Source: Acorus gramineus (taxonomy: Eukaryota; Streptophyta; Magnoliopsida; Acorales; Acoraceae). From it: DNA of 64,000 nucleotides. The stretch covers positions 10,790,268 through 10,854,267 of the forward strand of contig CM060849.1 in the NCBI GenBank assembly GCA_030737835.1, written 5' to 3'. The position numbers were made by a program, and so were the translations under genes. The notes under the pieces were generated by a model. The model was not told where the DNA came from and ran no database searches. It saw nothing but the letters and a program-made list of their open reading frames with translations. Shown here one piece after another: positions 1-64,000 of the stretch (its first letter is position 1; every line of letters starts with the position of its first letter).

Positions 1-42
1 ATTTTATTCTATTCCTGAAGGACTACAAAAAAATTATTACAT

Positions 43-320
43 GGATCCTTGGAGGTTCATGTGAAAGATATGATTAGAATGTGTCTCAGAAGGACCATAT
101 AATTTTTATCCCTGAAGGATATATATATATACACAAATCATGATTGCTCGTGTCCCTGTAGGACCAAACAAAAGTTTACATGGATCCTTGGAGGATCATG
201 TGAAAGATAGGATTAGAATGTGTCTCGGAAGGACCATATAATTTTTATCCATGAAGGATATATATATATATACAAATCATGATTGCTCGTGTCCCTGTAG
301 GACCAAACAAAAGTTATATG
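43..320. repeat. tandem repeat, 139-bp period, two units
   Basis: Two near-identical units begin at 43 and 182, each starting GGATCCTTGGAGG and ending near ACCAAACAAAAGTT. Within each unit a short degenerate motif of the form TCCYTGAAGGAC recurs. It lies upstream of the copia coding region and is probably part of the element's leader or gag-side DNA. No coding content was recognised. Confidence 0.85.
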
Positions 321-942
321 ATATATTTTTCGGGTCCTTGAAGGACCAAATAAAAAAAAAGGATCCATGTATCCCAGCAGGAACATGTAAATTATGATTA
401 GATTTCACCATCATCATCATAATGAAGAGGATTTAAAGATTAATACCTCATTGACAAAGGTCCACCGGCCATTATGCCTCAAATATGCTCCAGTTGTAGC
501 AATATTGAGAGCATCAATTTTATATATTCTCGTTGCCAAACAACGATTTTTTTAAAATATCATATAACTCAACTCAATGGCATAGCATCATTACCCGAAG
601 TAAATGCATTTTATTTTATGTTCGCCATGGAAGTTGTGGTCATGAATAATGAGATCATGATTTATATAGTTGAAAGTACAACAATCATAGAGTTTGTAAA
701 ATATCTCAAATCACTAGAAGTGATTTGCTATTAAACAAAAGCATAATTGAAGGGAAAAGGGTTGCAGAACAAACCCCTAACACAAGGAAAATGATTGTTA
801 TGTATTTGGTGCTTAAAAATATGGTCACGTACCTGATGTACGATCAGACTTTTATAATTTTTATAATTATAATTTTTCTTTGTTATCTAAAATCCATTTT
901 TCTTATTTTTATCTTATTTATTTCATTTTTTTTTTTACAAGA

Positions 943-3900
943 ATGGCTATGGTTGGTGACATTTGTCTAGCAGACAGCGCTACAACACATACGATCCTAC
1001 GAAATAAACAATATTTCTCGACATTGACATTAATCAATGCAAATGTTAATACCATTTCTGGTACTACGAAATTAATTGAAGGCTCCGGAAGAGCAAATAT
1101 AATATTACCAGGAGGTACAAAATTTTGTATTAATGATGCATTATATTCAGCAAGATCCAGAAGAAATCTGCTAAGTTTTAAGGATATCCGTCTTAATAGA
1201 TATCATATTGAGACTATCAATGAAAACAATATGGAGTATTTATGCATTACTTCAATTGTTTCAGGCCAAAAACATATATTAGAGAAACTTCATGCTTTCT
1301 CATCTGGGTTGTATTATACAACCATAAAAACAATCGAATCATATGCTGTAATGAACCAGAAGTTCTATGATTCAGATATTTTTACACTTTGGCATGATCG
1401 TCTCGGGCATCCAGAATCTACAATGATGCGTCGAATAATTGATAATTCATTTGGGCATTCGTTAAAGAACCAGAAGATTCTTTTACCTAATCACTATCAA
1501 TGCACTTCGTGCTCACAAGGAAAATTGATAGTTAGACCATCCCCTACAAAAGTCAATGTTGAGTCACCAACATTTTTGCAAAGAATCCAAGGGGATATAT
1601 GTGGCCCAATCCACCCCCCATGTGGACCATTCAAGTATTTTATGGTATTGATAGACGCATCTGCTAGATGGTCGCATGTTTGTCTATTATCCACTCGGAA
1701 TGCTGCATTTGCAAGACTACTTGCTCAGATAATCCGATTACAGTCTCATTTTTCGGATTATCCTATAAAGTCAATACGCCTTGATGGAGCTGGTGAATTC
1801 ACATCGAAAACTTTTAACGACTATTGTATGTCGCATGGCATCGATGTTGAACACCCTGTTGCTCATGTGCACACCCAAAATGGATTAGCTGAATCATTTA
1901 TTAAGCATCTTCAGCTAATTGCACGTCCTATGCTTTTGAGGACAAAATTACCCGTTTCAGCTTGGGGTCACGCTATATTGCATGCAGCAGCATTAGTTCG
2001 CCTTCGGCCAATTGCTTATCATCAATATTCCCCTTTACAGCTCGTACTGGGTCATCAACCAAATATTTCACATCTTTGAATTTTTGGTTATGCTGTACAA
2101 GTTCCTATTGCCCCTACACAACGAACTAAAATGAGCCCTCAACGTCGATTGGGAATTTATGTAGGCTTTGATTCTCCTTCTATTATAAGATATCTTGAAC
2201 CATTGACAGGGGATGTTTTTACCGCTCGATTTGCGGATTGTCATTTTGATGAGACAATATTCCCGTCATTAGGGGGAGAAAATCCGTCGCCAGAAGAACG
2301 ACGTGAACTTACATGGAAAACTCCATCTTTGTCTCATCTTGATCCTCGCACTCATCAATGTGAAACTGAAGTGCAATGTGAAACTGAAGCGCATCAATTG
2401 CCAGATGTATTCAATGATGCAGCAAAAGTGATAAAATCACATATTCCAGCTGCTAATACTCCAGCTCGAATTAATGTTCCAATAGGAAAAATTGTTAATA
2501 TGCCGGCTAATGAATCAACAAAAACACGCCTGAAGCGTGGAAGACCTATAGGCTCAAAAGATTCAACTCCCCGAATGAGAATAACAATGAAGAATAATTC
2601 TCTAGCAGAGTATGAAACACTTGAAAGACCCACAATAATAACTCCTACAGAGGAAGAAGTCCCTGAAGTGACACAAGTCCCTGAAGAGACTGACGTCCCT
2701 GAAGTGACGCCCGTGCATGAAGAATAAGTACATGGAAATGAAGAAATTTCCATAAATTATGCAAATTCACAAATATTGTGGGATCGAAAGCAAGTGCTTG
2801 TTGATGATATATTCTCATTTGCAGTAGCTACAGAAATCATTTCAGATAATGATTTAGAACCACGTTCAGTGGATGAATGCAGACGAAAAAATTGTTGGCC
2901 ACAATGGAAAGCTGCTATTCAAACATAATTGGATTCACTTGCAAAACACCAAGTATTTGGACCAGTAGTCCTAACCCCTGAAGGTGTTAAACCAGTAGGA
3001 TGTAAATGGGTGTTTGCGAGAAAACGAAATGAAAGAAACGAGATTGTTAGATACAAAGCTCGTCTTGTGGCACAGGGTTTCCTGCAGAGACCTGGGATAG
3101 ATTTTGAAGAGACATATTCTCTGTGATGGACACAATCACATTTCGGTATTTAATTAGTCTTGTAGTCTCAGAAGGACTTGACATGCAGCTAATGGATGTG
3201 GTTACTGCATATTTATATGGAAAATTAGATACCGACATTTATATGAAAGTTCCTGAAGGACTAAAATTGCCTGAAGCAAAACCACGAAACATGTACTCAA
3301 TCAAGCTAAGACAATCCTTGTATGGGTTAAAGCAATCTGGACGAATGTGGTATAACCGTCTTAGTGAGTACTTAATAAAAAAGGATATGTCAATGATCCA
3401 ATATGCCCCTGTGTATTTATTAAGAAAACAGAACTCGGATTTACCATTATTGCAGTATATGTTGATGATATTAATCTAATTGGGACTCCTGTAGAGCTCG
3501 AAAAGGCTTCCGAATATCTGAAAAAGGAGTTTGAAATGAAAGATCTTAGAAAAACAAGATACTGTCTCGGCTTGCAAATTGAGCAAAGTTCAAATGGGAT
3601 ACTTGTTCATCAAACAACATATGTTGAAAAAATCCTGAAGCGTTTTAATATGGACAAATGTCATCCATTAAGTACTCCAATGGTAGTAAGGTTACTTGAC
3701 CCAAAGAGGGACCCTTTTCGTCCAAAAGAAGATACTGAAAATCTTCTTGGTCCTGAAGTACCATATCTTAGTGCAATTGGTGCCTTATTATATTTGGCCC
3801 AATGCACTAGACCTGACATTGCATTTTCAGTTAATTTATTGGCTAGATTTAGCTCTGCACCAACTCGAAGGCATTGGAATGGTGTGAAGCACATTTTTCG

Positions 3901-4468
3901 TTATCTTCGTGGAACGTCAGACATGGGTCTATTCTATGCAAAGGATTCCAATAATGGTGCACAACTAAAGGGTTATGCAGATTCAGGATATCTTTCAGAT
4001 CCTCACAAGGCTCGCTCACAAACAGGCTATGTATTCACTTGCGGTGGCACAGCAATCTCTTGGCGATCTACGAAACAGACTTTGGTCGCCACGTCTTCTA
4101 ACCACTCTGAGATTCTTGCACTCCACGAAGCAAGCCGGGAATGCGTGTGGATAAGGTCTTTGGTTCATCATATTCGTACTGCATGCGGACTATCTCTCAT
4201 TACAGATGTTCCAACAACTATATATGAAGACAATGCAGCATGCATTGCTCACATCAAAGGGGGATATATCAAGGGTGATAGAACGAAGCATATTTCTCCA
4301 AAATTCTTTTACACTCATGAGCTCCAGCAGAGACATGAAATTGATGTTCAACAAATTCAGTCAAATGACAATCTTGCAGATTTGTTTACTAAAGCTTTGT
4401 CGACATCAACATTCAAGAAGTTGGTGTATGAAATCGGGATGCGACGAGTTTGCGACCAAAATTCTTGA
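943..4468 (+). pseudogene. copia pol polyprotein (PR-INT-RT-RH), broken
   Basis: Starting at the ATG at 943, an aspartic protease with LADSATTH is followed by the GAG-pre-integrase zinc-binding region (HDRLGHP, then CTSCSQGK). The integrase core comes next (DICGP, LDGAGEF, HTQNGLAES). Reverse transcriptase begins near 2930 (GCKWVFARKR, KARLVAQGF) with YVDD near 3450, and RNase H ends the protein (GYADSGYLSD, YEDNAACIAH, DRTKHISPKFF, LADLFTKAL). In-frame stops lie at 2077-2079, 2725-2727, 2926-2928 and 3124-3126. A frame change lies between about 3420 and 3480. The 3536-4468 stretch is intact for 310 residues. A dead copy, fairly young judging by how readable it is. Confidence 0.9.
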
Positions 4469-4479
4469 AATCTTGTACT

Positions 4480-4718
4480 TATGAGGGGGAGTAATTTTTA
4501 TCACATTTTGCGAACTGTACTCTTTTTCCTTCGCCTAGGTTTTGTCCCATTGGGTTTTCCTGGCAAGGTTTTAATGAGGCAGTGTCAAACGCATACACCA
4601 TTATACGATTAAGTTACATTGTACTCTTTTTCCTTCACTTTGGTTTTTTCCCATTGGGTTTTCCAAGCAAGGTTTTAATGAGGCAATTATCTTAGCGTGA
4701 TGGTCATCCAAGGGGGAG
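4480..4718 (+). other. copia 3' untranslated region with duplicated motif and polypurine tract
   Basis: Two imperfect direct copies of about 75 bp start near 4515 (GTACTCTTTTTCCTTC) and 4620 and both end in AAGGTTTTAATGAGGCA. Similar repeats are familiar downstream of RNase H in plant copia elements. A polypurine tract AAGGGGGAG at 4710-4718 directly precedes the LTR and would prime plus-strand DNA synthesis. A second AGGGGGAG lies near 4483. Confidence 0.75.
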
Positions 4719-5015
4719 TATTATGAATATAGTGGATAACCACCACTCCTCCTAGCCATAACCTCCCCCCCTCTTCTATTTCATAACACTCACATTATTG
4801 CCCCACTATCTCCCCCTCACCTCTATAGACTTGTAACTCCCCACCTTTGGGATTCCTCTATGCACCCTATAAATAGAGGGGTTTTCTCTTGTATTCCATC
4901 AACCAACAAATATTGAATAAGAAATCTCTCTCTACTTCTCTTCTCCATATATTTGTGTGATTTGTTTATATACTCTTATATATCATATTCTATTTAGTTT
5001 ACAACATCCCTAACA
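4719..5015 (+). repeat. 3' LTR of the copia element
   Basis: The LTR starts right after the polypurine tract as TATTATGAA (probably a mutated TGTTATG) and ends ATCCCTAACA, giving the TGTT...AACA type of ends. It contains a clear TATA box at 4868-4874 (CCTATAAATAG) followed by a CT-rich leader. At about 297 bp it is a normal size for a copia LTR. The matching 5' LTR is not in the window, so the ends are inferred. Confidence 0.75.
4868..4874 (+). promoter_or_regulatory. TATA box of the copia LTR
   Basis: TATAAAT sits in the context CACCCTATAAATAGAGGG inside the 3' LTR. It could fire read-through transcripts into the flanking DNA on the plus strand, opposite to the starch branching enzyme gene. 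Activity is not shown by sequence alone. Confidence 0.6.
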
Positions 5016-5117
5016 TTTTACTATTTATTTGAGTGAACTAGTGAAGGATTTTAAACTAGACAAAAGCAACAATAAGTTTGAGTATAGGAAATCTTTAATT
5101 GAATACATACTCGGTTA

Positions 5118-5510
5118 GAGCATCTTCATTGGATGAGTTAACTAACAAGTTAGTGTTAAACTTTTATATAACATGTAAAAATGTTACTCTAATTGAGCTG
5201 TTAAATGTGGGTTTCACATTTCAGATGTTATCTTTCAAACTAACTCTAACTAGTATTTTACTTAGCTAATATTTGAAAAGTTAAAAAAAAAAGGCCTTTT
5301 AGAGCTCGAAAAGGGTTTTAAGTGGGAGTAAAGATTGGGTCCACTATTATTTTGACTAGTTTTAGACTTTTAGCTAATCTAATGGAGTAACAATAACCAA
5401 CTAAATAGGAGTGTAGTAAATGAAGGTATAATTGAGGTATAAAGTGTTGACATGATGTTGACATGACACTTTAACATCTTGGTTAGCTAATATATCCGTT
5501 GGAGATGCTC
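5118..5510. mobile_element. MITE, PIF/Harbinger (Tourist)-like
   Basis: The ends are inverted repeats: GAGCATCTTCATTGGATGAG at the left, and on the opposite strand GAGCATCTCCAACGGATATA at the right. TTA flanks both ends (5115-5117 and 5511-5513), the 3-bp duplication typical of PIF/Harbinger elements. It is 393 bp long and has no coding capacity. Confidence 0.75.
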
Positions 5511-6317
5511 TTAAGTCAATATGTACTCCGATCAAGGAAAATGCAAGAAAATATATATTTTATCAAATAAATATATACCTTTCAAGGAATAGCTACATAA
5601 ATGATTGCCTCTTTCCTTATATTTTTCCTATTTATTTATTTGAAGGACTTCAAACCAGACAAAAGCAACTCGTTTTCCACATTATGATAAAATTACAACA
5701 GGTCCACAAAACCCTATGCACAAGGGATGCGAACTCGAGATCTATACAAAGCAAACCCAGTCGATGATCTTACTATAACACAGCATTTTATATTGGTTAA
5801 GTCAACAAACACCTCTCACCTTTGTGAAAAAGATCAAGGGATTAAATTTTGAAAAGCACCATTTTTCAAAAAAAAAAAAAGAGCATTTTATATGCAAGAA
5901 GAATTCAATATAAAACATCAAATACACAAACAAATACAAGATAGCACAGCAAACATATCCTGAGACAAAACCATATGCCTGAAAGGCACACAGAAAAAAG
6001 AGTAGAGAACAACTATTATCAAACATGACTGCATTCGATTACATCTAATTGATAGTGATATGATAAACATCATAACTTAGTTTTCAAGCATACAATCGAC
6101 GAAACTATACAGTGTCAATAGCAGTAAAAAAAAAGTGGGAAAAGCAGGTGATGAAGGGTTTTACGGTTGTAAACAGACTGTTCTTTCTGGCTCGATTCTT
6201 GCCCTCTAAAATTCTCTCTTTCGCCCTGCTATCGACATGGTATACAAACTTATAGCATCAAAGCAGAACTGCATATTCCAGATTGCGATCAACTTAATGA
6301 TCCTTTTGGTTTCGATT
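5511..6317. other. intergenic DNA / 3' flank of the branching enzyme gene
   Basis: There is no coding region here. The last 150 bp or so next to 6318 is probably the 3' UTR of the minus-strand starch branching enzyme gene. A GAACTCGAGATC stretch near 5731 resembles a decayed tRNA-type B box on the minus strand, too weak to call a SINE. Confidence 0.5.
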
Positions 6318-9300
6318 TTAGTCCTCCAAGGCATACACAACGGCCGTTCTGCTTGGAGTGTAAACTTGGAATGATCTGGGTCGATCATCATAATATCCAT
6401 CCTGCAAATCAGGACAGTAGTTATTCTCAAGTTTCAGTGTATTTTGAGTGTAATATATGAGATGCTGTTAACTAAAATAATCTTACTGTGGTGAAATACT
6501 CTGCTGCAGGATCAAGTCGACCGAAGCCACCGAATAGCTTGTCATCAGAATCCAAAACAACCTGCAGAGTAAGTTGGTCAATTATCTAATATCTGTATCC
6601 GATCTGAAAAATATCCGTATCCGATGTATACTATAAAATTATATAAGTTTGTATTATATATTGTTTATATTCATTATTTTGCATGATTAATCACTTTTAT
6701 GAAAATTGAAATAACCATTATATTCTCTATGTATGATCTCTGAAAGAGTGAGTAAATCCTAAAATCTTGATTTTAATTCTCATATATGTGCATTGTTGTA
6801 TTTTCTTGTAAGGAACATTAACTGAATCATCCCAAATTGGTCTCCCTGCATGGACTAAATGGAATCTTGATAATCAGTTCTGCTATATTTGGTGAGGATA
6901 ATTACCTTGTATTTTCCAGGCTTTAGGCATCCGACTCGGTAATCGAAATAACTATTTGTCCAATGGAAATTGAAAACAAAGACCAAGTTTCCTCGCTCAA
7001 AAATGACCATTCTATTGCCTTCATCTTTTCGTGATATGTATCGGTGCTCAGAGGTCATGAACTGCAATGACATTGAAAACAGATTCTTTGGGTTATACAA
7101 CAGATGATGAGTGAAGGCAGGCGATTCCATCAACAGAATTAAAGAAAGCTGCAATATATATGGAAATGAGCAAAGATGGGAACTCTGCTTCTACATCACC
7201 AAAGAGTGCTCTGCTTCAATAAAATATAGAGTACTTATCAACTAATGTTTATAAAAGCAATAGAGCACAAGCAACTTCTCAGCCACTTAGGATGTATTAC
7301 AAAATCACAATTAAAATGTGTGTGCAATCAGGCTTTGGGATGGAACTCAAATCTGAGAAGCCATTACAAATTTATAATTTAGAAGCACTTCTGCATTAAA
7401 AACATTTCAAAATTGGAAATTGGTCAACTTTCTTGAGTCACAGATTTGAAAGAAGGTGACAAATTTAGAGCTCATTTATCAAAACTGAAACTTAAGAAAT
7501 ATAAAACCTTGGCATAGAATTCAACATCAAAGAATAAATGTGTACTTAAATAAAATGAGGTTTTGCAACAAATAAAGGGGCCATAGCTTGGAGCAATGAT
7601 AAAGTGTTTAGGTTCACAGGACAAAGTCCTAGGTGCGAAGTCCTGAGAGCAGTCAGTACTGTATTTAGTCTCTCCCCTCCTAACACTCTTCTACGCGGGA
7701 CTGCTCTGAGTTAGGTCTTATGTCCTTTTTCGCCTTTGCAATAAATAGGCAAAATTTAAAAATTAATAATTTTGAGGGCCAATTTATAAGTAGGTCATCT
7801 ATACGCATAATTATACATACTCCAATGCAACCCCAGATAACCATAGAACGATATTTGAGTGAGGTAAGAGAAGAAGGGAGCATGATTAACCTTATATGGG
7901 TTCCTATTATATTAAATTATATTCATGAGCCAAAAGGAGGCATAGATTATGTATCATTACATACCCCGTATGTTTCCTCAAGATGTTGCATTGCTCGATC
8001 AAACTCTTGCATTCCAAGGTATCTCAAATAATCTGCATCACCCTGCATTTGACCAATTAATATATCATAACTGACAGAAAATACTCTGAAGATGGTTACA
8101 GGAACAGAAAAATGATGCACCGGTACAACATATTACTCCATGGATCCCTAACATCTGATAAAAAACAAGTAACTGATGGAACAAATATCTTTCAATTATG
8201 ATTATTCCTATTCATTTAGTGTAATTTAGTTTTTTGGATCATCCATTGATCGAAGTGACAATATTTAACATTGTCAACAAAATGCATAACCTAGATATCC
8301 ATGTACACTTTTTTTTTTAAAGTACTTCAAAAAAGATGAAACTCATACACAAGAAATACTTATGAACCTCATATCTGAATCGAAAATTCATCCATATATC
8401 CAAATATATTGGTTCTAATTTTAAAGCATTTCATCCGTCTTTATTGCTTAAGCCATTACTTACCAGATCAAATCTACGCCGGCACTTATCAAAACTATAA
8501 TTATTCCCTGGAACAATCTTTCCATCTGAAAGATGTTCACCCCTTGGAAAATCTATCCACTCTGTGAGATGACAGGAAAGAAAACATTTGATAAAGTAAG
8601 TGATGGCATTCCAAAACTAGAATTGCAATATTAAATGCCGTACCTGGATGCCCAAATTCGTTTCCCATGAAATTGAGGTAGCCTTCTCCACCTAATCCCA
8701 TGGTGATCAACCTGATCATCTTATGCAGTGCTATTCCGCGATCTATTCTAGGAGTTGAAGGTCTATCCAAAGCCATATAATCATACATGTCCTATGCAAC
8801 ATTTCAAAAATTGATAATATAAAATCTAGTGCATAATAAAGAAAAAAATGGTGATCTTAAGCAATGAAAACTAAATTCACGAACAAAGTTTTTGCTAATA
8901 GTCCATTCAATCGTAAATAAGGATATTAACACTATATTAAATTGAAAAAAGCCATCTAGATTATTAGGCAAGATAAGATTCTCAGAGAAGGCTGTGTGTT
9001 GATTGCAAATAACCAGATACCAACTTTCACATTTGAATAACACATTAGCACACAGATACCTTGTCCATTAACCAGAATGCAACTGTTTTATCACCAACAA
9101 GAGCTTGATCATGGCTTTCAGCATATGCAACACATTTCTCCAACCATCTTCTATTTATAAGAGTTTGGACTATTTGACCCACTGACCAGTCCTCATCCTT
9201 CTTCCTGAATTAAACAAGAAACTAAGTTGTATGTTTTACAGGAAAGATAATGTGGGATCGCAAACCCAGTCAATCAAACAGGATTGATAAAAAATTATGC

Positions 9301-12300
9301 ATGTATGCAAAAGAATATTGTACCTCCATATAAGTTTATAGAGGGATAAATAACGCAGCGTGAAATGGATAAAAAGATCCAACAAGCGTTGAGATCTCAT
9401 AAGCTCCTTGAATCAATAAGGAATCCTTGAATCCACAAGGACAATAACAAAAGAAAATATAATTTTATTGATTGATCAAAAGTTGTCTCTCACAAAAGAT
9501 GGTGACACTTCTTATATAGGCCATAAATATTAAATACATACTCATAATATCAATTATGACTCTACTAAAAATAACAAAAATACAATTACAATGACAATTA
9601 TTAAAATCTAATAAAATAAAATAATAGATCCTAAAAATACTAAAATCATAACTCACCAATAAAAGTGATTATTATGATTTAAATAATGAGATTTGTCTAT
9701 AAATGACAAAATCTCATATGTAAAACTTTATTTTGAAGACAGATTTGAAATCAAATATTTTGCATTGATTTCTTTCCCAATCTATGCTACATCAATAACC
9801 CATTGTGGAAACAAAGTTCATATGCTGTGTTGGGTCATGCTTTATGTTGAGAGTGAAAAACACAGTTAAGCAATAACCTAATCATCCTAAAAAACTTCAA
9901 ACATATAGCAGGTATGCACCATCAATCATTTTCCCACTGCTCCAATGGAATTTACCTTATATTCTTCACCCAAAACAAATGTAGTACCAGGAATCTCAAG
10001 ACTTACTTGAGAAGCTTGATCCATTTGTCAGCTATAGCCATATGCAGGCGATAATTGAATCCCACACCACCTTCTTGAACGGGAATGCAGAATGCAGGCA
10101 TTCCGCTGACCTTTAAAACAAAACAAAATCATTTATAATAGCACAGGAAAGCCAATTTAGAGTACAAAGAACTTAATTTTTATTAGGTAATCCTTACCCT
10201 ACTATAATTAATTTTTAAGGTATGCAGATATACCTTTTTAGGTTAGCAAGATGGAGAGGATGAAAGTGTTCATGAACTGTCAATTGACTTGCCCCCATTT
10301 CTTGGATTATTTGTCAATTATGAGGCTGAGTTTTATTTGTATATTTAACCTTTACTAAGCAAGTCATGATAGCTAACCAATCTTTTTTTATGATATGGCA
10401 GATAGCAGGCTTGGACATAAAGTTTTCTTACATGAACTACTCTCTTCTTTCTTTTCTCTCTTTCTTTTTAAGCTTTCATTAATTAACCTTGGCTGTTTAA
10501 AAGTACTTGGAGAGAATTAAATAAAATAAACACAAATCAGACACGTGGCCTACAGCATGCTGATCTTAATTCTTATTGTCTGATGGAAAACCCATATAGT
10601 TTTATTTTACAAGAACTCTTATTTTTCTCTGTATTTTTTTGGGCTTCACTGGAAATTATCTTGGCTGCACAGTAGTGCTAAATGAACATATCACAAAGGA
10701 TATCACAAACCGTACACATGGTCTATAGCATCTCTATAAGAATATCACAAATCAAAAACATATGGTGTGTAACCCTCCAATCCTTCTTATCCAAATGCAT
10801 TATTTAGTCATATGACAAGGCAACTGCAGTAGCACATTAATTCAAAGACACATTGTGAGTCACAGCCGTGGGTGGCACTGCACTTACATCTTCACCAATG
10901 GAAATAGCTTCTGGATACAGTCCATGAATGAGATCATTGACAAGCATCAGATACACCATTGCATCCACATCAGTTGCAAATCCAAAGTACTCATTATAGT
11001 TTCCAGTAAATCCAACCTGCAAGCATGTAGAAAGGTGTATCACAGAATATTATAACCAAGGCATCCAATAAGAAGATGAGTAATGTGAATGTCATCAACA
11101 ACCCAAAAAGGAGGGAAAAAAAGTAGCAATCATTTCATATTCATTCTTAAATAAGTTCCATTTGAAGTGTGCCAGAAAAAAAAATCATGCTTATGTGCAA
11201 TATTGGACTGCTTCATGAATAATATACTAAAAATCATATAAATTACAGAATAACAAAGATTACGAAGGAGAATTAGAGATGATGAAATATTAAAGGATTT
11301 AAGTTTGTTAAGAATGAAGAATAATATTGGGTTACACAACTTGAAGAATGTTCAAATAGTATATAAACACATTTGGAAAACAAAAAAACACCAAAACTAC
11401 AAGCATGAAGCAATTAAAACAGTTCAAATCCCCCCCCCCCCCCCAAAAAAAAAAAACACCCCCACACACGGATAGCAATTCTTGCTACATATTTAAAATG
11501 TAATTTATGCTTACAGGGACAGCTTCACTAACCACCACAGTGGATATAATTAATGAATAGCATTTAGTAGAAACACAAAAAAACAAAAATGAAAGAAACT
11601 TCCATATCACCTGAAGCCCATGGTGAGTATACATCATTGAAGTAACACCATCAAATCTAAATCCATCAAATTTATACTCCTCTAGCCACCATCTTGCATT
11701 TGACAAGAGAAATCTTAAGACCTAATAAAACATTGGAAGATAATTTTAGCCAATATTTATCAAAATATCAAACTGCAAAAAAGCTTAAAAGTAAGGGTAA
11801 AGGGGCTGATATCAAGATAAGCTTTAGACCTCCCAATTTCCATAGTTAAAAAGGCGTGAATCCCACATCCAATGGTAGCCTTGTGATCCAGAGTGGAAGT
11901 ACTGTGTGTCTGTTCCATCAAACTGATTGAGTCCATCCAATACATTGTTTGATGCATGGCTGGAAATAACATATAAATCAAATTAGAGACCAAGATACAC
12001 GTTGAATATAAAGAACTACTTTTAAAATGAGGTAAACTGAAGGTGTATTATTACTACACAGAGTGGATTCAGAATCCTCCAAGAAACTTCATTAAAATTT
12101 ATTGTGTTAAAATTATCCAGCAAGAACCCCTTGTCTAAATGCAAGTTCTATAAAAAGCAAGAGGGACCAACAAAATTTCTTCAATAAAGTCGAAGGATGG
12201 ACAAGATGAAGGAAACAGAAAAAAGAGTTAAAGGGATGTTATGTTCCATGTTCAACCATGGATTATATGATATTCAACATCCACCCATGCCAAGTACAAC

Positions 12301-15300
12301 CATCAATCACTGCAATCAAATATCTGCAGATAAAAAAGGCATCACTTTGTCACGCATATAGCAGGGTGTGGGGAGGGAAGAGACTCGTCTGATCAAGGGA
12401 AAGAGACTCGCTTAAGCATTCCACTGTTTCTCCAAGAATAATCAAATATCCACACGAGTTTGTTATTTAATCACTTACAAAGTATACTTGTTTCAAAAAA
12501 CCACTTTATATATAAATAAATATCACTTCTGTGATTGCCATATGTTTTGTCTAGATTTCAAAATATCCATCTCCTGAGGATACTAGTATAGAAGAGCTAT
12601 AAATAGACAATATGATAAGATGGACATCTAATTTGGTAAATGGATATTAATTCAAAATATGGCGCACAGTAGGTTAATATCTTCAATGTAATTAAGTGAA
12701 GCGGACCAAATATGACCTAAGCACACAAAGTTTTCCGAACACTTTTATAATCTTATTATTCAATAGATTCCCATCAGGCCATTCCCATTGATGTCACCTT
12801 TGACATCCATATTCAGCTAGATTTATTAAATTTCTTCCTGTCTTTCGACCATTTCCCGACTTCTAAGCTATCATCAGACATGGGCAGACCACCACAAGTA
12901 TCATGTATTACTTCCTACATGATCTACTTTTGAATTTCTCTCAAGAACAGTCAGCCATTTCCGTGTTGTTGTTGTTGTTGTTGTTAGAAGCTCTCCAAAT
13001 TAGTTCAGTAATCTACAACATAATATAATCTGAATGGCAACATAAATTTCACATTAAAATCCAAAAGGTCACCTGTGCACAATATCCATAAGGACAAGTA
13101 GACCAAGCTCATGAGCTCTGTCAATCAAGGACTTGAGATCATCCGGTGTTCCAAATCGACTGCTGGGTGCGAAAAAATTTGTAACATGGTACCTAAAGAA
13201 AAACACCAAGAAACCATCATTTACTGATATAATAGCACAGCACAAAAACACTGGAAAATACATCCTCATACTCTACAGCACATGGAAACTATGATAGTTG
13301 AAATATTAACTCATCTGGTCATGCTATTAGTATTGTGAGTTTAACTTTTACAGAGAAATTACATCAAAACAATCTAATACTGCCACTATATAAAGCAGCA
13401 TTCTCTGTAAAAGTCAGCAAAGCTTGTGGATAAAGAGCCAACAATATAGAAAAAGATTGTGAATTCAAAAAAGAGGAGTATTACATTGTTATAGAAAATG
13501 AAACAGGAAAAGTCAACGCAATTCAAATTTAGAAGCATATGCCTATTTGAAGGAAAATTTCTCTTCTGAAAATTGGTGCTCCCCACCAACTTGCACAGCA
13601 CAAAGTCCTCTTTGGGATTTTATCCCAGGAACCTCCTCTTTGGAGGTATGTGGTGTTTATCACTTTATAATAATTGTTCCTTCTTTATATTAAGTTCATT
13701 GAAGAGAAAACATACCCAAAACTTGCGTAATAGGAATGCTCCTGAATAGCCATAATCTGTATAGCATTGTACCCAAGTCGTTTGATGCGGGGGAGAACAT
13801 CATCCCTAAAGCTTGTGTATGTGTTAATTTTTGGTTCCTGCATGTTAAACATTCAGCTTCAACAAGCAAACATAAATTACTTCCACATGAGGCAAAGACA
13901 TCATATAAGCTCGTGGCATGAATTTTGACTGCTATCAATTTCGTTGTCATGATTGACACATGCCGAGAATCCACTATTTGATGACATTCAAGTTATGATA
14001 CACTTAAAATATATTATACCTACCGAAAAAAACATAAAGATACACAGAATTTAAGTTTGACAGTAATAGTTACAATGGTTCAGAATTTTTGCAAAGCCGC
14101 TATTCAATAAGTTTATTAATGCTTTTCTGATGAATCATGACAGAAGGTAATTTAATTGAAAATAAATGGAAAAATGCACACCTTACTACTCATCCCAACA
14201 TGTGACTCATAAATTCTCAATGATTTTGGCGCTTTCGGCTGAGGATGTTGAAACACATATTTTTCCTGTGTAAAGTGGAGACATGCATGTTACGTCAGTA
14301 AAGAAAATGAGACCCACCATCCAAGAATATAAATATTATATTTGAGATATAAGATACACAAAAGCATCCCAAGTTTAGAACAATGGCAGAAGCATACATC
14401 TTCTGGAGGATCATAATATATGCCATTGTACGGAATTTCACCGGGGGGCTGTATGGAGAACTTGATCCAAGCAGGGATTGAGTCTTTCATCCCGGATGGA
14501 GTATCCATGCGTATCTATACACCAAAAGTGAATGAATTTTAATGGATAAATTATAAGAGCATAATCAGTTTCATGTTCGGACGACATGGTTGTTTCAGAA
14601 TGATAAGAAAAAACTTACCATTTCTCAGGAATATTCAAATAGAGAGAGTTTGTTATAATATGAACATCCTTGACCTAACTGGAAATTATGAATTTTCAAA
14701 AGAGGAAAAGCAATCCCAATTCAACAATCAATAGCAGGGCATGGGATTCCGCATACAGTTTGTTGGTCAATTTGGCTGGCAAGAAATAATGAAATATTCC
14801 AAAGGAAAAAATGTCACACAGAAAATCTCTGGGCTGGGATCCTGAACAAACTGATAGATTGGAGTCAGCATAAATTTGGAGATGGATCTATTCCCTTGGA
14901 TTTTATTTATTTATGTTGTCGGGGTGGGGGAGAGGGGTATGTAGAATCGAAGGGTGGGTTATATGGGCCTGTGAGGTTCATATTGTAAAAGAATCCAAGG
15001 AGACACTTTCCAATTTTGGGTGTTCACCATTTAATCATTGGAGATTCCACTTTATTTCAAAATACAAAGCACCTGATTATGGATACAGAAGTTAACAATC
15101 TGCAACTATAGATCCATCTAATCTGTGTTTCCAAGATAATCATTACCTTTACTCTAGATCCATGAGGAATCGGAGGTGAACCATCAGCATTGTTCGGAAG
15201 AAATACCTCCCATACACCAAACTCATTCTGCACATATCAAATTAATGGCCTCAGAAACAATGAAGTCATAAGTGGGCATATCAGATATATGATGAACTCT

Positions 15301-18300
15301 ATGTGAATATAGGAAATCAAATGTGTTTCCATATCCAGATCAAATCTTGCATACACGTTTCAAAAAGAAAATACCATTTTGTTAATAGAAAAAAAATTGC
15401 AACACAGTTCTATCTCTATTTTATCAACGTAAGTAGCGAGAATCAACTTTAAATTGCATTATTAACATGACTACTCAGGTCATAATATAATTTGAAACGT
15501 AGAAAAGTCTCCAAGTATTTTTTTTTTCAACTTAAAAATGTCAATATAGGAGTTCTAAACTCATCAAGGGATTTCTTGGAGGAAAAATCATGAGCATTAT
15601 TTACCATAAGGTCAGTGATAGGAATTAACTGTTTAAGATGTGTTTAGGCAAAGTTTAGACAACATCCAAGGATTTAGAATTAAATGACCGGCATGTGTTA
15701 TAATGATGGTGATAAGGAGGAGGAGGAGGAGGAGGGGAAATAAAACATGAATAACCTCGACATACTAGATGCATGTGACTTACCCGGGTCATAACATCTG
15801 CATTGGGATTCCAATTGTTGAAGTCCCCTATCAAAGCCGCCGCCTATTAAAGGATTAAATATTGTTTAATAAATAGAAACTGAATGCATTATTAATCCAG
15901 GTTACAACAATTTATGTCCTACAGAACTTAGTTTAAAAGCTTAGTAGATATTAAAAGGAAAAAAAACAAAGAACAAACATTGGGATTCCAATTGTTAAAT
16001 TCCCCTATCAAAGCCACCCACTGTTAAAAGATTAAATATTGTTTAATAAATAGAAACCGAATACAGGTTACAACAATTTATGTCCTAGAGAACTTAGTTT
16101 AGAGCTTGGTAGATCTTCAAGGGGAAAAAACAAAGAACAAGCATGTTAACCAATTTGAAAGTTCAATATGAGTCATTCTGAATACAATTAAGCGATACAC
16201 GTGTGATGCACAAAGGATAATCAAATTCATCTAAATCTTATAATCACATGTAAGGTTGAGATTTCAAATGATATTAAACAAGGGCATTCAATATGTCATT
16301 ATATAGTTCCTCCAAAAATGGATGAAGGAATAAGCCAGCTTTGGATACATTTGAAAATTCCACCACACTTTTTTTGAAGAATAGTAGGAAACCTACCACC
16401 ATAATTTATAAAGAATTAAAACTGGGTTACAGTTCCAAAGCAGAAAATGAATAAGTAGATGCACAATCTACATTGTAAGCCCTGTAGTAAAATTAAAAAA
16501 ACAAATTCTACAAGACATGTTCAGGATAATGCACAATTTTGTTCATTCGTATGAGTCAACTAGATACTATATAGTGTAGATTGGCATGCATTTTTATCGT
16601 TCAACAGTTCAACAGCTGCTTGCCAAGCCTGTGAAGTTCATACCATCTCTGCAACTATTAAAAATACACAGTAGATTTAAAATAAAAAAAAGGTTTCACT
16701 AGATTGCTTCCACAATCACAATCATGCCTCACTCAAAAATTGAAGCATAAATACTGCCAAGATGAAAGAGTTCAGTGCAGTCAGAAAACTGGTACTGTGC
16801 AACTTAGGCAGAAGATAGATCAAATTTAGCTATTCAGTTGCAACAATTCAAGAAAATAACACGTAAGAAAGCATGAAGATAAGATCCAATGTTTGAAGAT
16901 ATGATCCACAGATTTGGAAACAAATATGACAAAAATGTCACAAAACAGTTCACTATAATTGAAGAGCTGATACAAACCTTAGCTCCAGGTGCCCACTCTC
17001 TGTAAGTGATACCTGAGGCACTGAAAATTTGAATAGAGGTATATCAGAAACCTAAATTCTATAATCATAATAAAATCTGACCAATTTACAGCTTCAAAGA
17101 TTTCAGATATGAAAAATAACTAGAAGAAAGGAAAAGATACACATAATCATAACATGCAATTCATGAATGCAAGTGCATATATGTATATAAAACAAAGGAT
17201 TTCTGACAAAACTCCCTCTCATTTATTTTCTTTCATATGCCTTCTGTTTTGATTCAGAAGTCCTCCATAATGCCTCACTTGCATAGCATTATCTTTACTG
17301 AAGTGCGCTATGCAATCTGTCAACAGAAACTGACCTCCATTCTACCCCGACATCAATGAACTATGCAACCAGTACCAGTTTACCAAAAATAACAGAGCTC
17401 TTCCGTCTATGAATACATCAGGTATTGATATACATTCAAAGAGCACACTTCAACTTCAGTGCCCTGGATTTTAGTTATCCATCAAAGCTGACTGACATGG
17501 ACTAAAACTCTGGCAAATAAAAAAAATAAAAAAATATGTGGCAATGTGATCAAGGAAGGTGCATATGACAAAGGTGTACCAGTTAAATCATTAGTTAAAT
17601 GCAAAGCTCTAGAGATACTGAAACTGGGAACAAACTTAAATATAAATAACAGGCTTCTGCGGGAAGGGAAAAGTATATACCCACGGACAAAACCAAATTG
17701 TTCATATCCACGAGAAAATGCATCCAAACCACCTTCATGCTTATCGATCAGCTCACGCATGCTTTTGTACTGATTGAAGCTGTAGTTGAGAAATAATAAA
17801 TAACAAAAATCAAGGATTTAAAAATATTCAAAGTAACAAAGAAGAAACACATTGAACACAGAATCTAGTAAGAAAGACCTTGTCCAGAGCATTTGTAAAT
17901 TCACCTAGTTTTCTTCAAAAGACATACCTACCCACATTTGTCGATATTTAATCATATATCATGACTTAAAAAGGTCATCACCTAAGCAGCCCCACGTATA
18001 GCAGGTGCTGGAAGGGGAGATACCAAATGCGGTACAAACTTTTGATATATTTATTGCAGAAAGTGACAGCTCTCAAATACCTACCCAGGACTATGTCCTA
18101 TTATCCTGAACACTTTACATTGCTCTAAGAAATTGCCCGCATTCCTACATCACGACTTATAATCTATCAAACTGTTATGAACTTTTATCATTAATTCATT
18201 ACATCAAAGCATACAATATCATGGTGACACTTGCATGATCATATTTTAATTATAGACCAACAGGATAAATGCTAAATTTAAAAATACCAAACAATACTAA

Positions 18301-20980
18301 TGCTGCTAGTATTGTTGTATCTTTACTTATCGGCCAAGTATCATTGAGATATATATTTGCATGAATCAATAAGAATAAGATAACTGCATGTACAGGATGA
18401 TGCAAGAGTTTTTAAAGTTCAATAAGTATAAGGAGACATTTTATCTTCTGTTTACACTTCTTATGCTTTTTTCTTTGGAATTGTATCCCATTTTATCAAT
18501 GATATCTGGTGGTAGGATCTACCCTTTCTCAAAAAAAGGTTACATATTGTTGCTTAGTTCAGAACATACTAAATACCAGTAAATTATAGAAATTCAGTAG
18601 AAGATATACCTATAAAATATTCAAAGTTTCCACTGAACACACATGAATTGACTCCATGTTATCTGACGGTGATTCTTTAGTATGGATTATAATCTAAATA
18701 GTAGAGTTTACAATATACTTAAAATAAACATGGTTTAACCATAACTGAATTGATCCTCCATAATTTTCCTATTTTTTTCATTTTTTCCAATATCTAAATG
18801 ATATCAAATGCATCCATATTGGATTCATATTGGCCAATACAAACAATATAAATGATAAGTATATTCATCATTACCGGTAATCAAGATGTCCTTTATGTGC
18901 TTTCAGAAGGGGATCGATTTCATATATTCTCTGTCCAGTGCCAGGAGGAGGAATAGTCCTTGGCTTAACATCAATACTTCCACCACTTGATAGAAGAGTT
19001 TCACCCTCCACCTCTTCTGTGATGGATTCTCTGATAGCTGAGGTTTGATCAGCAACGATCTTGCCCTCATCTTCAACATTTATTTCACTTGAAGCAGCTG
19101 ATGACTGATCAGTCCTCTTATTATCCTCGTTACCGAAGGGCAAACCAACCACTTCTTGCAATCCCTACAAATCAACCCACAGACCAATTATATGGCCAAT
19201 AGATTATAGAAACAGAGAAATTGATCTGGTTAACAGGAATACCCAAAAACAATAACGTCAACACAATTACAAATACATTGCCCTTCGAGAAGATACGTAT
19301 TTAATTGATCCTTTAATAGGAGCTCTATCTCACATCCGCTAGAGGGATAGTTTATTACACATCCATGCGAACCTAGGCGGTGCCCAGGCTTCTAGCAGCC
19401 TAGGCATGCTCAGGCACACCTAGGCAATACTTAAATTGCATATGAATCTTATAATTTTGTAACTTAATTGATATACATTATAGAAAGAAACAAGAACAAT
19501 AAGTATAAAAAAAGAAACAGGGATAAAATTTAAACACTATGAGATGGAAAGAAAGGAAAAAAAAAAACTAGCTAATATATGACTGGGGGAGTTAATAAAG
19601 AAGAACGAGAAATGTGACTTCCTTAATAGCATTAAAAATTAGTAAAAAAACCCAAAAAGAGAATGTGAGAAGTACATAAGGCCATGCAAAAATGTCAAAG
19701 GATAGGCGACCAAAATTACTGGTTTGTAAGAAGGCCAGTTGATGGTTCAACAGTTGTCATTCCTCGCATGTCCTTTCTTCAATTGGTCATTACACTCTGT
19801 TGTAAAGGCATGACATACGGTTTGCCACTCGACAAGGTTGTCCAAGAGGTTATTTGTACGGAATGCATGCTTTGAAGTGAAGATAACGAGCAGAGGATGG
19901 TTCTACAGTTCTGCCATGTTTAGAAGAATTTTTGGCGAGAATGGAAGAGGACTTTTGGTGTCCTGCATGCAAAAATTGGTATGAACGACAAAATGTACAG
20001 TCCTGGACTCAGACTATTTATGCCCCAGGAACCATTTCCATGGGGCTTTCTCAAGTTGACACTAATGTACCTCCTGGAACTCCAGCCAGACTGATATCCA
20101 GCAGATTCATTGTACTCATAGCATGGTATTTATCCAAGATTTGAAATGACAAACCTCGATCTCATCAGAAGACGTCTCAAGACTCTCAATTGGATTTGCC
20201 GAGGACGACCCATCATCTGTCATACCCGGAATCAGTAACTTCCATGATGCCGCCACCTTTGTCGATTTTGAATCAGAGTTATGAGAAGAACTCGTGGCAG
20301 ATACCTTCCCTACAGAGAAGCTCCTCATAAAATATGACCATAACACCAAAACCGATTAATGTAAATTTGTTTTTATCAACAGCGAATACTAACTAAAATA
20401 TTTCCATTCTTGAGAAATACAAATGAAATTGACAGAAATGTGAACAACCACATTTTGGAAATAATAACAATTTCACTACCCCCATGAATCGGACAATACT
20501 ATCCTTGTCCCTCCTATTCACTTTGTCCATCAGATTAATAAGAATTCCTTTCAATAACATAAATCAACAGAAATCCAAAACACACACAAACACATAGATG
20601 GCACACCCATTAAGTGATTGATCAATATAAATGAATATATTAACCAAAAGATTCCAACTTTCACACTTCAGACACATCAAACTCCACAGACACTCAAAAG
20701 AAACCCAACTCAACTCACGAAACCAAAAAATAAAAAACACCACCAAATGCATCAAAAAGAGCCTCTTTAACATTTATCATCAAACAAACAAAAAAAAAAG
20801 TAATGAAAACAGAGAGAGAGAGAGAGAGAGCATACGAGGAACAGATCTCTTTGAGTCGAAGAGAAAGGAAAAACTGGATCTCCTCCGGCCACCAATGGAG
20901 ACCGATCGGCGACAGGGAAGGTTCGACGGTCGGGCGGTTGCAGCGGCCAATCGGGTCCCCGACGAGAGACTGAAGACCAT
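6318..20980 (-). CDS. SBE2: 1,4-alpha-glucan (starch) branching enzyme, class II (A-type), plastidial
   Basis: Makes the alpha-1,6 branches of amylopectin in plastids. The 22 exons join in frame to 857 codons plus stop, normal for SBEII: 20836-20980, 20155-20309, 18875-19164, 17681-17779, 16978-17020, 15784-15843, 15147-15227, 14398-14514, 14182-14265, 13716-13837, 13073-13192, 11830-11959, 11611-11721, 10888-11016, 10007-10110, 9060-9204, 8644-8791, 8464-8561, 7965-8042, 6906-7061, 6487-6561, 6318-6401. Residues 1 to about 55 are basic and Ser/Arg-rich, like a transit peptide, then an acidic Ser-rich stretch. A CBM48-type region ([19 protein letters not shown]) precedes the GH13 domain. GH13 motifs are DIVHSH (435-440), [10 protein letters not shown] with nucleophile D506, GED with acid/base E561, and AESHDQ with H628-D629. 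The phrase [15 protein letters not shown] marks class II rather than class I. All catalytic residues are present. Start chosen at MVFSL by similarity to other SBEII starts. Confidence 0.95.
6590..6790 (+). repeat. dispersed repeat copy in SBE intron 20
   Basis: This AT-rich stretch (ATCCGTATCCGATGTATAC, then AAAGAGTGAGTAAATCC) closely resembles 62530-62725 in the same orientation. It lies between exons 20 and 21 of the branching enzyme gene. The CCGATCTGAAAAATATCC theme suggests a non-autonomous transposon remnant. No coding content was seen. Confidence 0.6.
7575..7735 (+). mobile_element. tRNA-derived SINE-like insertion in SBE intron 19
   Basis: An A-box-like TAGCTTGGAGC near 7584 and a B-box-like GGTGCGAAGTCCTG at 7632-7645 are spaced as in a Pol III promoter. 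They are followed by a pyrimidine-rich stretch and a T-rich end. This matches the plan of plant tRNA-derived SINEs, but no clear target duplication was found. Confidence 0.5.
9351..9794 (-). mobile_element. solo LTR (family A) in SBE intron 15
   Basis: On the minus strand it runs from TGATGTAGCATAG to CACGCTGCGTTA, with an internal GCCTATATAAG promoter-like motif. It is flanked by a near-perfect 5-bp duplication (ATAAA at 9346-9350, ATAAC at 9795-9799). The same family occurs at 43560-43934 with the same ends. No internal retrotransposon domain is next to either copy, so both are best read as solo LTRs. Confidence 0.75.
14752..14988 (+). pseudogene. LINE (L1-type) ORF2 C-terminal fragment in SBE intron 7
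   Basis: The plus-strand frame reads [14 protein letters not shown] from 14761 and stays open to the stop at 14986-14988. This phrase is typical of the C-terminal region of plant LINE ORF2 proteins. The insertion is antisense to the host gene and lies between exons 7 and 8. It is a 5'-truncated relic. Confidence 0.65.
15801..16142. repeat. tandem duplication covering most of SBE exon 6 and its upstream intron
   Basis: Copy A (15801-15977) and copy B (15978-16142) share the exon segment, the acceptor region and the AT-rich intron with the landmarks TTTAATAAATAGAAAC, ACAACAATTTATGTCCT and AACAAAGAACAA. Copy A holds the first 43 nt of functional exon 6; the 17 nt at the exon's 3' end (15784-15800) were not copied. 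The copies differ by scattered substitutions and small indels, so the duplication is not recent. Confidence 0.9.
15979..16020 (-). other. duplicated exon-6-like segment, possible cryptic or alternative exon
   Basis: It has an acceptor (TTTTAACAG) and a potential donor (GTTTGT), the same donor hexamer used by exons 2 and 5 of this gene. The segment is 42 nt (14 codons), open in phase 0, and reads [14 protein letters not shown] against [14 protein letters not shown] of exon 6. Inclusion would keep the frame. Whether it is spliced in is unknown. Confidence 0.5.
19330..19450. repeat. CCTAGGC-rich repeat in SBE intron 2
   Basis: The words CCTAGGC and close variants recur (CCTAGGCGGTGCCCAGGC, GCCTAGGCATGCTCAGGC, CACCTAGGC), forming partly palindromic DNA. 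Such sequence is common in plant transposon remnants. No ends or target duplication were found. Confidence 0.4.
19684..20144 (+). pseudogene. unrecognised coding-like fragment inside SBE intron 2
   Basis: The plus strand carries two adjacent coding-looking stretches: 19684-19875 ([19 protein letters not shown], then EVICTECML) and 19932-20144 ([20 protein letters not shown], then [13 protein letters not shown]). A stop and a frame change separate them. [10 protein letters not shown] has the look of a zinc-binding pair. It is antisense to the host gene and ends about 10 bp from exon 2. I do not recognise the family; a captured gene fragment or transposon relic is likely. Confidence 0.4.
20811..20830. 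repeat. (AG)n microsatellite at the start of SBE intron 1
   Basis: About ten AG units lie only a few bases inside intron 1, next to the donor of exon 1. Confidence 0.8.
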
Positions 20981-21042
20981 CACTACCTCTTCGATTCGAA
21001 ATCTAGAGTTTCGATTTCTAGGGCTTTTGATCTGTTGAGCTT

Positions 21043-21070
21043 TCACTCACTCACTCACTCACTCACTCAC
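21043..21070. repeat. (TCAC)n microsatellite in the SBE 5' leader region
   Basis: About seven tetranucleotide units lie 60-90 bp upstream of the start codon, probably in the 5' UTR. Length variation here could affect expression, but nothing in the sequence proves it. Confidence 0.8.
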
Positions 21071-21106
21071 CGTGCTCTGTTTTCGGGAATTCCGTTTTTT
21101 TTAAAA

Positions 21107-21114
21107 TAAATATA
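21107..21114 (-). promoter_or_regulatory. possible TATA element of the SBE gene
   Basis: The minus strand reads GTATATTTATTTTAA about 130 bp upstream of the ATG, a plausible TATA position if the leader is about 100 nt long. The surrounding DNA is AT-rich, so the match may be chance. Confidence 0.3.
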
Positions 21115-21357
21115 CATAGAAGTGAATAACAGACTCTTCCGATTGTCAAATATCGAACCTTGGATTTTATTACGGTTTTGCCATTGGAGGGAATATACGG
21201 AACATTCGTCGTTGGACTGGGTCGGGCCAGAAATCTCAGCCCGAAAGTAGGGGGAATGGTTTGTGTCGGGTCAGCAAAAGATTATTAATTATGTTGGTGA
21301 AATTAAATAATTAAAACAAACCAAACACTTACCCAATAATAATAATAATAATAATAA

Positions 21358-21990
21358 TCAAACCAAACACGTCACAATTAATAAACAAGTAACTTGTCAA
21401 ATTTAATCCTGAAATCATAACTATTAATTTATGAAAAATAATACATTCATCCCTATTTATGTGCACATGTTTTGATTTTTTTTTGAAGTATACAATTAGC
21501 TACTGAATTGTATTTTTTTTTTTATAAAATGAGTACATACACATACGAACGAATAATTTTCTATGTACTTTGTGTTAGAGTATATAATGCGTTAGACAAT
21601 TTCATAAACTACATCAATTACATGATAACTGCATATGAGGCGTAAAAGGGAATGAGTTTCTTGATAAAATTTAATTCAAACACGTCACAGTTGATAAACA
21701 AGCAACTTATCAAATTTAATCCGAAAATCATAACTATTAATTTATGAAAAATAATACATTCATCCCTGTTTACATGCATATGTTTTTATTTTATTTTTTT
21801 CTGGAGTACATATTTAGCTCATTAATTGCATTTTTTATTATTATAAAAATGAGTACATACACACTAACAAATAATTTTTTATGTTTTGCGTATTTTTTCT
21901 TCATTAAATGATTTCATACACTGCATCAATTACATGACGGCTGCATTCCGAGCCCAAAACATAATGAGTTGATTGAGAACATTTAATTTA
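21358..21990. repeat. tandem duplication, about 315-bp units, upstream of SBE
   Basis: Unit 1 starts near 21358 and unit 2 near 21673. Both share ACACGTCAC, AAATTTAATCC, CATAACTATTAATTTATG and AATAATACATTCATCCC, then T-rich DNA and TACATGA. The units are diverged by small indels. It lies 0.4-1.0 kb upstream of the branching enzyme gene. Confidence 0.8.
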
Positions 21991-22717
21991 TTTATGTGTA
22001 ATCATGAATGGTCCATCTAGTACATATTGAGTACCAATAGTCGTGAAGTTCAAATTATTTAAAATGACAGTTTCAAAATTAAACTCAAACCTGACATAAA
22101 CCTGATCAATATTGAATCAACCCAAAATTATCTAAATAACACTAATATAAATTTATACTTGAACAAAACCCAAATCTGATCCATCAAACCTCAAGTAAAT
22201 CCTAACCCAAAGTCAAATCAAATCTTACAGTATAGTTGCAACGGAAGACGTCATCTAGTATGTGCCACGTGGCACGACGGACACCGTCCATGTAGGCGTC
22301 ACTCTTCTGTAGGGGGTGGGACAGTCATCTTTTTAAAAGGTGCATGGAGACAGTTTTCAGAAAAGGCCAGGCCCCACGATTATTTGACATAAAGACCCCG
22401 AAATCTGAACCGACGGTGTGGAATCTTATTAGGTTTAGGTCTGTCTACGGGTCAGATCTGGGTCGGGCAGGGTCTAATCGAGTTGAATCATTAACAGATC
22501 TAGATCAAACAAAGAGATGTCAAAAAAACTTTTTAAGGGTTTACAATTGCTACATTTGTTTTCTTCTTAAATAAAATTCAGTGTATTATAAATGGTTCTT
22601 TATTATTTTGATTTTTTAATGTTTTATGAGGGAACATTTAAAATACGATTTGGATTGCTATACTTTTACGTGAAATCAAAAGGTTATAAAAAAATTTCAA
22701 ATACTTAAAATATTAAG
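21991..22717. other. intergenic DNA without recognised genes
   Basis: The short open frame at 22344-22574 has no recognised domain. The stretch GGTCTAATCGAGTTG with GGGTCAGATCTGGGTCGGG resembles low-complexity DNA seen beside plant transposons. Confidence 0.4.
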
Positions 22718-22794
22718 AGGGGGGGGTAGTCGATACGGAATTTGATGGATTTCTGTGAACATTAATACATTATTTAAGTGATGGACTTTTGTAA

Positions 22795-23010
22795 ACTTTT
22801 CAAACTTTCACAGACTTTTGCAGACTTTCTTAAACTTTTGCAGACTTTCACAGATTGAACTTTCACAGATTGACTCTCATGGACTTTCACAGACTTTCAC
22901 ATACATTTGCAAACTTTCACAGATTGACTCTCACATATTGACTCTCACATACATTTGCAGATTTTCACAAATCACTCTCATGGACCTTCACAGACTTCCA
23001 CATATTAACT
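22795..23010. repeat. degenerate minisatellite, ACTTTCACAG-type units
   Basis: Variants of CAGACTTTCACAG and ACATTTGCA recur many times with 10-22 bp spacing. The open frame through it (22818-23069) is a by-product of the repeat and not a gene. Confidence 0.8.
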
Positions 23011-23764
23011 CTTTTCACATGTGGATTTCTATTAATAAACACAATAATGTTTTTGGATTTTTAAAATAACAAATAAAGAACTCAAATATTCAAATTCAAC
23101 ATGAATTATGCATACCCAACATAAAATGTAATTTAATATAGTAAATATCAATATTCACATATCTGAAATGCATATTGCTAGAATGTCATGATAAAAAATG
23201 AAATAAAAGCAATCAGTATATTTAGTCATATATGTATATATGCCTAAATATATATTTTTGTTTTTATATATGTCTGAACATTATAAAACATATATATATG
23301 CATCTATATTGTACAATAATAGAAACATTTTCAAGGAAAATCAAATCAAACATTATACATATAATCAAATATATGATAAATCTATATTTTAGAAAATAAT
23401 TGTGAATGATCTAGGCATATATTATATAATATAATCTACAATTCTCATATATTCATCAAACATACGAGGTGATAGGAATATTTCATACACATGGACATTC
23501 ATAAAAAAAATGATAAATAAAGAAGAAAAAAAATGTGAATAAAAATATGAAAGGCATGGGATAAAAATTATAAAGGAGATTTGTTAAAAGAAAAAAAGAA
23601 TAAATATTCACAATGCTAAAATAAAAGTCCACGAGAATCCCACCCATTTGGGTGGGATTTTGAAATGACTTTTTCCTTTATATTTCTCTCTAAAGTCCAC
23701 AAGAATTCATCACTTATGAAAGTCTTTACAAATCCTATTTAAATTGAATAACACATGACAAAAT

Positions 23765-23935
23765 GTCTATTATGAAGAGTCTCAATCGAATAACGCTGAA
23801 TTTTTTGTCCACGAAATAATGTCTCAATCGAATAACAATGGACTTTTATGTCTATGAAATAATGTCTCAATCGAACAACGCTGGACTTTTTGTCCACGAG
23901 CCAATGTCCTGATTGAAAAACACAAGATTTACAAA
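23765..23935. repeat. tandem repeat, about 54-bp units
   Basis: Three to four units carry AATGTCTCAATCGAATAAC followed by a GGACTTTT-type segment and GTCCACGA. The last unit is diverged (AATGTCCTGATTG). It is inside the 22718-23988 element. Confidence 0.75.
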
Positions 23936-24046
23936 TCCATGGACATGAACATTTTGTCCATGAAAATCCTAATTGACCACCCCCCTATAAATGATTATGG
24001 AGTATTTAATTATGAATGTTGAGTTGGATCATAAATAAAAACAAAA

Positions 24047-24889
24047 GGGTTTTTTGCATGTATACCATTAAAAAACATGTTATTTATTTTTATACCATTA
24101 CAAAATTCATATTTATTTGTATACCATTGCAATCTTTATCAATAAAAAAATATGCCATCATCTTAACTTTTATAACAAAAATCAAATTTAACTAGAGTTA
24201 ACTTTTAACTAGACAAAAAATGACAAAAATAACCTTATTATAATGTAAAGAATAACAACTTTTTGCATATATACCCTTCAATAAGTTGTTATTTATGTTT
24301 ATACCATTAAAACTAATCTACCTATATTTTTGAACCATTAAAGTATTTTGTAATTTTACATATTTATCAATTTAATTATGTTTTTTATATTTTTAAATAT
24401 GTCTATTAATGCCATTAAAGCATATAAAATATCACAATAGTCTTTCTACATACGTACATAGATACAATCACACGCATACATACACAAACTCTCCCACAAT
24501 ATTTACAAATAAAAAAAATCTATATTTTTTTTATTTCATAAAACATATGATTTTAATATTTTAATAAAAAAATTTAACTATTAAATCATTCTCATGGTAA
24601 AATTTTAACATTTTTTATTTTTTTCATGGTATAAAAATAAATATAAAATTTTAATGATATAAAAATAAATATTGAATTTTGTAAGAGCAAATATAAAATA
24701 AAAAATAAGGATATTTTAGTCATTCTCCATGACTTTAACGTGGTTAGAAGAAAATTTGATGAAAATTAACTAGGATGGTAAAAATGCATATTTTCTTAAT
24801 TATTTAATGGTATAAAAGTAAATAGACTATTTTTTATGGTAAAAAAATAAATAATATGTTTTTCAATGGTATACATGCAAAAAAACTCT
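24047..24889. mobile_element. MITE with long terminal inverted repeats, about 843 bp
   Basis: The left end GGGTTTTTTGCATGTATACC is matched on the opposite strand of the right end by AGTTTTTTTGCATGTATACC. The match extends through CATGTTATTTATTTTTATACC-like sequence for some 80 bp or more. Long TIRs with no coding capacity fit a Mutator-like MITE. The AT-rich flanks hide the target duplication. Confidence 0.7.
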
Positions 24890-25162
24890 AAAAAATCTTA
24901 TAGTATTTGAGTTGGGTCAATCGGGTCCATAGAATCTAGTCGAGGTAAATTCAAGACCCGACCTTTTTTGATGGTTGGGTCTTTCGAGTCGGATATTTAC
25001 ACATATTATTGGGTTAGGTCCGGGTCGAAGCGTGACCCGTTGACATGCCTAATTAGGTTCTTGGTAAGATACATGGTTGTTTTAACATGTCACATGGCCA
25101 CATGGTATAATTGTCACATCTTCTTCAATTGTCACCTTTTATAGGGAACCTGTTTCCATTTA

Positions 25163-25682
25163 GGGAAAAATCCAAATAACCCCCTCTAAACTGCTTAGAA
25201 ATCCACATAATCCTCTGACTTTTTCGTCTTAAAAAAAATGTAAATCCAAATAATCCCCTCAATTAAACTTCTATTGAGGGATGAGGAATATTTTATAAAT
25301 ATTTCATTTTGTTGACCCTGACTAAAAATACAATATACCAAAAACCCCTATTACAATTCGTTAAAAATGTGAAAAAAAAATTTATGTACATCATGATTTT
25401 ACCCTTTAGATTGATTGTAAAACCTTATAGAGGAGTAAAATCATCATTTACATATAATTTTTTCACATTTTTAACACATTGTAGAGGATTTTTTATATAT
25501 TGTACTTTCAATTAGGGTTAGCCAGACAAAATATTCGTAGAATAATTCTAATTTATCAACAAAAATTTAATTAAAGGAGCTATTTAGATTTACATAGGTG
25601 TTTTCAGATGATTATATAAATAAAAAATTAAAGGGTTATATAGATTTCAAGTGGCTTATGAGGGGTTATTTGAATTTTTTCC
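25163..25682. mobile_element. foldback MITE (family B, copy 1), about 520 bp
   Basis: The left arm has AAATCCAAATAACCCCCTC and the right arm, on the other strand, AATTCAAATAACCCCTCAT. Inverted similarity continues inward through the CAATATACC and GTTAAAAATGTG segments almost to the centre near 25400. The same family occurs at 61838-62303. No open frame of interest. Confidence 0.7.
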
Positions 25683-25689
25683 TTCACTT

Positions 25690-26629
25690 TATTGGTTATT
25701 ATTACTCAGTAATACTTTTGTCGTCTAATGTGCAATTTAAAATACTTTTTGAATCCTTTATATAATATGTTAGGGTAGTATATATTATGATTATTAAAAA
25801 AAATTATATTAATATAATACATATTTAATGTTTATAACAGGATATATTTCATTGAACGATTGTATTCTTAAAAAACTGAGGATTACGGTCGGGGCCATCA
25901 CTAAACAGGGTTTTGTTTTCATTTTCTTTCATTTATAAAAATTATAAAACTGTTTACTTTCTCTTTCCATCATACTTATTATTTCATTTTATATTTTTGT
26001 CGTGCACTGTCCTTTGTAAATTATTGTACGGCAGATATTCCAACAAGAGTTCTATTTGATACAAAACATATACATTCATAGATTATACGGAATACATGAC
26101 AATCATACAAGATAAATACAACAGAGAATTAAATGATTTTTTTAAAATGTATTCTACCATTAGCACGAGAAATACATGCCAAAACTTTAACGTAATAATA
26201 ATTAGTATTAGTTTTTAAATAATGAAGAACGTGAGTAAATCATCCAAACCAGGATTTTGAAAATAACACAGTTCAATGACTATTTAGATTACTTTTCTGA
26301 ACATTTATAAAAAGGTTCAGAGTACTTTGTGCATATGCAATAATGGATTCCCTTCAACTGGTACATTACAAAACAACCCCCAACCAAAAAACATGAAGCA
26401 ATGACCTGTTGAAGGAATACAAAAACACTAGAGTGAAATACATGTTTGCTAACAAATAAAACACTGCATTTTACATTGTTTATAGAACTCAAAAGTCTAA
26501 TATTACCAGCAGAATATCAACTTCTGAGACAATACAAGATCCACATTCTGATAGAAAATAATAACATAGAACCTCACAATACGCTTATAATGTGAAAGCA
26601 GGAGTGAGACTTGCTGTTATCAGAAACAT
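25690..26629. other. intergenic DNA / 3' flank of BUD31
   Basis: AT-rich, with no gene recognised. The part adjoining 26629 is probably the BUD31 3' UTR. Confidence 0.4.
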
Positions 26630-28980
26630 CTAGTCTTCATCTTCATCATCTCGCTTGGAAGACGAAAAATCCCCACTCGCACACCCTCTGCAACCGCAAT
26701 GAACGCATTCTATAACCTTCTCTTCTCTCAGATTTTTGGGGACTCTACAGACACATGTGGTGCCAAAGTTGTGGTCCCTTGGTTGCATGCATCGGAGGCA
26801 ACAGAGACGCTCATAGCCCGGCTGCATGGCCACAAGAATCGATAAGCAAAACTTGTGAGGTATAGGAAACAGAAGTTATACATAAGCAAAATGACATTTC
26901 ATATAGTACGCCTTATCTTATTTTCAACTGGGGCGATGCACGGAAAGATTTAGAATTGTCACAAATGGGGAATACTTCAACAAGAGATAAAATTCGTAAT
27001 TCGGTAAAACTTAGGTAAAATTCAGAAAAAAGTTTGAAAACATAAGAAGAAGTTACTAAAAATAGAAAATTTTAATGCCAAATCATCAACACTAAATCAA
27101 ATCCATTATCTCCCACTGATGTCGGAATATCAAAACATTTAGGGAAAAAAAAAACTTGTGGGACCAACCTTTTTTTTTGTTTGAGTTCAAGTAAAATCAT
27201 TAAAAATCACATTAAATCTAGTACAATCAAAGAAGTAAATACATAGCATTTAATACATGTTCAATTCATTTAACGCGTGAATTATTGAATAAGGCGGCCC
27301 CCAAAAATCCCATGACATACGGGATGTGTGGCTCTCAGGTAGAAACCACTATTCATCATTCATTGATTGTCCAGCAGCCCAGATGGTTTGACAGGCTCTT
27401 GGGGAGTCCACAGGTATTAAGCACAACTTCTCCTTGCTTGAAGAACTGTGGAGGGCAGGAAAGAGTCTTAAGAAAAAGGGAGACCACAGAAAAAAAAGCA
27501 AAGATCTCCCAAATACTCATCCCGGCGACTGCATGGGCATTATGGATCGCAAGATATGAAGTGGTTTTCAACGGGGGGGGGGGGTGGGGGGCGCGGGGGG
27601 GCTCTTTTTGCTTCATGAAGACATGGGACTCGGTGGAAATATTCATTTCAGAATGGGGACATTGCCGTGTAGGGGCCTCTTCTGTTTGTTTTGAGTGGGG
27701 AAAACTTGTAATTGAGGAGTGATTCTTCAGTTTTGGGGATGGGGATTTTGTAGACAGCTTGTCTTCATAGTCCCCTTTCCTTTTTTATTTCTTCCTATTC
27801 CTATTTTTTTGGGTGCTTGTGGCTATGTACTGCTTATTTTAACTAGTATATGGCCAATATATTTTCTCAAAGAAATTATTAAATAAGGTATGTCTGTTTA
27901 ATGAGATGATATTTAAATGGGAATTAAACTTTCGACAAATAGTTCATATTTAATGATAAGTTTATGCATTGCATTCTGGTTTTTGGTTATCAAGGAAGAA
28001 CTGCAGAGGATAAGTTGTCCTCGTGGTCAAAATATTGTTTGCTGCCACGAAAAGAAATGTGGGTCATTTCCAATGAGAGACATCCATGGGATTTTCAGAG
28101 GCTGAGTAAGATTTATAACCCCCCTATATAGATTATGTAATCCAGAAAAATAGTAAATAATTCTCTTCATAAACAATCATTTGTTGAACCATGTAAATCA
28201 CTTCTCGTGTCATAGTGTGTATTTTTTTTTCCTCTCTACTTCGTTTCATGGGCATATTTTTCAACAATTTAATACATGAATTAACAAAAATTCAGAGTAT
28301 TAGGTAACAAGAGGATTTAGCACCTCCGGATTGGCCATAGAGCTACTCTCGAGCATTCAAAAATAAATCGATATGAGGTTGACTTTTAAGAACAGTTTCA
28401 AAAACTTCTCTTGAATTCAAGTAAGAATCCTGACATGGGCTGGTTTGCAACATCTCTCAAATTCAAGTAAGAATCCAGACATGGGCAGGTTGGCCGGTTG
28501 CAGGGGGTTGACCTAGTTAAACTATGCTACGATCTAACAAATGTACAACCAGCCAACAAGCATGCATATGTTTCATAAAGGATTAAAGAACAAACCTTTT
28601 TCCATTTGGCAATAAGATTGCGGTCAGCATAATCCTGATCCAAGCAAAACTCGTAGAGCTCCTTTGATATTTCCTTCCTCCGGTAGTACAGGTCAAATAT
28701 ATAGCGACTTCTCTGATTCGCGATTCGAAAAATCGGCCATAATGCTTCACATTTTCTCTTGCCATCATGCGGATCATTTTCAGCTGCACATAAATTCATT
28801 ATTTGGGTAAGCAATCTGGTTTATGTGAAATATCTGCTGAGGCATATAACTATTACTCTTTTGATAATGTATGAAAAAATATGCACCTTCTCTCATCTTT
28901 GCCTCAAACCCACGGAGAGTGGGCTCAATAAGCTCCCAGCCTTCAGGGTATTTTACGCGGTTTGTCTTAATCTTCGGCAT
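26630..28980 (-). CDS. BUD31: BUD31 / G10 family pre-mRNA splicing factor
   Basis: BUD31 is a small, highly conserved nuclear protein of the activated spliceosome. Three exons join in frame to 157 aa: 28887-28980, 28596-28783, 26630-26821. The protein opens [20 protein letters not shown]. It continues with [20 protein letters not shown] and [20 protein letters not shown]. The cysteine-rich C-terminal part ([27 protein letters not shown]) binds zinc in this family. Plant homologs usually end at ...CASGD (about 145 aa). Here the frame runs 12 residues further as [12 protein letters not shown]. The leader probably contains an intron, because an acceptor (GACAG) occurs about 30 nt before the ATG and a possible non-coding first exon lies near 30415-30517. 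Confidence 0.95.
27285..27722 (+). pseudogene. LINE ORF2 C-terminal fragment in BUD31 intron 2
   Basis: The frame contains [13 protein letters not shown], like the zinc-knuckle-type CGSQVETT region after plant LINE reverse transcriptases. [14 protein letters not shown] is typical of the same proteins further on. The 145-residue open frame starts and ends inside the fragment and is antisense to BUD31. A G-run at 27571-27600 interrupts similarity. It is a truncated relic. Confidence 0.65.
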
Positions 28981-29009
28981 ATTTCCCTACGTGCAATTTG
29001 CTTCTTAAC
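28981..29009 (-). other. probable end of BUD31 5' leader (second leader exon)
   Basis: Upstream of the ATG the minus strand reads GGACAG followed by GTTAAGAAGCAAATTGC, a good acceptor for a leader intron. The leader intron would run from about 30415 to 29010 (donor context CTCAAGGTCCC). This was inferred from consensus only. Confidence 0.45.
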
Positions 29010-30414
29010 CTGTCCTTTTGAGGGGAACATAAGAAAGGTTAGAATATGCCACAAGGCCCACAACATATGAAAGGTGCATAAAAAAGGAGTTCATAAGATT
29101 TTAAGTTCTCATGGACAATGAACTTCCTTCTCCACAACTCACATTCAAACCGTAAAGTAGATCTTCTCCTCAAAAAAAATACACACACACACGCACAAAA
29201 AGAAAACATGTAACAATTATAACAGGACATAAAAGTCAGATATGAGATACCTCGGAATAAAAACCACATGACATAATCAATATGAGAATTCTACATGATA
29301 TGACAATGGGTTTTGGCGAGCTAACAAAAAAATATAATGCAAAGTTGCTAACTCTGAATTATAACGATCTCCATTATTGAAAAATGGTATGCATGAGCAG
29401 TCCAATGAGAATTGAGAAGCAAGCACGTTACTTTGAGGGTCCAGTGCACCTCTTATAGGAGAATAAATCATAAAACAATGGGGCACATTCTTTAAATTGT
29501 AACACTACATAAAAATTACTATCATAACCTCCATGAATTTTCCACTAGTTTAGGGGAACCAGCTTCCATGACACATTTATGAAACTGAATATGTCCTACC
29601 ACAAGTCCTAGCTTTTCTTCAATGAAAACACGATAAAACCTTATAAGTCTATCAATTTGTTCTTCATTAAGCATAGTAAAAAAAAAAACTCCAAACTCTT
29701 CCTAATTTTTTGGAAAGTCCCAAGGATTAGATACCTTCATACCTATCAACCAAACAAAATTCTACTCATTGAATTGTGTGTTTAGTACCTTCATATTCCA
29801 GATATCCATTTCAAAAAAAAAAAAAATGGTTCACCACCTTCTTCAAAAATTTTAACTGTCATCGCACCTTCACAACACCCAACACAGAAGTTTTTGCATT
29901 TATTTCTCATACTATTGATCAGAACACACATCTATAGAACAATTTAATTATCTTCCTGCTGTTATTGTACTTATCCCATATCATTTATGAATGCACACTT
30001 ATCATACCAATAACCAGATATAACCCTTCCCTTTGGTACACAAAATTTGCGACTACAAATCCAAAAGTGAACACTTCACACAAGCTAACCAAATACTCCA
30101 ACCACCCAAGACAACCCATATAGAAGAAGAGACACCCATTCGAGTTACATCAACTTTCTCCCAAATCAAAAGCAAGAAGACCATGCCCACCCACCCAATA
30201 AACCAATTCACCCAGAAAGGAGTGAAAAAGGAAAAACACAACCAAAGTTTATTATGAAACAACAACTCATGCATCGACAAGAACACCAACATAAACAATA
30301 CAAACTTAAAAATTAAAAACAGATATCGATTTCTAATTAGAGAAATCCAATACAAAAAAAAAAAAAAAAACAAGAACGATAGAATCTAGGGATTTAGGGG
30401 AGGTGAGGGTGGGA
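29010..30414. other. putative BUD31 leader intron / upstream DNA
   Basis: AT-rich DNA without recognised domains. The open frames at 30033-30257 (plus) and 30053-30373 (minus) overlap each other, are low-complexity and resemble no known family. Confidence 0.4.
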
Positions 30415-30517
30415 CCTTGAGAGGCGAGTCTGAGGCGGCGTAGGGGATTTGGTCTGGCCGTCGACCTTACGCGGTTCCCAAGTACGGAATGAAATTAGGG
30501 CACTTGAACAGATTTGA

Positions 30518-31034
30518 GGGGACCGACTATACCCACCAAGCAATATTCTATACCCACTATCCCAAAATATTAATAACCTAGTTTTTTTCTTTCTATGAAA
30601 AAAAGGTATTAATCCCACCCACCACCTCCTCCTCCCTTTCTCAATCTTTTCCACCAGGACGACAATGGCGACGACGGCGCGAACGGCGGAAGAGAGGGAG
30701 GGTCGTGAAAGGTGGAGGCCGTGGGAGGAGCTGGAGTTCAGGTCGGGGCCGTAGAGAAAAGCGGACGGAATATAGGCCGGCGTAGTAGGGGAAGATGACG
30801 GCGTCGGCGGAGGAAGGGGACTAGGGGAAGAGGAGAAGCGGGGGTGCTTGAGGAGGCGGTTTTGAAAGAGGAGCCGAGGAGATGGGGTCGGTGTGGGTCT
30901 TGGGGCCGAGGCCGTGATTGGAGATGAAGGGGCAGAGGTCAGCTGCGGGGAGCAGTCGAAATTTGTTTAATATGGGATGATGGTTCGGTTGAAATTTTCA
31001 TAAACAATAGGTGGTGGGTATATCTGTTCACCCC
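30518..31034. mobile_element. small TIR-flanked insert carrying a gene fragment
   Basis: The left end (GGGGACCGACTATACCCACC) and the opposite strand of the right end (GGGGTGAACAGATATACCC, then ACCA) form an imperfect inverted repeat of about 22 bp with a shared core TATACCCACCA. Between them lies GC-rich DNA with a glycosyltransferase fragment. This suggests a Pack-type non-autonomous element that picked up a gene piece. No target duplication was confirmed. Confidence 0.4.
30662..30965 (-). pseudogene. GT47 (exostosin/MUR3-like) glycosyltransferase fragment, frameshifted
   Basis: Three frames together give the GT47 signature order. These are CPFISNHGLGPKTHT, then LFQNRLLKHPRF (the FHRRLL-like segment), then SADAVIFPYYAGLYSVRF, then LYGPDLNSSSSHGLHL. 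In plant MUR3/XLT2-type xyloglucan glycosyltransferases these lie in this order near the N-terminal part of the exostosin domain. The frame changes at least twice and one stop occurs, so it is non-functional. The rest of the gene is absent. GC content is far above the flanks. Confidence 0.65.
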
Positions 31035-31048
31035 GAGATATTGCCAGG

Positions 31049-31056
31049 TTTTTATA
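31049..31056 (-). promoter_or_regulatory. TATA box, candidate BUD31 promoter
   Basis: The minus strand reads CCGGCTATAAAAACC just outside the right end of the insert at 30518-31034. It points towards BUD31. If used, transcription would start near 31020 and the leader would include the insert. A different start downstream of the insert is equally possible. Confidence 0.4.
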
Positions 31057-31269
31057 GCCGGCTCTAATCTAGTGGGTTTGGTTGCTTTGTTCGGTGTTTT
31101 TGGATTCGTTGTCTGTTGTTAACTTGTTATTTGGAAAATATTAAACTAAGTTATTTTTGACGTCTATAACTCAAAATATACATGTTTTTTATTTTTATTT
31201 TTTAAAATAATAAATATTATCTAAAATATTATAAAACTTTATTTAAAAGGATAAAATCATCATATAATT

Positions 31270-32790
31270 TTTAGGGTCTTGCTACATGGACCTCAAAATT
31301 TGAGCCTCATTCATAAGCTCCAGTACGTGTTATTAATTTATTGGTTTCCTGTTTGACTTTTTTTAAAAGTAAAAAGTGCAGAGACAATACTACCCTTCCT
31401 TTATATTTGAATTTTTTATTATAAAAAACAATCCCTCGTTAATTGGGATTGAATAACTGCTTCTAGCACTCCTTCTTTAAAAAAAAATTCTTTTTTACCC
31501 TCATAAAGCATCCACTACTTCAAAAATTCATTTCGACCGGCGTTCTCATCTCCGGCGATCGGCATCACTACCTTTGGATTGCTCTCGTCGTCCTCTATCA
31601 TATGAGAGGTGGATCGGCTACCTTTCGAGTACTCCTCCGACCTCTACCTCCATTTTTTTCAGATACAGCTACAAATGAATATATTAGACTTTCAGATACA
31701 GATTAGTATATTCACATGAAACAATTATATTCTATTTAATGAAGCATTACTTAGATGATTAATAAAAATATTTAAATATACATGACAAAACAATTAAATA
31801 TTATTCAGATACACATTAATCAAATCCATTAAAAAAATAACAAACAACAAATTGAGCTGGGTAAATAATTCAGATACACGTGTATTTGAAATAACAACTT
31901 TACATTAGATACAAGTGTATCTGAAATCTGAATGAGTTTAAAAATGAAACAATTATGGTTTATATACTAATGAGACATTGTATAGATGATTAATAAAAGT
32001 CTTTAAATATAGATGTCAAAAAATAATTAAATATTATTCAGATACATATTAATCAAATCCACCAAAAGAAAAATAACAAACAACAAATTGGGGTGGATAA
32101 ATAATTAAGATACACATGTATCTGGAATCTGAATTAGCAACTTTACATTAGATAACAATGTATCTTGAATCCGAATAAGTTAAATAATGATCATGCAAGG
32201 TTAAAAATATACTGAACGACTCAATATGCATACTTATACACATACACAACAACAAAAACGATTATACAAATCGTACTTATTCAGATCTCAAAAATCGTAC
32301 TGAATAATATTATGCAAGGCTAAAAATTCAGATACAGTGGCAATGTATCTGAATTTAAATTAAATTCGATCTAAAAAATGTATTGATAATTCAAAGATGA
32401 ATGTAAAATCAGAACAATATGTTTTATTCAGATTGAAAAGCTTAACCTGAATGGATCGTCATTGTTTGCACCACAATCAGATCGCAAATAAAAAAAAAAT
32501 TACTAGAGTAATTATAATCTTCTCCTCTAATCCCCACCAAAACTGAATTCAATATTTTTTTCACATATCAATCTGAATAAAAAAAATGTAAATCTTATTT
32601 TTTTGGTATTCAATTGAATTAATTACTTTAAAAAGAGAGAGAATATCCTAAATCATAACTACCTCGAGATTTAAGGAATCGGTTATGGAAAAAACTTCTC
32701 CATTTAGATAGGAAGGGTAAAGTGGGTAATTCAATCTTGCCACCTCATGGGGCTTGAGATGGGGTCTACCAATTGGGGCCTAAAAATCAT
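31270..32790. mobile_element. probable non-autonomous transposon, about 1.5 kb
   Basis: The left side (ATTTTTAGGGTCTTGC, GACCTC, TTGAGCCTC, ACCCTTCC) and the opposite strand of the right side (ATTTTTAGGCCCCAATTGG, GACCCCATCTCAAGCCCC, ACCCTTCC) show imperfect inverted similarity. The interior has a GC-rich piece at 31535-31660 and AT-rich repeats but no transposase. The borders are approximate. Confidence 0.45.
31716..32175. repeat. tandem duplication, 228-bp period
   Basis: Units start at 31716 and 31944, both with ATGAAACAATTAT. They share TTAGATGATTAATAAAA-like, AAATATTATTCAGATACA, AACAAACAACAAATTG and TTTACATTAGATA segments. The motif CAGATACA recurs throughout. Confidence 0.8.
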
Positions 32791-33407
32791 TATTGTAAAA
32801 AAATATGTAGTATATACCATAAAAAAATTGTTCACGTTGTAAAAATGAATATTTATCGAAACCAAACAATGAAAAGCTTTAAATAAATTGCATTTGAATG
32901 TAAAACAATCATAATAATATAATAAATACATTAATTATTACTATTAAATCATTATATATTTGTAAATATTATACAAAATATTTCAAAAAAAATTTACATA
33001 AAGTCATAGATCTTTATATCCATGCCAAATACCATTATGAACTACCTTAAAATATCATCAATGATCAACCTACCTTAAAATGAGTCACAGTATCAATTTC
33101 ATTTTCATAGTTTACAAAGGGAATTTCGATACTTACACAACAACAACAAAAAAAAAACTATTTTTTTATCCAAAAAAAACTATAATCTTAACCCATTTGA
33201 CCTGTATGCTTTTAAAATCTGAGTGATGCAATAGTTACAAGTTAATAATGGTACAAAATATCTACACAAATGTATCATATACACAAACGTTACAGAATCC
33301 CTTCCTTCCCAATAAGAGTCCCCTCAAATTGCCCCATCAAAACCTTTTAAAAAAATCCCCCCAAAAAAAACAAAATCACATCTCCAAGAGAACAAAAAAA
33401 TATTTGA
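32791..33407. other. 3' flank of the EPL-like gene
   Basis: AT-rich with no recognised gene. The last few hundred bases before 33408 probably contain the EPL-like 3' UTR. Confidence 0.4.
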
Positions 33408-35332
33408 TCAGGCTACATCTGATGAACCACCACCACCTGTACATTTCCCTTCTCCCTCACCAGCCGTCGCTGGACGATCAGACGGCACCAAAGCGATGTC
33501 GGTGGGACCGAAAGTGCCATGGGCTTCTTCTGGAGACAATGGGTTAAGGTTATCGCTAGGACCACCCGACAAAGCAGGGATAGGTCCACCACAACAATGG
33601 ACTGCATCGGCGAGCCTTACAGCCATGAATGACTTGTACGCCGCAAGTTCAGCATTCTTCATGAGGATTTGGGCTCTCCGACGACGGCGGAGGGCGACAG
33701 CCGCGGCTTTCTGGGCTTTGACTTGGGCTTCACGGATCCCCTTCATGGCTTCGCGGATCTCGTCTTCTGCATGTATACAGAGGAGGAGCATTGGTTATTC
33801 ACTTGGCCCCCATTTGTTTTGAGAATAAGGGGGTGAACAAGGAAGCAATAGGCCTAAAAAAAAACGTTAGTTTTGAATGGATGAACTGTATAAAAGATAA
33901 ATGAGGCGATAAAAGAGCAAGTGGTCGGAAGGTTGGAAAACAAGTTATTACATTTGGTATAGAAAGAATCATAATAAACTTCAAGCTTGTTTCGACTTAG
34001 AAATAAAATTGGAGAATTTTTTGTTCCATCTAAAGGCCTGATTAACAATTGTACCCTCTTTTTATTCAGATTTTGACAAATATGAATAAGACAAAATTAA
34101 TGGACTTTTAATCCCTTAAAATTAAGATAATTTACCTCAAAATCTTATTTTCTTACCAAACTAGTCTTAATAGTTATGCCTTGGTAAATTAGAAGAACCA
34201 GTGATAAGACTGGAAGAGATATATTTATTCCTACTTATTCATCCAAAGTTTTAACTATATTCTAATAAAGAAAACATTTAAAATCAAAACAATTACCAAA
34301 ACCGAGTAAGGAATGGCAAACAAACAAAAAATCATCTAATTCTCTTACATTTGTATATATAACTACTTTATTTTCAGATAAGAAGATATTTCTCTTACAA
34401 TCATATAACTATTTTCTTTTCAGATTAGATATCTGTGAACCAAATGAGGGGTCCGGTTTAAATTTCTCTTGCGAGTTGATTAAGGTTAAAATTCTGATTA
34501 TAAGAAAACAGGCTAGTGTATACTCTTTTAAATGAGAACAATCACAGGAAGGAAATCTGAATATAAGATGAACTGCAAAGTAAACTGCAGGCTCCATTAA
34601 AACAATAATACAAGGTTAATTTGCAAGTCAAAATACTATTAGAATGCCAAAACGGGGTCAATAGACTTCAGAATTCCATTCTTTTATTATGAAGTAATGT
34701 CGTAAAAAAACTGTTTGAAAGATGTGAATAAAGTAATTCAACCATAGTTTTAAAGTGCTAAAGCAGCCACCCACTCTCCAAATGAATAAATAAATAATAA
34801 TAAATAAATTGTGGTCGTATATTTGTTTTCTTCATTCCTGAAAAATTCATAAGAAACTTAAAAATCTTAAACAATGCAAAAAGAATATCATAACCTCAGG
34901 AAACTTAGAAACATTAAGAATTATAGTTCATAATTAAATTTTAAAATAAAGTTTTGAAAGGATAACGTGAATAATGAAGTGTGAAAGTGAGTTTGAAAAG
35001 TGAAAACAAAACCAATGTGTTTAAATGAGATTTAAAAACGGAAAGTCGGAGACCTAAATATTAAAATAATGTTTGAAAGTCTAATGTGCGAAGTAAATTA
35101 GCAAAACCACAAAAATGAAAATCATACCAAAAAACAAAGTATGTGAAAGATTGAAAGACTAAAATGACATTAAAAAAAAGGCTACAGATATGCAGCAAAA
35201 GTAAATGTGTGTTTAAAGAGAGCAGAAAAGGCACAGAAATGTATTTTAAAGGATTGAGAGATTTTTAATTAGTGATTTGGTCCCTTTGTACCCCGTTTAT
35301 AGCCCCAATCACCCCCTCCTCCCCCCAAAACC

Positions 35333-35365
<33 letters not shown>

Positions 35366-38300
35366 CGCCCAGCAAACCACCAATTAGAAAATGGAGAGTT
35401 ATGTAGCTGTACAGAAACATGCTAATAAGGGTGATTATTGTAAAATCAGGCATCCAAAAAAGCATAAACGTTTGCATAATAATACTATGAATGCAACAGC
35501 ACAAAAAATGTTAACCTAAGTGTGATGAATGTAAAGCCCACCTTCTAAAAAACAATACGGCTTGCCACTTTCATACTGGTTTTCATACTGGTTTTCATAC
35601 TGGCATCCTTTTCTGCTGGAGGATCTTCTCTTACGAACAGAATTCTCAGTAGACGCCGTTCTCTTTTGATGCCACTCCTGATAACAAGAGTTTGCGGAAG
35701 CTTAAGTCACAGGTCCTGCAAATTTGTAGCCTACTAGGAATTGATGGTAATATGATAACGCACCACAAAAATGGGAGAACCCCCACAGCATAAAATTAAT
35801 ATAAGGTTTGCAAAATCCAATGTGCTAGACATACAATTCAGAGTAACTATTTGCAGATGCAGCAAAATCACAATAGTAAGTGTATTATGCAGATGGCAAA
35901 TATATATTCTCAGCAACAAATGATTGATGTTTTACTAAATCAAAGCTGAACCGATAAAACTTGCAATGGTTACATTTTTTTTTATAGGTGTTCTTTGTTG
36001 TTTTATACCTGCCTAATGTAGTCATTTTAGTTAGAGTTTCTCTTTGTTTTTTGTTGTTTTTCCTATTGCCTATTTTTGTTGTTTTTACCCCTTGCCTCTT
36101 TGACACCATCACCCCATACCCCTTGCCCGGGTGGTGTTTATCTTTGTTTTGACTCTATACCCGAAGTAGAAGCGAAAGAAAAAGGGTCCGTCAACTAGTT
36201 AAGGAACGAGAGCGATGCATTGCCGGAGTGAGGGTTTCACTGAAAGAGCTAAGGACAGACCGAAGGTGATCCGTGACTCATGCATAATCAAATTAATCCG
36301 ATGGAAAAGGAAAAGAGTAAACCAAACGAAGTGAAGGTGTGGTGCGGAGCATAGAAGCGACGAAGGAGCGGAAGAACTGAGGAAGCGACGAAGGAGTGGA
36401 TGAGGAGGTGACCGAAGGCGACCGAATAGAAACGTAGCGGAGGCAAAGACCAAAGTGACGGTTGAGTGAACGACCGTGCCTTAGCCTTAACAACTATCAA
36501 GAATAAAGTCAACATTTTGTCTAATGGGGCGTCTACTCAGGTTTTAGTTCATATTACTAAAACACCAGCACGAGTGCAATTTCTCAGTAAGGTGAATTGC
36601 CTTAATTATTAAGCACCAATCTCATCAACTCAGCATGCCCAGGTTCACTATGATTAGGGACCTCAATATCAATATCTGCAAGGACGTAGTTTTTGACTTT
36701 TGCATTTAATCACAGGCATAAACAAATACAACCATGTAATACTGAGAAGAACAAAATTTGTCAATCCCAATGAACAATTTTATTTTTTGTAAACCCAATG
36801 AACAAAAAAAATTATGAGACCCAATGAACAAAAATTATCTTGAATTATCTAATCATATCATATGACCAATAATAATATTTTATAATAATTCTACAAGTAA
36901 GTGAGTTAAATGATAAAAAGAAGATCATCAGATGTAGGTAAACCTTTCAAAACTACATGTTAATATAACAACCAAGAAAGTTTATTGCATTCAAATACAA
37001 ACAAACCTGCCAACTTATGCAAAAAGAGAATAAAACAACAATGTCATACTTACCCTAAAAATCCTAATCAATGGTCCCCTTCTTTGCTTTTTCTTTTTTA
37101 ACCAGTAATCATAGACAGCTCCCACAATATCCTTATCTACTAAATGCGAACATAGACTGGTCGCTTTTCCCTTGTTGGCAACATTCTCTGGACTATCATA
37201 GGCAGCCTTCTCAAACTGATGTATTATCCTCTCAAAATCGTCCTCTGAAATTCGAAGATGATGCCCATTCTCTCCGTTGATAGAATTTCCATGCAACTGT
37301 TGGATCCATTGCTCATCATCAGAGTCCACATCATAGTATGGATGCTCACTATTTAAAGCCCTTCCAATTTCATCAGCCCCCACAGAAATATACACATCAG
37401 GCCTGAAGAAAGGAACACTGTCATCATTCACTTCATTACTGAAAATCTCTCGCACAACAGGAATGTGTATTGTTTTCTCAGGAACTTCTTGGAAATTCCG
37501 CTCACAGCACACCCTGTGGAGTTCTTTGAACACCGTCCAGTCCCATCGATCACAGAATTCAAGCTTCCAACTGCTATCCCCTGTCCAAATCATGGCAAGT
37601 GTACGCTTGTTGGTAGAGCTGTTTCGTGGCTTCTGAGCCTTGTGAAGGAATCTTGTCGAACCTCCAGAGTCTTTCACTGCCAAACACCATTTATTATCAC
37701 CTGAGCGTTCCAACATAACTTCAGCACCTTCTTCCCTCCAGCACCGATCTGAATCAGAAATCAAGATGTTTGCAGAACATCGAACAGAGTCTACGTTGTG
37801 CTTCAGATATACCAAGGATGACTTCAGTTCCCTGACCTTCTCGTCAGTATAACTCCTTTTAAGGGACTTTCTCTGCTTTCGGTTAGAACCAGGAGAAGAG
37901 AATGCTAGGCCATCTCGGAAAGACAGTGACTTCGAGAGCGAGTTGAATCCCATACCACAACTGAATTCAGAATGTAAAAGCCCACTGTACAATCCCTTCA
38001 ACCTAGGACTCCGAACTCTTGCAGAACTTAAAGAGCTCCTCTTCCTCATAGGTTTGGACAATTTCTTGATGGGCTGATCGACTGTGTCAAGAACAGACAA
38101 ATCCACCAAATAAGATCCATCGATACTTCCCCCTTCACTCCTCCTCAGAATGGGGCTCAAAGGACCAATTTCAGTGGAAACAGAGGTTTCGTGCTCCAAA
38201 AACGCAATTTTGAACTGACCCAGATACCGAAAGCTAAAAAACAACTCCGAATGCAAGCTCTCAAAATAGGAAGGAAGGGAAGAAAAATTCATGGATACCA

Positions 38301-39176
38301 ATGGCACAAACTTTCTTGCACCAAAAAGCGTGCAAATCCCGTAAGAAGAGGCATCTCTCACAGATTTAGCCTGAAAACAAGAGAACCCATATCAGAAATT
38401 CCTAAGAATAAATAAAAGCAACAGTGAATGAAAAACAAACTTACAATTCGAGGCCTCCAAAAAGGGCAGAAGTGAATCCCATGCTTTGAAAACACGCTGG
38501 CGACTGGACAAGAAAACAGAAACGCTGCCAATCTTGACAACTGTGCATTCAAAGAACTCATCATCCAATTCAAAATCGAGACAACAGTACCACAAAACCA
38601 ACCCTCGCCGCACCGCCGTGACTCCACAAACACGACGAGCGACATCCGGTCAGAGAAACAAAGACACAAATCATACTCCGAAATGCCCGCCTTCGAAGTG
38701 AACCCCTTCACATCATCAAAACCCCTAAGCCGGTGTTCCGCCACCTCCAAAGACGGCGCCTTTGTCTTCCTCCCTCGCTGTTTCCGCATAAAAGTGATCC
38801 CGAACCTCCGGTCCTCCATCTCCTCCATCGAAACCACGCGGCCCCCTCCACCATCCGATCGCGGCCGCGACCTCGACCTCCGCCGCTTACGGCTATAGAC
38901 AGCCCCGAACCTCCTCACCTCGTCCAACAAAGACTCCCCGACGGACTCGGGCGGCGCGCCCACTTTCGAAGGCCGCCAGTGCTTGATCAGCCCCAACCAG
39001 TCCTCCTCGTCCCCTTGGCCGTCGACGTGGAGCGGTTTCTCGACGGGCTTCGTGGACACGCGTTTCCCCGACCGAAGAACCCTCTCCATGACGGAGTCCT
39101 CATCCCCGCCGCCTTTCGATGCAGATCTTGGAGGGACAAAAACCCTCGTCGACCTCCTGGTTCCCACCGACGGCAT
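33408..39176 (-). CDS. Enhancer of polycomb-like (EPL) chromatin protein
   Basis: Plant EPL-like proteins resemble the EPL1 subunit of the NuA4 histone acetyltransferase and act in the nucleus. Four exons join in frame to 847 aa: 38445-39176, 37054-38370, 35542-35677, 33408-33766. The start MPSVGTRRSTRVF matches the usual family start; an in-frame upstream ATG at 39347 is less likely. The N-terminal exon is basic and GC-rich, with RKRRRSRSRPRS. The EPL-type region includes YYDVDSDDEQW (about 589-599), FERIIHQFE (about 623) and VYDYWLKKKK (about 663). The C-terminus has a charged helix, EDEIREAMKGIREAQ and RRRRRAQILMKNAELAAYK, then a Gly/Pro-rich tail. Exon 3 encodes three tandem QYEN-type repeats from 12-bp units. 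The introns hold repeats. Confidence 0.88.
35334..35364. repeat. (TA)n microsatellite in EPL intron 3
   Basis: About 15 TA units follow a C-rich stretch (CCCCCTCCTCCCCCC) in the intron between exons 3 and 4. Confidence 0.9.
35678..37053 (-). other. EPL intron 2
   Basis: AT-rich except for 36150-36500, which is purine-rich with GCGACGAAGGAG-type words and overlapping open frames in several registers. None of these frames resembles a known protein. It may be an old insertion. Confidence 0.5.
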
Positions 39177-39444
39177 CGTAGGAGGGGACCGGAACGGGAA
39201 CACCCTGGAAGAACCTATCTCCTCTTCGCCGGACGGATCACTCGAGACCTTCCGTACGATCTTTCGGGGCCTCCTCATGAAACGATCGCCGTGCAGAACT
39301 GTACATCGCCCATCGGACAGACCTCGTCGAGATCGAATTCGGATCAAAAATCGGATTTTTTTTCGGAGATTTTGACGTGTTTTGGCGATGGCGGCAGAGA
39401 TTTGTTTTTTAGGGTTTTCGTTTCGGTAAGGAACGAAAGGGCGC

Positions 39445-39452
39445 TATAAACA
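39445..39452 (-). promoter_or_regulatory. possible TATA-like element of the EPL gene
   Basis: The minus strand reads CTGTTTATAGCGCC about 270 bp upstream of the chosen ATG. The match is weak, and GC-rich housekeeping promoters often lack TATA. Confidence 0.25.
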
Positions 39453-40554
39453 GTGGAAACAAAAGGCCGATTTCGGTGATCCGTCTGATTAAAAACGGAC
39501 GGCCGAGATTCTAAACGGTTCCGTGGACCCACGTGTGGCCCCATCGTGGGTTTTTGAACTCCGAATTGGACGCGAACCGTTGCGGTATAAAGACTTCAAT
39601 ACCCTTTATATTAGTCATTAATTACAAATAATACCTTTGTGTTTGGGAAAGAAATAAGGGGTACTTTCGGAATATTGGGCAAAAAAGTTCGGGGTCGTAA
39701 CTCGTGATAGCTGTAACCCGGTACGTTTGCAGCTCTGAACGGGAGAAACGAACATTAGCCCCAGGGAATTGAAGTATTTACGTATGTACCACTGGAGACC
39801 ACAGTTGTAAGAGGTCTATGGATTGGAGGGTTCAGATTTAATCCAAGATTGTGGCAATGTGTCTGATTTGATCGTTTTTCATGTCGGAGGGAGGACCCTA
39901 TCAGAGCACCCACCAGGGGCTAATATGTACTTTCACTCACATGAACGGGTGGGTGGGATCTTTTGATCCTGACCGTCCGATTAGATACTTTTAGATTTTA
40001 TTTATTTTATTACATGTGTATTGTTGTTTTTGATGAAAAGCCAGATACCATCACCACACCAACCTGTCAATGCAAACTGCCGTTCAAAACTTTAAAAAAA
40101 AGTTTGTTTTGAAATGGTCAAAAGAAAATCTAAATTTATTTTATTTAAAAATCTTTTTAAAGAAATTCAAAGAAAAACTTTTTTATAAACCATTAAACAG
40201 ACAGAATTTAGTGATGAATTAATGTCAAGTGATAAACCATTAAACCATCTAAATTTATTTAACTTGTGAGATTTGTAACAATTTTAATTATACATAAATT
40301 TCTTTGTAGCTCAAGCTCATTATGTAAAATAATAAAAACATATGTTGTGTCTATCATTGTTTGTTAAAGTCAAAGTGCTCATCTTTTTACCAAAAAACCC
40401 AACATTGTTTAATAAATTATGGTTGCAAAAAATCATTTACAAACATTGTGCGACACTTGAAGAGTTTGGAGATTTAAAATCGAGATTTATGAAGAACGAT
40501 TTTATAAACCAAGTGATCATTTAGTTATTTGAATCACTTGGTTCTTTAATATAT
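39453..40554. other. intergenic DNA upstream of EPL
   Basis: No gene was recognised. The stretch is moderately GC-rich to 39960 and AT-rich afterwards. Confidence 0.4.
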
Positions 40555-42355
40555 GGGAAAAATTCATACTAGTCCCCACAACCTTGCTAAAATCCATATA
40601 ACCCCTGCCTTTTGGTGAAATCCAAATAATCCACCAGAAACTTAATAAAATGCAAAGAACAACCTCTGAGTTAAAATAAACTTGGTAGAAGTGGAATATT
40701 CTCATAATATTCTGTTATGTTAGTACATCATAATTTCAAAAGCACATGTAAGTCCATGTAAACTGCTCAAAATTCAAATATCCCAATGCTAAAGATGATC
40801 CCCCCCCCCCTTTCCGGTGTTAAAACCCATCTTCTTCTATGTTGTTTCCAGGGGCGAATTCAGTACACTTTTTTCTGGTGGACTAAATTAATCTTTTCAT
40901 ATAAAAAAAATTCCTCTTGATAAAAATATCAAATTTTTTTTTTTTGTAGTCAAATGATGCACTTCAAATAAAATAAATTTATCAACAGATTAAGTAAAAC
41001 AAAACAAGTTCATTAATACAAAAGCTAATAATCAAATACTATATTAAAAAAAATACTAAGTAGAGAAATTCATAATCAAAGATCAGTCGAGAGTAACTCA
41101 GAGAAATTAAAAAAAAACTATATGACAAAGCATTATTGAAGTTGAGCCTTGCGGTGTTTTTGAGAGTATAAATCATCTATTATCGAGTTCGAATCAATAA
41201 TTTCAGTAAATTATCTACTTATTTTCTTCATTTATTTTAATGAAATACAATCCTCCACTTAAAATCCATCTAAAATTATAACCTATATAAAAAAGATATT
41301 AAAAAAAAACTCAAATGTTATATAAAAAAAATCACAAATACAAACTCAGTTTAAAAAGTTTTGATTTAGTTTTCTTATTAGACACTGAGATAATCAAGAA
41401 TAATTCCTCATTTATTTGAAATAAAATAAATGTCAATAAAACATAAAAGTGAATAACAAATACAAACCCTAACAAAAAATTCCTATTTGATTCTTACGCA
41501 CACTATGATTTTATATACAGTATATTCTTTGACACTAATCAATCTTTCACCAAAAGAACTCAAAATCACATCAACAAACATTATCAAAATATGAAATATC
41601 TAAATGCATCTACAAAACATATAATAAATCAAACGAATTAAAGAAAATTTACAAAAAAAAATCAAATTCATACATACTGTTTGGTGTTGGTGAAGGGGGT
41701 GATTTATTCATTGACGGCTGGCCAGCTGCAAAATATGCTTAAAAAAAAGATGCTCAATTAGATAAATTGAAATTTATATAGCAAGTTGTTTTAGGATTTT
41801 TCTAAAAAAAACTGGATTGAACCAGTGTTTTGGAGGTTTTTTAACAAAATATGGGCTGGGCTTTATTGAAGGTTTTCTAAAAAACTGGGTTGAACTGCTA
41901 TTTAGGGGTTTCTTTCACAAAATATGGGCATGGCTACAACCCAGCCCAGCCCAGCACCTGGTTGTTTCTCCCTCTTCTTCAACATTGGTTTCCACTCACC
42001 TGACCATTGGGGGAGTCGACCGTTGTAGCCCTCCTAACCGTTGCCACATCTATACTTGTCCATCCAATCGTTGGAGAGCCCCTTTCTTCAAATTGCACAT
42101 TGTTTCCATGGTTTTTATTATTATGAATGTAAGGAAAATGTTAAAATTGAGGTTTTTTAAGTTAAGATAAGGGAAGGGTATAGGTGTAATTTTACATCTA
42201 AGATTAAATTTAACTAATCATATGGTAAGCTAACTGATAGAAGGGTGTTTTTTGTATTTTTGTTAAGTTTTTGAAAGGTTATTTGGATTTCACCAAAATG
42301 CAAGGGATTATATAGATTTTTGCAAGATTGTGGGGGGTTATTTGGTAATGTTACG
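40555..42355. mobile_element. TIR element of about 1.8 kb, relative of the family B MITEs
   Basis: The left end carries CCCCACAACCTTGC and AAAATCCATATAACCCC. The right end on the other strand has CCCCCCACAATCTTGC and AAAAATCTATATAATCCC. The interior includes a duplicated segment of about 60 bp (41811-41868 and 41880-41938, both with AACAAAATATGGGC or CACAAAATATGGGC) and a CCCAGC-rich patch. An internal CAGGGGCGAATTCAG at 40851 resembles the end of the 44831 element, so nesting is likely. No transposase. Confidence 0.55.
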
Positions 42356-43554
42356 GATGATCACGTATTCACGTGTGCATTTCCATGTGTAATACTGTGA
42401 GTGCATTTCAATCAGAGCAAGAAACTGACACGTGGCAATCTGACAACTAGCATAGGACAAATTGTCCCTCCCATCAAACGATACTCAACCGCATGACAAT
42501 GTGATTGCTCTGTTAAAGATAAATAATCACATCAAGGCCAAGCCATTGAACGACCAAGGTGTATCGATCGATTGAATGCGATCAATCAATCTGACTATTC
42601 AATCACTCCAATCAATCGATCACGTTTATTCGACTATTTGGTCAACCATATATGATGGTCGATCGATCGATCATCTTGATAGATAGACCACCCAATAAGC
42701 CATCGAAGGGCTTTAGTTTATGTAACCACCCCTCGAACTGAAATAGATTCACATGCTGTAATGACCGCCTCAAATCACGCGTCCAAGGATCTCGATCATA
42801 TAACAATCTGCTCTATCACTAAAAATTCAGGAATCAATATCATGAATCAACGCCAAATTTGAGTAATTAACATGGAGATCATAACAGAATTTGTTGGATA
42901 CTAATAGGTCATAATGAACATGCATGATATACAAAAAATATATTGATCCACTAACTGACTTGAGAGTCAAATAGGTTTTTGCAAGAACATCACTTCATTC
43001 GCGAAACAGAGAACGCCAAACCCACCTTAGTGATCATTGCTAAGTGTTGGTCAATCATCCTATCCTAGTTATCATGTGTTCGGTGAGATAATCTGCACAC
43101 AAGTACCAATGTGTTTTGATTTATTCTACATGTATTTTAAAATAGTTATTTGTGATAATACGTTGGTTTGAATTTACATATTCAAGTGAGACAAAAAATC
43201 TATTTTACAAATTCAGTTTACGGATTTGACGAAACAAATTTGGTTCAATTTACAGAATTAATATTTCGATTTTAAGATTTGGGTTGCTGTAATAATAATG
43301 TGGTTCAGTGTAATCTGACACAAAATCGCACAAAATCGATCAAATTACACCCCTAATGCTGACGGCCCATGACCGTGTAAAAGGGATTGCTGCCCGTTGG
43401 AGGCCCCACCTTGTTTCGATATATGCAAGATGCATATGAAAAAACAAAGTCACTCAACTCTATTGGGTTGGTTTTAATAAGTTTTGGTTCATAATTTGTT
43501 CTGAATCCATGCTGACCAGATTTATTCAGTAGTTGTAGTAGGTTGTCACTGTGT
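42356..43554. other. intergenic DNA without recognised genes
   Basis: Contains GATCGATCGATC-type repeats around 42560-42680 and otherwise unremarkable AT-rich DNA. Confidence 0.4.
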
Positions 43555-43559
43555 GGTAT

Positions 43560-43934
43560 TGATGTAGGACAGATTTGGAAAGAAATCATTGCAGAATATT
43601 TGATTTCAAATCTGTTATCAAAATAAATTTTTATGAGATTTTATTTAGGAATTTAGGATTTTTAGGATCTTATGTTTTATTTTATTAAATTTTAATTATT
43701 GTCATTGTTTGTGTGTTTTTACTATTTTTAGTAAAGTTATAATTCACATTATGAATGTGTATTTGATGTTTGTGGCCTATATAATGAGTGTCACTATATT
43801 TTGTAAAAAAAAAAGTTTTTTATCAATAATATTTCGAATTTCCTCTATTTTGGGGCTTTCTTCTTTATGGATTCAAGGAAGCTTATAAAATCTCAACGCT
43901 GGTTGAATCTTTTTATCAGTTTCACGCTGCGTTA
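43560..43934 (+). mobile_element. solo LTR (family A)
   Basis: It runs from TGATGTAGGACAG to CACGCTGCGTTA with a perfect 5-bp duplication GGTAT on both sides (43555-43559, 43935-43939). It shares GATTTCAAATCTGT, TTTTAGGATCT, GGCCTATATAA and GATTCAAGGA segments with the copy at 9351-9794. No coding region. Confidence 0.85.
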
Positions 43935-43939
43935 GGTAT

Positions 43940-44526
43940 TGTGTGCCATCCTTTAAAATTCTTTGTACCAAAAAAATCAACCACGGAACGACAGGAAGTG
44001 TTGGTGGGTGAGATGAGGTGTTGGTGTGACCAATGTTTTATGTTGAAATTGTGAAATCTCATTGAAATGTTTTTCATGTTGTGAAATATAATGCAACACA
44101 ACATTAATATGTATTGTGAAAACCCACAACAACTCATCGTGAATCAAGAACACAAATTACAGAAGAAATATTAATTTAAATAGTTTAATTTAAGCCCACA
44201 TTCCATTTTTATTGTTCAATAAGAAGAAGATATTTATTTTTAGGATATTACATCTACCACAAGTCAAGTAACTTAAAAATTAACAAATTTGACAATCAAA
44301 ATTTGTTTTGGAGAAAGTATATCTCATCCCATATCTTTTGATACTATTTTTTGTTTTTTGAGAGAGAAGATAGACATTTTATAACTAATATAGAATTACA
44401 ATAGTCAAATTGGGTGAAAAAAGGGAGGACAACCCAAAAAATTATTAAAGAAAAAAGGAAAGAATGATCAGGTTGAAACACAAAGGTTGCATCTCTACCC
44501 ACTCCAAAGAAACAAAAAAACACCTA
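43940..44526. other. intergenic DNA without recognised genes
   Basis: AT-rich; nothing recognised. Confidence 0.4.
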
Positions 44527-44742
44527 GCAAAGACTATCAAACTCAAGTGGCATCTCTACTGAACCTCCTCTTAGTAGGATGGGAGATGTATCCCCTCTTT
44601 AGTGAGGGGTCTTGGGTTCAAGTCTTGCCGCTTGTTGATAGAGAAAGATTTGATCAAGAAAAAAAAAAAAATTTACCCACAAAAAAAAAAAAAAAAAAAA
44701 CTCAAGTAGCAAAAAAACAAGCAAAGACTATCAAACTCAAGT
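44527..44742 (+). mobile_element. tRNA-derived SINE with poly(A) and flanking direct repeats
   Basis: An A-box-like TTAGTAGGATGGGA near 44571 and a B-box-like GGGTTCAAGTCTTGC at 44613-44627 are followed by A-runs. Identical 22-bp direct repeats (starting GCAAAGACTATC) lie at 44527-44548 and 44721-44742, as expected for LINE-mediated insertion. The body is about 150 bp. Confidence 0.7.
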
Positions 44743-44830
44743 AGCTGAGAGATCTACTGAGACAAAGGAAGAGCCACTGGATTAAGCCTCCACATGAAGA
44801 ATTCCATTGAAAAGGGAAATTCACTTCGCC

Positions 44831-45529
44831 CAGTGGCGAAGCCAGGAAATTATTTCAGTGGGGGTGTACTTTAATTAGAGCTTTTCAATTTGTTCTTTGT
44901 TCAACTATCAGATGATATCTTTTTTCCATGTAAAGATTTATTTTTATTAAACACAAAATGGAGTGACGTGCCTTTTATTAAAATATATGCATATAAAAAT
45001 GAATGAAAGAAAAAAGGTTACATCTTTATGGTTGGACTTATATTTCAATTATTAACAATAAATTCGCAATGACAAACAAGATCAGAGAGGTCTGTGGATG
45101 TAATTCCAAAACTGCTTCACCTTTTGTCTCTAAACTTATTTTTGTTTTAGTCCATATCCCTCTGAGAAAGAGAACAACTACCCCTCTCTATGATCGCACG
45201 TGAGTCTCTATACAAATAAGAATCACTAAATACAAAATCACTTAAGCCTTAATTATTTTACACTTGAATAAACTATCCATGAATGAAATAAGGCTATACA
45301 CATTAAAATTTGTAATATAATTAGTTGACTTATTGCATGAAGCATTTTAAATAAATGTGATGAAAAATTAATTATTAATTGAGATAAAGGTATAGTTAAG
45401 TCATTTTAAGCTACATAATTGTTTCATTAAAATCCTTAAACTTTCACCACATCAAAGTATATCTTAAGGTTTGAGAAACTTCGGTGGGGGCAGCTGCCCC
45501 CACTGTCCCGTGGTGGCTCCGCCAATAGT
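44831..45529. mobile_element. non-autonomous DNA transposon, about 0.7 kb
   Basis: The left end is CAGTGGCGAAGCCAGG, then CAGTGGGGG. The opposite strand of the right end is TATTGGCGGAGCCACC, then CAGTGGGGG. The interior has no transposase. The target duplication was not defined, although TTCGCC occurs just outside both ends. Confidence 0.6.
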
Positions 45530-46454
45530 TTCGTCTTCGCCAACGATCTTCCCGATGATAAGTCAGGTGGTTGTTTCCCATACGTTTTCAAAAAAGAAAA
45601 GCGGGCTCTTGAAGATCTTTTGATACTATTAAATGTTGTCATTTTTTATTTTTTAAAACCTTAATGTCTCGTTGGTGTTGAGGAATTAGATTATTCAAGA
45701 AAGATAATTATATCAGTATAAATAATTATACAAGTGAAATAACTCATTTTTATTTAATTATATTTTTAGATATTCTCGATGGAAAACATATTACTAATTT
45801 TTTATTGTTTTAGTTGACAATGGATAAGTTATTGATAAAAGATAAATAAGATGCAAAAAAGAATGCATAAAATAAGAAAAAAAATGATATAACATGTGTG
45901 CCCCTTTTATTTATAAAAGGTGATGCCATATGGTTTCCTTTTGTACCGTGGAATAATTTTGATGGACTAACACAATTTCAGGAAACCTAAAATACCAATA
46001 TCATTTTATTTTTCTCTATTCTATAATATCTATACTGGGTTAACAGCATTTTATCTCATATTCCACCTTATCCTTACTTGGGTTTTAGGATTGGTTCAAA
46101 TAAGTTTAATTTACTGAATTGATAGATTAGAATGTATGACCAATATATTATGATTGTTTTTTTGTATAAAATAAAATTTGTCGGAGTTTCATTTTCATGG
46201 ATAAAAAAGTGAAAAAGTCTAGGCCCCATAAGTTGTCTCTTGCTAATCCATTGGTGGGTTAGTAGCCAATCTTTTTTTTGTGGGGTTGGGAAATACTGCA
46301 CGTGAAAAAAAAAAAGAAGTTGCCTTGATTTTGCTCCAATCATTTGGATTGCCATCACTTTCTATTGAAACCTCTGAAATATCTCAATTGTTATTTTTTT
46401 TTCTTACTCTCCACAACTGATTGAAACGATGAATTATTGATTAAAATTCAGCCA
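45530..46454. other. intergenic DNA without recognised genes
   Basis: AT-rich; the open frame at 46074-46358 (minus) resembles nothing known. Confidence 0.4.
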
Positions 46455-47445
46455 AAGTCCATATATTAGCCACCCCACTACTTATCCTACCCATCCCCAT
46501 TTATTTAAATAAAAATCTTATATCTAACCCACCCCACGAATTCGATATAGACAATGCCTTCTATAATTAAAATTAATCGACATGGATCATGTCTTTGGAA
46601 ACTAGAAACCTTAATCACATTTTAATTCCAATTCGTAGACAATGTTTTCTTTGTTTAAGGTGGTTCGACATGAATCATGTCAATTGAAAACTAAAAACCT
46701 TAGTCTGTTCCTGTTCGACATAGATGATGTCTTATGTGTTTAAGTTGGTTTGACATGGATCATGTCGAACATAGACCAGAAATTTCTGACATGTGATCGA
46801 CATAGTTACTATTGATAAATTAATACCAGGTTGACTTTTATATTGACAACTTAGATTTACTTTGATAATAAAGTGTTAAAATATTTAATGTAATCAAATC
46901 TTATTGAATTATAATGTTTGCAATACAATCACCAACATATTTATCTCATGGATCTAGTCTAGAAAATAAAAGTGGGATACACATTGTTTGTATTGATATA
47001 TCCAATGACCACGTATCACTTTGTTTGACTTTGTTCATGAAAGTCAATTATTTGTTCAACACATTTCAGCCCTCTAATATTTTTGTCGGTTGACGATATC
47101 ACAAAAAACAATCACCCTACACCTTAATAAATATAGGTTATCATATACATGCGTATTAAAGTAGAACAAAAAAATTTTATTACATTATATGCACATTATC
47201 ATTCACGATCGACATAATCAAGTCGAATCATTTTAAATATAGAAAACATCGTCTATATCGAACTGGAAATAAGGTTTCTGGTCCCCAATCAATATGATCC
47301 ATGTCGAACAATCTTAAACACAGAAGACGTTGTCTATGTCGAACTCGTGGGGTGGGTTAGATATTAGATAAATCAATTTCTTTATGGGTGAGTAGGATAA
47401 CTTGTGGGATGGTTATAACTGCGCCCCATATATAAATGCATTTAT
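46455..47445. mobile_element. foldback transposon with repeated arms, about 1 kb
   Basis: The left arm (CCACCCCAC, TTATCCTACCCATCC, TCTAACCCACCCCACGA, TTCGATATAGACAATG) is mirrored by the right arm on the other strand (CATCCCACAAGTTATCC, TCTAACCCACCCCACGA, TTCGACATAGACAACG). Each arm is about 250-350 bp. It contains about 110-bp subrepeats with TTCGACATGGATCATGTC and AGAAACCTTA. The centre is AT-rich. No coding region. Confidence 0.75.
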
Positions 47446-48151
47446 ATAAACTATTTTTAAAAACTTACACCAGATTTGTTATTTATTTATTTATTTAGAT
47501 TTATAAAATTTGTTTATAAGTTTCTAAGTTCAAGTTTTATGAGCATCCGAATCTGAGTAGTCCTACATAAATTTAATTTTTTATTTTTAGAAACATATAT
47601 GCAAATTTTATACTAAATTCTATTTGTTGTTTATTTTCGAGCATGATGTATATCTTATCAGATAATTTTTTATAAAACAATAGTGCATTTAACATTAGTT
47701 TATAGTTTAATTTTCTATTAGATAAAAATTTTATTTGAAAAAATAAAAAGCTGTGAATATAATTAAAATAAGCAATGAGCAAATAAATTATCCTTTGATT
47801 TTGACAAGAGCCATCTTGTGAATTGACTGTCATAATTTATGTAATTTTTTATGTAGATATTAAATCATCTAACACAATATAACATAATACACTAGTATAT
47901 AGTATATTACAAAAAAAAAAAATATAGAAAATGTGATTCACCTATTCCAAAATCATGTAATTCATTGGATAATTCTTATTATTAAATCAAATCAAGACAT
48001 GTTAGATCTTCGAAAGCGACCGCAGCAATGACTATAGCATAACATTATCTCTTTCAGAATCGTCTGATGGGTGGATGTCAACGCATGGACGGCTGTGCAG
48101 GAGTGATCCGTTAGACCCTAGTCAGTACTGACCAATACATATCAAAATATA
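47446..48151. other. intergenic DNA without recognised genes
   Basis: Strongly AT-rich; nothing recognised. Confidence 0.4.
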
Positions 48152-48950
48152 AATAAGCACGGAAAAATTGATAAAACCCCTTGGAAAGTTACCAAATAGG
48201 TTTTAGTCCATCTGAAATTAAAAAATCGACACATGTTCTTAAAAAATATGTATGATTAACAGATTTAATCATTGAGTTAAATTGCTTCAGTAAATACATT
48301 CAAATAAGTCTTTACAAAATGTGAAAATTTCGATTTAGCATTTTTGATGTTGCTCCTGTCTTTTCCTGTAAATTATCTTGCTACAATATACTCACCAATT
48401 CCATTCAAAAAAGAAAAAAATACTCACCAATGGTAAAAAAAGAAAAAGAAAAAATTGATATAATTCCCTAAAAAATTATGAAAATAAAAAATGGCTTCCC
48501 TTAAAGTCAACTATAAATCTAATTAATGTATTACAGTAATTTATCAAGCAAATTTTAAAAATGAATTACAGTAATTTATCATATATGGTTAGAGTAAATC
48601 ACAGTTCTGATTAGTTTTGGTTATGATAGGAGCTAACATAAATATTGTCTAATAAGATATGAATCTAAGGGGATATACAAATTTTATAGGGACCTTTTCT
48701 GATTTTCATAAGTTTCTAGTAAGCTATATCAATTTTTTCAAAAATAAAAGGTGAGGGCATTCTGATAAATTTTATTGTGTAATTAGGATTAAGTGGTTAA
48801 TCATGTACTTAGTCAGTTGGGTGACGGTAGGGACTAAAATAATTTTTTTTCTAATAATATAGGACCTGTGGTGATTTTTTTAAAAAATTTAGATGGACTA
48901 AAACTGATTTAGTTAACTTTTGAAGGAGTTATATCAATTTTTCCCAAATA
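48152..48950. mobile_element. MITE pair upstream of the invertase gene, about 0.8 kb
   Basis: The left end GGAAAAATTGATAAAACCCC pairs with GGGAAAAATTGATATAACTCC read on the other strand at 48930-48950. TTTTAGTCCATCT follows on both sides. A second, related end pair is nested inside: GAAAAAATTGATATAATTCC near 48448, and an inverted counterpart near 48725. No coding region. Confidence 0.65.
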
Positions 48951-49009
48951 AATAAAACAGACGCGAAACGAGAGGGCCTTTATTTTTTCCCTTTCATTTC
49001 TACATTTCG

Positions 49010-49130
49010 GATTGGATTTGCGTCTCCAACACGTGATCAGGAGATGTAAAAAAAAAAAAAAAAATCCGACAATTTTTTTTTCTTCCATCGTTTCGATCGT
49101 AGTGTTGTATCAATCGGATTCAATTCACTG
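49010..49130 (+). other. probable non-coding first exon of the invertase gene
   Basis: A good donor (CACTGGTGAGT at 49127-49137) and a good acceptor (TCTCTCCAG ending at 50783) bracket a leader intron of about 1.65 kb, with the coding ATG 42 bases after the acceptor. A leader intron of this kind is common in plant genes. The transcription start is not defined. Confidence 0.5.
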
Positions 49131-50824
49131 GTGAGTCGTCTGATCTTGTCCCCTATTTTTCGTTTCAGGTCGATCTTTTATGTCGGTCTAGATCGCGCAA
49201 AATCATTTTTTTTTTCAGTTTCAAATGATCATTCGATTCTTACTGTGAACAAATCGTTGTTTTGATGAGCTCGTATGGTTCATATTTTGTTCTGGAAAAC
49301 CACGATTCGTTGAAAGTTTTGAATTTTTTGGGAGTCTCGTTAGCTGTGGATGTTTTTGTTTTAAAAACCGAGAGGGCTTTCTTTTGTGCCGTGAAATGGG
49401 GACTCTCGTTTTGAACCTATTGTGAAACTGATTCAGTTTTTGTCAAAATCAGTTTTTTTAGATTAAACGGGTATTTTTTTTTAACTTTAGCTTTTTGGAT
49501 TTTGATTTTTTATGTGTTGAAAGACAACGAAACAGTTGATAGCAACTTTTTTGAAAAAAAATATTTCTGAAAATTGGTTCTTAGCGGAAAAACTGATGCA
49601 TTTAATTTTTTCTTTTATTGGAAAATGTTAGACATAGCCCCGTTTACAGCCCACCCTGAGCTTATGTGTTTATATAAAAAAATGAAGTATACACTCCAAT
49701 GGATTGAATGGACACATTAAAAAAAATGTGATTTTTTTTTTAAGATATTGAGGCATATGGGGTTGTAATGAGGATTGTTTGTAATTATTGTTGTCAACCG
49801 TTGAGCTATGGTCCAACCAAGTTTGTTCTATTTTGGTTCAAAAAATTCTAAACAGGATGATTTGGCTTGATATGATCATATGAGTTGATATTAAGCCAAA
49901 TTGAGCCGGATTAGTCCTACATCAGTGAATATGAACCGGAATTGAACCGGATTCGCTTTAGAAATGATTTTTAAAGGTGAAATTTACACTTTCTATATTT
50001 TCTACTTTCTAATTGAGTCATTGTTGAGTTCTAAACCAAACAATTTGAGTAATCTCACTTGTAAGTTGTTATTTCATGTAATTGTTGACTTGAACTTATG
50101 AATCTGGTAACGCAAAATAATCAAAACAAATTTTAGATATGCAGTAGTGTTTTTCCTGTTGGTAGGGAAATTAGTTGGGAAAACCCAGGATGCACATAAT
50201 TACTGACAAAGGCAAAACCTTTTGCATTAGGTAAGCCCATCTGCCCGGGGGAGATTTGGAGACCTATATGGAGAGAAAAGCCATGTATATACCCAAAGAG
50301 ACAACCCTGCATGTGTAGATGTGTGGTAGTTGATATGTTATTTACTTATCTTTAAATTTTCTGTTGAACTCTTAGCACAATGATAATCCTATATCTGCTA
50401 CATTTTGGCTTGGAAATCTGCAAAGCAGACAAACTTAATGAAATATATATAGAAATATATATAGTTGGTTCTATTTGATTTGTTATGTGGTTTATTTTGT
50501 TTAATGGGTTGGGGAAGTTGGTTTCAGATTAGGTTATTGTCGGGTGCAGGTTTGCCTTGTCAGAATTTGGTTCAATTTTCAGTAGCTATCTACTCGGACT
50601 AAACAGTCCTAACTGCACAATTAACTCTATTTGTAGAGCAGAATGGTAAATATGATAGCATTCATATAGGCCTTCAAGGGTTGGCTGTTTAGCTTCTTTG
50701 AATGGGATCATGTACCATATTTATAGATTCATTTTTTTTATGCCTTGTTTTCTTTATCTTACTCTCTTGTCTCTTCTCTCCAGGTATTGTAATTAGTAAG
50801 TGGTAGATTGGAATTCTACATTAT

Positions 50825-53800
50825 ATGGGAATGGGCATCTCAGAGGTTGCTCTGCAAGTTTTATCTCAGGGCACTCTGCCACACCACATTTGTTCAAGTA
50901 TTTGCTTGAGTAGCCCTTATCCAACATCACCTTCTATTATCCAATGTAAAAATAAAAAATCCTTGGGATATGCATCGAATCACAGAATTCAGCATCATCG
51001 GGTTGCTTCATTTCGAAATGTATCATTCAATCAGCCTCGCTTTCCAATTTGTCAACGGGCTGATGATGTTGGCAGTATAAGTGATGGAGGAAATGGGGCC
51101 TGGTTTAAAAGCGAAGGTAAAACAAGCCAAATCCTTGGTGAGGTGAATGGGAAGAATGTTATAGGATTTGATGAGTTTCAACAGTTGAAGCTGGAACAGA
51201 AGGTTCCCACGCTCAGTAGTGATAAATTACCAGAAGTAGGGAAAGTTAATCATTCATCACATCGGAGTAGCTCAACCTCTCTTGAAGATGAAGCATGGAG
51301 ACTTTTGCGGGAGTCTATGGTTTATTATTGCGGAACTCCTTGTGGAACGATTGCTGCCAATGACCCTTCGGATTCAAATGTGTTGAACTATGATCAGGTC
51401 TTCATCCGTGATTTCATTCCTTCGGGAATCGCTTTCCTTCTGAAGGGGGAGTATGATATTGTTCGAAATTTTATTCTACACACTCTTCAATTGCAGGTAC
51501 GTCAACATGACTTTTTTGTCCCTGATGTTAGGTCTCTTGGGATTGTTGCACTCACTTGATTGTTATAGCTTTAAAATCTGAACTCTGCAGCTTAATGGTC
51601 TCTAAGTAAGCTTCCCCATATTCCCGAATGACGCTTTAACCATTAACATTTCCAATATTCCTAGGGATATAATCATAAAATTATATAAAGATTGTCGGGT
51701 GGCTGTGGAGCATGCTTGTTGTAAATGCTTAAAAATTAAATTAGTATTTCGTTCCTGAAACATAGTTCAACCAAAAAGTTGAACCCCTAATCAACAATAC
51801 CAATACGATGCCACAAATGAAATGTCATTGTTTTCAAGATAAAGAGTTGTCAAACTGAACTAACACCATTAAAGAAGTTTGTCAATTGTGAATTCAATTA
51901 TCATCATAAAGCTCGTTGTTGATCATGAAATTTGATATTTCTTGAACTGTGTCAATTTGCTTGTGACTTAAAAAAAAAGATTGCCGATGAATGTTAATAA
52001 ATAATTAGATTTGACTTGTATCATGAGAACTTAAACCAAAATTATCTTCTGGCAGAGCTGGGAGAAAACGATGGACTGTCATAGCCCAGGTCAAGGATTG
52101 ATGCCTGCAAGCTTCAAGGTGCGAACAATTCCACTTGATGGTGATGAATCTGCAACTGAAGATGTGTTGGATCCTGACTTTGGAGAGGCGGCTATTGGGC
52201 GTGTAGCACCAGTTGATTCCGGTAAGGAATAACTGTTAGTGTTTTTTTATTGGCTGGAGGCATTAATGGATGCTTTTTTTTTTGTCTGTTTTCTGTAGGT
52301 AATATATATGCCAAATGGGCTACTTTTTCATTAAGCTGCAGAATAGCAAAAAAAAAAAAAAACTGTTTGTTTAGCGCAGATGAAACTCAGGGGGAGGGCT
52401 GAAATAGCCTATCCATACCTTATACACCCCCAAAGAAAACACTAAAGGCAAAATAATGATGACGGTATAAGGAAAATGTAATAAAATAGAATCACCTTGA
52501 TAGCTATTTGTCCCAAATACCAATATATACTGGATAAGCTTATGTCGATCCCAAATGGGGGCTAAAAGAGGTCAATTGAATTTTGACATATTGTTATTTC
52601 CAATTCAGGATTATGGTGGATTATCCTGCTAAGAGCGTACGGAAAAAGCTCTGGTGACCTTTCTGTTCAGGAAAGAGTTGATGTTCAGACAGGAATTAAG
52701 ATGATCTTAAGGCTTTGTCTGGCCGACGGCTTTGACATGTTCCCGACATTATTGGTTACTGATGGTTCGTGCATGATAGACCGACGCATGGGAATTCATG
52801 GCCATCCTCTGGAGATCCAGGTAAAGAACTTATCTTTTCTTTTGCAAAAATATGTTCCCAATTGTTATCAATCCTTGTTATCTAATACTTTGAATTATTG
52901 ATTAATTCATGTATTAAATGCACACTTTTTATTAAAAGTTTAATTTAATTCCTGTTTAAATCGTATATCTCAAGTCTCACTAACAATGCTCGTCAACCAA
53001 AAAGAAAAAAATGCTCGACTAGGCTTACTCTTTTAGATATTCTAGTATTTTGATAATGTCATTGAAAGATCATGGATTTGATTTAGTGTTGATGATTTTG
53101 CATGTCACAAGTAATTTTTCCATTTTTTTCCATTTTTTTTATCTTCCCATACTGATCTTGAATTAAACTGACTTATGAATTTTGGTCATTGCCAAATTAT
53201 TCCCGAACTCTGAATTGGTGACAAGGATTTCAAGTTAAATTAAGTTATTCCACTTTGTCTCATTTTATTATTTTCAGGCCCTTTTTTATTCAGCTTTATT
53301 GTGTGCCCGGGAAATGCTTGCAACGGAGGATGGATCAGCGGACCTCATCCGAGCACTGAACAATAGGCTTGTGGCATTATCATTTCATATCAGGGAATAT
53401 TATTGGGTTGACATGAAAAAACTCAACGAGATCTACCGATACAAAACAGAAGAGTATTCTTATGATGCAGTCAACAAGTTCAACATATACCCTGATCAGG
53501 TTTCACCTTGGCTGGTTGAGTGGATACCCGATAAAGGAGGATATCTAATCGGGAATCTCCAGCCTGCTCATATGGACTTCCGATTCTTTTCTCTTGGAAA
53601 TTTGTGGTCTGTGGTTAGTAGTCTCGCCACGAGGGATCAGTGTCATGCCATATTGGACCTCATAGAAGCAAAATGGTCTGATTTGGTGGCTGGCATGCCA
53701 TTGAAGATATGTTATCCTGCTTTGGAGGGTCAGGAATGGAGAATAATCACTGGCAGCGATCCGAAGAACACGTAAGCTCTAACTGATTATGGTTCATCAT

Positions 53801-54866
53801 TGTCCAGTAGATTTTAATTTCTTTACCTTATCTACGTATCTCATGCAGGCCTTGGTCATACCACAATGGAGGGTCCTGGCCAACTCTTCTTTGGCAGGTT
53901 AGTCTTGACTGATTTTTTTTTTCTTTCCATGTTTTAACTTTAAATAGCGACGGCATACTATGGTAAAACATGAATCCACATAATCGATGGTTCTGATCTC
54001 TTCAAGAACCATCATGTGAACTTTGTAAGTCTTGATTGATGCAACATACATTATTTCATAAGCTCCCGTTTGGGAAACCATCATAGTGAAATTGTTGGAT
54101 AGAATAATCTAAGCAGGATAAGATATTATATTTGTTTCTTTGCTTTTTTTTGTTATTCTCATTGAAAAAATAAAAATCTTCTTTTTATTGTTTGGTTCCC
54201 ATTGGATAAATTGAATATAAGTGGTAGATAAGAGTTCATTAACTTTGAAAATGAAAATTCTACAATTAAATCAGTTGTTTGTATTCAGTAATGTGTGGGA
54301 GAGATGTATGTGAAAGGTGTGTGATAGTATTATCTGGGTTAATATTATTCCAGCACCAGTACTGACACAGATAGATTATTCCATCACCACTTGGAATTAC
54401 CATGGGATCTTATGCCAGTTTATCCGAACATAACTATTAGTTTCAATTCTGACAAGACTATTATGACTCAAGTAGAATATGCATTGCATGTTTCTTTCAT
54501 TTATCATTGATCCTCGGTAACAGACAATGAGTGCATTTTTTGCAGCTCTCCGTGGCATGCATAAAGATGAACAGGCCCGAGATAGCCGAGAGAGCTGTAA
54601 TGGAAGCGGAGAAGCGGCTATGCAAAGACAAGTGGCCAGAATACTACGACACGAAGAGAGCTCGTCTCATCGGAAAACAAGCCCGTCTGTACCAGACGTG
54701 GTCGATCGCGGGGTACCTAGTGGCGAAGCTCCTCCTCGCGAAGCCTGAATCCGCAACGATCCTAATGAACGACGAGGACACGGAGCTCGTCAACGCGTTC
54801 TATTGCATGATTGATGCCAACCCTAGGAGAAAAAGAGGGAGGAAGAAACAGAGCTACATAGTGTGA
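50825..54866 (+). CDS. alkaline/neutral invertase (GH100), probably organelle-targeted
   Basis: Hydrolyses sucrose to glucose and fructose at neutral pH. Six exons join in frame to 637 aa: 50825-51496, 52056-52221, 52609-52820, 53278-53771, 53849-53897, 54546-54866. About 150 residues precede the conserved core, which begins near [12 protein letters not shown]. This is a long N-terminal extension as in plastid or mitochondrial isoforms and not the short cytosolic ones. Core motifs are [10 protein letters not shown] (D190, D196), [58 protein letters not shown] (E500, E503) and [16 protein letters not shown]. Family work on a cyanobacterial enzyme assigns catalysis to one Asp and one Glu; D196 and E503 or E500 are candidates. 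An alternative ATG lies two codons downstream (50831). Confidence 0.95.
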
Positions 54867-55517
54867 GAGAGAGCCTGTCCAGATTGATTTTCCAGATCAA
54901 CTGAATCTGCCAATGTGATTGTTTGATCAATCAAGGTTGTATTATAATAGTTTATTTTTAAGTATGTATGGTTCATGTTATTTTCCCCCCCTTCATATGG
55001 GGTTGAAAGGAACAACAGTGGGATATGAAGATGTAACCTTTGATTAGGGATGATGTGAATGTTAATGTGCATGTTGCATGCATAAAGTACTTGGTGTGTA
55101 ACATTCATAATTGTTCGTCTCATTTATCTAATGTTGTTATTTTAGTGGAGGTGTTCATTTATTAGAGTGCGCCCAATAGGAACATGTATGCATAGATGCA
55201 TAGAGAGAGAGAGAGATGTTATATGGTGTGGATCTAAGTGAAGAGGGAATGGTGATCGCATCTTATGAGGTGATGAGAGGAAGAAAGGGAGGAAATGAAG
55301 ATTTGAAAGAAAAAAGAGGGGGGAGTCATCTAGTTTGGCAAACTATTTTTTAAAATTGAATCTGGCTGTTTGATCGCAGGAGCATTGATTGAACGGTAAA
55401 AAATCATTCCCCCACACAAAAAAAGCAACCGCAGTCCTCTATATGTATATATATGAAAAATTATCCAAAATTGGTTTCGTATGATCCCATGGGAGAAGGG
55501 GAGCTTTATTTCCACCC
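54867..55517. other. 3' flank of the invertase gene
   Basis: The first 200-300 bp are probably 3' UTR. Nothing coding was recognised. A GA-repeat lies at about 55203-55216. Confidence 0.45.
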
Positions 55518-56149
55518 TTTCACTTCTCTATCCCACCCCCTAAAAATTTGTTTTTTTGGGTGGCTTAAAAAATCCAAGAAAAAGAGAGTTAGAGAGAGAG
55601 GAAGAAAATGAAAGGGAGGCCCGTGAGAGGAGTGGGCCACCACCGTCGCTACTGGTGAGCGGAGTGGAGCGTGGCCGCTGGCGCCGGTGAGCAGAGAGGG
55701 TCGACGCCGCTGCTGCTATCCGTAGATATCCATGTCTATGCAGCCCTTCAATCTCCAACATTCCCTCATCATCTCCCTCAACCCCTTCTCCTTCACTACC
55801 GTGCACTCTGTCCACTACTCAGAGCCTCTCTCCGCAACTCTTAACGACCATCGCAGACCCTTCAGCGCCTGATTTCAAAGTCGAGGCCATCACCGTCTCC
55901 CATTCATAGAACCCCCTCCCCTCGCGTTGCCATCGTCGCCGAGATCTGTCACATGACTTCTACGACCCTCTCCGCTCATCAGCGCCAGCGGTCGCACCCC
56001 GCTCCGGCAGCGGCGGCGGTGGCCCACTCCGCTCACGCGCCCTCTGTTTTTCTCTTTCTCTTCCTCTCTCTCTCTCCCCCTGCCTCTCTTTTCCATGTGT
56101 TTTCTAACCCACCCAAAAAAAAATTTAGGGGTGGGATAGAGAAGTGAAA
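55518..56149. mobile_element. GC-rich foldback element, about 630 bp
   Basis: The left arm TTTCACTTCTCTATCCCACC is repeated inverted at the right end. Inward, both arms share the AAAAAGAGAG/GAAAAGAGAGG stretch, GTGGGCCACC, GGCCGCTGGCG/GACCGCTGGCG and GAGAGGGTCG. Each arm is about 200 bp. The centre (55720-55930) is unpaired. The small open frames inside are by-products of the arms. Confidence 0.75.
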
Positions 56150-57290
56150 TGTGTTTTCTAATAGGAGAGCCAATTAATGGCTCTGAGTTTTATTCCAACT
56201 TGTTAAAAACTTGAAATACCAAAAGAAAAGATCATTTTTCATTTCCCAATTTGAATGTCACCCCCACACCCAAATATCAAGGTTCACATCTGTAACAATT
56301 AGAACACGATGAAAATGCTAAAACTCATGGAAGCCCCTTGTGCAGCGAACCTGTTGATTTTTTTTAAATCATACTATCCTGTTGAAATACATGCTATTCT
56401 ATGAAATAATATATATACTAAGATAAGATACACCAGTGTATTTTTGTCTTGTGAAAAAATGAATTTACCCCCATACACTATGATAGTGCAGTACATATTA
56501 TGTTATCATAATATATAAAACTACAAAATAGACTGCAAAACACATTAACAAGAAGTTAGTCACAAATGTTTTTATGAATGGACACTGTTCCTTTTTACAG
56601 CCCCCACATTCCCCTGACCTAATATATACAAGTTTAGGCTAATACGTATTAGGTTAAGGCCTTGTTTGAATCTATGTTTGAATAAATTCTACGTTTGAAA
56701 AGCTAAAAAATTTCAAATACAAATCCAAACACATTTTAAGCGTTTAACTTTTCAAACCATGATCTTCCTTTTTAAAACAAAAAAATTCTTGCTGTTAAAA
56801 AGTTAATAAAACAATGCTTTTAAAAATTGAGTTTGAGACACAAGATTCTAAATTGAGTTTGAAATATACGATATTAAGAATTTCAGCGTTTCAACCTCAC
56901 ATCCAAACGTAGCCTAAGAAAACACAAAAAAAATGTATGCATTCAATTTATTCGAGTATTATTATTATTATTTTTATGTACAGGTTTGTACTTCATTGAA
57001 GAAGTAAAAATTCAAAACATGATTGGTGCTACAAAAGGGGACCGCAATAATGATTGTCCCTCACATTTTCCTGTATAAAAACCTGGTGCGTAACATGCCT
57101 ATGTAGGTCTTACCTCTGAATGATTCAGGCAAAAAATTTCCCACAAAATTATTATAAATTTTCCAGGAGTTAAAAGACATTTCGTCATTTTAACAAGAGA
57201 AGGGTAGCTTAGCAGAAATACACGAAGCACAATTTGAATAGTCACATCGAGAGAGATGAAAGGATACCTGACATACTTCAAGCCCTTACC
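56150..57290. other. intergenic DNA, 3' flank of the PEP-mutase family gene
   Basis: AT-rich; no gene recognised. The 300 bp before 57291 probably hold the 3' UTR of the neighbouring minus-strand gene. Confidence 0.4.
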
Positions 57291-59259
57291 TCAACCTTCT
57301 CTTTCAGTTTTCAGTTTTGAATACCGTGCCTCACGTTCGAACCACGACTCCAAATCAATCAACTGGTTGAATTCCTCGAATGTCGCTAGCTTGTGGAGGC
57401 ATTCCCTGGTAGTCCCCTTTTCCTTCAGTTCCCTGAGGACGTCCATTGTAGCGCGGGCCGAGGCATAGACGGCTGTCAGCGGGTGCACAATGAGTGAAAG
57501 CCCATCGCCTTCAGCTCCTCCGGTGTGTGCAGTGGTGTGACGCCTCCTTCGATCATGTTGCAGACCCTGTAGCCGCGTGTTTGGGTACCTATCTCCTTGA
57601 GCTCATTGCCATCTCTTGGGGCCTCCACAAAACAGGCGTCTGCTCCTGCCTGTACAGCCATTGATTCAAGCACAAATTGATCAGACATTAGTTTCAATGT
57701 TATGAATGGTTTAGGAGAAACAGTTGTAACTGATCAATGAAAATTCGTTCAATCACATCAATGAAAATTTGAAATGCGATCATGTAAAGTAATTTGAAGA
57801 TTAATATAGAATACATCGAGAATCAAATCTATATTACTCCCACAATACATGTGGAGGTTACAGAAATTCAATCTATATGATGGAAGAAGAATGTAACCAT
57901 GGATTTAGAGCCCTGTGGAATGTATTTGTGGTCCGAGATGTACATGTTTAAAAATTTACAGTATATAATACAGGTCACAACACATAATCATTGTCTAGTC
58001 AGTTTGAACTTCTCAGAAAATGCAGATCAGATATAGAAATTGAAAGCTGTAATTGCATTTTGATTAGAAATATTGATGATGTTAAATTACGTAGGCAGTT
58101 CCCATATCATCACAATATATAAAGAAATAATAGAAATAGATGTCCTAATATCTACGTGAACTATGAAGTGTCAACCAGTAACCCGCACCTGAGATGATAA
58201 CTCCTAAAGTCTTGATTCATAAACTTGCATTTCTCATTAGTTTCCCTACTTTGTTTCATTTACTGTATCAATGATAAAAAATTTTGGGAGCATGGGTTGC
58301 AACCTGTAAAAAATATCAATTATCAGTGCCTTACCAAATCTTGCCATCATTCTTTTGTAAGTGCCCCATTATTAAGAAAAAAAAATGCAATAAAGAAAGC
58401 CTATTTTAGTATAAATTTTTATCAGGATTCATTCCACCTCATCTCTGACAACAAGACTAAAATTGGTGGTCCCTACCTTAACTTAGCAGATGTATTTCCA
58501 TCATCAAGTATTTGGATTAGCAATAACTAAATAACCTATAAAAAATACATTACTTCAATGAGATGGAATAGTTTCTTTAGTTATAAATGCTCCTAAAGGG
58601 GAACTTTCTTAAAGGGTTTAGATGTTCTGCTTTACTCACAGAGTTCTTTGCAAGTCCAATGAGAAAATCTGTTTCACTAACATAGCAAAAAGAATAGACA
58701 TTTTCTTTTTAAAAGTAGTAGTCTGCAGATATTATTGAGAAATGATACGCTGGTAACAATAGAATCTAAAAGAATTTCTCAGCGATAGCGAAGAATGTTT
58801 ATAAACACCAACAAATATATAAAGGAACAAGGATGAACTCGAGCATATTTTAATGAGCGTCATACTTCCATGTAGAGGTTAGCCCTTGAGATAGCATCAG
58901 AAAGCCCTGTTTTAGCTGATGTGGCTCGAGCGTCAGTTCTAGCAACAAGGAAAAAGTCAGCATTTCCAATAGCATCCCTTGCAGATGCTATTTTTGCAGC
59001 ATGCTCCTCTGCTGGTATCACCTTGCAAACACACATGACAAAGAAGAAAAGAATGGGAAAACATCTTGTCCAATGTTTAAAACATCAACATATGTCAAAT
59101 TGCAACATTACTGTGGGAACCAATCAACCAAGCTAATTCTAGGAACACTAATATGCTCTCAATTAATGAGCATTTATGTTCATTTTCTAATAAGCATTCT
59201 ATACCACAGTGTCTTATTTTTTGTACCGGTGACGGATGACATATTTGAGTAATGAGTAC

Positions 59260-59279
59260 CTGTTTTCCACGCATATGCC
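59260..59279 (-). other. 20-nt microexon of the PEP-mutase family gene
   Basis: It encodes the stretch between KKCG and VIPAEEHAAK, reading HMRGKQ after the shared Gly codon. Without it the family-conserved GHMRGK would be missing and the frame broken. It is flanked by an AAG acceptor and a GTACTC donor. Confidence 0.8.
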
Positions 59280-59478
59280 CTTCATGAAAAGACACCAAAA
59301 ACCAACAAATAATTGTTTAATATCAATCAGATGAAACTATAATAAATGAAGAGAAATTGATAGTAACAAGGAAATTATTCCATCATACCACACTTCTTTG
59401 GCCATGCTTGATCCTGGAATAAAATGGGTATACTAATTTTAGCATAACATATAATGAAAGAAGAAACTAATGAAATAA

Positions 59479-59733
59479 TGTTATATTCAATAACGGATGC
59501 CAAAATGACTCTTATATAGATACAAAATGTACAAAACCATAGAAATAGAAAAAGACAAAAAAAACCCATAAGAAAAATTTGAGTCGGGGGTGCTGCCCCT
59601 GAACTCCTGTGGGCCCAATCATCAATTACCCATCCCGGGGAGGCCTACGGCCTTTCGGGGGCGTTGCCCCCAAACCCAAACCCCGGGCCTCCGGGAATTG
59701 GCCCAACAGGCCTATTCCACTATAATAACTCCA
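59479..59733 (-). mobile_element. probable solo LTR in intron 3 of the PEP-mutase family gene
   Basis: On the minus strand it begins near GGAGTTATTATAGTGG and ends CCGTTATTGAATATAACA, with CTATATAAGAG as a promoter-like motif. AATAA lies on both sides (59474-59478, 59733-59737). Its GC-rich middle (GGGGGTGCTGCCCC, CGGGGGCGTTGCCCCC) stands out from the AT-rich intron. The exact ends are uncertain by a few bases. Confidence 0.5.
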
Positions 59734-60844
59734 ATAATGAAGAATTAAAGCAAAAAAATCATCAATTTAATGCTAGTGATAATGTGTGCAATGTTAACAA
59801 ATATGCATTTATCAAAATGTAATCGAGCGTTAGATTTCCATTTAGTCCATGTGTTATATATCAAGAAAAGCATTTCTTTCAGACAGTACCTCAAGAAAGC
59901 AACCGGCAGCACCTGCTGCAATCAAATCTTGCACAGTCCTCTGAACATTTAGAGCATTGCCACCACCAGTATCTGAGAAATAAAAACTTTCAATATTGCA
60001 GAAAACTTATGACAAATAACATAGAATAGATTGAGGCCCCTCTATGGAAGCAAGAAAAGGTAATATTTTAAAAAATCATGTCTGAAATTACTTATACTAA
60101 AGCATAAATAATAAAAAAAAATGCAAAAAGGGACAAAGCTTGCTAGTTCCAACAAAAAACAAAGGAAACAAAAAGTGCAAACACGAGAAATATACTCAAG
60201 ACTAATTATTGAATTAAATAAGCAACTGATGCAAACACACATCAACAGATAATTAAAAATATCACACCCATACAAGGGCACTATTTCACCAAGATGCATC
60301 ATGCATGTCATGTTAAAGTCAAAATTTAGATCACAATTGAAGATCATACACAACGTGAAAAGTTAGCATTAATTGCTTGAATTTGTTTGAATCTTCTTTC
60401 AGCCAATACGCCCAATACTATTACAAAATTTATGGATATTCCTTATGCTAGTTGAGCTGAACTCCTGCTAGCATAAGGCATATCCATAAAATGCAATACA
60501 TGGTCCTAGTTCAGTAGGATATAATATATTTACTCAAAAACTGCATTATGAAAAAATCAATTAAAACTAAAGGTATTAAAAGCACACCATGTGCCCTCTT
60601 TTTCAAGACTGCTTTAAAAAGAACCATCACATTGTTTTTTTTACCCCAAAAAGCTATTATTTGCTTCGTTTTTTTTCCAACCTGGTTTTTTAATTGGTTA
60701 GTGTATTACACAACTGGTTTAAAAAATACCCTAAAAAGTTACAATTTATGAATAAATCAAAACCAAGACAAACAAATTAGCCCCTTCGCATTGAAAGATG
60801 ATATTTAACATTTGACAACAATAAAAATATAAGTTATAAACCAC

Positions 60845-60985
60845 ACCGGGTTGCCTATTTGGCTAGAACCATGGGTTTACTCCCCCATAGGTCTGAAGTT
60901 TGAATTCTTCAGGGTTTGTGGGTGATTCTATGCATGAGAGCTTTTCTTTGTCACCTAATATATATAAGTCCAATAAAACTAAAAT
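60845..60985 (+). mobile_element. possible SINE in intron 2 of the PEP-mutase family gene
   Basis: A GGGTTGCCTATTTGGCT start and a B-box-like TCTGAAGTTTGAATTC at 60892-60907 are arranged as in tRNA-derived SINEs. The match to the boxes is loose and no target duplication was identified. Confidence 0.35.
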
Positions 60986-61837
60986 CTGCATTTCCATTGT
61001 CCATTGCCTTAAAGAATTGCAAGGTCTCCTCTTTAATCAACACCCAAAACTCAAAGAAACGAATCATAGAAATTTTTTGAACAGCATACATGAAAAAAAA
61101 ATAACATTCCATTTCTTAATATCAATCAACTAAACAAACATATCTAGCATTCTAAACAAATCACCACCACAAGCATGGGCAAAACCGTACATGGTACATT
61201 CAACAAAATCAGAGTGCAAAAGAGCTAAAAAGGGACCTGCATCGGCGATGATCGGTATGAGCGGAGCTGCGGCACAGACGAACCGAGCGGTCTCCGCCAT
61301 CTCCGGCGGCCTGAACAAGAAAAACCAAAACCAAAACCACATCAACAAAAAAAAAAACAGGGAATCACAAAGAGAGAGAGATGCGATGCTGACGTGAGGA
61401 GGCCGAAGTCGGGCTTGCCGAGGAGGGAAGCGGAGAGGGCGTAGCCGGAGATGAAGGCGGCGGGGAACCCGGACCTCTGGACGATGGAGGCGGTGAGGGC
61501 GTCGTAGCATCCCGGCATCAGAACCGCCCCTTGCTCCTCGATCAGGCGATGGATCCGAGTCGTTCGGGCGGCGGCGGAGACGGTGAGGAGGCGGCGGTGG
61601 CGGTGACGAGGGCACGGTTGGAGGCTGCGGCGGTGGGGATGGTGTATGGAGGGGGAGGGGGAGGGGAAGGTGAGAAGCAACATTTGCGGCGACTGGTGGT
61701 GGCGACTCCCACCCTTTTTTTAAGCTAAAAGTGTGTTTTTTGAGCTGGGAAGTTGCGGTTGCAGTGTTGCTGTGTTGGGGGTTGTCTGGGGAAAGTGGCG
61801 TTATCTGTGTAAACAGTGGCACATCAATTTTTTTTTG

Positions 61838-62303
61838 TAAAAATCCATATAACCCCCTGTAAACTATCTGAAATTCATAAAACCCGTTGATTTTTTCTAA
61901 AGTCCATGTTACTCCTTGAAAACATCTTATAAATCCAAATAGCCCACCGACTTAGATTTTCGTTGACAGATGATGAATATTTTGCATATATTCTGTTTTA
62001 GGTAACTCTGATTGAAAACACAGTATATCAAAAACCATCTGCGATATGTTACAAATGCAAAAAATTATCAGGAAATGACGATTTTATCCTTCAGATAGGT
62101 TTTTATAATTTATTCAGATGAGTAAAATCCTTATTTATAGATAATTTTTAGCATTTTTAACAAATTGTGGGGGTTTTGGAATATTGTGTTTTCAATCAGG
62201 GTTAATCAAACCGAATAATATTTATCATCTGTCAATAGAAGATTAATTCAGAGAATTATATGGATTTAGGATAGTTTATAGGGGGTTATTTGGATTTTCC
62301 CCC
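61838..62303. mobile_element. foldback MITE (family B, copy 2), in the 5' flank of the PEP-mutase family gene
   Basis: The left arm AAATCCATATAACCCCCTG pairs with the right arm, on the other strand AAATCCAAATAACCCCCTA. Inner inverted segments (CAGTATATCAAAAACC and counterpart, GTTACAAATGC and counterpart) extend almost to the centre. It starts only about 155 bp upstream of the start codon at 61683. Same family as 25163-25682. Confidence 0.75.
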
Positions 62304-62431
62304 TTTTTTTAAATTAATTATGGATTTTTCAAGTCACCTACTTATTATTTTTAGGTCCTTGACCGTTTTGAAGTTTTTTTTAGTCCCCAGCTTGATGAAA
62401 CATTTTTTCTAGATCCATACACATGGTTTTT

Positions 62432-62905
62432 CGTTAAGCCGATCAATTATCCGAAAGAAATCCGAATCCAATCCAAATCTGTATACGAAAAATAAGAAAT
62501 ATCCAATATTCAAAGATTCAGAGTGCGAATATGGATATCAGTGTATCTGATCCGAAAAATATATGTAACTGACACACACACACACAGATGTATTATATAT
62601 TGTTCATATTTGTTTTCTTGTATGATTAATTACAATCATGATATAATATATTATTTTTAAATTTTCAATGATATCTAAAAGAGTGAATAAACCTTAAAAT
62701 CTCAATTTTAATTTTCATATCTCTCTAATATATCATTTGATTATCCAATTTAATGTTAATATTTAATTATAAAAAAAAAATCAATATTCGATCCATATCT
62801 GAAAAGATTTGAATTCGAGACTTAATATTCATATTTGAATTTGAAAGTTAAGATATAGATATTAACGTATTCGATCTATATTCGTCCGATTAACATGCTT
62901 CCGTA
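62432..62905. repeat. dispersed repeat with CCGAATCC-type motifs
   Basis: The core 62530-62725 matches 6590-6790. The outer parts carry GTTAAGCCGATCAATTATCC at the left and, on the other strand, GTTAATCGGACGAATATAG at the right, suggesting inverted ends. An (AC)n microsatellite lies at about 62569-62586. No coding region. Confidence 0.5.
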
Positions 62906-62932
62906 TAAGAGAAGCATGTGTCAGCAATCCAT

Positions 62933-63410
62933 AGGGGTGGTAAACGAGCCGAGTAGCTTGAGCTCGGCTCAGTTAAAGCTTGTTTAGACTTGTTTGTTTA
63001 GATAAATGAGTCAAGCTTGAGTACTTTTTAAAGCTCAATTTGTAAATGAGTCTAGTCCGAGCCGAGTCTGATCCTATACGAGCTCATTACTTAAAATAAA
63101 AATGGGTAAAAAAAAACCCAAGCCGAGCCTGAACCTGAGCTTATGTTATTTTTACATGTATAAGGTGTTGTCATTTATGAAATGTGACTTCTCAAATGCT
63201 AAATAAGAATATTTTTTTTTAGCTAAACGAGTTCGAGTCGAGCCTTGGTTCAAGCTTTGGCTTGGCTTGTGTAACAAATGAGCCGAGCTAAGCTTCAACC
63301 GAGCTTTTCACTAGCCGAACGAGCCGAGCTTGAACATGAAATTAAGCTCGGTTCTGAGTCGAGCTTGAACAGGTCAAGACTCAGCTCGTTTGACTCGTTT
63401 ACCACCCCTA
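62933..63410. mobile_element. hAT-like non-autonomous element, about 478 bp
   Basis: The left end AGGGGTGGTAAACGAGCCGA is mirrored at the right end (other strand AGGGGTGGTAAACGAGTCAA). AATCCAT lies on both sides (62926-62932, 63413-63419), close to the 8-bp duplication of hAT elements. The interior is rich in GAGCCGAGCT-type words and AGCTTG. Confidence 0.7.
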
Positions 63411-63510
63411 ATAATCCATGGTATCATGTACATTATTATACTCTCTAGTTATATTGTTAATATATCTGATTACATTGTTAACATCTTATGATACATTATT
63501 AATTTCGTGC

Positions 63511-63630
63511 AGTGACTGTTGTCATAACAGGATCGGAGAGGAAGAGGGGACACCTTTTTCGTGTGATGATTGTTACCGTATCGAGAAGTGGATCAGAATG
63601 GGAGATGCTCCACTTAGTGTGGATGAGTGA
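63511..63630 (+). other. possible terminal exon or gene fragment with Cys pairs
   Basis: After an acceptor-like TTTCGTGCAG the plus strand reads DCCHNRIGEEEGTPFSCDDC and then YRIEKWIRMGDAPLSVDE before a stop. The composition and codon use look protein-coding and unlike the AT-rich flank. The rest of the gene was not found upstream, where a hAT-like element lies. No family was recognised. Confidence 0.3.
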
Positions 63631-64000
63631 GGGAGATGGGAACAAACTAAGTAGGAAATATAAATGGCATTTAGGGGTAATAATGGAATGAAATGAAAAA
63701 TGACAACCTCAAGTTGATGGAAGGACGACTTACAAAAAAATATTTTCACCGGGATCTAAAAGTAATTCTAAAAGTGACAGGGACCTAAAAATAATAATTA
63801 AATGTGATCTAAAATAGAATTGATTCCTTTTAACATGTTTAAGAATTAAAATTTTGAATAAAATAGTTTAAATAGACTTTGATTCCTGAAAAACATGTTT
63901 TCTGCGCTTTTTAAAAAACAACATTTTTACACAAAAAGCTGTAAGTAGCTTTTTAATTAAGCCTCCTTTTCCAAAAGCGTTTGATTGTACGTTTGTGATT
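63631..64000. other. AT-rich DNA at the window edge
   Basis: No gene, repeat or regulatory element was recognised. Confidence 0.4.

Follow-up and report, generated by a model that had tools for sequence, protein, structure and literature searches.

Tandem exon duplication and its bearing on alternative and mutually exclusive splicing were reportedly treated by Kondrashov and Koonin in 2001. The excerpted text of PMC6071210 describes tandem exon duplication as a source of alternative or mutually exclusive splicing. In the potato RdRp gene, according to the excerpt of PMC4974935, a tandem duplication lies across an intron-exon border and a new intron was detected. For starch branching enzymes, the available portion of PMC3424102 reports induced splice mutants of wheat SBEIIa, while the open-licence literature searched, in part as excerpts, yielded no duplicated exon in an enzyme of this kind. 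Here we describe a partial exon duplication in a starch branching enzyme gene of Acorus gramineus, lying in a stretch of 64,000 nucleotides (the window).

The gene occupies the minus strand of the window. All 22 of its exons are bordered by GT and AG, and they join into one open frame. In the following lines and below, a slash marks an exon border or a duplication join.

6318..20980, minus strand: starch branching enzyme gene, coding part (spliced model; 22 exons, 857 amino acids, 0 internal stops)
16978..17020, minus strand: exon 5, 43 nt, with donor AAG/GTTTGT (spliced model)
15784..15843, minus strand: exon 6, 60 nt, phase 0 to 0, 20 residues (spliced model)

Residues 180 to 854 match rice branching enzyme 3amk (phmmer, E=2.4e-267), the N-terminal stretch that was scanned contains a CBM_48 module (71.0 bits), and matches to the bacterial GlgB models of NCBIfam fall under their cut-offs (best, 260 versus 577 bits). 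Both the branching-enzyme core and the CBM48 module expected of a starch branching enzyme II are present, and we provisionally take the gene to be class II-like from its resemblance to sequences of that class. Some 2 kb upstream of its start codon, short ACTTTCACAG-like units form a degenerate tandem array (22784-22951). Elsewhere in the window, copia-type retrotransposon remains (880-4468, plus strand) have GAG-pre-integrase, integrase, and beta-barrel domains in their first frame and, in the frame at 3536, a reverse-transcriptase match under the cut-off (29.0 versus 31.6 bits). Two frames at 50825-53775 (plus strand) match alkaline/neutral invertase (Glyco_hydro_100), and an Enhancer-of-polycomb-like match at 37015-38361 (minus strand) is barely over its cut-off (26.6 versus 25.4 bits).

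Exon 6 is partially duplicated in tandem, and the duplication spans the intron 5/exon 6 border. We call the upstream copy B and the downstream copy A.

15978..16141, minus strand: duplication unit B, comprising the end of intron 5, the acceptor, 42 nt of exon 6, and the next G
15801..15977, minus strand: duplication unit A (repeat comparison)
15978..15980 and again 16142-16144, minus strand: ATG microhomology at the duplication join (copy alignment)

In register, the copies show 90% identity over 88 nt, 95% over 42 nt, and 88% over 26 nt; indels aside, differences affect 16 of the 166 aligned sites, for an overall identity of about 90%. A 38-nt degenerate core pattern, composed to fit both copies, found only these two in the window at up to 3 mismatches and had a mean of 0 matches in 100 shuffles. 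The alignment bears out the preliminary description in its tandem duplication with an intact acceptor in copy B, coordinates included, and in its intact exon 6. The term "duplicated exon 6" used there holds for the 42 nt copied together with the acceptor and is too broad for what is a partial exon, 42 of 60 nt. In the gene direction, the join reads CCCAATG/TTTGTT, the left flank of copy B reads AACATG/CTTGTT, and exon 6 continues as CCCAATG/CAGATG, so that ATG is common to the break. The TTTGT at the join had been assigned to the end of copy A; read in the gene direction, it is the start of that copy. We envisage one tandem duplication of ~164-177 bp across the intron 5/exon 6 border, after the split from the paralogue described below, with a break that probably used the ATG (or TG) microhomology and would fit either microhomology-mediated duplication or slippage. 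This would have left a shortened exon 6, equipped with an acceptor, 135 nt upstream of the complete one.

A search of the plant's own genome (398.6 Mb in 137 contigs) returned a paralogous branching-enzyme gene (L003/L012, G000:C9 about 5483669-5499556, outer ends extrapolated), the intron 5 of which has no duplication and only a single copy of the unit. It is a relative that lacks the duplication and shows the ancestral state, as a case of exon or intron gain requires, and the duplication itself is head to tail and spans a splice site, as gain by tandem duplication does. Exons 2 to 17 and 19 to 21 of the paralogue have the same aligned lengths and are flanked by AG and GT, their borders having been set by extending local alignments. 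Over exons 3 to 17, the two genes share 541 of 594 residues (Ks 0.375, Ka 0.046); over exons 4 to 17, Ks is 0.396 and Ka is 0.030. Dating the duplication from a relative had been proposed, and on the C9 paralogue a comparison of intron distances places it at ~0.37 of the age of the paralogue split. The same outgroup polarizes an 11-nt gap in copy B as a loss in that copy. None of the 54 matches listed from the genome is a near-identical intronless retrocopy, a lower bound given that 53 of 64 candidates were scored, and exact-pattern scans of viral_contigs and genome_contigs gave no match to relatives, as was to be expected of plant sequence. Two further branching-enzyme relatives, L004 (G000:C4:1971710-1972627) and L005 (G000:C10:13271976-13272893), form a second pair; each matches over 302 residues within one open frame, at 69% and 66% identity, and so has a different exon layout.

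The repeat might instead be an assembly artefact, a second haplotype or repeat that was collapsed or misjoined. We consider this barely credible: the copies are ~10% different and carry indels, both lie within a contig of 32.4 Mb, and the own-genome search lists only this locus and the C9 paralogue, which has no repeat.

With its inherited acceptor and the sequence formed at the join, copy B presents a candidate exon, and the stretch separating it from exon 6 presents a candidate intron.

15979..16020, minus strand: candidate cassette exon (copy B), 42 nt, 14 residues, phase 0 to 0, free of stops
16021..16022, minus strand: acceptor AG of copy B, in the context TTTTAACAG/TGG, with CAG/TGG as in the paralogue
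15973..15978, minus strand: candidate donor GTTTGT of copy B, spanning the junction (spliced model and copy alignment)
15844..15978, minus strand: potential new intron from copy B to exon 6, 135 nt, retention of which would give a 274-aa protein

The 42-nt, in-phase, stop-free exon adding 14 residues is thus as first described (16020..15979, phase 0 to 0), and exons 2 and 5 indeed have GTTTGT as their donor hexamer in the spliced model. The claim that this donor was made at the duplication junction fared less simply. The donor T at the join corresponds to a C at the matching site on the left edge of copy B, which speaks against the claim, and to a T in intron 5 of the paralogue, which speaks for it; the base next to this position differs in the paralogue. 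By parsimony, from one site and one outgroup, T is probably the ancestral base, changed later to C in copy B, and GTTTGT was therefore probably made by the duplication itself. Origin of the donor by a later C-to-T mutation is less likely, the paralogue having T (again, a single site in a single paralogue). In simulations of 31,360 pairs of breakpoints, a donor of at least this quality arose near the join in 33%, an in-frame open exon with such a donor in 10.3%, and an in-frame exon whose donor hexamer spans the join in 1.5%; given the last two figures, the arrangement at the junction is a mild coincidence.

Inclusion of copy B would give a protein of 871 aa, its replacement of exon 6 one of 851 aa, and skipping of both one of 837 aa. 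Since inclusion, replacement, and skipping alike keep the frame, copy B and exon 6 could in principle be mutually exclusive, one or the other and never both, and we regard this as very improbable. As the preliminary description recognized, copy B has no codons for the last six residues that exon 6 encodes (ADVMTR), which the 851-aa form lacks, and the CBM_48 score falls from 71.0 to 56.4 bits on replacement (32.5 bits in the skip form). The 135-nt spacer exceeds four introns of this gene (82, 85, 108, and 132 nt, its shortest), which makes steric exclusion unlikely, and both exons are multiples of three, so the frame cannot enforce exclusion. Mutually exclusive exons are also full exons of similar length; here, the lengths are 42 and 60 nt.

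The donor of copy B scores 3.9 against a median of 6.99, and 4 of the 41 real donors of both genes score lower (21 from this gene and 20 from the paralogue, whose first was omitted). The consensus is matched at 5 of 9 positions, and 6 of 21 donors of the gene do no better. When duplexes with the 5′ end of U1 were calculated, pairing of this donor came to −0.3 kcal/mol; none of the gene's own 21 donors is as weak or weaker, and two are nearly so (−0.5 and −0.8 kcal/mol). Its context, AAT/GTTTGT, is without the G at −1 found at exons 2 and 5. For acceptors, a matrix of 39 sites from both genes, with both exon 6 acceptors left out, scores copy B at 1.3, exon 6 at −1.4, and exon 6 of the paralogue at 6.7; none of the 39 real acceptors scores below copy B or exon 6, while 15 of 39 score below that of the paralogue, which is average. 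The exon 6 acceptor, TTTAATAG/GC (15842-15861), itself ranks under all 39 comparison acceptors. Scoring with this gene alone, exon 6 excluded, gives 2.85 for copy B and 1.17 for exon 6. By these scores, copy B combines the better of two poor acceptors with a poor donor. Its sites are not rare singly: on the gene's own matrices, 65 of the 673 intronic decoy GTs reach or exceed the score of its donor, and 23 of the 538 decoy AGs score as high as its acceptor. Of 22 intronic acceptor-donor pairs, copy B included, that score at least as high as copy B at both sites, copy B alone is in frame and open, in a comparison whose matrix included the near-identical acceptor of exon 6 and so favours copy B.

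In the pre-mRNA, the acceptors of copy B and exon 6 would compete for the donor of exon 5. We consider it probable on balance, if only slightly, that the tandem duplication left copy B as a neutral, cryptic, and mostly skipped exon. The join probably supplied an in-phase GT donor at once, the sequence there being plain and its ancestry drawn from one site and one paralogue. Given a weak donor that has no G at −1, copy B is most likely skipped in the bulk of productive mRNA, where exon 5 would be joined to exon 6, and some inclusion of it would occur as splicing noise. Against mostly skipping, the acceptor of copy B is stronger than that of exon 6 and nearer to exon 5. This weakens a simple view of copy B as a dead copy and leaves room for its inclusion or for a poison effect; with similarly weak donors in real use and an A+T-rich interval of 135 nt (GC 0.237), substantial inclusion is plausible.

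Frequent inclusion, as a real cassette exon, would produce the 871-aa enzyme with ALIG(E/D)FNNWNPN of the CBM48 module present twice, and a 135-nt intron would have been born as in the potato RdRp case, where the excerpt of PMC4974935 provides the precedent of a new intron detected. The open, in-phase 42 nt and the higher-scoring acceptor are in keeping with this, as is the persistence of the CBM_48 match when copy B is included (76.1 bits over two stretches, against 71.0 over one without it). Furthermore, copy B keeps the CAG acceptor end and TGG codon of the paralogue, whose exon 6 begins TGG after TTTTCAG, and the TAG/GCG of exon 6 is derived. These derived changes may represent only one or two events, and the first-codon residue is not strictly conserved, differing in rice branching enzyme (3amk alignment). 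Considering also the weak donor, the lack of detected constraint on the 42 nt, and a 14-residue repeat in a compact beta domain that would probably disturb folding of the CBM48 module, to likely harmful effect, we think frequent inclusion unlikely. The same acceptor evidence admits a handover, in which exon 5 came to be spliced mainly to the acceptor of copy B as the acceptor and first codon of exon 6 decayed, and the major protein carries the duplicated 14-residue CBM48 segment, or a weak intron tunes output via retention and decay; we hold this to be rather less probable still. We would rate no higher the possibility that copy B is a poison element: its acceptor would capture exon 5 and its donor often fail, so that the retained 135 nt would send the mRNA to decay and lower the amount of enzyme. 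An acceptor that outscores that of exon 6, paired with a poor donor, would suit such an element, and so would the predicted product of using this acceptor with retention up to the exon 6 donor, a 274-aa protein with the first stop at codon 31 counted from copy B. An intact coding frame since the duplication, on the other hand, implies that enough productive mRNA was needed. The frame of the gene has evidently stayed intact and the gene functional over that time: in simulations of 1500 trials per divergence level, an unconstrained frame would have remained intact with a chance of 0.003-0.03 at 6-4% divergence.

We found no sign that the 42 nt are maintained. The copies differ at 5 of 44 exon sites and 11 of 122 aligned intron sites (p=0.77). 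With the paralogue as outgroup, the check for purifying selection that had been proposed gave 2 of 42 exon and 6 of 116 intron changes private to copy B (Fisher p=1), and changes private to copy A numbered 3 of 42 and 5 of 116 (p=0.44); the intron counts refer to 116 ungapped sites after 24 gapped columns were dropped. Both exon changes in copy B alter residues (A to V and D to E). If all 5 exon differences are placed on one copy, the probability of no stop is 0.84, with 3 residue changes versus a mean of 3.5. Selection on the 42 nt is thus unsupported, exon and intron having diverged alike, at the low power that 2 changes allow. The argument that an open frame and both splice sites survive while the surrounding intron has diverged falls with these counts: at 5% divergence per lineage, the neutral chance that copy B keeps its AG, GT, and open frame is about 0.71, so that survival of these signals is silent for or against its use. 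For a mostly skipped cryptic exon, these data would be consistent with neutral drift of copy B, with no constraint detected at low power.

If copy B is spliced, the locus would offer a natural case of exon and intron birth, datable through a paralogue, in which a donor was made at the join, and the CBM48 module of a starch-shaping enzyme would be altered. Even if silent, copy B may be wrongly fused into the protein model by homology-based gene prediction; a branching-enzyme probe matched it at E=0.32.

The C9 paralogue, an ordinary plant starch branching enzyme gene, has the same exon layout but is without copy B. As in the tandem exon duplications of PMC6071210, as far as its excerpt describes them, adjacent exons are homologous and their intron flanks have a common origin; unlike in those, copy B is truncated (42 of 60 nt) and neither spacing nor frame would impose exclusion. 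The likeness to potato RdRp, as presented in the excerpt of PMC4974935, is closer. In both, upstream exonic and downstream intronic pieces form the region of the new intron, and the branch site, tract, and acceptor are inherited. The potato donor came directly from the exonic segment, whereas the candidate donor here spans the join, and the potato intron was detected, whereas the intron here is a candidate drawn from sequence. By this analogy, copy B belongs to a known type of tandem duplication, for which potato RdRp is a close precedent.
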